44,381 bases of DNA. It comes from a virus. The notes below the pieces were generated by a model. That model made no database searches and had not been told where the DNA came from. It worked only from the letters and a program-made list of their open reading frames with translations. Made by a program: the position numbers and the translations under genes. The stretch is from positions 1 through 44,381 of IMG/VR virus record IMGVR_UViG_3300007735_000739. The stretch is one strand, 5' to 3'. Shown here in pieces: positions 1 through 44,381 of this stretch (positions within the stretch are counted from its first letter, which is position 1; every line of letters starts with the position of its first letter).

Positions 1-781
1 AGCAGCAACAAAGAAATATGCAAAAGCAATCTATCTTATGGACATACCTGCATATGAAGACGACGGTACAAGAATCTTTGATACTACAACAATTCCAGAC
101 GTGACAAAGACAATCCGTCAGTTTGCTGGTCGAAATATCAATAACAACTATGTCGCAACATATTTCCCAGACGTATCGATCTCTGATACAACGTCGAAGA
201 CGGTCGTTAGTAAACGCGTAAGAGTGCCATCGTCTATTATTGCACTTGGCGCACTTGCGCAAAATGATTCAAAAACATACCCGTGGTATGCACCCGCAGG
301 ATTTAATAGAACAGCACTTTCTAACGTTGTAAATCTAGCAGTTAGACTATCAAGTGCTGATCGCGATGCGCTGTATGACGCAAGAATAAATCCTATTACG
401 TCATTCCCTGGGCTTGGCTTTGTTATCTTTGGACAAAAAACATTGCAATTATCTAAGTCTTCGCTTGATCGTGTGAATGTTCGTAGGCTTATGATTGAAC
501 TAGCAAGAATTGTTTCGGCAGTCGGTCTTCAATTTGTATTCGAACCAAATACTTCGAATACAAGAACAAGATTCAAAAATGCATTAACACCGCAGCTTGC
601 AACAATTCAAGCGCAAAGCGGCATTGACAAATTCTCAATCATTGTAGATGAATCAAACAATACACAGCAAGACATAGAATCTAACAAGTTAAATGGAAAA
701 ATCGTAGTGTATCCAACGAAAGCAGTTGAATTTATTGCGTTAGATTTTATCATAACAAATTCAGGTGTCGAATTTGTCTAA
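1..781 (+). CDS. Tail sheath protein, C-terminal part (5'-truncated by window edge)
   Basis: The reading frame is open from base 2, so the ATG at 38 is an internal methionine and the gene starts before the window. The visible ~259 residues form the C-terminal sheath domain of contractile tails. They align by eye with residues ~740-988 of the next gene: YLMDI, NNNYVATYFPDV, PWYAPAG, YDARINPI, FGQKTL, SLDRVNVRRL, LFEPNT-type and KAVEFI..DF blocks recur in the same order. In T4-like sheaths (gp18) this region packs around the tail tube and links neighbouring subunits. The next gene begins 22 bases downstream, so the two are probably co-transcribed paralogues. Family assignment is firm; the total length is unknown. 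Confidence 0.9.
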   Translation, partial: AATKKYAKAIYLMDIPAYEDDGTRIFDTTTIPDVTKTIRQFAGRNINNNYVATYFPDVSISDTTSKTVVSKRVRVPSSIIALGALAQNDSKTYPWYAPAGFNRTALSNVVNLAVRLSSADRDALYDARINPITSFPGLGFVIFGQKTLQLSKSSLDRVNVRRLMIELARIVSAVGLQFVFEPNTSNTRTRFKNALTPQLATIQAQSGIDKFSIIVDESNNTQQDIESNKLNGKIVVYPTKAVEFIALDFIITNSGVEFV

Positions 782-803
782 TACTTACTATAAAGGTTAA
801 AAG

Positions 804-3770
804 ATGTCAACTTTATCATATCCTGGCGTAACAATAACTGAGGTTGATTCTTCAACTAGAACTGCAAAGACCTCGACGGGCACACCTGTGGGTGTTATTG
901 GCACTGCAGCGTCTGGTCTTGCTTTCGTGCCACTTACATTTAATTCATATTCAGATATGACAAATGTTTTTGGTGTAAGTGGAAATCGATTTGGTCCAAT
1001 CGCTGTTAATTTGTGGTTAAATGGCGGCTCAAATAACAATGCTACATATTTGCGTGTTCTTGGCGCGGGCGATGGTAAAACGAGAGCTACTGACGGGTCA
1101 GTAACAAATGCGGGCTTTGTAGTCGGAGAACAGCAAGTAACAGATTCAGGTATTGTTGGTGCAAACCCATATGCATCTGCGGGCGGTGTCCTGGGAAGAA
1201 CATACTTCTTGGGCTGCTATATGTCTGAGTCTGCAGGATCTACGTACTTTTCATCTGCCGGTGTCCAAACATCAACTACAGCAGCACCTATCGTAAGAGG
1301 AATCATATTGACGCCATCAGGTGTCACATTGACACTTTCTGGTAACAATAACACAACAAATCAGCCTTCTGCAGTTGCCGCTGAGGGTTCTTCAATTTCG
1401 GGCTCATATGACTTGACTTCTAGCACATTTGTGCTTTTGCTTAATGGTCATGTAAATAATACAACAAACAATGCGCCAAATGTCATCACGGCATCACTAA
1501 GCGTTGAATCATCTGCATATTTACCAAATCAATTGAATACAAATCCGCTTGATTTTCAAAAGAAGGGTCATTACTTATACGCATGGTATGATGTGTCAGA
1601 TCAGCTCGCAGTTGTAACAGGTTCGGGCATATTAACATCGCAGTTTACGAAAGGCGACACAAACAAACAAGACTCTGTGTTTATTACGTCTGCATCAATT
1701 GGTCGAAATACTTCAAGCGCATCGACACCAAATTACGAACAATTTAACGAAAGATACACGCATTCTAAGTCGCCATTTGTTATTTCTCAAGACTTCGGCG
1801 GAAGTAAATACAATCTATTCAGAGTACATGCAATTTCAGATGGCGCTTCAGTCACTTCAGACTTATTGCAAGATGTAAATAAAAATTACAAAATCACAAT
1901 TGGAAATATCATACCCGCATTAGATGCAGACTCTTACGGTCAATTTGACCTCGAAGTCAGACCTGCAGGACTTGCAGATGGAGCACAAAATCCATTGAAG
2001 GGTGCTTATTTCTCAGGTTTGTCATTTGATCCAGACTCTGATGGTTATATTGCTGCAAAAATTGGCAACCAATCAATTTATTTTGATTTTGATCGTGCAA
2101 TTGGTAGTCAAAAAATCGCAATAGAAGGTGATTACCCAGTAACAAATGACTACATCAGAATCGAATTATCATCTGACATTGTTGCAGGCAATGTACCAAA
2201 GAATGCATTGCCTTGCGGATACAGAGGTTATGGATATCTTTTCACATCTGGAAGTTCACTCACAACTTTTGCATCAACAAATACCGATCTTTCGGCTGGC
2301 AAAACTTCGATTGTCCAGAGCGCAGTAATTCCTCCAATTCCTGTAAGAACATCAATTACTGATGGCGTTACACCTCTCGCATCACTTAACACTGACTACA
2401 CGTGGGGGACAAAGTTCGAAAAGATTTCTAGCGTTGCTGAGCAAAATGCGGATCTTTCTTTCAACTCGTCTATCATGAATTGGACAAAGTTCTTCCCAAG
2501 CTATAATACAACTGGAAAGAATTTCTTTATTGACAATACTGCAAATGCAGATTCATTTGAAAACAATCTATTCACAATTGAAAATATTCAAGTTGTGACT
2601 GGCGCATTTGGTGTTGATAATGCAATTTTGTGGGAATCAGCGTCGTACGTAAGACAAGGCAATATTTCTACTAATAGCACGAACAAAACTCGTGCATTGA
2701 CAATTAATGATTTGAATGACACATATAGCGCAAATAGATCGAATGTTTACTTTACATTCTTGATGCAAGGCGGTTTTGATGGTGTCAACATCTTTGATGC
2801 TCAAAAATCTTCATTGACAGATCTTGCAGCAACAAGAGAAATTGCAGACTCAAATCAAGGTGGATCATCAGGACCAACAGTATCTGCATACAAGAAAGCA
2901 ATTGATATCATGGGTTCTACAGCAGATGTTGATATTCAGCTTCTTGCAATTCCTGGTGTAAGAACGCCAACAATCACAAATTATGCAATCTCTGCAGTAG
3001 AAAATCGCTATGATGCATTGTACTTAATGGATATTCAGCAAAAAGATTCGATCAATACATACATCACATCAAGCGCACAAACAGTGTCCGTATCGAACAC
3101 TGTTACGGACTTTAAACAAAGAGGATTAAATACTTCATATGCAGCATCTTACTTCCCAGATGTAACAATTACTTCACCTGATGGAACGGGTACAGTAACA
3201 GTTCCGCCATCAGTTGCAGTGCTATCTGCATATGCAAAGAATGATATTTACGCTCCGTGGTATGCACCTGCAGGTACAACACGTGGCGTTGTGCCAGCAT
3301 TGACTGCTGGCGTTTCTGGTCTTGATGTACCATTGACAGAAACTTCGCCGCAGCTTGGAACAATCTATGATGCTGATATCAATCCTATCGTTCAATTAAG
3401 CAGCGGAACAAGCACAGTTGTTTGGGGGCAAAAGACTCTATTAAAGAAAGCGTCATCTCTTGACAGAATTAATGTTAGAAGATTGCTTATTGATATCCGC
3501 AGAAAAGTTCGCATTGTATCAAATAGTTTGTTGTTTGAGCCCAATACACAAGCAACGCTTGAACGTTTTAGTAAACTTGTAAATCCAATTCTACAAGACG
3601 CGCAAACAAGATTCGGTGTTTCAAGATACAAAGTAGTTATTGATACTTCAACAACAACGCAAGCAGATATTGATAACAACACAATTCGCGGCAAAATTTG
3701 GTTACAACCCGTAAGAACTGCTGAGTTTATTTCAGTTGATTTCGCAATTAATGGCGCATCAGCATCGTAA
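804..3770 (+). CDS. Tail sheath protein (gp18-like), 988 aa
   Basis: Contractile tail sheath subunit that polymerises around the tail tube and contracts during infection. The N-terminus (SYPGVTITEVD, then TPVGVIGTAASG) is the typical sheath start, and residues ~740-988 carry the conserved C-terminal domain (YLMDI, YAASYFPDVTI, APWYAPAGTTRG, VVWGQKTL, SLDRINVRRLLIDI, LLFEPNT, EFISVDF). At 988 aa it is much longer than T4 gp18 (659 aa). The extra length lies in the middle, a Ser/Thr/Asn/Gly-rich beta-type region that probably forms outer decoration domains. AAAGG lies about 8 bases before the ATG. It follows a second sheath gene and precedes the tube gene, the classic sheath-tube order. Confidence 0.93.
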   Translation: MSTLSYPGVTITEVDSSTRTAKTSTGTPVGVIGTAASGLAFVPLTFNSYSDMTNVFGVSGNRFGPIAVNLWLNGGSNNNATYLRVLGAGDGKTRATDGSVTNAGFVVGEQQVTDSGIVGANPYASAGGVLGRTYFLGCYMSESAGSTYFSSAGVQTSTTAAPIVRGIILTPSGVTLTLSGNNNTTNQPSAVAAEGSSISGSYDLTSSTFVLLLNGHVNNTTNNAPNVITASLSVESSAYLPNQLNTNPLDFQKKGHYLYAWYDVSDQLAVVTGSGILTSQFTKGDTNKQDSVFITSASIGRNTSSASTPNYEQFNERYTHSKSPFVISQDFGGSKYNLFRVHAISDGASVTSDLLQDVNKNYKITIGNIIPALDADSYGQFDLEVRPAGLADGAQNPLKGAYFSGLSFDPDSDGYIAAKIGNQSIYFDFDRAIGSQKIAIEGDYPVTNDYIRIELSSDIVAGNVPKNALPCGYRGYGYLFTSGSSLTTFASTNTDLSAGKTSIVQSAVIPPIPVRTSITDGVTPLASLNTDYTWGTKFEKISSVAEQNADLSFNSSIMNWTKFFPSYNTTGKNFFIDNTANADSFENNLFTIENIQVVTGAFGVDNAILWESASYVRQGNISTNSTNKTRALTINDLNDTYSANRSNVYFTFLMQGGFDGVNIFDAQKSSLTDLAATREIADSNQGGSSGPTVSAYKKAIDIMGSTADVDIQLLAIPGVRTPTITNYAISAVENRYDALYLMDIQQKDSINTYITSSAQTVSVSNTVTDFKQRGLNTSYAASYFPDVTITSPDGTGTVTVPPSVAVLSAYAKNDIYAPWYAPAGTTRGVVPALTAGVSGLDVPLTETSPQLGTIYDADINPIVQLSSGTSTVVWGQKTLLKKASSLDRINVRRLLIDIRRKVRIVSNSLLFEPNTQATLERFSKLVNPILQDAQTRFGVSRYKVVIDTSTTTQADIDNNTIRGKIWLQPVRTAEFISVDFAINGASAS

Positions 3771-3816
3771 ACAAGCATATATAACTCTATATTGACAAGA
3801 AACTAAAGGAATTAAA

Positions 3817-4305
3817 ATGGCAGAAACACTATCAGTAACAGATATGCTTCCTAACAAATTTGAATCTAAGCGTAAACATCGCTGGATTCTAGCAATTGAA
3901 GGTATCGATGCCTTTTTAATCAAGAAGGCAGCCCGACCTGGTTTCACAATGGGAAGCAAAGAAATTCCATGGATTAACACACAAAGATACATCTCTGGAA
4001 AGCTGAAATTTGATACAATGTCAGTAGAACTTCACGATCCTATTGCACCTGCTGGTTCACAACAGGTTATGGAATGGATTCGTACTCATCACGAATCAGT
4101 TTCTGGTAGAAGCGGTTATGCTGATTTTTACAAGCGCGATATACAATTGAAAATGCTTGATCCGATTGGAACAGTTGTCGAGTTATGGGATGTGAAAGGT
4201 GCATTAATTGAATCAGCAAAATTTGGTGATGTAGATTACGGATCAGACGATGTTTCAACAATCTCACTAACGATAAGGTTTGATAACGCAGTACTACAGT
4301 GGTGA
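3817..4305 (+). CDS. Tail tube protein (gp19-like)
   Basis: Major tail tube subunit, 162 aa, almost exactly the length of T4 gp19 (163 aa). Supporting features are the position directly after the sheath gene, the N-terminal stretch FESKRKHRWILAIEGIDAFL, the central SVELHDPIAP, and the C-terminal beta hairpin (VDYGSDDVSTISLTIRFDNA) typical of Hcp-like tube proteins. It would assemble as stacked hexamers inside the sheath. The Shine-Dalgarno AAAGGA lies about 7 bases before the ATG. A homing endonuclease gene begins 9 bases after the stop, separating the tube gene from the downstream chaperone/tape-measure block. Confidence 0.9.
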   Translation: MAETLSVTDMLPNKFESKRKHRWILAIEGIDAFLIKKAARPGFTMGSKEIPWINTQRYISGKLKFDTMSVELHDPIAPAGSQQVMEWIRTHHESVSGRSGYADFYKRDIQLKMLDPIGTVVELWDVKGALIESAKFGDVDYGSDDVSTISLTIRFDNAVLQW

Positions 4306-4314
4306 TATTGTCAA

Positions 4315-5127
4315 ATGTCAGCGCATTTTGAATGTTTATTATGCAAGAAATTTTTTGATTATGAGAGTAGAGATTTGTTTAAAAAACATTTAAACAAAGA
4401 ACACAATACTAATTTAAAACAGCTAAAAGAATATGCAAGACAAAATTTACCAGAACAATTTTGTCTTTGCGGATGCGGTGGTGTAACAAGCATACAGAAT
4501 TTTTGTGATAAAAGAAATAAATTTTTACATGGGCATTCTTCAAGAGTCACTAATAATTGGGGTCATAATGAAAATGCCCAAATTAAAAGCAAAAAGTCAA
4601 GAAAAGATATGAATCATTCTTGGCCTTCTACACCATGGAACAAAGGAAAATCTATTAAGACAGACGAAAAGTTTGCTGCGATGTGCAAAAATGTTTTTCA
4701 TACAGATGCTTATCGGCAAAAATGTTCAAAAAATATGAAATTTAGTTGGGCATCTGGAAAAATCAAGCCGTTGTCGGGCAACAATCATCCAGCGTGGAAG
4801 GGTGGAACATCTTCTATCGGGTCATTATGCAATGCAAATGTTAGATTGTATCGCGAATGGAAATTCGTAGCATTAAAAAAATCAAATTTTTCATGTGAAC
4901 GATGTGGTCAAAGAAAAATGTTGCATGTTCATCATTCAGAAATAAAAATGTCTACTATCATAAGAAAATGTGCGCCAGAAGATGCTGACATTCGAACTAT
5001 TGCTTTTAATGAAAAAATCAAATGGGTAAATGATGTAATTAATTGGCATGTAGAAAATATGCCACCTGCTATCGTTTTATGTAAAAAATGTCATAATGAT
5101 GAACATCCATCACTTAACTTTAAATAG
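4315..5127 (+). CDS. Free-standing HNH homing endonuclease with NUMOD-type repeats
   Basis: Predicted site-specific DNA endonuclease of 270 aa. The N-terminus has a C2H2-like finger (CLLCKKFFDY...H...H) and a CLCGCG knuckle. The middle has basic DNA-binding repeats of the NUMOD3 style (STPWNKGKSIKTDEKF; NNHPAWKGGTSSIGS). The C-terminal nuclease has paired zinc cysteines CERCGQRKMLHVHHSEI and LCKKCHNDEH, the HNH pattern with catalytic HH. It sits in a 55-base-to-55-base gap between two tail genes with no obvious intron or intein boundary, so it looks like an intergenic invader as in T4 (seg/mob genes). No good Shine-Dalgarno precedes the ATG; translation may be coupled to the tube gene stop 9 bases upstream. 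Target site unknown. Confidence 0.85.
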   Translation: MSAHFECLLCKKFFDYESRDLFKKHLNKEHNTNLKQLKEYARQNLPEQFCLCGCGGVTSIQNFCDKRNKFLHGHSSRVTNNWGHNENAQIKSKKSRKDMNHSWPSTPWNKGKSIKTDEKFAAMCKNVFHTDAYRQKCSKNMKFSWASGKIKPLSGNNHPAWKGGTSSIGSLCNANVRLYREWKFVALKKSNFSCERCGQRKMLHVHHSEIKMSTIIRKCAPEDADIRTIAFNEKIKWVNDVINWHVENMPPAIVLCKKCHNDEHPSLNFK

Positions 5128-5136
5128 GATTTAAAA

Positions 5137-5298
5137 ATGAATAAAAATATTGTTGCAACACTTCCTTTCGCTAAAATTGCTAAGCTTGTAATCGATCTTA
5201 TTACATTTGCCAAGGACGGCTACTCTAAAGAAGAAGGAAAAATTTTGTTAAATGACTTAGAAGATATTGCTAGTCATATTTCAAAATCATTGCTCTAA
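5137..5298 (+). CDS. Small hypothetical protein, 53 aa
   Basis: Short ORF starting MNKNIVATLPFAKI and ending IASHISKSLL. AGGAT lies about 8 bases before the ATG and it begins 9 bases after the homing endonuclease stop. The sequence is amphipathic and helical in appearance (FAKIAKLVIDLITFAKDGYSKEEGKILLNDLEDI), with no cysteines or motif I recognise. It could be a cargo gene that travels with the upstream endonuclease or an ordinary small phage gene. Function unknown. Confidence 0.6.
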   Translation: MNKNIVATLPFAKIAKLVIDLITFAKDGYSKEEGKILLNDLEDIASHISKSLL

Positions 5299-5312
5299 TC
5301 GACGTTGATTAC

Positions 5313-5341
5313 TTTACATCTTTGCTTGATTGATATATAAT
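5313..5341 (+). promoter_or_regulatory. Sigma70-type promoter upstream of the gp26-like gene
   Basis: TTTACA (5313-5318), a 17-base spacer and a perfect TATAAT (5336-5341). The expected start is near 5348, giving a leader of about 13 bases that contains only the AGGAAA ribosome site before the ATG at 5361. This would restart transcription after the inserted endonuclease and small ORF. Confidence 0.65.
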
Positions 5342-5360
5342 ATTTTAGGAAACTATAAAT

Positions 5361-6191
5361 ATGCCAAGCAAGTCAGATTTAGCAAATGATGCGTTAACAC
5401 AAATTCCTCGTTCAAATCCAGTTCAAGATGATTTCAACTGGACGGTTCCAGTTGAAAGCATTCCATTACCGTCACAAGGCAAAATTTATTCTAAAAGTTC
5501 TCCTCTTTTTGGAAAGCAATTAGTTCAGATAAAGTCTATGACTGCGTTAGAAGAAGACATTCTTTTAAGCAAAGCATTGATTCGCGAAGGTACAGTTCTA
5601 ACTCACCTTATGAATTCATGTATGATTGACAAGACAATCAGCACAAAAGAAATGCTAAATGGTGATAGAATGGCAATTCTTGTAGCTATTAGAATCACTG
5701 GGTATGGTCCACAATACAAAGCAGAAGTTACATGTCCGGCGTGCAGTACAACACAAAAAGCAGAATTTGATCTTTCAAGTTTGCCAATTAAAAATCTTGA
5801 CATCAATCCAATCGCTGTTGGTGTTAATGAATTTGAATATCTTCTGCCTGTGTCGAAAAAGAGGGTAACGTTTAAATTTCAAACAGGTAAAGATGAAGAA
5901 GAGCAAGCACAAATTCTTGCTTATAGAAAAAAAGCAATGCCTGATATTCTCGTTGAAAACATTGTAACATCAAAACTTGAATTTTCAATTTTATCAATCG
6001 ATGGAATTACTGACCGCAATAAAATAAATCAGTTTATTAAATCAATGCCGGCGCATGATTCACGAATGATTAGAAAATATATTGCAGATAATGAGCCCGG
6101 CATTGATTTAGAAGAAGAGTTTAAATGTTCGAAGTGCGGGAAAGAATCACGGGTGTCTCTTCCCCTCGGGATCACATTTTTTTGGCCTTAA
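5361..6191 (+). CDS. T4 gp26-like baseplate/tail-assembly protein (zinc-binding)
   Basis: A 276-aa protein resembling the T4 base-plate protein family (gp26-like). The N-terminus carries WTVPVESIPLPSQGKIY, a segment common in that family (LPS.G..Y), and MTALEEDILLSKALIREG. Two Cys pairs are present, CPACST near residue 125 and CSKCGK near residue 257, suggesting a split zinc ribbon. In T4 this family takes part in baseplate hub assembly. Its place between the tail tube and the tape-measure candidate is also where many phages encode tail-assembly chaperones. It ends ...LPLGITFFWP at TAA 6189-6191, immediately after a run of seven T that could allow slippage into the downstream frame (see the 6177 entry). 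The start ATG has AGGAAA 6 bases upstream. Confidence 0.8.
   Translation: MPSKSDLANDALTQIPRSNPVQDDFNWTVPVESIPLPSQGKIYSKSSPLFGKQLVQIKSMTALEEDILLSKALIREGTVLTHLMNSCMIDKTISTKEMLNGDRMAILVAIRITGYGPQYKAEVTCPACSTTQKAEFDLSSLPIKNLDINPIAVGVNEFEYLLPVSKKRVTFKFQTGKDEEEQAQILAYRKKAMPDILVENIVTSKLEFSILSIDGITDRNKINQFIKSMPAHDSRMIRKYIADNEPGIDLEEEFKCSKCGKESRVSLPLGITFFWP
6177..6183 (+). other. Possible +1 programmed frameshift site (T7 run)
   Basis: The last codons of the gp26-like gene read ACA TTT TTT TGG CCT TAA. Phe-tRNA on TTT (6180-6182) could re-pair one base downstream on TTT (6181-6183), after which translation would continue GGC CTT AAT... for 71 more residues to TAG 6397-6399, giving a ~345-aa product. 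The downstream frame is open across the whole junction and reads a protein-like sequence. A -1 shift would not reach this frame. Confidence 0.4.
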
Positions 6192-6234
6192 TCAAGACTA
6201 TAGAATCAAAATATTAGAAGATTTTCGCTTTTTG

Positions 6235-6399
6235 ATGAAAAATTTATCAATGCAGTATTCAGAAATCTACAAGCTGCCCGTAAGATTTCGAAAGTATTTT
6301 ATTGATTCAACGATTAATGATTCAACAAATACAAAGTCTAAAGTCGGTACATTAGAAATCGATGATGATACGCCAATCTCGCAGATATTTAATAGATAG
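6235..6399 (+). CDS. Small ORF or frameshift extension of the gp26-like protein
   Basis: From the ATG at 6235 this frame encodes 54 aa beginning MKNLSMQYSEIYKLPVRFRK. The same frame is open further upstream and reads GLNQDYRIKILEDFRFL before the methionine, with no good start codon or Shine-Dalgarno near 6184-6235. The SEIYKLPVRFRKYFID pattern resembles the short helical C-terminal parts of phage tail-assembly chaperones (my recollection of the pattern, not a search). Either it is an independent small gene with a weak start, or it is the second half of a frameshifted chaperone ending just before the tape-measure gene at 6426. Confidence 0.5.
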   Translation: MKNLSMQYSEIYKLPVRFRKYFIDSTINDSTNTKSKVGTLEIDDDTPISQIFNR

Positions 6400-6425
6400 A
6401 ACGTCAGTAAATTCACGAGAGCATT

Positions 6426-8498
6426 ATGGCAGATCCTGTTGACACGTCAGAACAAACAAAAGCTGCCGTAGAAAGACTTGCAGCAGCATATCAAAATGGC
6501 ACCACGCCTGTTGAAAAATTTTCAAGTGTCATTGATGAATTAACGACAATTTTACAACAGCACGAGGGTGTTGTATTAGAAGTTGCAAAAGCACAGTCCG
6601 CTTTAACTGCAGTCAATCTTATTTTTGATTCAAAACCATATGAATTACTTTTTGAAGGAATGGAAAAAGCTGCAAGAGTTCCAAAAATCTTAGCATCTGA
6701 GCTTGCTGGTGGCAATGTTTTTTTAACAGAACAAACAAATAAGCAAGCAAGAATTATTCAAGATGATGCATATAAAACACAACAAGAATTGATTGAAAAA
6801 ACAATATCATTAGGCGTTGTTAACGGCAAAGAAATAATCAGACCGCTAACAGTCTTTTATAAAGATGCAGAAGAAATGGGCAGATCATTTTATGAAACTG
6901 TTCTTGCAGATTCTCGTTTGTACAATGCAGGCGTAATGTCTCTAAATTCTGATAATGCATTTCAAATAAAGGAATTGACAGATCTTACGATGAAGGGTTT
7001 GCAAGTACGAGCAGAAACTTTGCGTGCGATTTACCAGGAAGAATTTTCAAAGACAGGTGAAATAACTGGCGAGTTCATTGAGAAATTTTCTTCCACAGTC
7101 TTAGCAGCAGAAAAAATCACTGGTTTGAGTAACAGAGCGCTTAGTGAAGATTTACAACGCATGATAACAGACGTAACAATGTTTGGAAATCAATCGTATG
7201 CACAATTGGCGTCGTTATCTTCGACTATACACCAGCTTGGGCTAGATATTGACGATGTAGCACACGTCTCAACAAAATTTATGTCATTTGAAGATGCATC
7301 AACTTCAATAGCAAATATAGCTGCTGTTACGGGCGGCACTTTAGACACATTAAAGTTGTTTTATCTTGCAAATGAAGACAAAGAAGGATTCTTTAGAGAA
7401 CTTAGAAGCGAACTTTTAGATACGGGCGTATCTTACGAACAACTTTCACATCAAGAACAAGTTTATCTTACAAAGCAGCTTGGTCTTACAAGCCCACGAC
7501 AATTGCAATCGCTACTTGAAGCAAAAATAGATGCGTCAACTAACATAACAGACTTAATAGAAAAAGCAGCAAAATCAGACGAATTTCAAGGCGAAGCACT
7601 TATAGATAAAATTGCAAAAACTGGCGGAATGGCGCAGCAAGCGCTTGAATCAATTCAGCCTGACAAGTTACAAGCTGCTTTGTCAGCAATAAAAGACTTA
7701 GCGGGAGGAACTGCAGCATTTAGTGATTCACTTGTTGCATTCTCTAATGATCTTGAATCTGCTGCAAATGATACAATGCCAAAAATGGCTGCAGCAGGAA
7801 AAGAAGCAGGAAGTGCATTTGGTATTGCACTCAAATATTCATCAACAGCATTGTCAGAATTTGATGGAGCAATTGACACATTCATTAAGGGCGGAGGAAT
7901 TGAAAAACTAGTAGCATCGCTAAAATCATCAGCGCTTTATCCAAGGTCATTACCGCCAGTATGGAAAGATATAATTAGTGGCGTTGATTTATTCGCAGAA
8001 TCATGGTCATCTTCATTGACTTCATTAAATGATGAGACTGTCACAAAAATATCACAAATAACAAAAACAACACAAAGCTTAGAAAGCTCATTGCTCAAAT
8101 CAACAGAGACAATAGAAAAATTGAAAATAAAAGGTACAATTGATCAATCATCTATTGAGTTACCTACACAAATTTCAAATATTGAAAATGTAAAAGACAC
8201 AACGCAATTAGTAAGTAATGTGTCAGGTATTGTTCGAGCAACGCTTGATGAAAATTCAAATGAATCAGAAAAAGTAAGTGACAAATCAATTACGCAAGAA
8301 GAAAACAAAAAAGAAAAGCAACAAGAACTCACAACAAGCGATATGAAAGTCAATATTAAATTGAATATTGACACAGAAGAGTTACACAAACTTATTACAG
8401 CATCTGTGACTGAGGTTATTAAGGGCACTATTTTGATTAATACACCTACAGGAAAGAATCCTCCCGGATTTTACAAGATTGCACTGGAACAAGCATAA
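6426..8498 (+). CDS. Probable tape-measure protein
   Basis: A 690-aa largely helical, Ala/Glu/Lys/Ser-rich protein with no cysteine in the parts read. The position fits a tape measure: after tube and gp26-like genes, before hub genes. T4 gp29, the tape measure that sets tail length, is 590 aa. Long heptad-like stretches (LVAFSNDLESAANDTMP, ITKTTQSLESSLLKSTE) and a Lys/Glu-rich low-complexity zone near residues 615-640 (NESEKVSDKS...ENKKEKQQE) precede a compact C-terminal segment that ends NPPGFYKIALEQA. CGAGAG lies about 5 bases before the ATG. The stop overlaps the next start (TAATG at 8496-8500), so the two are translationally coupled. The identification rests on position and composition, not on a catalytic motif. 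Confidence 0.6.
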   Translation: MADPVDTSEQTKAAVERLAAAYQNGTTPVEKFSSVIDELTTILQQHEGVVLEVAKAQSALTAVNLIFDSKPYELLFEGMEKAARVPKILASELAGGNVFLTEQTNKQARIIQDDAYKTQQELIEKTISLGVVNGKEIIRPLTVFYKDAEEMGRSFYETVLADSRLYNAGVMSLNSDNAFQIKELTDLTMKGLQVRAETLRAIYQEEFSKTGEITGEFIEKFSSTVLAAEKITGLSNRALSEDLQRMITDVTMFGNQSYAQLASLSSTIHQLGLDIDDVAHVSTKFMSFEDASTSIANIAAVTGGTLDTLKLFYLANEDKEGFFRELRSELLDTGVSYEQLSHQEQVYLTKQLGLTSPRQLQSLLEAKIDASTNITDLIEKAAKSDEFQGEALIDKIAKTGGMAQQALESIQPDKLQAALSAIKDLAGGTAAFSDSLVAFSNDLESAANDTMPKMAAAGKEAGSAFGIALKYSSTALSEFDGAIDTFIKGGGIEKLVASLKSSALYPRSLPPVWKDIISGVDLFAESWSSSLTSLNDETVTKISQITKTTQSLESSLLKSTETIEKLKIKGTIDQSSIELPTQISNIENVKDTTQLVSNVSGIVRATLDENSNESEKVSDKSITQEENKKEKQQELTTSDMKVNIKLNIDTEELHKLITASVTEVIKGTILINTPTGKNPPGFYKIALEQA

Positions 8499-8695
8499 TG
8501 AATACAGACAATTTTTCAGATGAAGAACTCGAAATTATCAATTTTGAAAATAAAATGCAAACAATGATTAATAACATTGTTGAACAATATGAATCGTATA
8601 TGAGAAATGAAGAAAATGTTAAACGCTTAATGAAACATGTGGGTGATATACCTAATATATCAGGAAAAGCTAATGAGCACACGTCAAACTCTTAA
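8498..8695 (+). CDS. Small acidic hypothetical tail-module protein, 65 aa
   Basis: Starts at the ATG overlapping the tape-measure stop codon and overlaps the following gene's start (8673) by 23 bases. This tight packing supports real translation. The product (MNTDNFSDEELEIINFENKM...) is predicted helical, rich in Glu, Asn and Met, with no cysteines. I do not recognise the family; it could be a small assembly partner of the tape measure or hub. Confidence 0.6.
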   Translation: MNTDNFSDEELEIINFENKMQTMINNIVEQYESYMRNEENVKRLMKHVGDIPNISGKANEHTSNS

Positions 8696-11600
8696 AGATT
8701 ATCTTGTTAGCATTGGAAAAGCAAGCGTCAATACGATCTCGTATGCATCAGATAAGTCGAATGGTGATAAAAATGCGCTAGATGAAGGTGATGATCTTGG
8801 AATTGATCCAAACACAGACTTGCCATTGATAGACTTTGGTAAAAATGACAGCTTGACATCGGGTTACGCATCATTTGTAACAAAAGTCAATGAGTATTCA
8901 TTGACAGATAATTCAAAAGAAGCATCACATTCTCGCCGTGGCGACGAAATTGAAAACGCAGAATCGCAGGGCGCAGAAAGTGTCTTTGCAAATGAGAGCG
9001 ACTTGTTTCAAAAAAATTATTTTGAAGATTCTGGCACAGTTCTTGATGAAACAATTGATAAATTAGGGAATAATTTAGAAAAATCAGGACCAGCGCTTAT
9101 TAAAAGCGTAATGCCAGACGCTTCATATTCAGATATTGTTGCAAATCAATCACCTGCTGTTGCTGCAACATTTAAAATGCTTAAAAAGTACAATAAATAT
9201 ACTGATTCGTCTGATTCGGGTAATAACAATTTTATCGATACAAAAGGTTCAACAACTCCTACAGACTCACTTGATGCTGATGATAAAATTAAGTTGAGTT
9301 TTCAACGAGGATTTGGTGATTATCAAATTCCAAATGACACAACATCAAAAGAGAAGTCACTTCGAGAACTTTCGTCTATTGCGCATAGTATGATATTAAA
9401 AGCTGCAGGATGGGATGATTCTTTAACAGCTGCAACTTCACAAAATCCTGATTTGTTATTCGACGATGTAACAGTTGACAGCCTTTCAAAATTTCCTATT
9501 GTCAATTCATTGTTAAATCCCGATCAAGTTCGACCGCGTGAATCGTGGGGCGCGCCTACAAATGGTGCAAGTTCATTTTTGGCAAATGAAGGTGAAGCAT
9601 TGACAAAAATAGCAACTGATGCTGTTTATACTAAATCTTCTACAAACACAAACACACCAGAAGTTACATTTTCAAGAACAGAACGAACAAATTCATCTCG
9701 TCCAATACTACGTGCATATCAAGCTGCTATATCAATCACGTCTCTTGCAATCATAATCGAAAAAACATTAAACGATAAATCACGATATTTTAGTGATGAG
9801 ACATTGCTGGCGTCAGGCCTCGGACCATTTTATATGGGAAAATCTGCAAGATCTAAGGCAGATGCAACGCTTAGATCGATTTCTGATATAGCAATAACAA
9901 ATACGGGCAGATTTTCTTATCTTTCATGTGTTAGAGCAGGTTTGACTTTGTATTTTGGCATTGACGCAAATGGTGATTTAAACTTTGGAAATAATGATGT
10001 GTCTTCTGTTTTGAATTTTTCTTCACAAATAAAGCAAATTGCAGAAAGAGGAATAAATTCTGAAGTTCATGAACGCTTGGCACAATCACATGGATTTTGG
10101 CATGCAATTTCAAGATCTTGTGTAAGGATTATCACGCTATTCGAGAAATCATTGGAAAATGAAGACTCAACTTTGCTCGCAAATCAAATTTATGATCTTC
10201 TTTCATCAAAAGCATTACGAGTTGCAAATGTATTCGCACAAATTGGTTATTCTTATTACATTGCGCATTTAGAATCACCCACAGAATCAACGCAAGCTTC
10301 AAATAATGAAAATGGTCATTTAAAATCAGCATTCGAAGTTGATAGTCTTGAATCACTACCCGGAACGAGAGTGATGAAGAGCAGAGATACTTCTGGCAGG
10401 AGTGCTCTTTCACTTGCATGGCGTCATAGCGCAGTTCCAAGTGCATTGCTTTTGCCACCTTCGCTAATTCAAGCATCACTTGACATGGATTATATTTACG
10501 AAGGCCCAAATCCCGTCAAACAAATGGCATCGACAACATTACAAGACAAGACTTATGTCACGATAAGAAACAAAGGAAAAATACCGATTCAAGTAGTCAA
10601 TAATTTAGAAAACAGGTTAGATGCTGAGTATGTTCCATTTTATTTTCATGATATTCGTACAAATGAAATGATTGGATTGCATGCATTTTTAGATTCTTTA
10701 ACCGATGGGTATTCTGTCAATTTTAATAGCACACAACTTCACGGAAGAGCAGATACAGTCAAAAACTATAGCAATACAAAAAGAAATATAAACTTCTCAT
10801 TTTGGCTTGTAGCAACTTCTCAAGAAGATTTTGATGAAATGTGGGCTAAAATAAACAAAATTGTCACATTCGCATATCCTCAATACACGGGTGGTGTACT
10901 AAACGTTTCTAAAGATGTCACATTTAACGCAATTGGTGGCGCAAGAGACTTTGTTTTCGAACAACCATTTAGTCAAGTTGTAGGAGGCTCACCCATTTTG
11001 AGACTTCGTATCGGTGATGTGATTAAAAGCAATTATTCAAGATTTAATTTGTCACGTCTCTTCGGCGCGGGCAATACAGAAACCGGTGGAACAATAACGT
11101 CCGCCGCGGGATTTGGTGCTGCTGTTGATTCTTTACAACAAGTAACAGATAATCAAACACTTGCAAAGAGCAATGTCTTCAATAATATTGCACTTGCAGG
11201 TATTCTATCTGTTTTAGCATCGCCAGCAGAATTAATTACTCTACTGCCAGATCCGAAAAGTTCTGGTCTCGGTGCACAAATTGCTGCAGCTGGAACGAAT
11301 TTAGCATATGATGCGCTTGATCTTGTATTGACAAATGGATTCGTGAATCCTCTTCTTCCTTTGATAAAAAATAATTGGTCACCTTCATTAACTGCATTAG
11401 GAACTTCTACGGCAGGAATCGACTCTATTTTTGGAAAATTGTTCTTAAAACCAAGAAGCGAGCCCTATGAATTTATTTCAAAAGCTGATAAGAATACAAA
11501 AGTCTATGTAAAACTTACACGGCCAGTTCAAATTTCTATTGATTCGTTAATTCAAAACCCGCAAGACGTAAACACTGGACCTATAAAAGCAAAAGCTAAA

Positions 11601-12260
11601 TTTGCAGATATAACGCTCCCAATGTCAGACAGCTTTGTATTTCCCGTTTCAAATAAAGACATACTTTTGTCAGATGCTGTTTGCGATATTACACTTGATG
11701 AATGCTTATTCGATCCCGATTCTTATTACAGCATAACTCTCGCTAGTTTGTTTAGCGTTGCCGGAATGATTTCTAATATTCAAGGAACGCTTGTTAGCGC
11801 AACATCAGCAGCAACAACTTCATTATTGTCATCTGCTGGCTCTCCTGTTGATGTGTCTGCATTGGGTGATATTTTTGGAAGCTTGATGCGACAATTTACA
11901 TCTCCGCTAAGAAATCCTATCACATATGCCATTGAAGACAATATGAGCAGAGGACTTGCAGGCGTTGTTACATCAATTCAATTCAATTGGCTTGATCCGT
12001 CAACTGTTTGGGAAACATCATGGAATTCTAGGGCGCCGATGGCATGCAAAGTGACAATTGCATTTGATCCAATTCATGATATTTCACCTGGACTTGATCA
12101 ATATGGCGCTAATCGCGCACCAATCTACAATGTTGGCGCAACCAGACTAACAAGTGGTGATCCACATCAAGATCACGGTAACAAATCACATACAGCGTAT
12201 ACAAGAAGCGGCGCAGAATCATCACTCAAGCAATATATCAATCAAAAAATGATTAAATAG
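8673..12260 (+). CDS. Large baseplate/hub structural protein, 1195 aa
   Basis: I place the start at the ATG at 8673 (MSTRQTLKDYLVSIGK) because AGGAAA lies about 6 bases upstream; an in-frame ATG at 8637 has no such site. The first ~300 residues are low-complexity, acidic and Ser/Asp/Asn-rich. The middle (about residues 600-800) contains the structured stretch YEGPNPVKQMASTTLQDKTY and FHDIRTNEMIGLHAFLDSL, with NINFSFWLVATSQEDFDEMW, patterns I associate with phage baseplate/hub proteins. The C-terminus has WLDPSTVWETSWNSRAPMAC followed by KVTIAFDPIHDISPG. Its neighbours are the LysM-like protein and a second hub candidate, so it probably forms part of the inner baseplate or the tube-initiating hub. 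Exact T4 equivalent not resolved. Confidence 0.65.
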   Translation: MSTRQTLKDYLVSIGKASVNTISYASDKSNGDKNALDEGDDLGIDPNTDLPLIDFGKNDSLTSGYASFVTKVNEYSLTDNSKEASHSRRGDEIENAESQGAESVFANESDLFQKNYFEDSGTVLDETIDKLGNNLEKSGPALIKSVMPDASYSDIVANQSPAVAATFKMLKKYNKYTDSSDSGNNNFIDTKGSTTPTDSLDADDKIKLSFQRGFGDYQIPNDTTSKEKSLRELSSIAHSMILKAAGWDDSLTAATSQNPDLLFDDVTVDSLSKFPIVNSLLNPDQVRPRESWGAPTNGASSFLANEGEALTKIATDAVYTKSSTNTNTPEVTFSRTERTNSSRPILRAYQAAISITSLAIIIEKTLNDKSRYFSDETLLASGLGPFYMGKSARSKADATLRSISDIAITNTGRFSYLSCVRAGLTLYFGIDANGDLNFGNNDVSSVLNFSSQIKQIAERGINSEVHERLAQSHGFWHAISRSCVRIITLFEKSLENEDSTLLANQIYDLLSSKALRVANVFAQIGYSYYIAHLESPTESTQASNNENGHLKSAFEVDSLESLPGTRVMKSRDTSGRSALSLAWRHSAVPSALLLPPSLIQASLDMDYIYEGPNPVKQMASTTLQDKTYVTIRNKGKIPIQVVNNLENRLDAEYVPFYFHDIRTNEMIGLHAFLDSLTDGYSVNFNSTQLHGRADTVKNYSNTKRNINFSFWLVATSQEDFDEMWAKINKIVTFAYPQYTGGVLNVSKDVTFNAIGGARDFVFEQPFSQVVGGSPILRLRIGDVIKSNYSRFNLSRLFGAGNTETGGTITSAAGFGAAVDSLQQVTDNQTLAKSNVFNNIALAGILSVLASPAELITLLPDPKSSGLGAQIAAAGTNLAYDALDLVLTNGFVNPLLPLIKNNWSPSLTALGTSTAGIDSIFGKLFLKPRSEPYEFISKADKNTKVYVKLTRPVQISIDSLIQNPQDVNTGPIKAKAKFADITLPMSDSFVFPVSNKDILLSDAVCDITLDECLFDPDSYYSITLASLFSVAGMISNIQGTLVSATSAATTSLLSSAGSPVDVSALGDIFGSLMRQFTSPLRNPITYAIEDNMSRGLAGVVTSIQFNWLDPSTVWETSWNSRAPMACKVTIAFDPIHDISPGLDQYGANRAPIYNVGATRLTSGDPHQDHGNKSHTAYTRSGAESSLKQYINQKMIK

Positions 12261-12268
12261 AGCAAACT

Positions 12269-12568
12269 ATGTCAACAAGCAGATATGTTTTTACACAAAA
12301 GCTAAATAACAAACATTTCGCAACATCAGAAATGACATCAAAGATTTTTGGTGCTGCTGATAATGGTTCATTAGCTTCTAACTTGTATCAAATACAATCA
12401 GGAGAAAGATTAGATCATATTGCGTTCAAAGTGTGGGGTGATGCTACACTTTGGTGGATCATTGCTGCAGCATCTGGAATAGGCTGGCCAACTCAATTGG
12501 TTGCAGGAACATATGTAAGGATACCTACAGACTTATCTGCTGTGTATAACATTCTAAAGAGTAAGTAA
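12269..12568 (+). CDS. LysM-like / gp53-type baseplate protein, 99 aa
   Basis: Small protein whose residues ~46-90 read as a LysM-like module: YQIQSGERLDHIAFKVWGDA then LWWIIAAASGI and a final GTYVRIP. The pattern 'GERLD.IA...WGD..LWW.IA..N/SGI' is shared by tail protein X and baseplate wedge gp53-type proteins, which clamp hub and wedge together. It lies 8 bases after the hub gene and its stop overlaps the ATG of the next gene (TAATG at 12566-12570). I am confident of the LysM-like fold, less so of its precise place in the baseplate. Confidence 0.75.
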   Translation: MSTSRYVFTQKLNNKHFATSEMTSKIFGAADNGSLASNLYQIQSGERLDHIAFKVWGDATLWWIIAAASGIGWPTQLVAGTYVRIPTDLSAVYNILKSK

Positions 12569-15432
12569 TGTCAAACATTCTTGAAACATCGATGATTCCA
12601 CAAGCAGCTACGAATACGCTTGCATTGTCTGATGCAGCTGACCAGCTGGTCAGATACATGCGAATCTCTTCTAGAAATGATATTATTGATGCGATATCAT
12701 TGAGCGCTACATCAAATATAGAAACAAATGCCAATGTCAGTGCGCTAGATGACGCGCTAAAGAGACGCGCTGCGCGTGATATGTTGACACAAGTAGGAAA
12801 TTATGATGGCGTGTCGTCTGCACAAATTCAGTCAGCAATAGATGACCTTAACAGCTCAGATGAGATGATAAAAATTTCATCAATAACACCAAAAATGTTT
12901 GGCGATCTTAATTCAGAAAGAGCTGTACTTGATACCAAGTCGAGTAAGACAGAAATTATGCATTATGCAATGAATGGTTCAAATGTAGGCATAAATTTTA
13001 GCGATAGAGGGTCAGAATATACTGCACTTTTTTGTAACATGATTCCGTCTGTCGAATTATCAGCATGTGTCCCATACTTTAGATTAAATTTTATTCAAAG
13101 TTTCCAAAATTCTAAAGAAGTCTCACTCCCGTTTTTGTCATTAGACTCGTTTTTAGGTGCAAAACGTGAAGACTCAAATGGCGCATATTTTTATGGTGCA
13201 AATTCTGTCCCGTCAAGTCCTACAAGTCAAGCACTCAATCCATTTACAACTCGTGCTGGTACAAAATCAAGTGGAATGGAATTATTTTTGACACCACAGA
13301 CAGTTGTCAATACTGACATTAATCAGAATGCAATTTATAATGCAACAAGAGGAATAAAAGTACTTGATCCATTGCAGCCGCTTATGTCGATTGAAAGTGT
13401 AGCAATTGATGTTGAATCACTAAGCAAAGGCTTCATGGTTACAAACTCTAAAGTTTCACTTTCATTAATTTTACATGATAGAAGTCGGCTGGCTGAGATT
13501 TCGCCACTAATCTCTCCAACACTTTATCCTGCAATAAGAGTTGAAGTTGAAACGGGTTGGTCGCATCCAGACAATAATCCAATGTCAAATAATCCATACG
13601 CTAAATTTTTGAATGCTTTAAAAATTAGACAAATTTATGCTGTGTCTTCTGTCTCCCTAAATAGTCGTGATTCAACATCATTAAATCTTAAAGTTATTCT
13701 AACAGGAGTGGGAGAGTTTACATCGAATAATACATCTATTTTTACTGGTAAATTTATTTCATATGAGTTATTACGTTCTAAGATGAAACAATTATTTACA
13801 ATCATTGATCAAGCAGGCACAAGCACTGGAACTGAAGGGTCAACAATAGGTACATCTCAGACTATTGTTGGTGCTGAACCTATTAAGATTGATTTATCTA
13901 ATTGGGACACTAGCGACAAATGGATTAAATACGAAGATTATTTAACAATCTCACAATTAATAGATAATACATTAGGAGATCAATCTGTAGCTGATAAATT
14001 AATAGATAAATACAAAGACATAGTCACTAATTCTATAATACAAGATTCAACATCAATAAATCAAACTAGTCTTAGTGAACAGTTAAGAACAGAGTTATCA
14101 TTAGAACTATCTAAAGTAGATTATTTAACATCGCCATATCTAACATCAGAAGTTTTAGATGAAAAAATAAAATCATTCATTAAAAGAAATATATTAACAA
14201 CTCTGACTACAGACACGGTATCAAATACCCTCACAGGAGACAGCGTTCCTGTCCCAATAATCTCTTTAGGAGATGCAATATTTCGACTTTTTACTGTTCC
14301 AATGTCATTTATTGACATTTATGACGAGATAAGAGTCACAACGTTCGATTTTAATGATTATGCTGGAAATATGGGAGGATTTAACATAGGACTATTTCCA
14401 ATATTAGTCTCAGACATCAATGACAGAATAATAAAACAAAAAATGACATGTGAAGCTGCACTTGTTAGTTTGCTACAAGAAGCAAAAAATTCCGACCATC
14501 CTGCATATGGAATTAAATTTGCAATTACACAAAAACAAGAAGCAGAAAAAGCATATTCAAATGATAAAAGTCAAGAATCTGTCGATGCATCAAGCAAAAC
14601 AAGAGAAGAAATACAGTCAACATATGAACGAAGTTTAAAAGAACTTTACACATCAAAAAGTACAGCATTGTCAGGGCTCATAAATGTTTCATATGAGCCA
14701 AAATTTGTTCCGCCCGATGTCAAATGTCACACAGAAGTTACATCAGTCTCAGACAATGGCGTTACAAAACTTGTTTTGAATATTTTCATTTATGATGGCG
14801 CGACTACGGGTAAAAGAAGTTTAAACTTATTGTCGTCGATTATGCAAAAAAGCTCGGGAAACGTAAGAGTCTTTACAAAATCATCTGATATTGACGCAAA
14901 TGTTTTTGGTTCTACAAATATGACACCATTCAACATTGTCAAAAAAGATAATGAAATGTACTCTGTCTCTGTGACTAGAGGACAAGCAAAATCAATACTG
15001 ACAGCAGCTTACCCAACGCTTCGAATTGGCGCAGAAGGAACAACAATAATCAATGCATCATATGCATCTTCTGTGTCTGGCGAATTACAAAATATTAAAG
15101 TCCTCGAAGGATATAAAAATAACATTAGCCCAAGTCAAGCGAATTCATTTCCTGGCGTTAATGCAGATTTGTTTGTGATACCCTCTTCGTTGACTATTAC
15201 AATGTTAGGCATGCCGCTTGTCAATAGAGGACAAATCTATTTTGTCGATTTCGGAACAGGAACTACGCTAGACAATGTCTATAGTGTCACCTCAGTTAAA
15301 CATACAATTAAGGGCGGATCATATGTGACTACAGTCAACTTAGTTGTTACATTCACAGGCACAATTAAGTCAATCATCACAGATATTCAAAACGATCTTG
15401 ATGTTTTGCAAAGTTATACAAAAAATTTATAA
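12568..15432 (+). CDS. Baseplate hub protein, 954 aa (gp27/gpD-like C-terminus)
   Basis: Large structural protein starting MSNILETSMIPQAATNTLAL. Residues ~270-420 hold a beta-rich block (SIESVAIDVESLSKGFMVTN; FTSNNTSIFTGKFISYELL). A helical, charged insert (about 640-700, EAEKAYSNDKSQESVDASSK) looks like a coiled coil. The C-terminal ~60 residues (LVNRGQIYFVDFGTG, then DNVYSVTSVKHTIKGGSYVT and TVNLVVTFTG) match the late-control gpD/gp27 hub barrel pattern, in which a Y.V..V.H.I..G...T...L strand pair closes the domain. It ends the structural module; a promoter for the replication genes follows within 10 bases. Probably the central hub that carries the spike. Confidence 0.65.
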   Translation: MSNILETSMIPQAATNTLALSDAADQLVRYMRISSRNDIIDAISLSATSNIETNANVSALDDALKRRAARDMLTQVGNYDGVSSAQIQSAIDDLNSSDEMIKISSITPKMFGDLNSERAVLDTKSSKTEIMHYAMNGSNVGINFSDRGSEYTALFCNMIPSVELSACVPYFRLNFIQSFQNSKEVSLPFLSLDSFLGAKREDSNGAYFYGANSVPSSPTSQALNPFTTRAGTKSSGMELFLTPQTVVNTDINQNAIYNATRGIKVLDPLQPLMSIESVAIDVESLSKGFMVTNSKVSLSLILHDRSRLAEISPLISPTLYPAIRVEVETGWSHPDNNPMSNNPYAKFLNALKIRQIYAVSSVSLNSRDSTSLNLKVILTGVGEFTSNNTSIFTGKFISYELLRSKMKQLFTIIDQAGTSTGTEGSTIGTSQTIVGAEPIKIDLSNWDTSDKWIKYEDYLTISQLIDNTLGDQSVADKLIDKYKDIVTNSIIQDSTSINQTSLSEQLRTELSLELSKVDYLTSPYLTSEVLDEKIKSFIKRNILTTLTTDTVSNTLTGDSVPVPIISLGDAIFRLFTVPMSFIDIYDEIRVTTFDFNDYAGNMGGFNIGLFPILVSDINDRIIKQKMTCEAALVSLLQEAKNSDHPAYGIKFAITQKQEAEKAYSNDKSQESVDASSKTREEIQSTYERSLKELYTSKSTALSGLINVSYEPKFVPPDVKCHTEVTSVSDNGVTKLVLNIFIYDGATTGKRSLNLLSSIMQKSSGNVRVFTKSSDIDANVFGSTNMTPFNIVKKDNEMYSVSVTRGQAKSILTAAYPTLRIGAEGTTIINASYASSVSGELQNIKVLEGYKNNISPSQANSFPGVNADLFVIPSSLTITMLGMPLVNRGQIYFVDFGTGTTLDNVYSVTSVKHTIKGGSYVTTVNLVVTFTGTIKSIITDIQNDLDVLQSYTKNL

Positions 15433-15440
15433 ATTTGTAG

Positions 15441-15469
15441 TTGTACATTAATAAACGCGCGCGTACTAT
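15441..15469 (+). promoter_or_regulatory. Sigma70-type promoter at the start of the replication module
   Basis: TTGTAC (15441-15446), 17-base spacer, TACTAT (15464-15469). The spacer contains the alternating palindrome ACGCGCGCGT (15454-15463), striking in this AT-rich DNA. The predicted start falls 7-9 bases after TACTAT, at or next to the ATG at 15478, so the transcript may be leaderless; no Shine-Dalgarno is visible. Confidence 0.5.
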
Positions 15470-15477
15470 ACGAGTAC

Positions 15478-16683
15478 ATGCATATTTTTATTTCAAAAAA
15501 AGCAGCAGGTTATGATAAAGACATTCTTATTACATCAACGGGCGAAGTACAAGTTTCAAATCTTCTTGACAAAGAATATACATCAAATGCATGGCACTTC
15601 GATGAAAAGTATTATAAATCAATTCCAAATCTTTCGCAGCTCTTAGAGAAAGAAATATCACTCATTCCAAAAGATAAAAATATTGAGTGGTGGAAAAAAT
15701 ATACGAACTCGCCGAGAGTTGACATTCTTCTGGGAAAGAATGCGTTTCTTTCAAATCTGAAAGCAGTCATAGAAGATGTGAATCGTATCATTCAAATAGA
15801 TGAATCATATACAAACACGTTCTATCAAAATCAAAATCTTTTAATCGATTCTCTGCAAAATTCATTTGTAGATTATAAAGAAGTTGAACGTTTAGAAATT
15901 AAAGACCAAATTGGTGATTTGAAAGATTTTAAAACTGGAATGTGTCATGTTCCAAAGTATGACAATTGGTCTTCTTCTACTGGCAGAATGTCTATTTTAG
16001 AAGGTCCAAAAGTTTTGACGATGAATAAAAACAATCGTCATGTATTCAAGTCGTCATTTGGTGACGATGGTGCATTGATAGGTATAGACTATAAAGCGCT
16101 TGAGCCTCGCGTCCTTTTTACAATAGCAGGCAATGATGCTTCGTATGAAGATCTATATACGCATATAGCAAATGAAGCTGGAATCAATTCTATTGAAAGA
16201 GACGTCATTAAAGTGATGATACTTTCGATTTTGTACGGAATGTCAAGAAAGAATTTTGTAATGAAATTTATCGAGACACAAGATATTGATGACATATATG
16301 ATAAACTTGTATTGACACTCGGGCTTGAAAAGATAAAAGAGAATATTGCAAAAAGAAGAGAGTTTGACAACGAAAATGTAATAAAAAGTTTTTATGGTCG
16401 AACACTAAAGTGTGATAAATCATTAGAAGTAAATTATTATACACAGTCGTCGAGTGTTGATGTTGCATGCGAAGGTTTTTTGTTTTTTATAAACAACTTT
16501 TGTAGATATCATGACATAAAACCACTCTTTATTATTCACGACGAATTAGTAGTTGATGTTCATAAAGACAAATACAATCTATTAAAACAGCAAGCAAAAG
16601 AAGGTTTGCTTATTCAAAGTTTAAACACAAAATTTCCTGTAACAACAAAGGTGTTCAATGGACGCGGAAACACAAATTCTTAA
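15478..16683 (+). CDS. Short family-A DNA polymerase, 401 aa
   Basis: Template-directed DNA polymerase palm/fingers core of the Pol I family. Visible motifs: STGRMS at 167-172 (the T.TGRLS motif), motif A IDYKALEPRV at 203-212 with catalytic Asp, motif B with R241, K245, Y253 and G254 in the canonical R-x3-K-x7-YG spacing, and motif C IIHDELVVDV with HDE at 354-356. It lacks any recognisable 3'-5' exonuclease domain, and only ~165 residues precede the TGR motif, so the thumb is reduced. Full-length phage Pol A proteins are usually 550-900 aa. This phage also carries a DnaE-type polymerase, so the small enzyme may act in gap filling or repair rather than main synthesis. No Shine-Dalgarno precedes the start. 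The next gene overlaps its end by 26 bases. Confidence 0.85.
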   Translation: MHIFISKKAAGYDKDILITSTGEVQVSNLLDKEYTSNAWHFDEKYYKSIPNLSQLLEKEISLIPKDKNIEWWKKYTNSPRVDILLGKNAFLSNLKAVIEDVNRIIQIDESYTNTFYQNQNLLIDSLQNSFVDYKEVERLEIKDQIGDLKDFKTGMCHVPKYDNWSSSTGRMSILEGPKVLTMNKNNRHVFKSSFGDDGALIGIDYKALEPRVLFTIAGNDASYEDLYTHIANEAGINSIERDVIKVMILSILYGMSRKNFVMKFIETQDIDDIYDKLVLTLGLEKIKENIAKRREFDNENVIKSFYGRTLKCDKSLEVNYYTQSSSVDVACEGFLFFINNFCRYHDIKPLFIIHDELVVDVHKDKYNLLKQQAKEGLLIQSLNTKFPVTTKVFNGRGNTNS

Positions 16684-17239
16684 CAATTTTGCAATTTACC
16701 AAAAACTACTTGGCATGCTTGGGTCAAGAAAAGAAAAAGTTCTTGATTTTGTTGACAAATATGCAGATAGAATTTCAACATGCCCAGCACACAATATGTC
16801 AAATAGGTCAACTGCCTCGCCAGGAGGGCTTGTTTTTCATTCACTTACGACTTTTAAGATTGCAAAAAAAGTCGTTGAAGCATCATCACTTTCTGTCAAT
16901 GCAGAAAGTTTATTGCTTGTTTGTTTGTTGCATGATATTGGAAAAATGGGTGATGAAACAAATGACTATTATATCCCACAAACATCTGACTGGCACCTGA
17001 AGCAGGGCCACTTATATACATGGAATCCCGAAGTATCAAAAATGTCACATCCTCATCGATCGCTGTATCTCATACAGCGAATGGGAATCGTTTTAAATAA
17101 CGATGAGTGGATAGCAATTCTTTGCCAAAATGGTACATCTAATAATGAGACTTCCTTTTATCAAGGAACTGAAAATAATTTAGCAGTTGTATTGCAGACT
17201 GCAATAAGACTTGCAAACGCCTCAGAAGAAAATATATAG
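16658..17239 (+). CDS. HD-domain metal-dependent phosphohydrolase
   Basis: 193-aa protein with the HD superfamily metal site: GGLVFHSL supplies the first His, and LLVCLLHDIGKMGD supplies the HD pair around residue 92. A later segment (SHPHRSLYLIQRM) supplies further His. HD proteins hydrolyse phosphate esters such as nucleotides; in phages they are thought to act in nucleotide turnover or signalling. Substrate cannot be deduced. AAAGG lies 6 bases before the ATG, and the gene starts inside the polymerase 3' end, suggesting coupling with replication genes. Confidence 0.8.
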   Translation: MDAETQILNNFAIYQKLLGMLGSRKEKVLDFVDKYADRISTCPAHNMSNRSTASPGGLVFHSLTTFKIAKKVVEASSLSVNAESLLLVCLLHDIGKMGDETNDYYIPQTSDWHLKQGHLYTWNPEVSKMSHPHRSLYLIQRMGIVLNNDEWIAILCQNGTSNNETSFYQGTENNLAVVLQTAIRLANASEENI

Positions 17240-17246
17240 ATATAGC

Positions 17247-17840
17247 ATGTCTAAAGCTGAAGGTGCACTAAACCAATATTCATCACGCGCAACTGGCATC
17301 CCAGTTGCTGGCGCTGTTGGAGGAGGCGACGATTTTGCACAAAGAATTGCAAAACCATTTTCTCCTAAACCTTTTCGTTCACAAGGCGGTTTTGAAAGTT
17401 CTGCAGACTCAAATTTCTCTATGCGATTGGGTCGTCACAATATTGAAGACATCGATCCTCATGAAGCGACATTTAACCTTGACGACATTCAATCTGACAA
17501 GATTACAGGTCCAAGAAAATTGCCGAGAGGATTTAAACTAAAGAAAAATACAAATTATAATTTAACATCAATGAAAGATTACGAAGAAATGGGTGATCAT
17601 GCAATAGCATCGTCTGCTTTACAATTTGAATCTAATTTACATGACTTTCTAGAGATCTTGGATGAAGATCCTGATGAAAACATGCTTAGAGCTGATGAAT
17701 TTAGTGGAGCTGGCGCTGTGGCAGGTTACACTGTACCACTTGGTAGTCAATCAAGACCAAAAGATTTTTACAAGAAGATGGCTAAAGCAGTTGGTGGATC
17801 TTTTGTCAAAGGTTCAACAAAACTTAATAAATCTCCTTGA
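17247..17840 (+). CDS. Hypothetical protein, 197 aa, with GAGAVAGY..PLG motif
   Basis: I place the start at MSKAEGALNQYSSRATG (17247), because the preceding in-frame segment overlaps the HD gene and looks non-native. The protein is largely polar and probably disordered in its first half (GGGDDFAQRIAKPFSPKPFR), with a helical acidic stretch (FESNLHDFLEILDEDPDENM) and a C-terminal SGAGAVAGYTVPLG followed by a basic tail. Short GAVAGY..PLG-type motifs occur in some phage virion and prohead proteins, by recollection only. It could equally be a replication accessory since it lies between the HD gene and gp32. The gp32 promoter overlaps its last codons. Confidence 0.6.
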   Translation: MSKAEGALNQYSSRATGIPVAGAVGGGDDFAQRIAKPFSPKPFRSQGGFESSADSNFSMRLGRHNIEDIDPHEATFNLDDIQSDKITGPRKLPRGFKLKKNTNYNLTSMKDYEEMGDHAIASSALQFESNLHDFLEILDEDPDENMLRADEFSGAGAVAGYTVPLGSQSRPKDFYKKMAKAVGGSFVKGSTKLNKSP

Positions 17841-17865
17841 AAATACCACCTCGAAGAGTTATACT
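17837..17865 (+). promoter_or_regulatory. Sigma70-type promoter for gp32
   Basis: TTGAAA (17837-17842), 17-base spacer, TATACT (17860-17865). Expected start is near 17872, giving a leader of about 59 bases before the gp32 ATG at 17931. The -35 overlaps the stop codon of the preceding gene. Confidence 0.65.
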
Positions 17866-17896
17866 AACTCTAAGAGCTTACAAATAAAAATGTAAG
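17855..17896 (+). promoter_or_regulatory. Two inverted repeats over the gp32 promoter and leader
   Basis: AGAGTTA/TAACTCT (17855-17861 with 17865-17871, 3-base loop) covers the -10 element and could be an operator. CTTACA/TGTAAG (17877-17882 with 17891-17896) lies in the transcribed leader. T4 gp32 represses its own translation through a structured, AU-rich leader, so the second hairpin followed by AU-rich RNA is a candidate autoregulatory site; this is inference. Confidence 0.4.
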
Positions 17897-17930
17897 TTGC
17901 AAATTAAACATTAAACACTTGGAAAATAAA

Positions 17931-18752
17931 ATGGCAATAAATTTTGATGCAATTCGCAAACGTTTAGACAATCTTAGCGGCAACAACAAAAAGTCTTCTT
18001 CGTCATGGAAGCCGAAAGAAGGTGAAGAGTATACTGTACGCTTGCTTAGCTTCCCAAACAATGACGGTCAACCGTTCAAAGAACTTTGGTTTTATTACAA
18101 CATTGGTAACAATCCTGGCTTGCTTGCACCGTCGCAATTCCAGAAGCCTGATCCGATTCAAGAATTGATTAATTCACTTCGTGAAGAGGCAACTAAAGAA
18201 TCCTATGAATTAGCTAAAAAGCTATATCCAAAAATGAGATGCTATGCACCTGTAATTGTGCGCGGTGAAGAAGATAAAGGCGTTCAAATTTGGGCCTTCG
18301 GCAAGGGTGTGTATCAAGCACTTCTTGCTATCATGGTAGACGAAGATTACGGTGACATTACCGATCCAGAATCTGGTCGTGATATCAAAGTTCGATGCAC
18401 AAAACCCCCGGGCAAGAAATACTCTGAAACAGAAGTTATGCCTCGTGGAAAATCTGTTCCGTTGTCTGCAAATCCTGCAACTGCAAAACAATGGATTGGT
18501 TCTATTCCAGATGTTAACAAGATGTTTGAGATGAAATCGCCTGAAGAGCTTTCTAAAATCGTCAATGACTGGATTGCCGGCGGCGCCTCATCTGATTCTG
18601 AGGGTACAACTCGTGGCACTCAAGCAGTTGAAGAGACACTTGAAAAAGAAGTAGAGAAAGTAGAAGAAGAGTCCTCACAAAAGAAGACAACGTCGAAGCC
18701 CAAAAACTTCAAATCACTCGATGATGCATTCTCAGAACTTGTAAAAGAGTAA
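17931..18752 (+). CDS. Single-stranded DNA-binding protein (gp32-like)
   Basis: Start at ATG 17931 (MAINFDAIRKRLDNLSG), preceded by GGAAAA at 8-10 bases; an in-frame ATG four codons earlier is less well placed. The 273-aa protein has the gp32 layout. A short basic N-terminal cooperativity segment is followed by an OB-fold core opening with WKPKEGEEYTVRLLSFP. A linker and an acidic tail (EETLEKEVEKVEEESS) come next, and it ends in FKSLDDAFSELVKE, the type of C-terminal protein-protein interaction segment found in T4-like SSBs. The usual gp32 zinc knuckle is not evident, since only one Cys pair can be traced (CYAP...RCTK). It coats ssDNA and would recruit UvsX, helicase and polymerase. It has its own promoter and a strong terminator. 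Confidence 0.85.
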   Translation: MAINFDAIRKRLDNLSGNNKKSSSSWKPKEGEEYTVRLLSFPNNDGQPFKELWFYYNIGNNPGLLAPSQFQKPDPIQELINSLREEATKESYELAKKLYPKMRCYAPVIVRGEEDKGVQIWAFGKGVYQALLAIMVDEDYGDITDPESGRDIKVRCTKPPGKKYSETEVMPRGKSVPLSANPATAKQWIGSIPDVNKMFEMKSPEELSKIVNDWIAGGASSDSEGTTRGTQAVEETLEKEVEKVEEESSQKKTTSKPKNFKSLDDAFSELVKE

Positions 18753-18766
18753 AAACTAAATAAATC

Positions 18767-18805
18767 TGGCACAGATGTAAATTACTATATCTGTGCCATT
18801 TTTTT
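18767..18805 (+). terminator. Rho-independent terminator after gp32
   Basis: Perfect 10-bp stem TGGCACAGAT (18767-18776) with ATCTGTGCCA (18789-18798), 12-base loop, then seven T (18799-18805). It follows the gp32 stop by 14 bases and isolates gp32 transcription from the uvsX gene. Confidence 0.92.
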
Positions 18806-18848
18806 ACTCATCTTTTAAAGATACAAAAAACAATAAACAGGAATTACA

Positions 18849-19550
18849 ATGGCAAAAGTAAAAACACAAAAAGACCTCGACACAGCAGTAGACTTCACTG
18901 CAGAGTTAATAACATCACTTAACAAAGAAAATGGTGCAAGAATTGCATATAATCTTGCAGTTGATGATGCTCCCAATGCTGTCAAACGTTGGATTTCAAC
19001 AGGCTCATCACAGCTTGACTATATCATTGCTAATAGACGGAATGGCGGGCTACCCGAAGGCCGAATCGTTGAAATATTTGGACCCCCATCAATTGGTAAA
19101 TCGCACATTGCAACACAAATTGCAAAATCAACCCAACAAATGGGTGGAATCTGTGTGTATATCGATACAGAAAATGCAACATCAATTGAGAATCTTCACG
19201 CGCTGGGTGTAGACATTTCTAGACGCTTTGTATACGTCGATACTCATTGCACAGAAGAAGTTTTTGATGTAGCAGAAAAAACAATTCTCAAAGCAAAAGC
19301 AATGCAAAAAGATGTTCCTATCACAATCATCTGGGACTCCGTTGCAGCAACGTCACCAAAAGATGAATTAATGGGCGATTATGATAAATCAACAATCGGT
19401 CTGCAAGCAAGAGCAATTTCAAAAGGCATGAGAAAAATCACTGGCATCATCGGTGACCAAAACGTGCTGTTTGTATGTCTAAATCAGACAAGAACAAAAA
19501 TAGGATGTGTGGGTCCTGATACGCTTGTTTCTGTTCGTAGAACATCGTAA
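18849..19550 (+). CDS. uvsX: UvsX/RecA recombinase, N-terminal fragment plus short N-intein
   Basis: Residues 1-219 are the RecA-family ATPase core: Walker A GPPSIGKS at 78-85, Walker B TIIWDS at 159-164, and the L2-leading strand FVCLNQTRTKIG. The protein then stops being RecA and continues CVGPDTLVSVRRTS before a stop codon; this begins with the intein nucleophile Cys. The missing RecA sequence restarts, after TMYGD..., in the gene at 20417. Adding the two exteins (219 + 175 aa) gives 394 aa, matching T4 UvsX (391 aa), so only trans-splicing would restore a full recombinase. Role: homologous strand exchange in recombination-dependent replication. CAGGAA precedes the start. Confidence 0.9.
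   Translation: MAKVKTQKDLDTAVDFTAELITSLNKENGARIAYNLAVDDAPNAVKRWISTGSSQLDYIIANRRNGGLPEGRIVEIFGPPSIGKSHIATQIAKSTQQMGGICVYIDTENATSIENLHALGVDISRRFVYVDTHCTEEVFDVAEKTILKAKAMQKDVPITIIWDSVAATSPKDELMGDYDKSTIGLQARAISKGMRKITGIIGDQNVLFVCLNQTRTKIGCVGPDTLVSVRRTS
19506..19547 (+). other. N-half of an atypically split intein (14 aa) in UvsX
   Basis: Codes CVGPDTLVSVRRTS, equivalent to intein block A only (nucleophilic Cys1, hydrophobic beta strand). Conventional split inteins have N-halves near 100 aa; atypically split ones with 15-40 aa N-halves are known. The complementary C-half at 20417-20839 contains block B and the C-terminal blocks, which agrees with a break directly after block A. The insertion lies between KIG and TMYG of the RecA L2 DNA-binding region. 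Confidence 0.8.
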
Positions 19551-19551
19551 T

Positions 19552-19607
19552 ATTGTTTTAATCTACATTTACAAAGATATGATTGAATCGAGGTAGATTA
19601 AAACAAT
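19552..19607 (+). promoter_or_regulatory. Perfect 15-bp hairpin occluding the endonuclease start codon
   Basis: ATTGTTTTAATCTAC (19552-19566) pairs exactly with GTAGATTAAAACAAT (19593-19607), loop of 26 bases. The right arm contains the first two bases of the endonuclease ATG (19606-19608) and the region before it, so the folded RNA would hide the start. The left arm follows the UvsX N-fragment stop at once. Hairpins that hide homing-endonuclease starts are known in T4. No T-run follows, so it is not a standard terminator. Confidence 0.65.
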
Positions 19608-20439
19608 GCCACCAGGAATTTATCCGCGCAAAGGTCATTCAATAGAAACAAGGCAAAAAATTGCAGAAGGAAATACAGGAAAAGTATTTACAGCAGAACG
19701 TCGAAAAGCAATTTCGATTGCAAATAAGAAAAAAATCGATCATGATACTATTGAAAAAATTCGTTTACTTCTTGATAAAAAAGTTTGCAATATCAATGCA
19801 GTTCTTGAAGAAGTGAAAGTTAAAGACAGTAGAGCATTGCGCCGAGTATTAAATGAAGCAAATGTTTCTATGTGCAATAGCTTGAAATTCTTTAATACAA
19901 AAGTATCATACGATACAGGAAAAAAATTGCTTGCGTATTTAAAACTTGGTCTCCATCCAAACGAAATATGTAAAAGACTTGATATTAAAAGGAAATTATT
20001 TGCTTCGCTTTCGACAAAATTGCAAATTGCACATGACTTTAAATACGACTGGACACGTAAAAAACCTGGCTGCGATGGACAATCGCAGCCAGAAAAACAA
20101 ACATGTAAAATATTAGATGAAATCGGCGTTGCTTACACAAAAGAATATCATCTTGGCAATTTTTATTTTGATATTCATATAAACGATACAAGTCTGTTGA
20201 TCGAAGTACAGGGTGATTACTGGCATGCAAATCCATTGGTTTATCAAGATAGACAAAAGTTAAATAGCGTACAAAAAAGCAATCTCAGGCGAGACAATTA
20301 TAAAAGAATATTTGCAAAACAAAACGGATTTTATACATTGTATATTTGGGAAAATGATTTAAAGAACAATGCAGATATTGTTAAAGAAACACTTAAAACT
20401 TACACAAGGAGAGCATATGAAAAAGCAGAAAATTGCTGA
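19606..20439 (+). CDS. EDxHD (Vsr-like) homing endonuclease in the uvsX break
   Basis: 277-aa predicted DNA nuclease. Residues ~10-40 form a NUMOD3-type DNA-binding repeat (GHSIETRQKIAEGNTGKVFT). The C-terminal ~100 residues match the EDxHD family related to very-short-patch repair nucleases: Glu in PEKQTCKILDEIG, Asp in FYFDIHI, the EVQGDYWHAN strand with His, Asp in LRRDNYKR, and QNGFYTLYIWEND. This family was described in phage 'fractured' genes, where it lies between split-intein halves exactly as here. Probable role: cut an uninterrupted uvsX allele to spread the inserted segment. A hairpin covers its start, and its 3' end overlaps the UvsX C-fragment start by 23 bases. Confidence 0.85.
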   Translation: MPPGIYPRKGHSIETRQKIAEGNTGKVFTAERRKAISIANKKKIDHDTIEKIRLLLDKKVCNINAVLEEVKVKDSRALRRVLNEANVSMCNSLKFFNTKVSYDTGKKLLAYLKLGLHPNEICKRLDIKRKLFASLSTKLQIAHDFKYDWTRKKPGCDGQSQPEKQTCKILDEIGVAYTKEYHLGNFYFDIHINDTSLLIEVQGDYWHANPLVYQDRQKLNSVQKSNLRRDNYKRIFAKQNGFYTLYIWENDLKNNADIVKETLKTYTRRAYEKAENC

Positions 20440-20839
20440 GTTTTTTAGCGATGTAGGATTTGATTACAAAGAAATGGAAGTAAATAAATTCTATCCAATC
20501 AATGGATGGGAAATCTTAACACATTCTAAAAATGGAAATGTTTGGAAAAATGTAACGCATATTGTTAGAAAAGAATCTTGTGTTCCCGTCGTTGTTGAAA
20601 TTTGTAATTCTAAGATATGCGTTAGTCCAGAACATCGATTCTGGGTCAAAACAGCGAGCGCAGAATCATGGATCGAGGCGATAGACCTTGTTGAAGAAAA
20701 TGATGATATATACCTTTTTCATGAAACAGCTGGATGGGTTCCTGCAACATTCACAGCAGGCGATAAAGAAATTGATATACTAGATATGTCTGTTGAAGAT
20801 GCAGAAAGCTATTATAGCAATGGCGTGCTTTCACACAAT
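20417..20839 (+). other. C-half of the UvsX split intein, 141 aa
   Basis: Contains block B (NSKICVSPEHRFWVKT, with the usual block-B His in SPEH), no embedded nuclease, block F (KEIDILDMSVEDAESYY) and block G (SNGVLSHN) ending in the canonical His-Asn before Thr+1. With the 14-aa N-half the whole intein is 155 aa, a normal mini-intein size. Because block B is on this half, the break is near the extreme N-terminus. Confidence 0.85.
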
Positions 20840-21367
20840 ACAATGTATGGCGACCCAATGACAGTCCCAGGCGGGATGGCGATACCCTTCCACGCAACAA
20901 CAAGAATAAAATTAGGTGCAGGAGCTCCAATTTTAAATGCTGCAAAAGAAACAATTGGAATCAACGTCTCTGCAAAAACAGTAAAGAATAAAGTCGGCCC
21001 GCCATTTAGAACAGCACTTTTCCAAATTCATTTTGGCAAAGGAATCTTTGAACATGAAGAAATTTTTGATGTTCTTCGTGAAGCAGGACCGCGCATCATC
21101 GGTGATGTAGAAATTTCTCTAACAGGAATGGGAGCATGGAAAGAATTGTTAGTTGTTAAAGTAGAAACAGGTGAAATTCTTGTAAGCAAAAAATTCCACA
21201 AACCTGACTTTAAAGAAATTATGACAGATCCCCAATACGAAGCATACATTCAGGATATGATTGAGAATGTCATGGTAAGAACAGGTAATTCTGTTCCAAT
21301 GACAGAAGAAGAATCACAAAACACAATCAATGAAGCAGATTATGTCGAAGGCGACATAGAGGTGTAA
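20417..21367 (+). CDS. uvsX: UvsX/RecA recombinase, C-terminal fragment preceded by C-intein
   Basis: Start chosen at ATG 20417 because a strong AAGGAG lies 6-8 bases upstream; earlier in-frame ATGs lie inside the endonuclease gene. Residues 1-141 are the C-intein, ending GVLSHN; residues 142-316 resume UvsX at TMYGDPMTVPGGMAIPFHAT, the conserved RecA segment after the L2 loop, and continue to the acidic end. Splicing would join ...RTKIG to TMYGD.... The upstream overlap with the endonuclease frame suggests coupling of expression. Threonine would serve as the +1 nucleophile. Confidence 0.9.
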   Translation: MKKQKIAEFFSDVGFDYKEMEVNKFYPINGWEILTHSKNGNVWKNVTHIVRKESCVPVVVEICNSKICVSPEHRFWVKTASAESWIEAIDLVEENDDIYLFHETAGWVPATFTAGDKEIDILDMSVEDAESYYSNGVLSHNTMYGDPMTVPGGMAIPFHATTRIKLGAGAPILNAAKETIGINVSAKTVKNKVGPPFRTALFQIHFGKGIFEHEEIFDVLREAGPRIIGDVEISLTGMGAWKELLVVKVETGEILVSKKFHKPDFKEIMTDPQYEAYIQDMIENVMVRTGNSVPMTEEESQNTINEADYVEGDIEV

Positions 21368-21368
21368 A

Positions 21369-22328
21369 ATGTTAATGGTCGAAGGTACAATATTGTTAAT
21401 TGATGCATACAATCTGTACATTCGACATTTTGTTGCAAATCCTGCATTAAATAATAACGGCGCACATGTTGGCGGAATTGTTGGATTTTTTAATGAAATG
21501 AATTCTATTGTGCAAAGATTTAAGCCAAAAAAAGTTTATGTTATATGGGAAAGCGGTGGTTCTCAAAAAAGAAGAAATATCTATCCAGACTATAAATCTC
21601 ATAGGCGGCCTGAAAAATTAAATAGAGTATACGCAGATGATATATCGTCTACTGTAAATGATCATAATTCACAAATTCAAGAAATTATTTCCTTGCTGAA
21701 ATATCTTCCAGTTGAACAAATCTATGTTCCCGATTGTGAAGCTGATGATGTTATTGCATACATTTGCAAATACGAGCATCCAGAAAGTTTGCACGTTATT
21801 CTCTCATCAGACAAAGACTTCTATCAACTTATATCAGAAAAAATCGTAGTCTATTCACCAACATCAAAGAAAATAATTCAAGTCAATGACGTAGTAGAGC
21901 GTTTTGGTATACACCCAAATAATTTTGCGCTAGCAAAAGCAGTTTGCGGAGATCCGTCTGATAATATCCCAGGAATTCCTGGTGTGAAGTATAGGACACT
22001 ATCTAAAAGATTCCCGAGTTTAACAGAATCAAAATCTGCCATACTAGACGATTTCATTTTGGAATCTCAAGAAAAATCTACAAATTCAAAAATCAAAGCA
22101 TTTACAGAAATTTGCGATAATCAAGACACAATAAAAAGAAATTGGCGTCTTGTCTATCTTGATATGGGAATGTTGTCTGGTGATCAAATTAAAAAAATAC
22201 AAACAATGTGTGGTAATTCGAAGGTATCAAGAGATAAAATAGGTTTTATTCGCCATCTCCTACGATTAGGAATACAATCAATCAATTCTGATTTTATCTT
22301 TTACACATTCGGGCACATTGGAGCGTAG
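21369..22328 (+). CDS. RNase H / 5'-3' exonuclease (T4 rnh-like)
   Basis: FEN-1/5'-nuclease family, 319 aa. Metal-binding acidic residues are present in order: LIDAYNLYIRH (first Asp), PDCEADDVIAY, SSDKDFYQL, then a helix-hairpin-helix region AVCGDPSDNIPGIPGVKYRT. It removes RNA primers and 5' flaps during lagging-strand maturation. Two in-frame ATGs (21369 and 21375) follow GAGGTG of the uvsX end; either could be used. It overlaps the helicase start region. Confidence 0.88.
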   Translation: MLMVEGTILLIDAYNLYIRHFVANPALNNNGAHVGGIVGFFNEMNSIVQRFKPKKVYVIWESGGSQKRRNIYPDYKSHRRPEKLNRVYADDISSTVNDHNSQIQEIISLLKYLPVEQIYVPDCEADDVIAYICKYEHPESLHVILSSDKDFYQLISEKIVVYSPTSKKIIQVNDVVERFGIHPNNFALAKAVCGDPSDNIPGIPGVKYRTLSKRFPSLTESKSAILDDFILESQEKSTNSKIKAFTEICDNQDTIKRNWRLVYLDMGMLSGDQIKKIQTMCGNSKVSRDKIGFIRHLLRLGIQSINSDFIFYTFGHIGA

Positions 22329-22329
22329 T

Positions 22330-23703
22330 TTGTCTCAAAACACTGCATATTTTACACAATACGGCAAGCACTTTCAAGAAACAGTTTTTAGATGTCTTTT
22401 AACAGATCGTGCTTGGGCAGCACAAATGACAGAAGTGATGACACCCGAGTATTTTGACTTAAAATACTTGCAATATCTTTCAAAGTCATATTTCACATAT
22501 CATACAAAATATAAAGACTTTCCAACATTGAATCTTTTGATTACGATCATTCGAGACGATCTTAAAGAAGGCAAAGATACAGTTCTTCGTGATCAAATCG
22601 TTGACTATCTTCAACGGATTCGGTCAAATCCAGATATTGGTGACTTACAATATGTAAAAGATAAATCATTAGATTTTTGCAGAAAACAAGCAATGAAAGA
22701 AGCACTAGAGAAAGCAGTCGAATTAATTGCAACAGACAATATCGATTCAGTTATTGGATTAATGAAGAATGCACTTGCTGCAGGAACACCCGCATCTGTT
22801 GGTCATGACTTCTTTGAAGATACAGAAGCGAGATTCCACATTACACAAAGGCAAACATGCCCAACAGGAATGAAGCAAATTGATGCAAAAGACATTCTAA
22901 ATGGCGGACTTGGAAGAGGCGAACTCGGAGTCATCGTTGGCGCCACGGGTACGGGCAAATCACATTTTCTTGTAAAAATGGGGTCTGAAGCGCTTCGCGT
23001 AGGAAAAAATGTAGTTCATTATACATTTGAGCTATCAGAAACCGCCGTGGGAATTAGGTACGATTCTAATCTTTGCGACATTCCAAGCAATGAAGTCATT
23101 GATAGAAAAGATGAAGTTTTAAAATCTTATGAAAATGCCGAATATGGTAAGCTAATCATAAAAGAATATCCAACAGGCACTGCATCAGTGCAGACGTTAA
23201 GAAATCACTTAGAAAAGCTGTTGTTAAAATCATTTGTGCCAAGCGTGATTATCATTGATTACGCAGATATTATGCGTTCTTCACGTTCATTTGATTCGTT
23301 GCGACATGAGCTCAAATTAGTTTATGAAGAGCTAAGAAATCTTGCAATGGAAATGAATATTCCAATCTGGACTGCATCACAAGCAAACAGAGAAGCATCA
23401 AACGCAGATGTTGTAGGATTAGAAAACATGTCAGAAGCGTACGGTAAAGCCATGGTTGCAGATGTTGTTCTCTCACTTTCAAGAAAGCCAACAGAAAAAG
23501 CAACTGGTGAAGCACGCATCTTCGTAGCAAAAAATCGTGCAGGTAGAGATGGAATGTTGTTCAACATAAGAATAGATACATCTAAATCTAAATTCACACT
23601 TTTGGAAGATGATGAAATGACATTAGATGATGTAGTTAAATCAGATTCAACAAGTATGAAGAAGCTTTTACAAGATAAATGGAATCAAGTAAACGCTAAA
23701 TAA
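22330..23703 (+). CDS. Replicative DNA helicase (gp41/DnaB-like)
   Basis: Ring helicase that unwinds the fork 5'-3'. The N-terminal domain (residues 1-150, helical) is followed by a RecA-like motor: Walker A GATGTGKS near 204-211, Walker B VIIIDYADIM, ASQANREAS sensor motif, and VLSLSRKPTEK. Length ~457 aa is close to T4 gp41 (475 aa). I choose the TTG at 22330 as start because GGAG (22320-22323) lies 6 bases upstream; the earlier TTG at 22318 would add four residues and has no such site. In related phages this gene is itself a frequent host of split inteins, but this copy is intact. Confidence 0.88.
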   Translation: MSQNTAYFTQYGKHFQETVFRCLLTDRAWAAQMTEVMTPEYFDLKYLQYLSKSYFTYHTKYKDFPTLNLLITIIRDDLKEGKDTVLRDQIVDYLQRIRSNPDIGDLQYVKDKSLDFCRKQAMKEALEKAVELIATDNIDSVIGLMKNALAAGTPASVGHDFFEDTEARFHITQRQTCPTGMKQIDAKDILNGGLGRGELGVIVGATGTGKSHFLVKMGSEALRVGKNVVHYTFELSETAVGIRYDSNLCDIPSNEVIDRKDEVLKSYENAEYGKLIIKEYPTGTASVQTLRNHLEKLLLKSFVPSVIIIDYADIMRSSRSFDSLRHELKLVYEELRNLAMEMNIPIWTASQANREASNADVVGLENMSEAYGKAMVADVVLSLSRKPTEKATGEARIFVAKNRAGRDGMLFNIRIDTSKSKFTLLEDDEMTLDDVVKSDSTSMKKLLQDKWNQVNAK

Positions 23704-23726
23704 TTGAGTGACATAAAGGAGAAATA

Positions 23727-26700
23727 ATGTCGTCATTGTCTGTCAAAGAAATTGCCCTTCATGAATCTACTGAATATTTTGGTGGTGATGATTTAGCTGC
23801 AGACGTATTTATGAAATACGCCCTGCGTGATCAAAATGATAATTTATTAGAATCAACACCTGATGATATGCATCTTAGATTAGCAGAAGAATTTGCTAGA
23901 ATAGAACAAAAATATGTCAACCCAATGAGTAAAAATGAAATTTATTCATTGCTCAAAGGATTCAAAGATATTATCCCGCAAGGATCACCAATGTCAGGAG
24001 TTGGTAACGAATATCAACTACAATCATTATCGAATTGCTTCGTCATTGATTCACCTCATGATTCATATGGTGGAATTCTTTTTACAGATCAAGAACAAGT
24101 TCAAATTATGAAGCGCCGAGGCGGCGTTGGCTTTGATATTTCTACAATTCGTCCAAAAGGACAGCCAACAACAAATGCTGCTAAAACAACTGATGGAATA
24201 GGCATCTTTATGGATCGTTTTAGCAATTCAACAAGAGAAGTAGCACAAGGCGGCCGACGGGGCGCATTGCTCTTATCGATTGATTGTAAACATCCAGAAA
24301 TTGAAACGTTTATTGATATTAAAAGAAACTTAAAGAAAGTGACTGGCGCAAATATCTCAATAAAATGGTCTGATGAGTTTATGAACGCAGTTAAAAATGA
24401 TGAAGAGTTCACTCTTTGTTGGCCTGTAACATGCACTCCTACAACTGCTGAAATAACAAAAGTTGTTAGAGCTAAAGAAATTTGGTTAAAATACGTAGAT
24501 GCTGCATGGTCGTCTGCAGAGCCTGGCGCATTCTTCTGGGACAGAGTAAAGCAAAATACACCCGCAGATTTATACGCATCGTTTGGTTATGAATCAATTT
24601 CTTCCAATCCCTGCCTTGCAGGTGAGACAGAAGTTATGGTCGCAGATGGAAGAGGTTTTGTCAAAATAGAGGAGTTGGCAAATTCCGGCGCAGATGTTCC
24701 AGTGTATGCATATGATAATGAAACTGGTAAATTAGTCATTAGAAAAATGAGAAATCCACGAAAAACAGGCAATAACGTTCCTGTATACAAAGTTACAATT
24801 GAAAATGGGCATTCGTTTAAAGCAACAGGAAATCATACAATGATTTTACGAGATGATTCTCGAAAACAAGTAAAAGATTTATGCGCTGGAGATTCATTGT
24901 GGATAGCAAGCGCAGTTAATGCTCAATTCAACGAAGTGTTGCCTAATGTAAGAAATACAAAATCGCAAGATTATCGATGGATTAAGGATTGTAATTCAAA
25001 ATCATGGAAAGCTGACCATCGAATGATTTGGGAGCACCAAAACAATAAAAATCTTAACAAGAATGAAGTAATTCATCATGCAGATTTTGATGGTCTAAAT
25101 AATAACATTGACAACTTAGTATGTATGACTGCAGAGGAGCATAACAAATATCACGCAGCATTGATGAGAGGAAAAAACAATCCAATTTATAAAATTAAGT
25201 CGAATGCAAAAAGATTTGAAGAATATAGCAATGCAATGTCAAATGCAACATCTGGACTTTCAAATCCCTGTGCGTTTGACGTTGCAAATGATGTAATTCA
25301 TACGCATTTTAAAGAACTAACAAAACAAAAGAACAGAAGAATAAATCACAATGATTGGCAAGCATATGTCAAAGCTAATGAACTAGATTTCCCGTTGATG
25401 TTGAATAAATTTAGAACTTGTGGAAAAGAATTCCTGCAGTTCGCAATTGACATTGCAAACGAATTAAACATACGACACGACCTTGTTGATGTAGATTTAA
25501 GAACAGCAAAGCGTGCTATAGAAGCAGAATCTACGGGTTACAATTGGAGACTTGTAGATAAAAAGCTTTATATTGAGCGTACTTGCGAATGGTGTAACAA
25601 TACATTTGAATCTGCATATAACAAGCGAGAAATTGCATTTTGTTGTCTTAGTCACTCATTGCTCTATGCAAACAGAAAAGAAAACAAAAATCTTGCAAGA
25701 AAAATGACAATTTCAAAGATTCATAGTGACAAGGGAGAAAAAACAAGACACGAGCAAGTATCAGCGTTTACACATTTACGTTCATTGTTGATGAGGAATC
25801 CAACGAGAAAAGAATGGTCTGATTATTGCAAGAATGCAGGCATAAATGTGCGCATGTCTGGAACAAAGTACGGATTTAAATCATGGAATGACATAGCAGA
25901 AGCCGCATTGTATTATAATCACCGTGTTGTATCTGTTGAATTGATTGGAAATGAAGACGTGTATAATGGCACAGTCGATAATGACCACACATTCTGTTTT
26001 AGAGTTGGCACTGAAAAGCATGAAAAATTCAAAAATGATGTATCAATTATTCTTGCAAACGAACAATGCGGCGAGCTAGTTCTTTGCAGCTATGATTCTT
26101 GCAGACTAATGGTTGTGAACTTATTGTCATTCGTTAATAACGAATTCACATCGAATGCATCATTTGATATTTCTCGTTTTAATTCAGTTGTTATGAAAGC
26201 GCAGCGTCTTATGGATGATCTCGTTGACCTTGAAATTGAAGTTGTTGATAAAATCATACAAAAAGTAGAAAATGATCCAGAACCTGCACACGTCAAACAG
26301 ATTGAGCTAGATCTATGGAAAAAGATAAAAAATAAATGTGTGAACGGACGCCGAACAGGGCTTGGCATCACTGGTCTTGGCGATGCAATTGCTGCTCTTG
26401 GATTTAGATACGGCGATGACAATTCAATTGAGTTTACAAAAATAGCATATAAAGCACTTGCTGTTGCTGCGCATAGATCATCAATGATTTTAGCAGAAGA
26501 ACGTGGCGCATTTCCAATTTTTGATTATAATCTTGAAAGAGAACATGTGTATATGAATAAAATCATCTCAGCTTGTGATGAAAATTCTAGTGAAAGAAGC
26601 TTCGCGAGAATGTGGAAAGTTACGGGTCGAAGAAATATTGCATTAACAACAACAGCACCAGTGGGAAGTGTCAGTATTATGACACAAACAACGTCTGGTA

Positions 26701-27704
26701 TTGAACCTGCATTTTTGCTTTCATATAAACGTAGAAGAAAAATTGTTCATAATGACACTTCATCAAGAGTTGATTTTGTTGATGCGCTGGGCGATAAATG
26801 GCAAGAGTATATTGTCTATCATCAAGGATTCAAAAAATGGATGGATGTAACAGGAAAGACAGACGTCAAAGAATCACCTTACTTTGGCGGAACTGCAAAT
26901 GATATCGATTGGGTGAAAGCTGTCGATATTCAAGCAGCAGCGCAAGCATGGATTGATCACTCAATTAGCAAAACGATAAATCTTCCCAATACTGTCACAA
27001 AAGAAATTGTTAATGACGTTTATATGAGAGCGTGGGAAAGCGGTTGCAAAGGTGCGACAGTTTACAGAGACGGTTCTCGCGATGGCGTTCTTGTTTCAAC
27101 TGAAGAAAAGAAAGAAGTAAAGTTGCAAGATCAAAGTAGGATTGCTCAATCAAGACCGAAACAATTGCCTTGTGAATTGCATAGAGCAAATATTAGAAGC
27201 ACATCACCAGATGGTTCCATTATGACTGAGTCGTGGCTTGTTCTTGTCGGGTTGTTAAATGGAAAACCATATGAAGTATTTTGTGGGATGCCAGAAATGA
27301 TTGAAATTCCTAAAAAATACAAATCAGGTGTTTTAATTAAAAATGGCAAAAAAGACGGTGTGACGACATACAATTTGGAAGTTCCAGTCGGTGATGATGA
27401 AAGTCTGATATTTAAGGACGTTGTAACGCTCTTTAACAATAAAACGCAAGGATCGTTTACGAGAACAATCTCACTGGCACTCAGACATGAAGTTCCACTT
27501 CATTATATTGTTGAACAGTTGCAGAAAGATAAAAATGGAGACATGTTTTCATTTGGCAAAGTTATTGCAAGAGTGTTAAAATCTTACATTAAAGATGGAA
27601 CAAAGACATCATCTGTTAAGTGTATGCAATGTGGCAATACAGAGCTTGTTTATCAAGAGGGGTGCCTTTCTTGCAAAAATTGTGGTTGGGGTCGCTGCGG
27701 GTAG
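23727..27704 (+). CDS. nrdJ: Class II (B12-dependent) ribonucleotide reductase with an internal intein
   Basis: Reduces ribonucleotides to deoxyribonucleotides using adenosylcobalamin. After removal of a 485-aa intein the extein is 840 aa. Family signatures: NCFVIDSPHDSYGGI, RRGGVGFDISTIRPKG, NP/CGELVLCSYDSCRL around the finger-loop catalytic cysteine, TTTAPVGSVSIMTQTTSGIE, and a C-terminal cysteine cluster (CMQCGN...CLSCKNCGWGRCG) for thioredoxin-type re-reduction. The intein interrupts directly before the catalytic Cys of NPCGE, so splicing is needed for activity. AAAGGAG precedes the ATG. It starts the nucleotide-metabolism block. Confidence 0.92.
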   Translation: MSSLSVKEIALHESTEYFGGDDLAADVFMKYALRDQNDNLLESTPDDMHLRLAEEFARIEQKYVNPMSKNEIYSLLKGFKDIIPQGSPMSGVGNEYQLQSLSNCFVIDSPHDSYGGILFTDQEQVQIMKRRGGVGFDISTIRPKGQPTTNAAKTTDGIGIFMDRFSNSTREVAQGGRRGALLLSIDCKHPEIETFIDIKRNLKKVTGANISIKWSDEFMNAVKNDEEFTLCWPVTCTPTTAEITKVVRAKEIWLKYVDAAWSSAEPGAFFWDRVKQNTPADLYASFGYESISSNPCLAGETEVMVADGRGFVKIEELANSGADVPVYAYDNETGKLVIRKMRNPRKTGNNVPVYKVTIENGHSFKATGNHTMILRDDSRKQVKDLCAGDSLWIASAVNAQFNEVLPNVRNTKSQDYRWIKDCNSKSWKADHRMIWEHQNNKNLNKNEVIHHADFDGLNNNIDNLVCMTAEEHNKYHAALMRGKNNPIYKIKSNAKRFEEYSNAMSNATSGLSNPCAFDVANDVIHTHFKELTKQKNRRINHNDWQAYVKANELDFPLMLNKFRTCGKEFLQFAIDIANELNIRHDLVDVDLRTAKRAIEAESTGYNWRLVDKKLYIERTCEWCNNTFESAYNKREIAFCCLSHSLLYANRKENKNLARKMTISKIHSDKGEKTRHEQVSAFTHLRSLLMRNPTRKEWSDYCKNAGINVRMSGTKYGFKSWNDIAEAALYYNHRVVSVELIGNEDVYNGTVDNDHTFCFRVGTEKHEKFKNDVSIILANEQCGELVLCSYDSCRLMVVNLLSFVNNEFTSNASFDISRFNSVVMKAQRLMDDLVDLEIEVVDKIIQKVENDPEPAHVKQIELDLWKKIKNKCVNGRRTGLGITGLGDAIAALGFRYGDDNSIEFTKIAYKALAVAAHRSSMILAEERGAFPIFDYNLEREHVYMNKIISACDENSSERSFARMWKVTGRRNIALTTTAPVGSVSIMTQTTSGIEPAFLLSYKRRRKIVHNDTSSRVDFVDALGDKWQEYIVYHQGFKKWMDVTGKTDVKESPYFGGTANDIDWVKAVDIQAAAQAWIDHSISKTINLPNTVTKEIVNDVYMRAWESGCKGATVYRDGSRDGVLVSTEEKKEVKLQDQSRIAQSRPKQLPCELHRANIRSTSPDGSIMTESWLVLVGLLNGKPYEVFCGMPEMIEIPKKYKSGVLIKNGKKDGVTTYNLEVPVGDDESLIFKDVVTLFNNKTQGSFTRTISLALRHEVPLHYIVEQLQKDKNGDMFSFGKVIARVLKSYIKDGTKTSSVKCMQCGNTELVYQEGCLSCKNCGWGRCG
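24612..26066 (+). other. NrdJ intein with HNH endonuclease, 485 aa, C-terminal Gln
   Basis: N-terminal splicing block CLAGETEVMVADGRGFVKIEEL, block B NGHSFKATGNHTMIL. An HNH domain follows (VIHHADFDGLNNNIDNLVCM, then TAEEHNKYH), and a later CEWCNNTFE...CCLSH finger. C-terminal blocks are VELIGNEDVYNGTVDNDHTF and VSIILANEQ. The last two residues are Glu-Gln rather than His-Asn, followed by Cys+1 of the extein. Terminal Gln is a known minority variant among inteins. This is the only intein in the window retained in cis with its nuclease inside. Confidence 0.88.
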
Positions 27705-27728
27705 TTTTTCATAAAAAATATGAGATTT

Positions 27729-27749
27729 CGCACGCCCGCAGGGCGTGCG
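27729..27749 (+). other. GC-rich perfect hairpin between nrdJ and the Nudix gene
   Basis: CGCACGCCC (27729-27737), loop GCA, GGGCGTGCG (27741-27749): nine perfect GC-rich base pairs in AT-rich DNA. No T-run follows on either strand, so it is not a standard terminator; it may block transcription partially or protect the mRNA end. TATAAATG at 27759-27766 downstream resembles a late-type promoter, but this is weak. Confidence 0.5.
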
Positions 27750-27790
27750 CTCGCGTAATATAAATGTAAAAGATATAGCAAGGAGCACGA

Positions 27791-28177
27791 ATGAAATTAG
27801 CCGCGGGAACTCTTACAATTAGCAAAGACAACAAAGTGTTAATGATTAAATCAAAAAAACACGTTGGAAAGTATCATTTTGCTGGAGGGAAAGCAGAAAA
27901 GGGAGAATCACCAGAAGAAACAGCAATTCGTGAAACGCTAGAAGAAACAGGAATTAAATGTAAAATTGCATCTAGCAATTCATTTTTTGTTGACAAACAT
28001 AAAGAATTAAAAGATTATGCATTTCATTGCTTTGTTGCGATAGAAGACAGCGGAAATCTTACGTCGTCTGACGAAGGAGACCCGTGCTGGGTTGACATAA
28101 AAAATGTTTTGAATTTGCCACTTGCATATCCAGATTGGACAAAAGATGCAATGAACTATTTTGGAATCATTAAATGA
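27791..28177 (+). CDS. Nudix hydrolase
   Basis: 128 aa with a complete Nudix box, GKAEKGESPEETAIRETLEE then TG (G-x5-E-x7-RE-x2-EE-x-G). It hydrolyses nucleoside diphosphates linked to another moiety. The N-terminal strand LAAGTLTISKDNKVLMIKSK resembles MutT-like enzymes, so oxidised dNTP or a related pool-cleaning substrate is possible. AAGGAG lies 6-8 bases before the ATG. The stop overlaps the next start (ATGA at 28174-28177). Confidence 0.88.
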   Translation: MKLAAGTLTISKDNKVLMIKSKKHVGKYHFAGGKAEKGESPEETAIRETLEETGIKCKIASSNSFFVDKHKELKDYAFHCFVAIEDSGNLTSSDEGDPCWVDIKNVLNLPLAYPDWTKDAMNYFGIIK

Positions 28178-28422
28178 GTCAAATAAGTGTGAGAAGTATT
28201 ATAACTTCTATAAAAATATACGACAATATCGAATACACAATCTTTTATCTTCTTAAACACGTGAATGGAATTAACGAAGTTCATGCAGAAGATCTACGTC
28301 ATAGCACACTTGCAATAGTAACAAACATTTCGCCTTGGCCTACACCAGGCGATTCTTACGCTGTTTTTGCTAATAATAAACAATATTTCATTTTGAAAGA
28401 AGCTGCAAAATTTGTAATTTAA
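28174..28422 (+). CDS. Hypothetical protein, 82 aa
   Basis: Begins within the Nudix stop codon (ATGA overlap), indicating coupled translation. Sequence opens MSQISVRSIITSIKIYDNIE and has a mixed alpha/beta look (YTIFYLLKHVNGINEVHAED; PTPGDSYAVFANNKQYFIL), with no cysteines or recognisable motif. The C-terminal GDSYAVFANNKQYFILKEA resembles a small SH3-like beta barrel. Function unknown. Confidence 0.6.
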   Translation: MSQISVRSIITSIKIYDNIEYTIFYLLKHVNGINEVHAEDLRHSTLAIVTNISPWPTPGDSYAVFANNKQYFILKEAAKFVI

Positions 28423-28428
28423 TCATAA

Positions 28429-28456
28429 TGTAAACAAACATTAACAAGAGTATTAT
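28429..28456 (+). promoter_or_regulatory. Possible promoter for clpP-like gene (leaderless geometry)
   Basis: TATTAT (28451-28456) ends 6 bases before the ATG at 28463, and TGTAAA (28429-28434) lies 16 bases upstream of it. No Shine-Dalgarno precedes the ATG. The same geometry (TATAAT + TAAAAC + ATG) occurs before the SDR gene at 36977. The -35 match is poor. Confidence 0.35.
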
Positions 28457-28462
28457 TTAAAC

Positions 28463-29065
28463 ATGAACATCATCTCTACTATTTCTTCTCAAATCGAAAA
28501 ATGTGAATTTCGCTTGCCACCAATTGTTATTCGAGTTAATAAATTCGATGAAGAATCTGCACGCGAATTTTCGCAACAACTTTCTGCAGCAAATTCAACA
28601 GGCCAGCCAGTTGCTCCAGTAATCATTGATTCATATGGCGGCCAAATTTATTCATTGATGTCAATGATGGACGCAATCAATGGATCAAAAATACCCGTTG
28701 CAACGATTGTTGAAGGCAAAGCTATGTCATGTGGCGCAGCACTTTTAACATGTGGCGCAAAAGGAATGAGATATGCTTCACCAAATTCGACAATTATGAT
28801 TCACGAAGCTTCGAATGTCCTAGAAGGGAAAACAGAAGAGTTAAAATCTGTATCTGCGCATACAGATAAAATGAATCAAAAAATGTTAAAAATAATGTCT
28901 AAAAACATCGAAAAAGATGAAGATTACTTTTCATTGCTTCTAAAGACAAAAAACAACGCTGATTGGTTTATTTCACCAACAGAAGCACAAAAACTGAAAA
29001 TTGTAAATCACGTTCGGCTTCCTACGTTCACTGTCGACGTAAAGGTTACATATGACTTCAAGTGA
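28463..29065 (+). CDS. clpP: ClpP-like serine protease
   Basis: 200-aa member of the ClpP/crotonase fold. The catalytic triad is traceable: Ser89 in GKAMSCGAALLTCG (ClpP consensus GxAASMGA), His114 in STIMIHEAS (consensus MIHQP), and Asp167 in NADWFISPTEAQKLKIV (consensus D.FMS..EA...G). The oxyanion region IIDSYGGQIYSLMSMMDAI matches the glycine-rich strand. Phage ClpP homologues have been seen in aquatic T4-like phages; the role may be head maturation or remodelling of host proteolysis. No ClpX-type ATPase is in the window, so it would need a host partner or act alone. It overlaps the next gene by 14 bases. Confidence 0.85.
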   Translation: MNIISTISSQIEKCEFRLPPIVIRVNKFDEESAREFSQQLSAANSTGQPVAPVIIDSYGGQIYSLMSMMDAINGSKIPVATIVEGKAMSCGAALLTCGAKGMRYASPNSTIMIHEASNVLEGKTEELKSVSAHTDKMNQKMLKIMSKNIEKDEDYFSLLLKTKNNADWFISPTEAQKLKIVNHVRLPTFTVDVKVTYDFK

Positions 29066-29267
29066 AAACAACAAAGAACGCACCTACAACGCAGGTGAAC
29101 TTTGGGGATATGACGATGGATTTACAGAACGTCACGCTGAAATTATGTATTCTCCAATATTGATACTTGACGTAAGTAAAGAGCTTATAACAATTTTGCT
29201 AGAGTCAAAAGTATTTCAGATTAATAATCGTGTATTAGACTATTACATCATAAAAAAATTAGAGTGA
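29052..29267 (+). CDS. Hypothetical protein, 71 aa
   Basis: Overlaps the end of the protease gene and ends 3 bases before thyX. The N-terminus (MTSSENNKERTYNAGELWGY) is polar, the C-terminus is a hydrophobic beta/helix segment (LILDVSKELITILLESKVFQ). No motif recognised. The tight packing supports it as a real gene. Confidence 0.55.
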   Translation: MTSSENNKERTYNAGELWGYDDGFTERHAEIMYSPILILDVSKELITILLESKVFQINNRVLDYYIIKKLE

Positions 29268-29270
29268 AAT

Positions 29271-29903
29271 ATGTCATTTCAAAATAATGTAGTCATATTG
29301 ACGGGGTTTTACGGTTCAGATGAAACACATGCGCTATCAGCATGGACATCAACATCAAGAGATCTTACAGAAAGTAAAAAAAGTAGGATTCCAGATTTGC
29401 TTAAAATGCTAGCATCGCAAGGTCATCATACACCATTTGAAAAATCAACTTTGAGTTTTCTTGTTACAACAGACGTAGCATCTCATATTCATCTTCTAAA
29501 ACATAGAATTGGCGTCTCAGTTAACGCAGAGAGCGCACGATATAAAGAACTAAAAGATGATAAATACTATCTACCACAAGATTGGTCGCTAGAAGAACAA
29601 ACAAAATATATTGCATTTATGGAAGATGCATTGATGCGTTATCATGAAACGCTTGAACGTCTTGTAGCGTCTGGTATGGATAGAAAACGAGCAAAAGAAT
29701 CTGCACGTTTTTATTTACCGTATGGAAATCAAATTACTGCAGACATCCAATTTAATTGGCGAAGTTTTAATCATTTTTTGAAGCTTAGAAAGAAACCAGA
29801 AGCACAAAAAGAAATTTGTTCGCTAGCAGAGGAAATGCTTAAACAAGTAAAAGAAATTGATCAAAATCCATTTAAGTATACAATTGAAGCATTCGGCTAT
29901 TGA
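29271..29903 (+). CDS. thyX: FAD-dependent thymidylate synthase
   Basis: ThyX makes dTMP from dUMP using FAD and methylenetetrahydrofolate. The 210-aa protein carries the family signature as LLKHRIGVSVNAESARYKEL, a KHR...S..RY form of the RHR-x7-S motif with one extra residue. Other matches are TPFEKSTLSFLVTTDVASHI and ARFYLPYGNQITADIQFNWR, then FNHFLKLRKKPEAQKEI, with the conserved Arg and the R/K-rich substrate loop. GAG lies about 7 bases before the ATG. A second, divergent ThyX-like gene is at 34357. Confidence 0.92.
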   Translation: MSFQNNVVILTGFYGSDETHALSAWTSTSRDLTESKKSRIPDLLKMLASQGHHTPFEKSTLSFLVTTDVASHIHLLKHRIGVSVNAESARYKELKDDKYYLPQDWSLEEQTKYIAFMEDALMRYHETLERLVASGMDRKRAKESARFYLPYGNQITADIQFNWRSFNHFLKLRKKPEAQKEICSLAEEMLKQVKEIDQNPFKYTIEAFGY

Positions 29904-29915
29904 CTAACTGTTTAC

Positions 29916-29958
29916 TTTCTCGTGATGAATGATATTTATATATTGTAATCACGAGAAA
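29916..29958 (+). promoter_or_regulatory. 11-bp inverted repeat before the 131-aa gene
   Basis: TTTCTCGTGAT (29916-29926) pairs perfectly with ATCACGAGAAA (29948-29958), 21-base AT-rich loop. The right arm includes GAGAAA, the only ribosome-site candidate for the ATG at 29966, so folding could reduce translation. It could also be a protein-binding operator. No T-run follows. Confidence 0.45.
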
Positions 29959-29965
29959 GAAACGA

Positions 29966-30361
29966 ATGTCTCTTAATCAACCAGTCTTAGGTGAAGGATT
30001 TGTACCTGCATATCAAATTTCACCTACACCCTATCTAACACAGTCTGTTTTACCTGCAAGTACAATTCATACTCATTCATTTGACTATGCAACAAGAAAT
30101 TTAACGATTACAAATATCGGAGCTGCAACAGATGTGATAGCAGTTGCATTTACGTCGAATGGTTTCAAGCCGACGAATGCAAATTTTTATTCTCTTGCAC
30201 AAAATCGTTCACTTCAAATTGAAGTAAGAACAAGCAAGCTATTCATTTCAGCTTCAGTTGGAAACAACATAACATATCAATTTGTTGCAGGATTAACTTC
30301 AATTCCTATCAAAAATTTCTTAACTATCACTGGATCAAATGGATTCCCTGGCGTAGGGTAA
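29966..30361 (+). CDS. Hypothetical protein, 131 aa, possible virion protein
   Basis: Beta-rich, Thr/Asn/Ser-rich protein with no Cys (FDYATRNLTITNIGAATDVI; FYSLAQNRSLQIEVRTSKLF; ITGSNGFPGVG). Composition is like a small capsid decoration or tail protein, but there is no recognisable family. It follows an inverted repeat and lies 1 base before the next gene, suggesting a new transcription unit shared with the 617-aa protein. Confidence 0.6.
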   Translation: MSLNQPVLGEGFVPAYQISPTPYLTQSVLPASTIHTHSFDYATRNLTITNIGAATDVIAVAFTSNGFKPTNANFYSLAQNRSLQIEVRTSKLFISASVGNNITYQFVAGLTSIPIKNFLTITGSNGFPGVG

Positions 30362-30362
30362 A

Positions 30363-32216
30363 ATGATTGCGGAAACGTTAATTCGATCTGCAATAAAGCT
30401 TCTATTACAAGAAGGCTTTGTTATTGACAAAGCAAAATTAATAGAGCTGTATCCTGAAATAGCAAATTCTTTGCATAATGCGCCGCCAAAAGCGATAGCT
30501 TGGCTAATTGCAAGATTTTGTGAAAATCCGCCTATAAAAGAAACTCATCCAATTGAAGATTCAATTTCTATCTTGTTTGATTATTTAAACAAGTCAAACG
30601 GAATAACTCAAAAGTATATGTCAAACAACGATTGGAAAACAATCGTCGATGACAGAATTCCAATAGAAAAAAGAAAGTGGAAACTTCCATCTGCGATTCA
30701 ATTTCTAACTGTAGATGATATGAGCACATTGATGTCGCTTTTATCGTTGAAAAAACAAACAGTTGATACATCTGAATCAAACATTCAAGAAGATTATCTT
30801 GGCAAAGTTGGGCCCTGGAATTTATGGCTGCCTTCAACAACAGCAAATTCATGTAAAATTGCAGGATATGATCCAAAAACGTTTGACCCGTATACGACAT
30901 GGTGCACAGCAAGAACATCAGGTGAGAATTTTTTCAATTCATACTTGTCATACCAAAAAGACGGGCTTTTTCTTGTCTATATTATTCGTGATAATGCAAG
31001 CAGACCAGATGACTGGATTTCTATTGCATTTAACACAGTAGATAAATCAATGTCGGGATTTATTGACAAAACAAAAAAGAAAGACGGCTCATGGTGTGTT
31101 AATGCAGAAAACTTAGGCTATTCAGAAGAAGACTTAAAAGAACATTTTTTTGAATTTTATGAACCAATTAAAGCATTGTTAACTGAAAAATTATCAACAT
31201 TAAAAGAACATCCGGGCAAAGAAAAAATCAAAAAAATGTCGCAAGATATCAATAAATTTCGTGCAGCATGTAGAGGCTTGTCGAAGTATACAAAATACGA
31301 TTTATTCAAAGATGTCATAATGAGCGCTGTCGATTTTCGACCTCCAGATGAAGTTATAAAGTTTATCATTGAATCATCAGACGCGTCTGACTTAACGTAT
31401 AATGGTAGGCTTGCAATAAAAGAAATTGCAGCAATTAATGATTTGTCTTTAGAAATTGTGCAAATGATTTTTGACAAACAATTTTCGCAAGTCATGCAGA
31501 TCGACGAAATAATCGCAGGAGAAAATAACATTCCTGATGTTGCAAAATTTCTTATTGATAGAGTAGAAAAGCGATTGATGAAAAACAAAACATCAAGCCC
31601 ACTTACGACAAATGTACTGCTTAACATTATAGACAATAACGTAGTAATGGTCGCTCCTAAATTATTAATCGACATCTTTGATGTGGGAAAAGATATATCT
31701 GACAATATTACAAAAAACATACTCAAGCGCGATGAGTGTGTTGGAGAAATAGCACAACATATAATTGATATTATTGATGAGCAAGAAGACGCAGACTTGC
31801 TTTCGTCTTTTTGTAGATATTGTCACGATGAAAATGTTTTAGAAAATTTTGTAGAAACACATGAACTGAATATTGCAAAGACGATTGAGCTTGTACAAAA
31901 TGATTTTGTAAAGCTGTCAACGAAATTAAATCTAATAGATTCAGCAGACAAGTATTGTATTAGCGCAATTTTGAGTATAAATCCTGTATTGCTTGAACAA
32001 GAAGTACGATACGCAGCAATTTTAAGTAAAAATGCAACGCAAGGAGCATTATTGACACATTTGCAGAAATATTCTGGGTGGACATCACTCGATGCGCTAG
32101 AAAAACTTCAAGCACATCCTGATGCTACGGTCAGAGAATATGCTACATCTGTAATTAGACAACGCAGTTCCCAATTGAAAGAGATATTTATAAACAACGA
32201 AGTTGAGTCAATATGA
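30363..32216 (+). CDS. Uncharacterised 617-aa protein with WCTA motif and helical repeats
   Basis: The N-terminal half contains DYLGKVGPWNLWLPSTTANS then YTTWCTARTSGENFFNSYLS and DGLFLVYIIRD, a 'WCTA....NF..Y...G..Y.I' pattern that I have seen in uncharacterised proteins of large phages. The C-terminal half (from ~330) is made of short helices resembling HEAT/ARM repeats (DEVIKFIIESSDASDLTYNG; LQAHPDATVREYATSVIRQR). Two cysteines follow in FCRYCHDE. No catalytic motif is evident. It might be a scaffold or host-interaction protein. The next gene overlaps its stop by 4 bases. Confidence 0.65.
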   Translation: MIAETLIRSAIKLLLQEGFVIDKAKLIELYPEIANSLHNAPPKAIAWLIARFCENPPIKETHPIEDSISILFDYLNKSNGITQKYMSNNDWKTIVDDRIPIEKRKWKLPSAIQFLTVDDMSTLMSLLSLKKQTVDTSESNIQEDYLGKVGPWNLWLPSTTANSCKIAGYDPKTFDPYTTWCTARTSGENFFNSYLSYQKDGLFLVYIIRDNASRPDDWISIAFNTVDKSMSGFIDKTKKKDGSWCVNAENLGYSEEDLKEHFFEFYEPIKALLTEKLSTLKEHPGKEKIKKMSQDINKFRAACRGLSKYTKYDLFKDVIMSAVDFRPPDEVIKFIIESSDASDLTYNGRLAIKEIAAINDLSLEIVQMIFDKQFSQVMQIDEIIAGENNIPDVAKFLIDRVEKRLMKNKTSSPLTTNVLLNIIDNNVVMVAPKLLIDIFDVGKDISDNITKNILKRDECVGEIAQHIIDIIDEQEDADLLSSFCRYCHDENVLENFVETHELNIAKTIELVQNDFVKLSTKLNLIDSADKYCISAILSINPVLLEQEVRYAAILSKNATQGALLTHLQKYSGWTSLDALEKLQAHPDATVREYATSVIRQRSSQLKEIFINNEVESI

Positions 32217-32686
32217 AAATTTCTGATAAAGATCTAAAAAGAATGATAATTGAGCTTGTTAATGAAGCAAAAATTGTAGATTTTCCTGGAGATGTGTCAT
32301 TACCGCACGAAGATGACAATCTAGATTCAGCGGGCGGCGAGATTATAACACATGACTTTTCAAGCAAAAACAAAAAAACAACAGATTTTTATGATGTGCT
32401 ATGTCAAATAAAGGGCTTTATTGACGAATTACAATTCGACGAATCGTATTCATTCTCCGAAGATCAAGAAATGAAACTCAACACACTCGTTCAGATGATA
32501 GACGACATGGCAGACGAAGAAATAGACAATGATGAAATAAATAATGAAATAACAGATGAATTTGATGTTGACGATGAACTAATTGATGATGAAGAAGTTG
32601 ACGATCATGAGTCTGAACGTTTGCTTCGTTCAATGAAATCAGGCGAATATGAGCCACCCGATTTTGATGATGATAGTGACCTATAA
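32213..32686 (+). CDS. Very acidic hypothetical protein, 157 aa
   Basis: Starts in the stop of the previous gene (ATGA). The N-terminus, MKISDKDLKRMIIELVNEAK, resembles a helical tag found on several proteins of large T4-like phages (by recollection). The C-terminal half is dominated by Asp/Glu (DDMADEEIDNDEINNEI; VDDELIDDEEVDDHESERL), typical of DNA-mimic or scaffolding proteins. No enzyme motif. Its end is followed by a ~107-base gap holding a promoter. Confidence 0.6.
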   Translation: MKISDKDLKRMIIELVNEAKIVDFPGDVSLPHEDDNLDSAGGEIITHDFSSKNKKTTDFYDVLCQIKGFIDELQFDESYSFSEDQEMKLNTLVQMIDDMADEEIDNDEINNEITDEFDVDDELIDDEEVDDHESERLLRSMKSGEYEPPDFDDDSDL

Positions 32687-32742
32687 AAAATTGTAATTCA
32701 TAGTGCCTCACATATATTTTATAAACGTTTTAGCATTTTGAA

Positions 32743-32770
32743 TTGAACAAAAGTTAAAGCACAGTATAAT
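32743..32770 (+). promoter_or_regulatory. Sigma70-type promoter for the nucleotide-metabolism operon
   Basis: TTGAAC (32743-32748), 16-base spacer, perfect TATAAT (32765-32770). Predicted start near 32777 gives a short leader with GAGAGG (32784-32789) before the ATG at 32794. Genes from here to ~36912 are tightly spaced and could be one operon. Confidence 0.7.
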
Positions 32771-32793
32771 TGAATTACTCAATGAGAGGCTTT

Positions 32794-33018
32794 ATGTCTG
32801 AACTAAAATTGTCTGACGCAGCAATTGCGCAAATTGCGAAACTATTACAAATCGCTATTTTAACTGGCACTGATATTGTTGATAATATTCGAATGGTTCG
32901 ATTAACTCAAAATGATGATGGCACATTGACACCTTCTGACGAATATACAAAAATGTTTGAAGCCCAGCTTGAAGCGCTTATGAACAATATCCAAACGCAG
33001 AACTTAGAAGAAAACTAA
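32794..33018 (+). CDS. Hypothetical protein, 74 aa
   Basis: Start at ATG 32794, chosen because GAGAGG lies 4-9 bases upstream and the promoter start would be at ~32777, downstream of alternative in-frame starts. Sequence MSELKLSDAAIAQIAKLLQI continues TGTDIVDNIRMVRLTQNDDG and a helical end. No motif recognised; small, acidic, probably helical. Followed one base later by the MazG/dUTPase-like gene. Confidence 0.65.
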   Translation: MSELKLSDAAIAQIAKLLQIAILTGTDIVDNIRMVRLTQNDDGTLTPSDEYTKMFEAQLEALMNNIQTQNLEEN

Positions 33019-33019
33019 A

Positions 33020-33400
33020 ATGAATAAAGACAAATTAGATGAAATGTTTCGTCTAAGACGCGCATTTATGAATGCACTTTCTGAAAAAGTGCCGGGCTCA
33101 TATCCTCAAGAACCCATTGATTTAACAAACAAAAAAGTTCAACAACATTTTAGAGATCTTGCATTACATGGAGTTGAAGAAGTATTCGAAGCATTGCAGC
33201 ATCTAAGAAATACAAAATCTCATAGACAGACAGAGATTACAACGCCAGTTAACGTCGATGAATTTACTGAAGAAATGGTAGATGCATTCAATTTCTTTTT
33301 AACACTTCTCATTTTGATGGGTGTTGATTCAAATGCATTATATGAATCATTTGTTATGAAAGACAATAAAATTCATACAAGACTAGATAACGGTTACTAA
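33020..33400 (+). CDS. dUTPase/MazG-like all-alpha NTP pyrophosphohydrolase
   Basis: 126 aa with the all-alpha NTP-PPase pattern: LHGVEEVFEALQHL supplies an E-x2-E metal pair, and DEFTEEMVDAFNFFLTLLIL supplies the second E-x2-D helix, followed by LYESFVMKDNKIHTRLDNGY, a tail typical of dimeric dUTPases. Likely activity is hydrolysis of dUTP (or another dNTP) to the monophosphate, giving dUMP for ThyX. The next gene carries a related but degenerate domain fused to a phosphatase. Confidence 0.75.
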   Translation: MNKDKLDEMFRLRRAFMNALSEKVPGSYPQEPIDLTNKKVQQHFRDLALHGVEEVFEALQHLRNTKSHRQTEITTPVNVDEFTEEMVDAFNFFLTLLILMGVDSNALYESFVMKDNKIHTRLDNGY

Positions 33401-33416
33401 GAAAAGCAGAGGTTAT

Positions 33417-34355
33417 ATGACTTTTGATGAGATGCTAGCGCAGCAATCAAAATTTTCTGATTTGTTCTTTGATGTTTCAAAAATGTCAAATGAAGAAAAA
33501 GAAGAAATGACAAAATCGTTTTCTCTTGCACTTCATGGTGAAGTTTCTGACTTAATAAGCTCAATAAACTTCAAGTCACACATGCAACAAAAGAAGAGTC
33601 CAGATAAAGAAAAAATACTCTACGAATCTGTAGACGTTTTCAGATATCTTCTTGGTATTATGAATATTTGGGGCATTGAGTCAAAAGATTTTGTTTCTGC
33701 ATTCAAAGACAAAGACCTATTCTTGCATAAGAGGAAGAACGACGAATTAAAAAAGTGGAATGGCGAGCCCGTCCTCATCGTTGATATCGATGACGTAATT
33801 GGGAATTTTAGGAAGTCATTCTTTAATTGGCTTCAAACAAAGTATGACATTACAATAAGTGAAGATCATCCTGAATACTATGCGTCAACTCCAATCAAAG
33901 AAAAGGGTTTAAATCCAGAAACAATCTTCAAAGAATTCACATCTGATCGAGGAATGAGAACGCTTTCGATTGTTGATGGTATGATTGAAGTCTTGCAAAA
34001 AGCAAAAGATATGGGTTACTGGATTCAACTCTTGACAGCAAGACCAGAAAAGAATCTTGTTTGCTTGTATGACACATACTTCTGGCTTGAAACAATGCAA
34101 ATTCCACATGACAGCATTGCATTTAGTGGCGAAAAATATATTTGGATTGTACAAAGTAAATTTTATGGTCACGTCGCTGCATGCATTGATGATTCTGCAA
34201 AGCATTCAGCAGAATATGCAATGCATGGTTTGGTTGTATTTTCACCTTCGTTATCGTATAATAAAATACTTGGCGAAACAAAGAACGTTACACTGTATAA
34301 CACAGCTAATGAGCTATTGATTCTAATCACATCACTTAAGGAAAATGTAAAATAA
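33417..34355 (+). CDS. MazG/dUTPase-like domain fused to a HAD-type nucleotidase
   Basis: 312 aa in two parts. Residues 1-110 resemble the preceding protein: LALHGEVSDLISSINFK, then ILYESVDVFRYLLGIMNIWG. Only part of the E-x2-E metal set is clear, so this domain may be inactive or altered. Residues ~118-312 form a HAD phosphatase: motif I VLIVDIDDVIGNF (nucleophile Asp plus Asp+2), motif II LLTARPEK, Lys in GEKY or SKFYG, and motif IV ACIDDSAKH. Such HADs include 5'-deoxynucleotidases. The fusion suggests sequential removal of phosphates from a dNTP. AGAGG precedes the ATG. Confidence 0.78.
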   Translation: MTFDEMLAQQSKFSDLFFDVSKMSNEEKEEMTKSFSLALHGEVSDLISSINFKSHMQQKKSPDKEKILYESVDVFRYLLGIMNIWGIESKDFVSAFKDKDLFLHKRKNDELKKWNGEPVLIVDIDDVIGNFRKSFFNWLQTKYDITISEDHPEYYASTPIKEKGLNPETIFKEFTSDRGMRTLSIVDGMIEVLQKAKDMGYWIQLLTARPEKNLVCLYDTYFWLETMQIPHDSIAFSGEKYIWIVQSKFYGHVAACIDDSAKHSAEYAMHGLVVFSPSLSYNKILGETKNVTLYNTANELLILITSLKENVK

Positions 34356-34356
34356 A

Positions 34357-35316
34357 ATGCCGCAAAATAAAAATCTACAACCAATCACTCTCCCAATGGC
34401 AATTCGCTTTGGCGAAAAGCCACAAACAGAATTTATCAATAATCTTGATGCGCTAAATATACAACTTGTTGATGCGCCAGATCCTCAAACAATTAGAAAA
34501 GCAGTTTATTGTTTTGTTAGATCAACGTGGGCAGACAAACCGCTCGATATTTCTACTGTTTCTGATTTTGAATTGTCAAAAACCATGGAAGATGTTTTCG
34601 CAGGAAAAGCATTACCGGCAGCAATGGAATTAATTGGTCTCACGTTTTTAGTAGGCGGAATTGATACGCAAACAGTCACACACTTAATCAGACATCGCGC
34701 AGGATCATTTGCAGCACAATGTACAGGAGATCGCTGGCTTTCACATGAGCGTTCATTAGTACCAGAAGCAGTAGAAAATAGTCCCGAATTTTATGCGCGA
34801 TGGAAAAATCACGTCAATGAAGGAAAGCAACTTTATGCAGACATGGTTGATTCAAAAACAATCTCTTTGATGGATGCGAGACATATTTTGCCAAAGTGTC
34901 TTGAAACATTTTATTACATGCGAATGAACATCGGCGAAGCGCTGCGTTTCATTAAACAGCGGCAAGACAAACAGATTCAGCCCACAGAAGATAATATTAT
35001 TGCTGCAAAAATGGCATTAGAGATTCTAAAAATCTTTCCAGAAGCGCATGTAGCAATAAATCTTCGTGAGCCTGCATGGCATTACATTAAGACATTTAGA
35101 AATGGAACAGGCACAAACCTCTACTGGCCAGACGAAGACAGTGAGAAACTTTTAGAGTATCATCCCGAAGATACGATTTATCAGAGCACACGTGACAATA
35201 TGAATGGCACGCAGCCAGATGAAACATACAACCACTTTAGAACGATGTGGAATGATCTACTTCGTCAAGTAGACATTGTCATTAATCTTTACAAAAACAA
35301 GCAAACTGGAGTCTAA
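34357..35316 (+). CDS. Divergent ThyX-family protein, 319 aa
   Basis: Second ThyX-fold candidate. The helix around the signature reads THLIRHRAGSFAAQCTGDRW, where RHR is intact but the position of the catalytic Ser is Cys/Thr and RY becomes RW. Downstream, MDARHILPKCLETFYYMRMN and GEALRFIKQRQDKQIQP match the ThyX block 'AR..LP......N.R...F...R'. It is ~110 residues longer than canonical ThyX. It could be a non-methylating flavoenzyme acting on pyrimidine nucleotides (for example in base modification), or a redundant synthase. The family call is moderate; the reaction is unknown. It ends 1 base before the next gene. Confidence 0.65.
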   Translation: MPQNKNLQPITLPMAIRFGEKPQTEFINNLDALNIQLVDAPDPQTIRKAVYCFVRSTWADKPLDISTVSDFELSKTMEDVFAGKALPAAMELIGLTFLVGGIDTQTVTHLIRHRAGSFAAQCTGDRWLSHERSLVPEAVENSPEFYARWKNHVNEGKQLYADMVDSKTISLMDARHILPKCLETFYYMRMNIGEALRFIKQRQDKQIQPTEDNIIAAKMALEILKIFPEAHVAINLREPAWHYIKTFRNGTGTNLYWPDEDSEKLLEYHPEDTIYQSTRDNMNGTQPDETYNHFRTMWNDLLRQVDIVINLYKNKQTGV

Positions 35317-35317
35317 A

Positions 35318-36157
35318 ATGAAAGCAGGCGATATTGTAAAAGTAACAACAACATCAACGTGTTCACGCAATGGTCAGACAAAAGATCTTCATATGGGTGA
35401 TGTATTTACTGTAAAAGCATGTACAGATGAACATCTTTTTATTGAAATTAATAGCCAACTTTGGACTGCAAATAAATCAGATTTTAGTTACGTCATTAAA
35501 ATGACTAAACGCTTATTTAAAGCAAATGCAAATTTTACTTCATATTTGTTTAGTTTTGCTGACATGCATAAACATTCATTGACAGTTCCTGCACTTATCA
35601 ATGCAGGTGAATATTTGTCTGAGGTCGCAATTGTAAATAACAAACTCTATTTACAACGAAAAGACGAGTCTATTGTTCAAGTAGATGATTCACAAACAAA
35701 TTATCTTACACCCACAAACAGGTGTTATATTGCTTCTGGCTGGTTCAATCCTGAGTGGCTTCAAGAAGTTGAAGATATCAAAGCTGTACTTGATAAAGCA
35801 GGTCTTGATTACTTTTCACCAAAAGATTACGCAATTTGTGAAGAAGACGCAGGATTAGACACGCAAAGTGCAATCTACAATGGCAATATTGAAAATCTTA
35901 CAACGTGCAATTGGATGATTGCTAATACTCGCGCAAAAGATCAAGGTACACATATTGAAGCCGGAAGATTCTCAGGGCAAGGTAAAGATATTGTTTACTT
36001 CTGTGCAGGTTTACCTGCAGGCGCACAATTTAATCTAATGCTTGCACAATCAGGTGTTAAAGTCTGCACGTCGATTGACGAACTTGCAGATTATTTAACT
36101 CGTTCTGCTGCAGAAGGGTCATTGATTAACGAACCCTATCAAGGAAAAATTCAGTAA
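35318..36157 (+). CDS. Nucleoside 2-deoxyribosyltransferase-like protein with extra N-terminal domain
   Basis: Start at ATG 35318 (MKAGDIVKVTTTSTCSRNGQ), one base after the previous stop. An earlier in-frame ATG lies inside that gene. Residues 1-55 look like a small SH3-type barrel, and ~60-130 are unassigned. Residues ~140-279 match the deoxyribosyltransferase fold: RCYIASGWFNPEWLQEVEDI, SAIYNGNIENLTTCNWMIAN, and DQGTHIEAGRFSGQGKDIVY with the catalytic Glu in T.IE.G. These enzymes exchange the base on a deoxynucleoside or hydrolyse deoxynucleotide N-glycosidic bonds. Its stop overlaps the next start (TAATG). Confidence 0.75.
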   Translation: MKAGDIVKVTTTSTCSRNGQTKDLHMGDVFTVKACTDEHLFIEINSQLWTANKSDFSYVIKMTKRLFKANANFTSYLFSFADMHKHSLTVPALINAGEYLSEVAIVNNKLYLQRKDESIVQVDDSQTNYLTPTNRCYIASGWFNPEWLQEVEDIKAVLDKAGLDYFSPKDYAICEEDAGLDTQSAIYNGNIENLTTCNWMIANTRAKDQGTHIEAGRFSGQGKDIVYFCAGLPAGAQFNLMLAQSGVKVCTSIDELADYLTRSAAEGSLINEPYQGKIQ

Positions 36158-36912
36158 TGTCACATCCACAATATAAATGTCAAGTTCAAGGAAATGAATC
36201 TTTCATTGACAATATGTTCGTAATCTTTTCACAAGGCTATTTGATTAATGCCGTTACGAATAGAGTAAAAGAGCTGGGCAAAGATAACAAAGATAACAAG
36301 TTAAAGCTAATGGAACTGGGTTGTTATAATGGCCGCGTTCATCACTTTTTAGTTCAACAGATGGTTGTTACGAACTATACAGGTGTTGACGTTCGTCAAG
36401 ATTACATTGATCATTCTGTTGTTGCACGCCGCAAGGATGCAACACTTTTATGCGAAGATGTGACACAAGGATTGACTGTTCCAGATAATTCACAAGATAT
36501 GATTGTCTCCTCAGAAGTACTTGAGCACATTGATGCTGAAAAGTTAGAAGGCGTGCTTAGAACGTTGTATAACAAGCTTGTTCCAGGTGGAAGAGTAGTG
36601 CTTGGTTTTCCAATGAATACAAAAGACAAAGAGTTTCACAATTTAGAAGATGAAAAAGGTCTGGGACATGTAAATTTCCCAGTTCATGAAGACTTTTTAG
36701 ATATGTGCAAGTCAATTGGGTTTGTAGAATTCAAGACAGACCCGGGATATACAATACGCTCATCTTATCGACTTCCAAAAGAAGTTAGAAGTGATCCAAC
36801 ATATGTCAAAATCAAAGATAAACTCGGATCACAAATTGCGCGAGCAATATATTTGACATTATCAGATGATCAAGTCGGTGGAAGATTCTACACGTTAGAT
36901 AAACCTGCATAA
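36157..36912 (+). CDS. Class I SAM-dependent methyltransferase
   Basis: 251 aa. Motif I is LMELGCYNGRVHHFL, the acidic end of beta-2 is TGVDVRQDYI, followed by CEDVTQGLTVPDNSQDMIVS and SEVLEHIDAEKLEGVLRTLY, then VPGGRVVLGFPMN. This is the Methyltransf_11-like fold used for small molecules and sometimes for sugars or proteins. Substrate unknown; its neighbours are an SDR epimerase and a deoxyribosyltransferase. Two hairpins follow the stop. Confidence 0.82.
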   Translation: MSHPQYKCQVQGNESFIDNMFVIFSQGYLINAVTNRVKELGKDNKDNKLKLMELGCYNGRVHHFLVQQMVVTNYTGVDVRQDYIDHSVVARRKDATLLCEDVTQGLTVPDNSQDMIVSSEVLEHIDAEKLEGVLRTLYNKLVPGGRVVLGFPMNTKDKEFHNLEDEKGLGHVNFPVHEDFLDMCKSIGFVEFKTDPGYTIRSSYRLPKEVRSDPTYVKIKDKLGSQIARAIYLTLSDDQVGGRFYTLDKPA

Positions 36913-36915
36913 ATT

Positions 36916-36961
36916 AGCAAAATTAATTTGCTGCGCCTCGCAATGTAAATTCGCGAGGCGC
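36916..36961 (+). terminator. Two tandem hairpins, possible transcription terminator
   Basis: AGCAAA/TTTGCT (36916-36921, 36927-36932) followed at once by GCGCCTCGC/GCGAGGCGC (36933-36941, 36953-36961), a 9-bp GC-rich stem with an 11-base loop. They sit just after the methyltransferase stop at an operon boundary. No T-run follows, so termination efficiency is uncertain. Confidence 0.45.
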
Positions 36962-36964
36962 GCT

Positions 36965-36970
36965 TATAAT
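36965..36970 (+). promoter_or_regulatory. -10 element (TATAAT) directly before the SDR gene
   Basis: Perfect TATAAT ending 6 bases before the ATG at 36977; predicted start coincides with the ATG. TGTAAA lies 15 bases upstream at 36944-36949. No Shine-Dalgarno is present, consistent with a leaderless mRNA. A clear -35 is missing. Confidence 0.4.
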
Positions 36971-36976
36971 TAAAAC

Positions 36977-37963
36977 ATGAAAATATTAATTACTGGTCAC
37001 CGTGGTTTTATTGCATCAAACTTAGAAAAGTCATTTAACAAATTAGGTCACACAATCGTCGATCACAGAAAAATGTCAATGCCATTTCTGACAAATGTGG
37101 GAGAACCTTGTGTTTATAAAAATACCCATTCGCAGTGGGAAAGAGAAATAAGCGATTTGGGTGTTGACGTAGTTATTCATAATGCAGCAGCAGTTGGTAC
37201 AGACGTTGTTGCATTATCCCCAAATGAATCAACGCTTACAAACGTAACAGGCACTTATAATATAACGCGCGCGTGTAACGCAGCTAATATTCCAATTGTG
37301 TATATTAGTACGACAGTGATTTATGATGTTGAAAAATATCAAAATTCGAACATTGAAGAATCATCACATGTTGCACCGAAAACGCTTTACGGAACATTAA
37401 AACTTGCAGGAGAGCATATTGTCAAATCGCATGCAAATAAATGGTCGATTGTAAGACCTCTTTTTTGTTATGGTGGAATCGGTGACAACAACTCATTGAT
37501 TGCAAAAACAATTTTTGCGTCATTAACAAATAAAACAAACATCGATATGTTCTTAGACAAAGACAAAATAAAAGATTATATGCATGTTGAAGATTTTTGT
37601 GATGCTGTTTCACTTATCCCACATAAAGGTTTGTGGTACGACGATTGGAATGTCGCAGCAGAAACACCGTTTGTAACTGGCAAAATTGTGCAAATGATGC
37701 AAGACGTCACAGGAAATGATCTTGAAAATGCTGTAAAATGGCATCCAAGCACAGATTATTTGGGAAATCACAGATTGACAACAGAAAAATTCAGAAAAGC
37801 ATCAGGCTGGTCTCCTCAAATTAGCTTGCAAAGCGGTATTGAAATGTCTTATGAAAGCATTAAAAAAGCAGTCAAGTCTAAAGACGATTGGAATCCGCTA
37901 AAATATCTTGACGAAGCAAGAATGAAAGGATTGGATTTAAAGCAATTCTTTAATAACAAGTAA
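36977..37963 (+). CDS. NAD(P)-dependent SDR epimerase/dehydratase
   Basis: 328 aa, extended short-chain dehydrogenase fold. The N-terminal Rossmann motif is MKILITGHRGFIASNL (T-G-x2-G-x2 with Ala replacing the third Gly), VVIHNAAAVGTD is the NAAA motif, IPIVYISTTVIYD supplies the Ser/Thr, and LYGTLKLAGE gives the Y-x3-K catalytic pair. Such enzymes make nucleotide sugars (epimerases, 4,6-dehydratases, reductases). In a phage it may serve glycosylation of virion proteins or DNA, or interfere with host surface sugars. No glycosyltransferase is visible in the window. Confidence 0.85.
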   Translation: MKILITGHRGFIASNLEKSFNKLGHTIVDHRKMSMPFLTNVGEPCVYKNTHSQWEREISDLGVDVVIHNAAAVGTDVVALSPNESTLTNVTGTYNITRACNAANIPIVYISTTVIYDVEKYQNSNIEESSHVAPKTLYGTLKLAGEHIVKSHANKWSIVRPLFCYGGIGDNNSLIAKTIFASLTNKTNIDMFLDKDKIKDYMHVEDFCDAVSLIPHKGLWYDDWNVAAETPFVTGKIVQMMQDVTGNDLENAVKWHPSTDYLGNHRLTTEKFRKASGWSPQISLQSGIEMSYESIKKAVKSKDDWNPLKYLDEARMKGLDLKQFFNNK

Positions 37964-37964
37964 C

Positions 37965-38192
37965 ATGCTAAAAGACGGAACACTTGTTATTGTAAGAGAA
38001 AATAATGAAACATATGAAGATTATTCACGTCGAGTCGGAATAGTCATAAGCATGACTGATATGTCAGATTTTGGAATAGCAATGTCTGAACATCCAATAT
38101 ATGACGTCTTTATTGATAATCGAATAGTCTTGCTTTTTGAAGAAGAAGTAGTATCTATTTCTGGCACGAGCACGAAAATTATAAAACATTAA
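37965..38192 (+). CDS. Hypothetical protein, 75 aa
   Basis: Begins 1 base after the SDR stop. Opens MLKDGTLVIVRENNETYEDY and contains VGIVISMTDMSDFGIAMSEH and PIYDVFIDNRIVLLFEEEVV, beta-strand rich and reminiscent of small SH3-like proteins of large phages. No enzymatic motif. Spacing supports co-transcription. Confidence 0.6.
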   Translation: MLKDGTLVIVRENNETYEDYSRRVGIVISMTDMSDFGIAMSEHPIYDVFIDNRIVLLFEEEVVSISGTSTKIIKH

Positions 38193-38208
38193 TATGGAAG
38201 TATAACTA

Positions 38209-38406
38209 ATGAATACAATTCAAATCATTGTTGATAATGAAGAAGGAATTGATATTGGCGCGATCTTAGAAGTTCAATCATACAACAACTATGACAATTC
38301 ATATGCGTCAAAAGATGAATTTGATTATATGCTGTGTAAAGAAAAGACTACAAACAAGACGTGGCATATCGCATCAGATTGCTTTGAATACCTTGACAAT
38401 GAATAA
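38209..38406 (+). CDS. Hypothetical protein, 65 aa
   Basis: Opens MNTIQIIVDNEEGIDIGAIL and continues DEFDYMLCKEKTTNKTWHIA, with the ending SDCFEYLDNE. Layout is like the preceding 75-aa protein (small beta barrel with an acidic end). GGAAG lies about 12 bases before the ATG. No function can be assigned. Confidence 0.6.
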   Translation: MNTIQIIVDNEEGIDIGAILEVQSYNNYDNSYASKDEFDYMLCKEKTTNKTWHIASDCFEYLDNE

Positions 38407-38411
38407 TCAAA

Positions 38412-38831
38412 ATGAGATTCTTAATTATTGATGACAGTCCTGGTCGGTATGATACATTTACAAGAATGCTTGATAGAGAAAAGATCAAGTGGGTAATGTC
38501 ATGCGATCCTCAAATTGTTGACATACTATTTGAATATGCTGGCACTGATGGACAAATTGATGGCATTTTGCTTGATCATGATATGCCGTATAAAGACGGC
38601 AGAGAATGGGCAAAATGGATTGAAGCTAATATTGTAGATGTTCCTGTCGTCGTTACTTCAACGACAGGACTGCCGAATGTTCGTGAAGAAATGATTAAAA
38701 CATTAAAAGAAGCAAAAATTCCCGCATATCTTTGTCCAGCCGACCATATCAATTGTGAAATTGAGTGGCTTGCATGGTTGAAAGGCGCAATCGAAACACT
38801 TAACAAGGATTCTATCGATACAAATGAGTAA
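38412..38831 (+). CDS. Receiver-like (CheY-fold) protein, 139 aa
   Basis: N-terminus MRFLIIDDSPGRYDTF provides the DD acidic pair, GILLDHDMPYKDG the phosphoacceptor-type Asp (LLDHDMP), and VVVTSTTGLPNVREEM the Thr/Ser of the receiver switch. The Lys of the classical receiver is not certain. Stand-alone phage receiver-like proteins are thought to belong to a cyclic-phosphate or signalling branch of the receiver family. It overlaps the dnaE N-fragment start by 8 bases, implying coupled expression with the polymerase. Confidence 0.7.
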   Translation: MRFLIIDDSPGRYDTFTRMLDREKIKWVMSCDPQIVDILFEYAGTDGQIDGILLDHDMPYKDGREWAKWIEANIVDVPVVVTSTTGLPNVREEMIKTLKEAKIPAYLCPADHINCEIEWLAWLKGAIETLNKDSIDTNE

Positions 38832-39738
38832 TATTATTCGTCCTCCAAAGAAATTCGTCGGCCTTCACGCGCACTCAGGATTCTCAAACTCAGATGGCTT
38901 GGGATATCCTGCACAACATATTGATTTTGTTATAAAAAATGGAATGGATGCATGGACATTGACAGATCATGGCAACGGATCTGGCCTTGCACATGCACAT
39001 TCTGCTGCAAAAAAGATGCAGAAACAGGGTATTAATTATCGACAACTTAACGGAGTTGAATTTTATTTTGTTCCTTCGCTTAAAGAATGGCGTGTGCAAT
39101 ACGAGCAACATAGAGAAGAAGTTGCGATAGCAAAATCAGAAAAGAAAGCAAAAGAAGCAACAGACATTGATGCAGATACAGATGCAGAATCTGCAGGTCA
39201 TGTTGTTGAGAATGAAGAAGAAACAAAATCGATGAGTCCAATTTCCATCAATGATGAATGGAAACGAAGGTATCATCTTGTTGTAATTGCAAAAAATGCA
39301 GTGGGCCTTGCAAATTTGTTTACGCTTGTTAAACGCTCATTTACAGACGGTTATTACAAATTCCCAAGAATTGATTTTGACTTACTTAAAGAATACGGTG
39401 AGGGTCTCATTGTAAGTTCTGCGTGTTTGTCTGGCGATTCAATGTTAATTACAGATGTTGGTAACGAATCATTGAGAAACCTTGTTGAGAGATATAAAAA
39501 TGGTGAAAGAACACAAGTGCTTTCATTCAATGAAAATACAAAAGCAAAAGAAATGAAAAATGTAATGTGGGGTGATGTTACAAGAAAAAATGCGAAATTA
39601 ATGAAAATTACGACATCTGATAATCGTGTTTTAAAACTAACACATGACCACAAAGTGCTGACTGACAAGGGGTGGCTTCGAGCAGATGAATTAAGTAAAA
39701 ATATGCCACTTAAAATAATGTCGCTATTAGAGAAGTGA
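38824..39738 (+). CDS. dnaE: DNA polymerase III alpha, N-terminal fragment with N-intein 1
   Basis: Residues 1-200 are the PHP domain of a family C polymerase: VGLHAHSGFSNSDG metal-binding His, WTLTDHGNGSGLAHAHSAAK, and LIVSSA preceding the conserved Cys. At residue 201 the intein begins (CLSGDSMLIT) and runs 104 residues to the stop. The next extein residue is Cys of CVGGIYASK in the gene at 40732. Expression overlaps the receiver gene. Replication polymerase role is inferred from homology; activity requires two trans-splicing events (see below). Confidence 0.9.
   Translation: MSNIIRPPKKFVGLHAHSGFSNSDGLGYPAQHIDFVIKNGMDAWTLTDHGNGSGLAHAHSAAKKMQKQGINYRQLNGVEFYFVPSLKEWRVQYEQHREEVAIAKSEKKAKEATDIDADTDAESAGHVVENEEETKSMSPISINDEWKRRYHLVVIAKNAVGLANLFTLVKRSFTDGYYKFPRIDFDLLKEYGEGLIVSSACLSGDSMLITDVGNESLRNLVERYKNGERTQVLSFNENTKAKEMKNVMWGDVTRKNAKLMKITTSDNRVLKLTHDHKVLTDKGWLRADELSKNMPLKIMSLLEK
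39424..39735 (+). other. N-half of split intein 1 in DnaE, 104 aa
   Basis: Block A CLSGDSMLITDVGNESLRNL with nucleophile Cys, block B DNRVLKLTHDHKVLTDKGW containing the T-H-D-H pattern, then ELSKNMPLKIMSLLEK at the stop. Size and break point match conventionally split inteins (N ~100 aa, C ~40 aa). Partner half at 40732-40854. Confidence 0.9.
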
Positions 39739-39743
39739 GTTTT

Positions 39744-40730
39744 ATGATGAAACAGCTAAGTAGAAATAAGAAAATAGAAGATATATTTATTCAAAATTTG
39801 AATGCATGGAAAACAAATAGCGAAATTGTTTCGATGTATAACGCGGGAATTTCACCACTACAAGTAATTCAATTGTGGCTGTTTGAAACTAAAAACAATA
39901 TTCGATATGCGGTTATTGAACACAATAGTGAGAAAATACTTCCATTCAAGTTAATGAAAATTTCTGTGTTTGCGACTAGACTAAAAAAGTACATACAATA
40001 CACAAACGAGCAACGTAAAAAATTCCTTAGTCAATGTCAAGAAATGAAAATAAAATACAAGCATCTTGATAAGTCAGATGAAGAAATAACACAGCTAGTA
40101 AAAAAACAACTAGGCGTGTGGGCAAATAATGCGCATAATAAACGCAAAGAAAAACAATTTTACAGTTACGACAATAAGCCAGAGTACTGGATGACAAAGC
40201 TAAATATTTCTTACGATGATGCGCTTGCAAAAGTTACATTGCATAAAAAAGAAAAATCACCATTTGCTGTCGAACACTGGATTAAGAAAGGTTATAAACT
40301 TGAAGATGCTGTTGAAATCATAAGAAAAAACGCAGCAAAGGGCGGAATTAATGCAACAAAAAAATGTGAATCGATATGCACATCATCACTCGAAAGAGAC
40401 ATTTACAATGAAATAATAAAAATATACCCTGACGCTATTTTGCAATTTTCTATTAATGATGTTTATGTTTATGACATTTGCGTTGTACAAACTAAAAAAA
40501 TAATAGAAATAAATGGAACATATTGGCATGCAGATAAAAGAGTCTATGACGACAATGCTACTGTATATGGCAAAAACGTAGCACAAATTCATGCAGCAGA
40601 CGAAAAGAAGCGAGGTTATGCAATAAAAAATGGATATGAAGTCTTAACAATTTGGGAACTTGATATTAGAAACGAAAGACAAAAAACACTAAGCAAATCA
40701 ATAGAATTTCTTTCAAACGGGCAAAAATAA
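39744..40730 (+). CDS. EDxHD (Vsr-like) homing endonuclease in dnaE break 1
   Basis: About 328 aa. Starts available are GTG 39735 and ATG 39744/39747; AGAAG at 39731-39735 best fits 39744. The N-terminal ~200 residues are basic and repetitive, probably DNA-binding. The C-terminal ~110 residues carry the EDxHD nuclease: Glu in LERDIYNEIIKIY, Asp in VYVYDICVV, IIEINGTYWHAD with His, Asp in HAADEKKRGYA, and KNGYEVLTIWELD. The same family sits in the uvsX break, and the two share the GYEVLTIWE-type end, but their N-terminal domains differ. Probable role: homing into uninterrupted dnaE. It sits between the N-half and C-half of a split intein. Confidence 0.85.
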   Translation: MMKQLSRNKKIEDIFIQNLNAWKTNSEIVSMYNAGISPLQVIQLWLFETKNNIRYAVIEHNSEKILPFKLMKISVFATRLKKYIQYTNEQRKKFLSQCQEMKIKYKHLDKSDEEITQLVKKQLGVWANNAHNKRKEKQFYSYDNKPEYWMTKLNISYDDALAKVTLHKKEKSPFAVEHWIKKGYKLEDAVEIIRKNAAKGGINATKKCESICTSSLERDIYNEIIKIYPDAILQFSINDVYVYDICVVQTKKIIEINGTYWHADKRVYDDNATVYGKNVAQIHAADEKKRGYAIKNGYEVLTIWELDIRNERQKTLSKSIEFLSNGQK

Positions 40731-40731
40731 A

Positions 40732-40854
40732 ATGAATTCATGCAATTTTGTTGATCTTCTAGCGATAGAAGAGTTAGATGAATATGAAGATGTGTTTGAT
40801 ATAACGGTCGAAGATAATCATAACTTTTTTGCAAATGAACTTGTAGTACATAAT
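40732..40854 (+). other. C-half of split intein 1 in DnaE, 41 aa
   Basis: MNSCNFVDLLAIEELDEYED then VFDITVEDNHNFFANELVVHN: block F (DVFDITVEDNHNFFAN) and block G (ELVVHN) with penultimate His and terminal Asn, followed by Cys+1 of the polymerase. Confidence 0.9.
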
Positions 40855-41988
40855 TGCGTCGGCGGAATTTATGCCTCAAAAGTAATTAGAGGAATGGCAC
40901 TAAATAAATCAGACGCTGAGATTCAATCAGAATTAAAGAATCTTACAGACAGATTTGTTGATGCAGTTGGACTTGAAAATTTTAATCTTGAATTGCAATT
41001 TAATAAATTACAAATTCAACATGACACAAATCGTCATTTGTTAATGCATGCAAAAAGTGACAACTTAAATCTTGTTGCAACATGCGATTCTCATTATCCA
41101 ACACCTGATAAGTGGCAGGCACGAGAATTGTATAAACGAATGGCATGGATGAATGATAAAACACAAGTCAAAGCATTGCCAACATTTGAAGAATTAAAAT
41201 GTGAATTGTATCCAAAAAATGCAGAGCAAATGTGGGACGAGTATCTAAAAAACAAGCCCGCAAATCCTTTTTATGAAGGAAATGATGAAATAATTCGCGA
41301 TGCAATTGAAAGAACACATGACATTGCATGGCAACAATGTGACGATGTTTGGATTGATACAAAAGCAAAACTTCCAAACTTTGACAATAGCGAAAAAAGC
41401 GGTTTCGTACAACTCGTTGACATTGTAAAAGAAAGAATGACAGCAATGGGTCTTGACCAGAAGCAAGAATACGTCGAAAGAGTTCAATATGAGCTTGCAG
41501 ATATCAAATATCTTGGGCATGCATCATACTTCTTGACAATGTACAAGATCTTTCACAAAGCATCAGAAAAAACACTCTTCGGCCCGGGTCGTGGTTCTGC
41601 ACCCGGATCACTTGTTAATTACATTCTTGGAATTACACAAATCGATCCTTTGCCATACGGATTACTTTGGAATAGATTTTTAGGTCGGCATAGATGTTTG
41701 CAAGAAGACATTTTTGTTTTGACAGCACGCGGAAGCAAACAGCTCAAAGAGATAAAAGTCAATGACAGCGTCATTTCTCCAGCAGGAGGAATTAACAAAG
41801 TAATTGACAAAGAGACAGACACTAATCACGTAATAAAAGCAACAATAAAAGTGAATAATCAAAATTTTGCATGTTCACCAAATCATAGATGGATTATCAA
41901 ACGAGACAATAAAATAATTGAAATTTTAACAACTGATATTACAAAAGGCGACAAGCTCTTACTAAAGAAGGCACACAATAATGAGTAA
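40732..41988 (+). CDS. dnaE: DNA polymerase III alpha, middle fragment flanked by two intein halves
   Basis: 418 aa in three parts. 1-41 is the C-half of intein 1 ending VVHN. 42-321 is 280 aa of polymerase starting CVGGIYASKVIRG and containing VATCDSHYPTPDKWQARELY and, before the break, FGPGRGSAPGSLVNYILGIT then LWNRFLGRHR, the palm segment just before the catalytic aspartates. 322-418 is the N-half of intein 2. Such a double-tailed fragment must splice at both ends to be incorporated. Overlaps the downstream nuclease gene by 8 bases. Confidence 0.92.
   Translation: MNSCNFVDLLAIEELDEYEDVFDITVEDNHNFFANELVVHNCVGGIYASKVIRGMALNKSDAEIQSELKNLTDRFVDAVGLENFNLELQFNKLQIQHDTNRHLLMHAKSDNLNLVATCDSHYPTPDKWQARELYKRMAWMNDKTQVKALPTFEELKCELYPKNAEQMWDEYLKNKPANPFYEGNDEIIRDAIERTHDIAWQQCDDVWIDTKAKLPNFDNSEKSGFVQLVDIVKERMTAMGLDQKQEYVERVQYELADIKYLGHASYFLTMYKIFHKASEKTLFGPGRGSAPGSLVNYILGITQIDPLPYGLLWNRFLGRHRCLQEDIFVLTARGSKQLKEIKVNDSVISPAGGINKVIDKETDTNHVIKATIKVNNQNFACSPNHRWIIKRDNKIIEILTTDITKGDKLLLKKAHNNE
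41695..41985 (+). other. N-half of split intein 2 in DnaE, 97 aa
   Basis: Block A CLQEDIFVLTARGSKQLKEI, block B KVNNQNFACSPNHRWIIKRD with the S-P-N-H pattern, and a hydrophilic end TTDITKGDKLLLKKAHNNE at the stop. It interrupts the extein after GRHR, just before TSWPDIDSD that holds the catalytic acidic residues. Its sequence is clearly different from intein 1. Confidence 0.9.
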
Positions 41989-42559
41989 CATGACGTACAA
42001 AGAAGTATATGATTTGCAGATTTCGTCATTTAAGAGTAACAAGAAATTAAGTATAAGTAATGATGAAAGATTTAATCACTTTAATGTGAAATCTGGAAAG
42101 TTTGCAGAAAATCTTGTAAAAGAAATAATAGGAGAAAATTATATTACTACTGGCATTTGTATTCAAAGAAATACAAAGGGTAACCGCGGAAAAAATTTGA
42201 AATATATGCCAGACGGTTATATTAAAGACATCGACATATACACAGAAGTCAAAAATTTGGATCTTGGTAACGGTTCAGGAACTGCAATTGAAAAACTGTT
42301 ATATATGTTCAGAAAAATAGAAGAATACGACAAACCTGTATTAATCATTTTTTGCGGAAAACATGAATTGTTAATTGATGAAGTCTCGCATGAGATATAC
42401 AGTGCATATCATTTTAATGCTGGATCAAAAATTGTTAATGCTGTTATTAATGAAGTAAGAGAAAAAATTGTCGATATTGTGAAAGTTTCAGAGCTTAATA
42501 ATGAAAAACTCTTATCATACAAAGAAAAGCTTCGTGCAAGCAAATATAATTTAACATGA
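41981..42559 (+). CDS. Predicted PD-(D/E)XK nuclease in dnaE break 2 (restriction-enzyme-like)
   Basis: 192 aa. The pattern fits a type II restriction-endonuclease core: helix GKFAENLVKEII with an acidic residue, KYMPDGYIKDIDIYTEVKN giving PD...E-x-K, and GNGSGTAIEKLLYMFRKIEE, a 'GTA.EKL' helix seen in several restriction enzymes. A hydrophobic strand KPVLIIFCGK follows. It shows no EDxHD, HNH, LAGLIDADG or GIY-YIG motif. The gene starts inside the stop of the DnaE middle fragment and its stop overlaps the methyltransferase start by 4 bases (ATGA 42556-42559), the close coupling usual for R-M gene pairs. Alternatives: an unusual homing endonuclease. Specificity unknown. Confidence 0.65.
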   Translation: MSNMTYKEVYDLQISSFKSNKKLSISNDERFNHFNVKSGKFAENLVKEIIGENYITTGICIQRNTKGNRGKNLKYMPDGYIKDIDIYTEVKNLDLGNGSGTAIEKLLYMFRKIEEYDKPVLIIFCGKHELLIDEVSHEIYSAYHFNAGSKIVNAVINEVREKIVDIVKVSELNNEKLLSYKEKLRASKYNLT

Positions 42560-43398
42560 ATAGAACAATATTAAAGTATGCTGGCAACAAAAGCAGAGTG
42601 ATGAGTCAAATTAACAAGTTTTTTGACTGGGAGGATGTAGGCACATACATAGAGCCATTTTGTGGTGCAATGGGAAGTGTAATTAACGCAAACATACCTG
42701 AAAATGTAGACATAATACTTGCAGATGCAAATGTTGAAATAATTGATTTTTATAAAACAATAAAAGACTACGCATATGAAGTCGAGCAGCTAGCAAATAG
42801 CTGGTCATCAGATGAAAAAACATATTTAGAAATAAGATCTTGGGATAGAGCGCTGAATTGGAGAAAAAGCAAGTCTCAAATTGAGATAGCAGCAAGAACG
42901 ATCTATCTGAATCAGCGTTGTTTCAACGGGCTTTTTAGAATAAATAAATATGGATTTTTCACAACACCGTGGAATCATAGAGAAAATGCACCAAAAATAG
43001 AAATAACAAAAAAAACATACCAAATTGACATTATAAAACGATGTAATATGAAAGCATGCGACTGGCGAGAATTATTGTCTCATGATAAAAAAAATGCATT
43101 AATATATGCAGATCCGCCATACATTGACATCAAATCGCCAGAATCTAATTTCGGTGGTTATATAGGAAACTTTAGTCTGACAGATCAGACTAATTTAGCT
43201 GAACAGCTGCTTCTCAAATCAAAAAATGGTTCAAAAGTTATTGTTTCAAATTCTTGGTGCAATGAATCAATTGATATTTACAAGAATTTTGGATTTAATA
43301 TTCATCAAGTATTTGCAAATAGAATGTTAAGTGCAGATAACAAATCTCGTGGTAAAACAACTGAATTATTAGCTACATTAAACTGTAGATGTGAGTAA
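42556..43398 (+). CDS. Dam-type (D12) N6-adenine DNA methyltransferase
   Basis: 280 aa with the alpha-group amino-methyltransferase motifs: KYAGNKSR near the N-terminus (FxGxK-type SAM contact), TYIEPFCGAMGSV (motif I, EPFxGxGS), YLNQRCFNGLFRINKYGFFT (Y.N..CFNGL.R.N..G.FN) and YADPPYID (motif IV, DPPY). The family includes Dam, DpnM and EcoRV methylases, so GATC or a related sequence is likely but not shown. It ends 1 base before the ATG of the third DnaE fragment. In this position it would protect phage DNA from the neighbouring nuclease. Confidence 0.88.
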   Translation: MNRTILKYAGNKSRVMSQINKFFDWEDVGTYIEPFCGAMGSVINANIPENVDIILADANVEIIDFYKTIKDYAYEVEQLANSWSSDEKTYLEIRSWDRALNWRKSKSQIEIAARTIYLNQRCFNGLFRINKYGFFTTPWNHRENAPKIEITKKTYQIDIIKRCNMKACDWRELLSHDKKNALIYADPPYIDIKSPESNFGGYIGNFSLTDQTNLAEQLLLKSKNGSKVIVSNSWCNESIDIYKNFGFNIHQVFANRMLSADNKSRGKTTELLATLNCRCE

Positions 43399-43399
43399 A

Positions 43400-43567
43400 A
43401 TGAAATCACTAAACGAACATGACATTAATGTTTCTGATTATGATGAAATTGAAATCGAATCAATTGAGTATAGCTTTTGTGATCAAAAACTTGTTGATAT
43501 AGAAGTTGAAAACGACCACTTATATCATGTATCGCAAGATAATAGTCAATTTGTAATTACACATAAC
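43400..43567 (+). other. C-half of split intein 2 in DnaE, 56 aa
   Basis: MKSLNEHDINVSDYDEIEIE and CDQKLVDIEVENDHLYHVSQ then DNSQFVITHN; block F DIEVENDHLYHV, block G ITHN with canonical His-Asn, followed by Thr+1. The Thr rather than Cys +1 distinguishes this intein from intein 1. Confidence 0.9.
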
Positions 43568-44381
43568 ACAAGTTGGCCGGACATTGACAGCGATGCTGGT
43601 GATCGTGATGAACTGATTCGTGCAGCACAAGAATTATTTGGCAATGATGCCGTTATTCCTGTTTCTAACTTTAATACTTTGAAATTAAAGTCGCTTGTTA
43701 AAGATGCATCAAAGTTTTTTGATGTTCCATTTGAAGAAGTTAATGCAATTACTAATACGCTTCAAGAAGAAGTAATGCCCTTAGCAAGAGATGAAGATCA
43801 AGAAAAATCTGTATTCGTTTTGAAACACGATGATTGCATGAAATATTCACCGGGATATCGTGCGTTTATGGAAAAATATCCCGATGTTGAAAGAAACATT
43901 AACGCACTTTTTATGGAAAATCGTTCAATAGGAAGACACGCAGGTGGTGTCTTAGTTGCAGATCCTGTTACGTTAGAAAAGACAATGCCTATTATTGCAG
44001 CACGCGGCGAAATTCAGACGCCGTGGACAGAGGGCATGAACTTTAGAAACTTGGAAGATAATGGATTTTTGAAGTTTGACTTCTTGGGCTTGACATTGTT
44101 AAAAGACGTAGAGAATTGTATTAGAAGAATTCTAATTACACAAGGAACGAAGCAACCAAAATTCGCAGATATCAAAGAATTTTTTGATAAAAATCTTAAT
44201 TGCAGATTTGTTAAGCAAGATGACCAAAAAGTTTGGAAACATGTTTATCATGAAGGCAGATTCACATCAGTTTTCCAGTTCACTGCAGATGGTGCACGTA
44301 AATTCTGTCTTGAAGCGAAACCTGACTCAATTGATGAGCTTGCAGCATTAACTGCAATTTATCGTCCCGGGCCGCTTAAAG
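43400..44381 (+). CDS. dnaE: DNA polymerase III alpha, C-terminal fragment with C-intein 2 (runs off window)
   Basis: Open from ATG 43400 to the window end. Residues 1-56 are the C-half of intein 2 ending ITHN; then polymerase resumes TSWPDIDSDAGDRDELIRAA, with the PD.D.D catalytic motif, RSIGRHAGGVLVADPVTLEK, LKFDFLGLTLLKDV and the start of a further region ending AALTAIYRPGPLK. Residues after 57 match DnaE palm/fingers. GAGTAAA lies just before the ATG but no strong Shine-Dalgarno is seen; it may be coupled to the methyltransferase stop. The C-terminus lies beyond the window. Confidence 0.9.
   Translation, partial: MKSLNEHDINVSDYDEIEIESIEYSFCDQKLVDIEVENDHLYHVSQDNSQFVITHNTSWPDIDSDAGDRDELIRAAQELFGNDAVIPVSNFNTLKLKSLVKDASKFFDVPFEEVNAITNTLQEEVMPLARDEDQEKSVFVLKHDDCMKYSPGYRAFMEKYPDVERNINALFMENRSIGRHAGGVLVADPVTLEKTMPIIAARGEIQTPWTEGMNFRNLEDNGFLKFDFLGLTLLKDVENCIRRILITQGTKQPKFADIKEFFDKNLNCRFVKQDDQKVWKHVYHEGRFTSVFQFTADGARKFCLEAKPDSIDELAALTAIYRPGPLK

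What the first reader, a model, noticed from the sequence alone, without database searches (positions are those of the whole stretch)
38824..44381. DnaE broken into three separately translated pieces by two unrelated split inteins
The polymerase runs extein 200 aa / intein 1 halves / extein 280 aa / intein 2 halves / extein 271+ aa. The middle piece carries intein parts at both ends and must be spliced twice. Intein 1 has Cys+1 and EDxHD cargo; intein 2 has Thr+1 and nuclease-methylase cargo. The two breaks lie in the PHP domain and just before the catalytic PD.D.D. Two trans-splicing reactions in one polypeptide need orthogonal halves, so this is a natural orthogonal split-intein pair.
Basis: partly seen in the sequence, partly recalled or inferred. 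Interest (0 to 1): 0.85.

Follow-up and report, generated by a model that had tools for sequence, protein, structure and literature searches.

The report
Phage polymerase in three trans-spliced pieces
An uncultured tailed phage makes its main DNA polymerase as at least three separate proteins that two different self-splicing protein tags should stitch together, and relatives show this is a recurring arrangement (up to four pieces), which gives natural examples of split-protein tags that must not cross-react.

Summary
Window 38824-44381 encodes a DnaE polymerase in at least three ORFs, broken exactly after reference residues 201 and 481. Uninterrupted relatives read straight through both points. 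Each break holds a canonical split intein with cargo genes between the halves; 29 and 40 in-frame stops separate the pieces, so a single base error is excluded. The strongest new evidence for real splicing is the +1 residue. At site 481 all 14 occupied alleles carry Thr/Ser, while half of the empty ones carry Val/Ala, including all seven in the window's own clade. At site 601 both occupied alleles carry Cys, where 88 of 88 empty ones carry Ile/Val/Leu. The arrangement recurs: seven or eight other contigs hold two or three split inteins in this gene, and L097 encodes a complete polymerase in four pieces. A nearly identical sister pair shows the site-481 intein contiguous (L008) and split by cargo (L010). 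Corrections: the window stops mid-gene, so more breaks are possible; the inteins are distant relatives, not unrelated; orthogonality is inferred; the 'nuclease' of cargo 2 is an orphan ORF. Verdict: a new variant of the known 'fractured gene' arrangement.

The parts
38824..39423 (+). DnaE extein 1 (200 aa, N-terminal PHP domain), ends ...VSSA
   Evidence: contiguous with extein 2 in intact relatives
39424..39735 (+). split intein 1, N half (104 aa; Cys1, block B THDH); stop 39736-39738
   Evidence: TIGR01445 9.8e-13; nearest solved structure NrdJ-1 2.8e-09; same-site homologues in L034, L097, L105
39744..40730 (+). cargo 1: freestanding Vsr/EDxHD-like putative homing endonuclease (about 328 aa; ATG at 39744 or 39747; open from GTG 39735)
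   Evidence: weak Vsr 9.1e-04 and phage families 5.5e-08 and 8.2e-06, the latter named endonuclease; groups with cargo of other insertions at sites 201, 601 and 787
40732..40854 (+). split intein 1, C half (41 aa, own ATG; block F, ends VVHN), +1 Cys
   Evidence: TIGR01443 1.8e-07, Pfam Intein_splicing
40855..41694 (+). DnaE extein 2 (280 aa, CVGG...GRHR)
41695..41985 (+). split intein 2, N half (97 aa; Cys1, block B CSPNH); stop 41986-41988
   Evidence: alignment with 7 same-site homologues; profile matches gp41-1 intein 5.4e-05; fold of the cis homologue L008
41981..42559 (+). cargo 2a: orphan 192-aa ORF; YMPDGY...YTEVK may be a PD-(D/E)XK nuclease motif
   Evidence: no relatives in Pfam, NCBIfam, PADLOC, phages, plasmids, viral or genome contigs; only a motif-level match to site-481 endonuclease cargo; single-sequence model poor, pLDDT 43
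42556..43398 (+). cargo 2b: Dam-type (D12) N6-adenine DNA methyltransferase, 280 aa
   Evidence: TIGR00571 5.9e-48, above cut-off; Pfam 1.3e-33; PADLOC type II MTase 1.9e-50
43391..43567 (+). split intein 2, C half (GTG 43391 or ATG 43400; 56-59 aa; DIEVENDH, ends VITHN), +1 Thr
   Evidence: alignment with 7 same-site homologues; TIGR01443 0.066, just below cut-off
43568..44381 (+). DnaE extein 3 (TSWPDIDSD..., at least 271 aa, cut by the contig end)

Best explanation
The phage dnaE gene has been invaded at two sites by split inteins that each carry a genetic cassette between their halves. Three polypeptides are translated from overlapping or closely spaced ORFs: P1 = extein 1 + IN1; P2 = IC1 + extein 2 + IN2; P3 = IC2 + extein 3. 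IN1 associates with IC1 and IN2 with IC2. Each pair folds into a Hint domain and splices by the class 1 route (Cys1 acyl shift, transesterification to Cys+1 or Thr+1, Asn cyclisation), giving one continuous DnaE with SSA|CVGG and GRHR|TSWP junctions. The cassettes act or acted as mobile cargo. Cargo 1 is probably a Vsr/EDxHD-type homing endonuclease for site 201. Cargo 2 (orphan ORF + Dam-type methylase) has replaced the zinc-ribbon/PD-(D/E)XK-like endonuclease usual at site 481. Shown by sequence: exact insertion, intact splicing motifs, Hint fold of a homologue, split state, +1 adaptation, patchy distribution. Inferred: actual trans-splicing, discrimination between the pairs, homing activity.
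For: Intact relatives read through both points to the base. Splicing residues are present: C1, THDH/SPNH, HN, +1 C or T. The AF2 model of the contiguous homologue L008, with split halves as alignment rows, has pLDDT 93; its best solved match is the gp41-1 intein, TM 0.79/0.88. N half 1 matches NrdJ-1 at 2.8e-09. The +1 residue is nucleophilic in 14 of 14 occupied alleles of site 481 against 38 of 76 empty ones; Fisher p = 2e-4 without correction for kinship. All seven intein-free members of the window's clade have Val; the window and L007 have Thr. At site 601 Cys stands in 2 of 2 occupied against 0 of 88 empty alleles. Site 481 needs at least 11 changes of state on the polymerase tree, site 869 seven, site 201 four, as expected for mobile elements. 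29 and 40 in-frame stops lie between pieces. L097 carries split inteins at both window sites plus a third at 601, in a complete polymerase. L007, L029, L095, L096 and L100 carry two each.
Against: No protein data. Charge polarity of the two pairs is the same, so mis-pairing (P1 with P3, skipping extein 2) is not excluded. The IC2 model score is below cut-off. The +1 test is not corrected for phylogeny, and site 601 has only two occupied alleles.
Confidence: 0.9

Rival explanations
1. The pieces are translated but the inteins are decayed; the polymerase works as a non-covalent assembly of three chains, or does not work and another polymerase replicates the phage.
For: The window holds a second, short PolA-like polymerase ORF (15478-16683), and no splicing has been measured.
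Against: Cys1, block B His, terminal His-Asn and the +1 nucleophile are intact in both inteins. The +1 residue follows intein presence across relatives, which is expected only if splicing is under selection. Junction 2 lies three residues from the catalytic aspartates.
Confidence: 0.05
2. Assembly artefact: stops or chimeric joins in a metagenome contig mimic a broken gene.
For: Single contig with no reads available; the contig ends inside the gene.
Against: 29 and 40 in-frame stops and complete cargo ORFs lie between the pieces. The same sites are occupied by split inteins in independent metagenomes: L097 has both sites, plus L034, L105, L006, L010, L078 and others.
Confidence: 0.02
3. The two intein pairs are not orthogonal and the phage tolerates a fraction of mis-spliced P1-P3 product.
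For: Same charge polarity of both pairs; both are class 1 with Cys1.
Against: Halves only 24% and 33% identical; +1 residues differ (Cys, Thr). Their nearest characterised relatives, NrdJ-1 and gp41-1, were used together as orthogonal inteins (PMC7090010).
Confidence: 0.12

Closest known systems
'Fractured genes' (Dassa et al. 2009, NAR 37:2560; paper not held here, known from its citations and from memory)
   Same: Conserved DNA-metabolism gene of a phage broken by a split intein with a freestanding, often Vsr-related endonuclease gene between the halves
   Different: Here one gene is broken twice by two different split inteins (three times in L097), so middle pieces carry intein halves at both ends; cargo 2 contains a Dam-type methylase
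Split dnaE of cyanobacteria (Ssp/Npu DnaE split intein; Trichodesmium dnaE with several inteins)
   Same: Split intein in DnaE restored by trans-splicing
   Different: Other insertion sites and other intein families. From memory, cyanobacterial dnaE is split once into distant genes without cargo, and the additional Trichodesmium inteins are contiguous
gp41-1 and NrdJ-1 split inteins
   Same: Intein 2 family resembles gp41-1 in fold, intein 1 resembles NrdJ-1 in sequence; class 1, typical split point
   Different: As far as known (memory) these sit singly in their host genes; they have been combined by engineering (PMC7090010)
Split PolB intein with HNH endonuclease in Pseudomonas phage MIJ3 (PMC6892783)
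   Same: Phage replicative polymerase broken by one split intein with an endonuclease gene between
   Different: PolB, one break; the window has DnaE with at least two
Multiple contiguous inteins in one gene (haloarchaeal mcm, polB; PMC10643990)
   Same: Several mobile inteins in one replication gene with patchy distribution and need for +1 co-conversion
   Different: Those splice in cis from one chain; here splicing must occur in trans between three or four chains

Membership tests
Class 1 split intein (intein 1) | Cys/Ser at position 1, block B TxxH, block G His-Asn, +1 Cys/Ser/Thr | tested here: met
   C1, THDH, VVHN, +1 C
Class 1 split intein (intein 2) | Cys/Ser at position 1, block B [TS]xxH, block G His-Asn, +1 Cys/Ser/Thr | tested here: met
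   C1, SPNH, THN, +1 T; invariant in 8 homologues
Class 1 split intein | Hint fold | tested here: met
   for intein 2 through its contiguous homologue L008 (pLDDT 93; gp41-1 best match); intein 1 only by sequence match to NrdJ-1
Class 1 split intein | N and C halves on separate polypeptides | tested here: met
   separate ORFs, 29 and 40 in-frame stops between
Class 1 split intein | Trans-splicing activity | not testable with these tools
   needs expression
Fractured gene (Dassa type) | Conserved gene interrupted exactly at the intein junctions, empty sites in relatives | tested here: met
Fractured gene (Dassa type) | Freestanding endonuclease gene between the halves | tested here: inconclusive
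   cargo 1: Vsr-like by weak profile matches and family grouping; cargo 2: orphan ORF with possible PD-(D/E)XK motif plus methylase
Cyanobacterial DnaE split intein | Insertion at the ...|CFNKSHS site of DnaE | tested here: not met
   the window's two sites are reference 201 and 481; the FNK|SHS region (869) lies beyond the contig end
Type II restriction-modification system (cargo 2) | Methyltransferase plus cognate endonuclease | tested here: inconclusive
   methyltransferase met; the other ORF has no homologue in any library
Orthogonal split-intein pair | No cross-splicing between non-cognate halves | not testable with these tools
   only low identity and different +1 residues shown

The most novel reading that the evidence does not exclude
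A lineage of uncultured phages keeps its replicative polymerase as a protein assembled from up to four chains by up to three co-existing, mutually non-reacting split inteins. The inteins switch between contiguous, split-empty and cargo-bearing states, and one has exchanged its homing endonuclease for a restriction-modification-like pair.
Probability: 0.5. Interest if true: 0.85.

Novelty: new variant of a known kind. Interest (0 to 1): 0.72.

Why it matters
Engineers assemble proteins from three or more segments with hand-picked orthogonal split inteins. Here nature seems to have done so in an essential enzyme, repeatedly and with several combinations of sites, which gives ready test sets for how co-existing split inteins avoid cross-reaction. 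The clade also holds one intein in contiguous, split-without-cargo and split-with-cargo forms at a single site, including a nearly identical cis/split pair. This makes the origin and reversal of intein splitting directly testable.

Tried and rejected
Assembly error: rejected (29 and 40 stops, recurrence in other metagenomes). RNA intron: not tested with Rfam; judged unnecessary, since both inserts carry intein blocks at their exact ends. Relatives of cargo 2a were sought in viral and genome contigs, phages, plasmids, Pfam, NCBIfam, PHROGs, PADLOC and PDB: none (PHROGs gave one weak 25-residue endonuclease match, 0.0043). Relatives of the cargo 2b methylase close enough to show its neighbours: none in viral or genome contigs; only about 32% matches in isolated phages. 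Single-sequence fold of cargo 2a: too poor to use. The 243-base in-frame insert near reference 1052 in nine loci has no intein ends and was set aside. Automatic junctions for L034, L097 and L105 at site 201 fell 5 residues early, and that for L097 at site 601 fell 13 early; they were corrected by reading the ends (STA|C...VHN|C; NRS|C...ISN|C). The Dassa 2009 paper is not in the library, so whether it reports a doubly fractured gene could not be checked; nothing in the held literature was found to describe one.

Full report
What is there. The window is a single 44,381-base virus record with tail-sheath, DnaB-like helicase, RecA/UvsX, ribonucleotide reductase and ThyX genes. At its right end lies a DnaE polymerase in three ORFs with cargo between them. 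Profile searches place PHP and DNA polymerase III alpha domains on the pieces and intein N- and C-terminal regions at the expected ends. The joined exteins give 751 residues corresponding to residues 4-752 of an intact 1190-residue relative. The gene therefore runs off the contig, and 'three pieces' is a minimum.

Exactness. Relatives from viral contigs were fetched with exteins 2 and 3 and with the intein halves. In intact polymerases such as L002-L005 and L017 exteins 1, 2 and 3 are contiguous to the base. An automatic junction map on 91 polymerase loci puts the window's inserts exactly after reference residues 201 and 481. There are 29 in-frame stops between P1 and P2 and 40 between P2 and P3.

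What the inserts are. Intein 1: Cys1, THDH...VVHN, +1 Cys; nearest solved relative NrdJ-1 at 2.8e-09. Intein 2: Cys1, SPNH...THN, +1 Thr, invariant in eight homologues at the same site; its profile finds gp41-1. A contiguous homologue at the same site (L008, 141 aa), folded with 10 N halves and 10 C halves as alignment rows, gives pLDDT 93 and gp41-1 as best solved match. The two inteins are distant members of one superfamily (24% and 33% identity between halves), not unrelated.

Evidence that splicing matters. At site 481 empty alleles carry Val (34), Ala (4) or Thr (38) at the +1 position; occupied ones carry Thr (13) or Ser (1). In the window's own clade (support 99 on the quick tree) the seven intein-free alleles all have Val, the window and L007 Thr. 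At site 601 the empty position is Ile/Val/Leu in 88 of 88, and Cys in both occupied alleles. A non-splicing residue has thus been replaced by a nucleophile where an intein sits, as expected if splicing is needed. The p values are not corrected for shared ancestry.

A recurring arrangement. Intein inserts were found at seven sites (reference 201, 448, 481, 488, 601, 787, 869) in 23 of the 91 loci including the window. The sample is biased, because some loci were fetched with intein queries; among the 80 loci of the extein-3 search 14 have one. Two or more split inteins in one polymerase occur in the window (201+481), L007 and L096 (448+481), L028/L029 and L095 (481+869), L100 (481+601), L097 (201+481+601) and L015 (488+787+869; its 488 insert is unusual, with only about 20 aa of C half, and less certain). 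L097 is the clearest: a complete polymerase in four ORFs of 305, 416, 259 and 635 aa, with Vsr-like cargo at two of the breaks. Distribution is patchy: at least 11 changes for site 481, 7 for 869, 4 for 201.

States of one intein. At site 481 the intein is contiguous (L008), split with no cargo (L007, L097, L098), split with a zinc-ribbon/PD-(D/E)XK-like endonuclease (L006, L010, L028/29, L078, L095, L102), split with a 3.7-kb insert (L063), or split with the orphan ORF plus Dam-type methylase (window). L008 and L010 differ at only 12 of the first 340 aligned bases and then diverge exactly where L010 holds the cargo. L008 is nested among split forms on the tree, so loss of cargo with re-fusion is the simpler reading, though the direction is not proven.

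Cargo. Cargo 1 groups with the cargo at sites 201, 601 and 787 of other loci and has weak Vsr similarity: a probable Vsr/EDxHD-type homing endonuclease. Cargo 2b is a firm Dam-type methyltransferase. Cargo 2a is an orphan; one 26-residue stretch, containing YMPDGYIKDIDIYTEVK, lines up with the PD...ELK motif of the usual site-481 endonuclease (5.6% probability), so a PD-(D/E)XK nuclease or a restriction-modification pair remains a guess.

Orthogonality. Low identity and different +1 residues favour it, and NrdJ-1 and gp41-1 were used together as orthogonal inteins by others (PMC7090010). But both N halves are net positive and both C halves net negative, so charge capture alone would not separate them. 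It is likely but untested.

Placement. This is the 'fractured gene' arrangement described by Dassa et al. 2009 (known here only through citing papers and memory). The new element is two or three different split inteins in one gene, so that middle chains carry intein halves at both ends. No held paper was found to describe such a natural case, but the founding paper itself could not be read.

Noticed in passing
window 18849-21367: RecA/UvsX recombinase is also broken by a split intein with an atypical split: N half only 14 aa (19506-19547, CVGPDTLVSVRRTS), C half 141 aa (20417-20839...LSHN, +1 Thr), Vsr-like cargo ORF 19606-20439 between. One residue shorter than the 15-aa PolB16 N half called record-short in PMC13014065.
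   Followed up: partly
window 23727-27704: B12-dependent ribonucleotide reductase (NrdJ) holds a contiguous intein (about residues 296-766) with an HNH domain, apparently ending ...NEQ|C (Gln in place of the terminal Asn).
   Followed up: partly
L008:9581-10003 and L010:2899-4275: Nearly identical sister phages with the site-481 intein contiguous in one and split by a 0.95-kb endonuclease cassette in the other.
   Followed up: partly
L097:3130-10016: Complete DnaE polymerase in four ORFs joined by three split inteins.
   Followed up: yes
L015, L022, L029, L032, L033, L072, L090, L095: Ser1 split inteins at FNK|SHS of DnaE, three residues from where (from memory) the cyanobacterial DnaE split intein sits; terminal Ser-Asn instead of His-Asn.
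   Followed up: partly
L015:2562-4156: Insert at reference 488 with a 188-aa N part that already contains a block-F-like stretch and a C part of only about 20 aa: unusual split or decayed intein.
   Followed up: no
window 15478-16683: Short (401 aa) PolA-like polymerase besides DnaE.
   Followed up: no
window 38412-38831: Response-regulator receiver domain protein directly upstream of dnaE, overlapping its start.
   Followed up: no

What the first reader, a model, noticed from the sequence alone, without database searches (positions are those of the whole stretch)
41981..43398. Predicted restriction-modification pair carried inside the break of a split intein in dnaE
The gap between the N- and C-halves of DnaE intein 2 normally would hold a homing endonuclease. 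Here it holds a PD-(D/E)XK nuclease candidate and a D12/Dam-type adenine methyltransferase, overlapping by 4 bases and packed with 8-base overlap and 1-base gap to the flanking intein-half genes. An R-M pair in this place would turn an intein into an addiction/exclusion module: the nuclease could attack unmodified competitor DNA or an intein-free allele while the methylase protects the carrier. Vsr-like nucleases in fractured genes are known (Dassa et al. 2009); an R-M cassette there is, to my knowledge, not described.
Basis: partly seen in the sequence, partly recalled or inferred. Interest (0 to 1): 0.95.

Follow-up and report, generated by a model that had tools for sequence, protein, structure and literature searches.

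The report
Restriction-modification pair inside split intein
In a phage's DNA-polymerase gene, the gap of a split self-splicing element that in relatives holds a homing nuclease instead holds a two-gene unit, a new nuclease plus a DNA-methylating enzyme, that also occurs as a unit in other phages and looks like a viral restriction-modification weapon.

Summary
Window 41981-43398 holds two intact overlapping genes between the two halves of a split DnaE intein. The second is a clear D12/Dam-type adenine methyltransferase (PF02086, E 1e-33). The first, 192 aa, matched no known family, but three viral relatives exist in IMG/VR. All four members share D78...E89-x-K91, and the four-sequence AlphaFold model (pLDDT 80) has a PD-(D/E)XK topology. 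In all four contigs an adenine methyltransferase follows the nuclease directly (overlap 4, 8 or 8 bases, or a 3-base gap). Two of the other three carry a D12 homologue and one an unrelated Dam family (PF05869). None of those three was seen inside an intein. So the pair is a portable module and most likely a small Type II-like restriction-modification (R-M) system. Among 80 related dnaE loci the site is empty in 70; where an intein is present it is cis, split without insert, or split around a homing nuclease; none but the window has an R-M pair. No paper found in the held library describes this. Cleavage, methylation, GATC specificity (my guess) and an addiction or spreading role are untested. 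Verdict: real, new variant of a known kind.

The parts
38824..39738 (+). dnaE piece 1: PHP-domain N-extein plus intein-1 N half (about 39424-39735)
   Evidence: PF02811 1.3e-25, PF14890 3.8e-6
39735..40730 (+). Vsr-like nuclease between the halves of intein 1 (ordinary fractured-gene homing endonuclease)
   Evidence: Vsr TIGR00632 9e-4, DUF559 1.3e-3 (both below curated cut-offs) and phrog_13076 'endonuclease' 8e-6; motif IIEINGTYWHADKRVY
40732..41988 (+). dnaE piece 2: intein-1 C half (40732-40854), middle extein (40855-41694), intein-2 N half (41695-41985)
   Evidence: PF14890 2.3e-10, PF07733 6e-24; splice sites set by empty-site relatives
41981..42559 (+). PD-(D/E)XK nuclease of a new viral family; D78, E89-x-K91, conserved KSGKFAE and GTAxEKL
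   Evidence: three relatives; AlphaFold pLDDT 80, pTM 0.79; VIA-align list
42556..43398 (+). D12/Dam-type N6-adenine DNA methyltransferase (KYAGNK, EPFCG, DPPY)
   Evidence: PF02086 1.3e-33, TIGR00571 5.9e-48, 2dpm 9e-28
43391..44380 (+). dnaE piece 3: intein-2 C half (43391-43567, ends HN|T) plus C-extein from 43568; runs off the contig
   Evidence: PF07733 3.5e-21, PF17657 6e-12; exact junction against empty alleles

Best explanation
A phage-borne, Type II-like R-M module (PD-(D/E)XK nuclease plus Dam-type adenine methyltransferase, probably acting at GATC) occupies the gap of a split intein in the phage replicative polymerase gene, where relatives carry a homing endonuclease. The polymerase is read as three polypeptides joined by two trans-splicing inteins, so the insertion should cost the phage little. 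The R-M genes are read with the polymerase genes. The methylase marks the phage's own DNA as it is copied, while the nuclease cuts unmarked DNA: the host chromosome, a co-infecting phage, or an intein-free relative. Shown by sequence: gene anatomy, intein halves and splice junctions, MTase family, nuclease motif and modelled topology, conserved pairing outside inteins. Inferred: enzyme activities, shared specificity, trans-splicing, co-expression and timing, and what is cut.
For: Intact, tightly packed genes. MTase family and motifs. Nuclease family of four: window, L106/L186, L187, L188, with invariant D78, E89, K91 and a PD-(D/E)XK topology at pLDDT 80. The aligned PDB list is dominated by PD-(D/E)XK nucleases: BstEII Z 7.5, Bax1 7.0, N.BspD6I 6.5, MunI 6.0, EcoT38I 6.0. 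In each of the four contigs the nuclease is followed directly by an adenine MTase: D12 homologue in L106 (48%) and L187 (40%), PF05869 Dam in L188 (E 1e-29) (junction letters). Identity order agrees for both genes (L106 closer than L187). The gap holds homing-type nucleases in 7 relatives, so it is an established cargo slot.
Against: No activity data. Foldseek gave no hit at E <= 0.001 in PDB or viral models, and Z below 8 alone is not proof of kinship. Only one case of the pair inside an intein, on one metagenomic contig. Dam-type MTases in phages are often orphans (L103, L107, cyanophages), so the MTase could serve other ends. GATC depletion in the window (0.68 of expected) is matched by CATG (0.71), so it does not point to GATC.
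Confidence: 0.75

Rival explanations
1. The 192-aa nuclease is a homing endonuclease with a long target that spreads this intein; the methyltransferase is a passenger.
For: It sits exactly where relatives carry homing endonucleases, and its catalytic stretch aligns with theirs (KYMPDGYIKDIDIYTEVK against RYTPDFYLEKEDLYVELK).
Against: Three other family members were not seen in inteins yet each has an adenine MTase directly behind it. At 192 aa it lacks the zinc-ribbon region seen in the ~310-aa nucleases at this site. A homing enzyme needs no MTase because the insertion itself destroys its target.
Confidence: 0.12
2. The methyltransferase is the selected part: it protects phage DNA from host GATC restriction or tunes expression; the nuclease is a decaying or unrelated neighbour.
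For: Dam-type MTases are widespread in phages (617 records) and often orphan (L103, L107; cyanophage neighbourhoods). Reference for orphan viral MTases: PMC7019647.
Against: The nuclease ORF is intact, its catalytic residues are invariant in four divergent members, and it is never seen without an adenine MTase, even when that MTase is of another family.
Confidence: 0.1
3. Chimeric assembly joined an R-M fragment to dnaE.
For: One metagenomic contig only; the pair has not been seen in an intein elsewhere.
Against: Intein halves are complete and complementary, frames are intact across every junction, and overlaps are 8, 4 and 8 bases (or a 1-base gap). All genes here are low in G+C (28-39%).
Confidence: 0.03

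Closest known systems
Fractured genes with split inteins and a free-standing Vsr-like homing endonuclease (Dassa et al. 2009, known from memory and from reference lists; text not held)
   Same: Essential phage gene broken by a split intein with a complete free-standing nuclease gene between the halves; intein 1 in this window (39735-40730) fits this kind
   Different: At intein 2 the insert is a nuclease plus DNA methyltransferase pair, not a homing endonuclease
Chlorovirus-encoded R-M systems such as CviAII (PMC7019647)
   Same: Virus-encoded, adjacent restriction and methyltransferase genes; host DNA degradation soon after infection is attributed to the restriction enzymes
   Different: Eukaryotic virus; not inside an intein or a replication gene as far as that review says; no kinship of the nucleases was tested
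DpnII/MboI-type R-M systems (GATC; D12 MTase such as DpnM)
   Same: MTase is of the DpnM/Dam class (2dpm, 9e-28); a PD-(D/E)XK partner is expected
   Different: Nuclease matches no Pfam or NCBIfam restriction-enzyme family; specificity not tested

Membership tests
Type II R-M system | Adjacent endonuclease and DNA methyltransferase genes inherited together | tested here: met
   Nuclease followed by an adenine MTase in 4 of 4 contigs, two MTase families
Type II R-M system | Endonuclease cuts unmodified DNA and is blocked by the partner's methylation at the same site | not testable with these tools
   needs enzymes
PD-(D/E)XK nucleases | D...(D/E)-x-K motif on the core strands | tested here: met
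   D78 (next to strand 79-81), E89 and K91 (strand 86-92) invariant in four members; helix-strand order as in the core
PD-(D/E)XK nucleases | Clear match to a solved member | tested here: inconclusive
   No Foldseek E <= 0.001; VIA-align Z up to 7.6, list dominated by PD-(D/E)XK enzymes
D12/Dam N6-adenine MTases | D12 domain with DPPY and F/K-x-G-x-K motifs | tested here: met
   PF02086 1.3e-33, TIGR00571 above cut-off; D186-P-P-Y189, KYAGNK
GATC-specific Dam MTases | Methylates GATC | tested here: inconclusive
   K7, L126, R128, P138 match Dam recognition positions as recalled from EcoDam/T4Dam structures; DpnM and EcoDam alignment; word statistics do not decide
Split intein (fractured gene) | Two intein halves with splice residues at a site empty in relatives | tested here: met
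   Cys1, SPNHRW, HN|T; 70 empty alleles of 80 loci
Split intein (fractured gene) | Trans-splicing | not testable with these tools
   needs expression
Homing endonuclease | Family tied to its cognate intron or intein site | tested here: not met
   Three other members were not seen in inteins: L106 beside a DNA ligase gene, L187 upstream of an intein-free dnaE, L188 at a contig start

The most novel reading that the evidence does not exclude
The R-M pair has replaced homing as the way this split intein persists: in mixed infections the nuclease destroys unmethylated, intein-free relatives, rescued DNA recombines with the carrier, and losing the cassette is penalised, making the intein an addiction and exclusion element.
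Probability: 0.25. Interest if true: 0.92.

Novelty: new variant of a known kind. Interest (0 to 1): 0.76.

Why it matters
Inteins and fractured genes are explained by homing endonucleases. This case puts a self-protecting restriction system in that slot, showing that a split intein can serve as a neutral landing place for competitive cargo in an essential phage gene. It also reveals a small phage R-M nuclease family, absent from the family libraries searched, that pairs with two unrelated methyltransferase types. The question whether R-M genes can drive selfish elements becomes testable on a compact two-gene unit.

Tried and rejected
Single-sequence searches for the nuclease in viral contigs, bacterial genomes, phages and plasmids found no relative, and a single-sequence fold was useless (pLDDT 43). 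A GTAxEKxxY DNA pattern gave only chance hits. Relatives came through the neighbouring MTase and then from the nuclease pair alignment; two further scans added none. No relative in about 85,000 prokaryote species genomes, with a scan that relies on two short motifs. MTase-bearing cyanophages and other phages checked in annotated records had no such nuclease nearby. GATC avoidance: inconclusive because CATG is equally low. Foldseek gave no significant match; families not listed there are not excluded. No Rfam element in 38000-44381; promoter-like sites no more than chance. Literature searches gave no paper with a methyltransferase or R-M pair in an intein; the Dassa 2009 text is not held.

Full report
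Observation. The order on the + strand is: dnaE piece 1 with IntN1 (38824-39738), Vsr-like nuclease (39735-40730), dnaE piece 2 carrying IntC1 and IntN2 (40732-41988), 192-aa nuclease (41981-42559), 280-aa MTase (42556-43398), dnaE piece 3 with IntC2 (43391 to the contig end). The window is an IMG/VR virus record of 44,381 bases from a tailed phage with tail-sheath genes.

The intein is real. A scan with the C-terminal dnaE piece fetched 80 related loci. In 70 of them the two exteins are contiguous, with LGRHR before the site and T or V after it in 68. The ten others have an intein here, or in L017 a few residues further on. L002 has a contiguous cis intein. L013 has a split intein with no gene between the halves (the N-half stop lies just behind the C-half ATG at 5998, so the two frames overlap). 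L003, L004, L009, L010, L024 and L079 have a split intein around a ~310-aa zinc-ribbon PD-(D/E)XK nuclease. L018 has a split intein around 3.4 kb with several small ORFs and a 528-aa nuclease on the other strand. All inteins at this site end HN|T. None of these loci has a match to the window's MTase at the site.

The methyltransferase. PF02086 1.3e-33 and the Dam model TIGR00571 above its cut-off. Closest solved relatives are DpnM and E. coli Dam. Motifs KYAGNK, EPFCG and DPPY are intact. Residues K7, L126, R128 and P138 occupy positions that, from memory of the EcoDam and T4Dam structures, read GATC; this is a recalled lead, not a test.

The nuclease. Alone it is an orphan. The weak hints all point at the catalytic hairpin: Tox-REase-7 (E 0.06-0.11), phrog_15137 'endonuclease' (0.004), and the homing nucleases resident at this site. 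Aligning the window MTase with a 41%-identical phage MTase (L103) and scanning viral contigs returned L106, whose MTase (48%) is preceded by a clear relative of the nuclease (phmmer 8.5e-32). The two-sequence nuclease alignment then found L187 and L188. Two further scans added no member.

Pairing. In the window the genes overlap by 4 bases. In L106 they are 3 bases apart. In L187 and L188 they overlap by 8 bases. L106 and L187 carry a D12 MTase homologous to the window's (48 and 40%). L188 carries an unrelated Dam-family MTase, PF05869, E 1.1e-29. So the nuclease is followed by an adenine MTase in every known case, even when the MTase was exchanged. A shared substrate sequence is the simplest reason; because both MTase classes contain GATC enzymes (established knowledge), GATC is my favoured but untested site. 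L106 lies beside a TnpB-like ORF and a DNA ligase gene; L187 lies immediately upstream of an intein-free dnaE; L188 is at a contig start beside unrelated genes. The pair is therefore portable and not tied to inteins.

Structure. With the four-member alignment AlphaFold gave pLDDT 80 and pTM 0.79, against 43 and 0.38 for the single sequence. Helix 38-50 (with E43), strands 54-56, 79-81 and 86-92 (E89, K91), helix 102-113 and strand 120-125 follow the PD-(D/E)XK core. Foldseek found no E <= 0.001 match. VIA-align put many PD-(D/E)XK enzymes at the top (BstEII, Can2/Card1, Bax1, XisH, N.BspD6I, MunI, EcoT38I), with Z up to 7.6, which is middling. I rest the assignment on motif conservation plus topology, with the list as support.

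Mechanism. Most likely the phage DNA is methylated during replication while the nuclease cuts unmodified DNA. A viral precedent is the chloroviruses, whose adjacent R-M genes are credited with early host DNA degradation (PMC7019647). Residence between intein halves gives a silent site in an essential replication gene and, by inference, co-expression with it. The addiction or exclusion idea follows if the enzymes work as inferred, but nothing here tests it, and a frequent cutter would destroy rather than home. GATC is under-represented in the window (126 against 186 expected) but so is CATG, and GATC is at its expected level in the related loci taken together.

Novelty. None of five literature searches surfaced a methyltransferase or R-M pair in an intein gap; the key 2009 fractured-gene paper could not be read here. 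Split inteins with nucleases, viral R-M systems and Dam MTases are each known; their combination, and the nuclease family, appear new.

Noticed in passing
L018:2356-6087: Split intein at the same dnaE site holding 3.4 kb between its halves: several small ORFs plus a 528-aa nuclease on the opposite strand, so this slot carries more than one kind of cargo.
   Followed up: partly
L013:5712-6141: Split intein with no gene between the halves (the frames of the two halves overlap), an empty-cassette state; another insert with a 347-aa nuclease interrupts the extein upstream (4273-5595).
   Followed up: partly
L187:5887-7264: The same R-M pair lies directly upstream of an intein-free dnaE in another phage; two of four known pairs are thus next to or inside dnaE.
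   Followed up: partly
L106:373-1665: TnpB-like ORF on the minus strand, its 5' end overlapping the nuclease gene of the R-M pair.
   Followed up: no
window 23727-27704: Ribonucleotide reductase large subunit of 1325 aa interrupted by a stretch matching HNH endonucleases (424-640), probably an intein.
   Followed up: no
window 2-3770: Two successive ORFs both match the phage tail-sheath family (phrog_23).
   Followed up: no
window 1-44381: GATC and CATG are both depleted (0.68 and 0.71 of Markov expectation), while most related phages show normal GATC.
   Followed up: partly
L017:2541-3125: A different intein inserted a few residues downstream, within the polymerase PDID motif, followed by a Vsr-like nuclease.
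   Followed up: no
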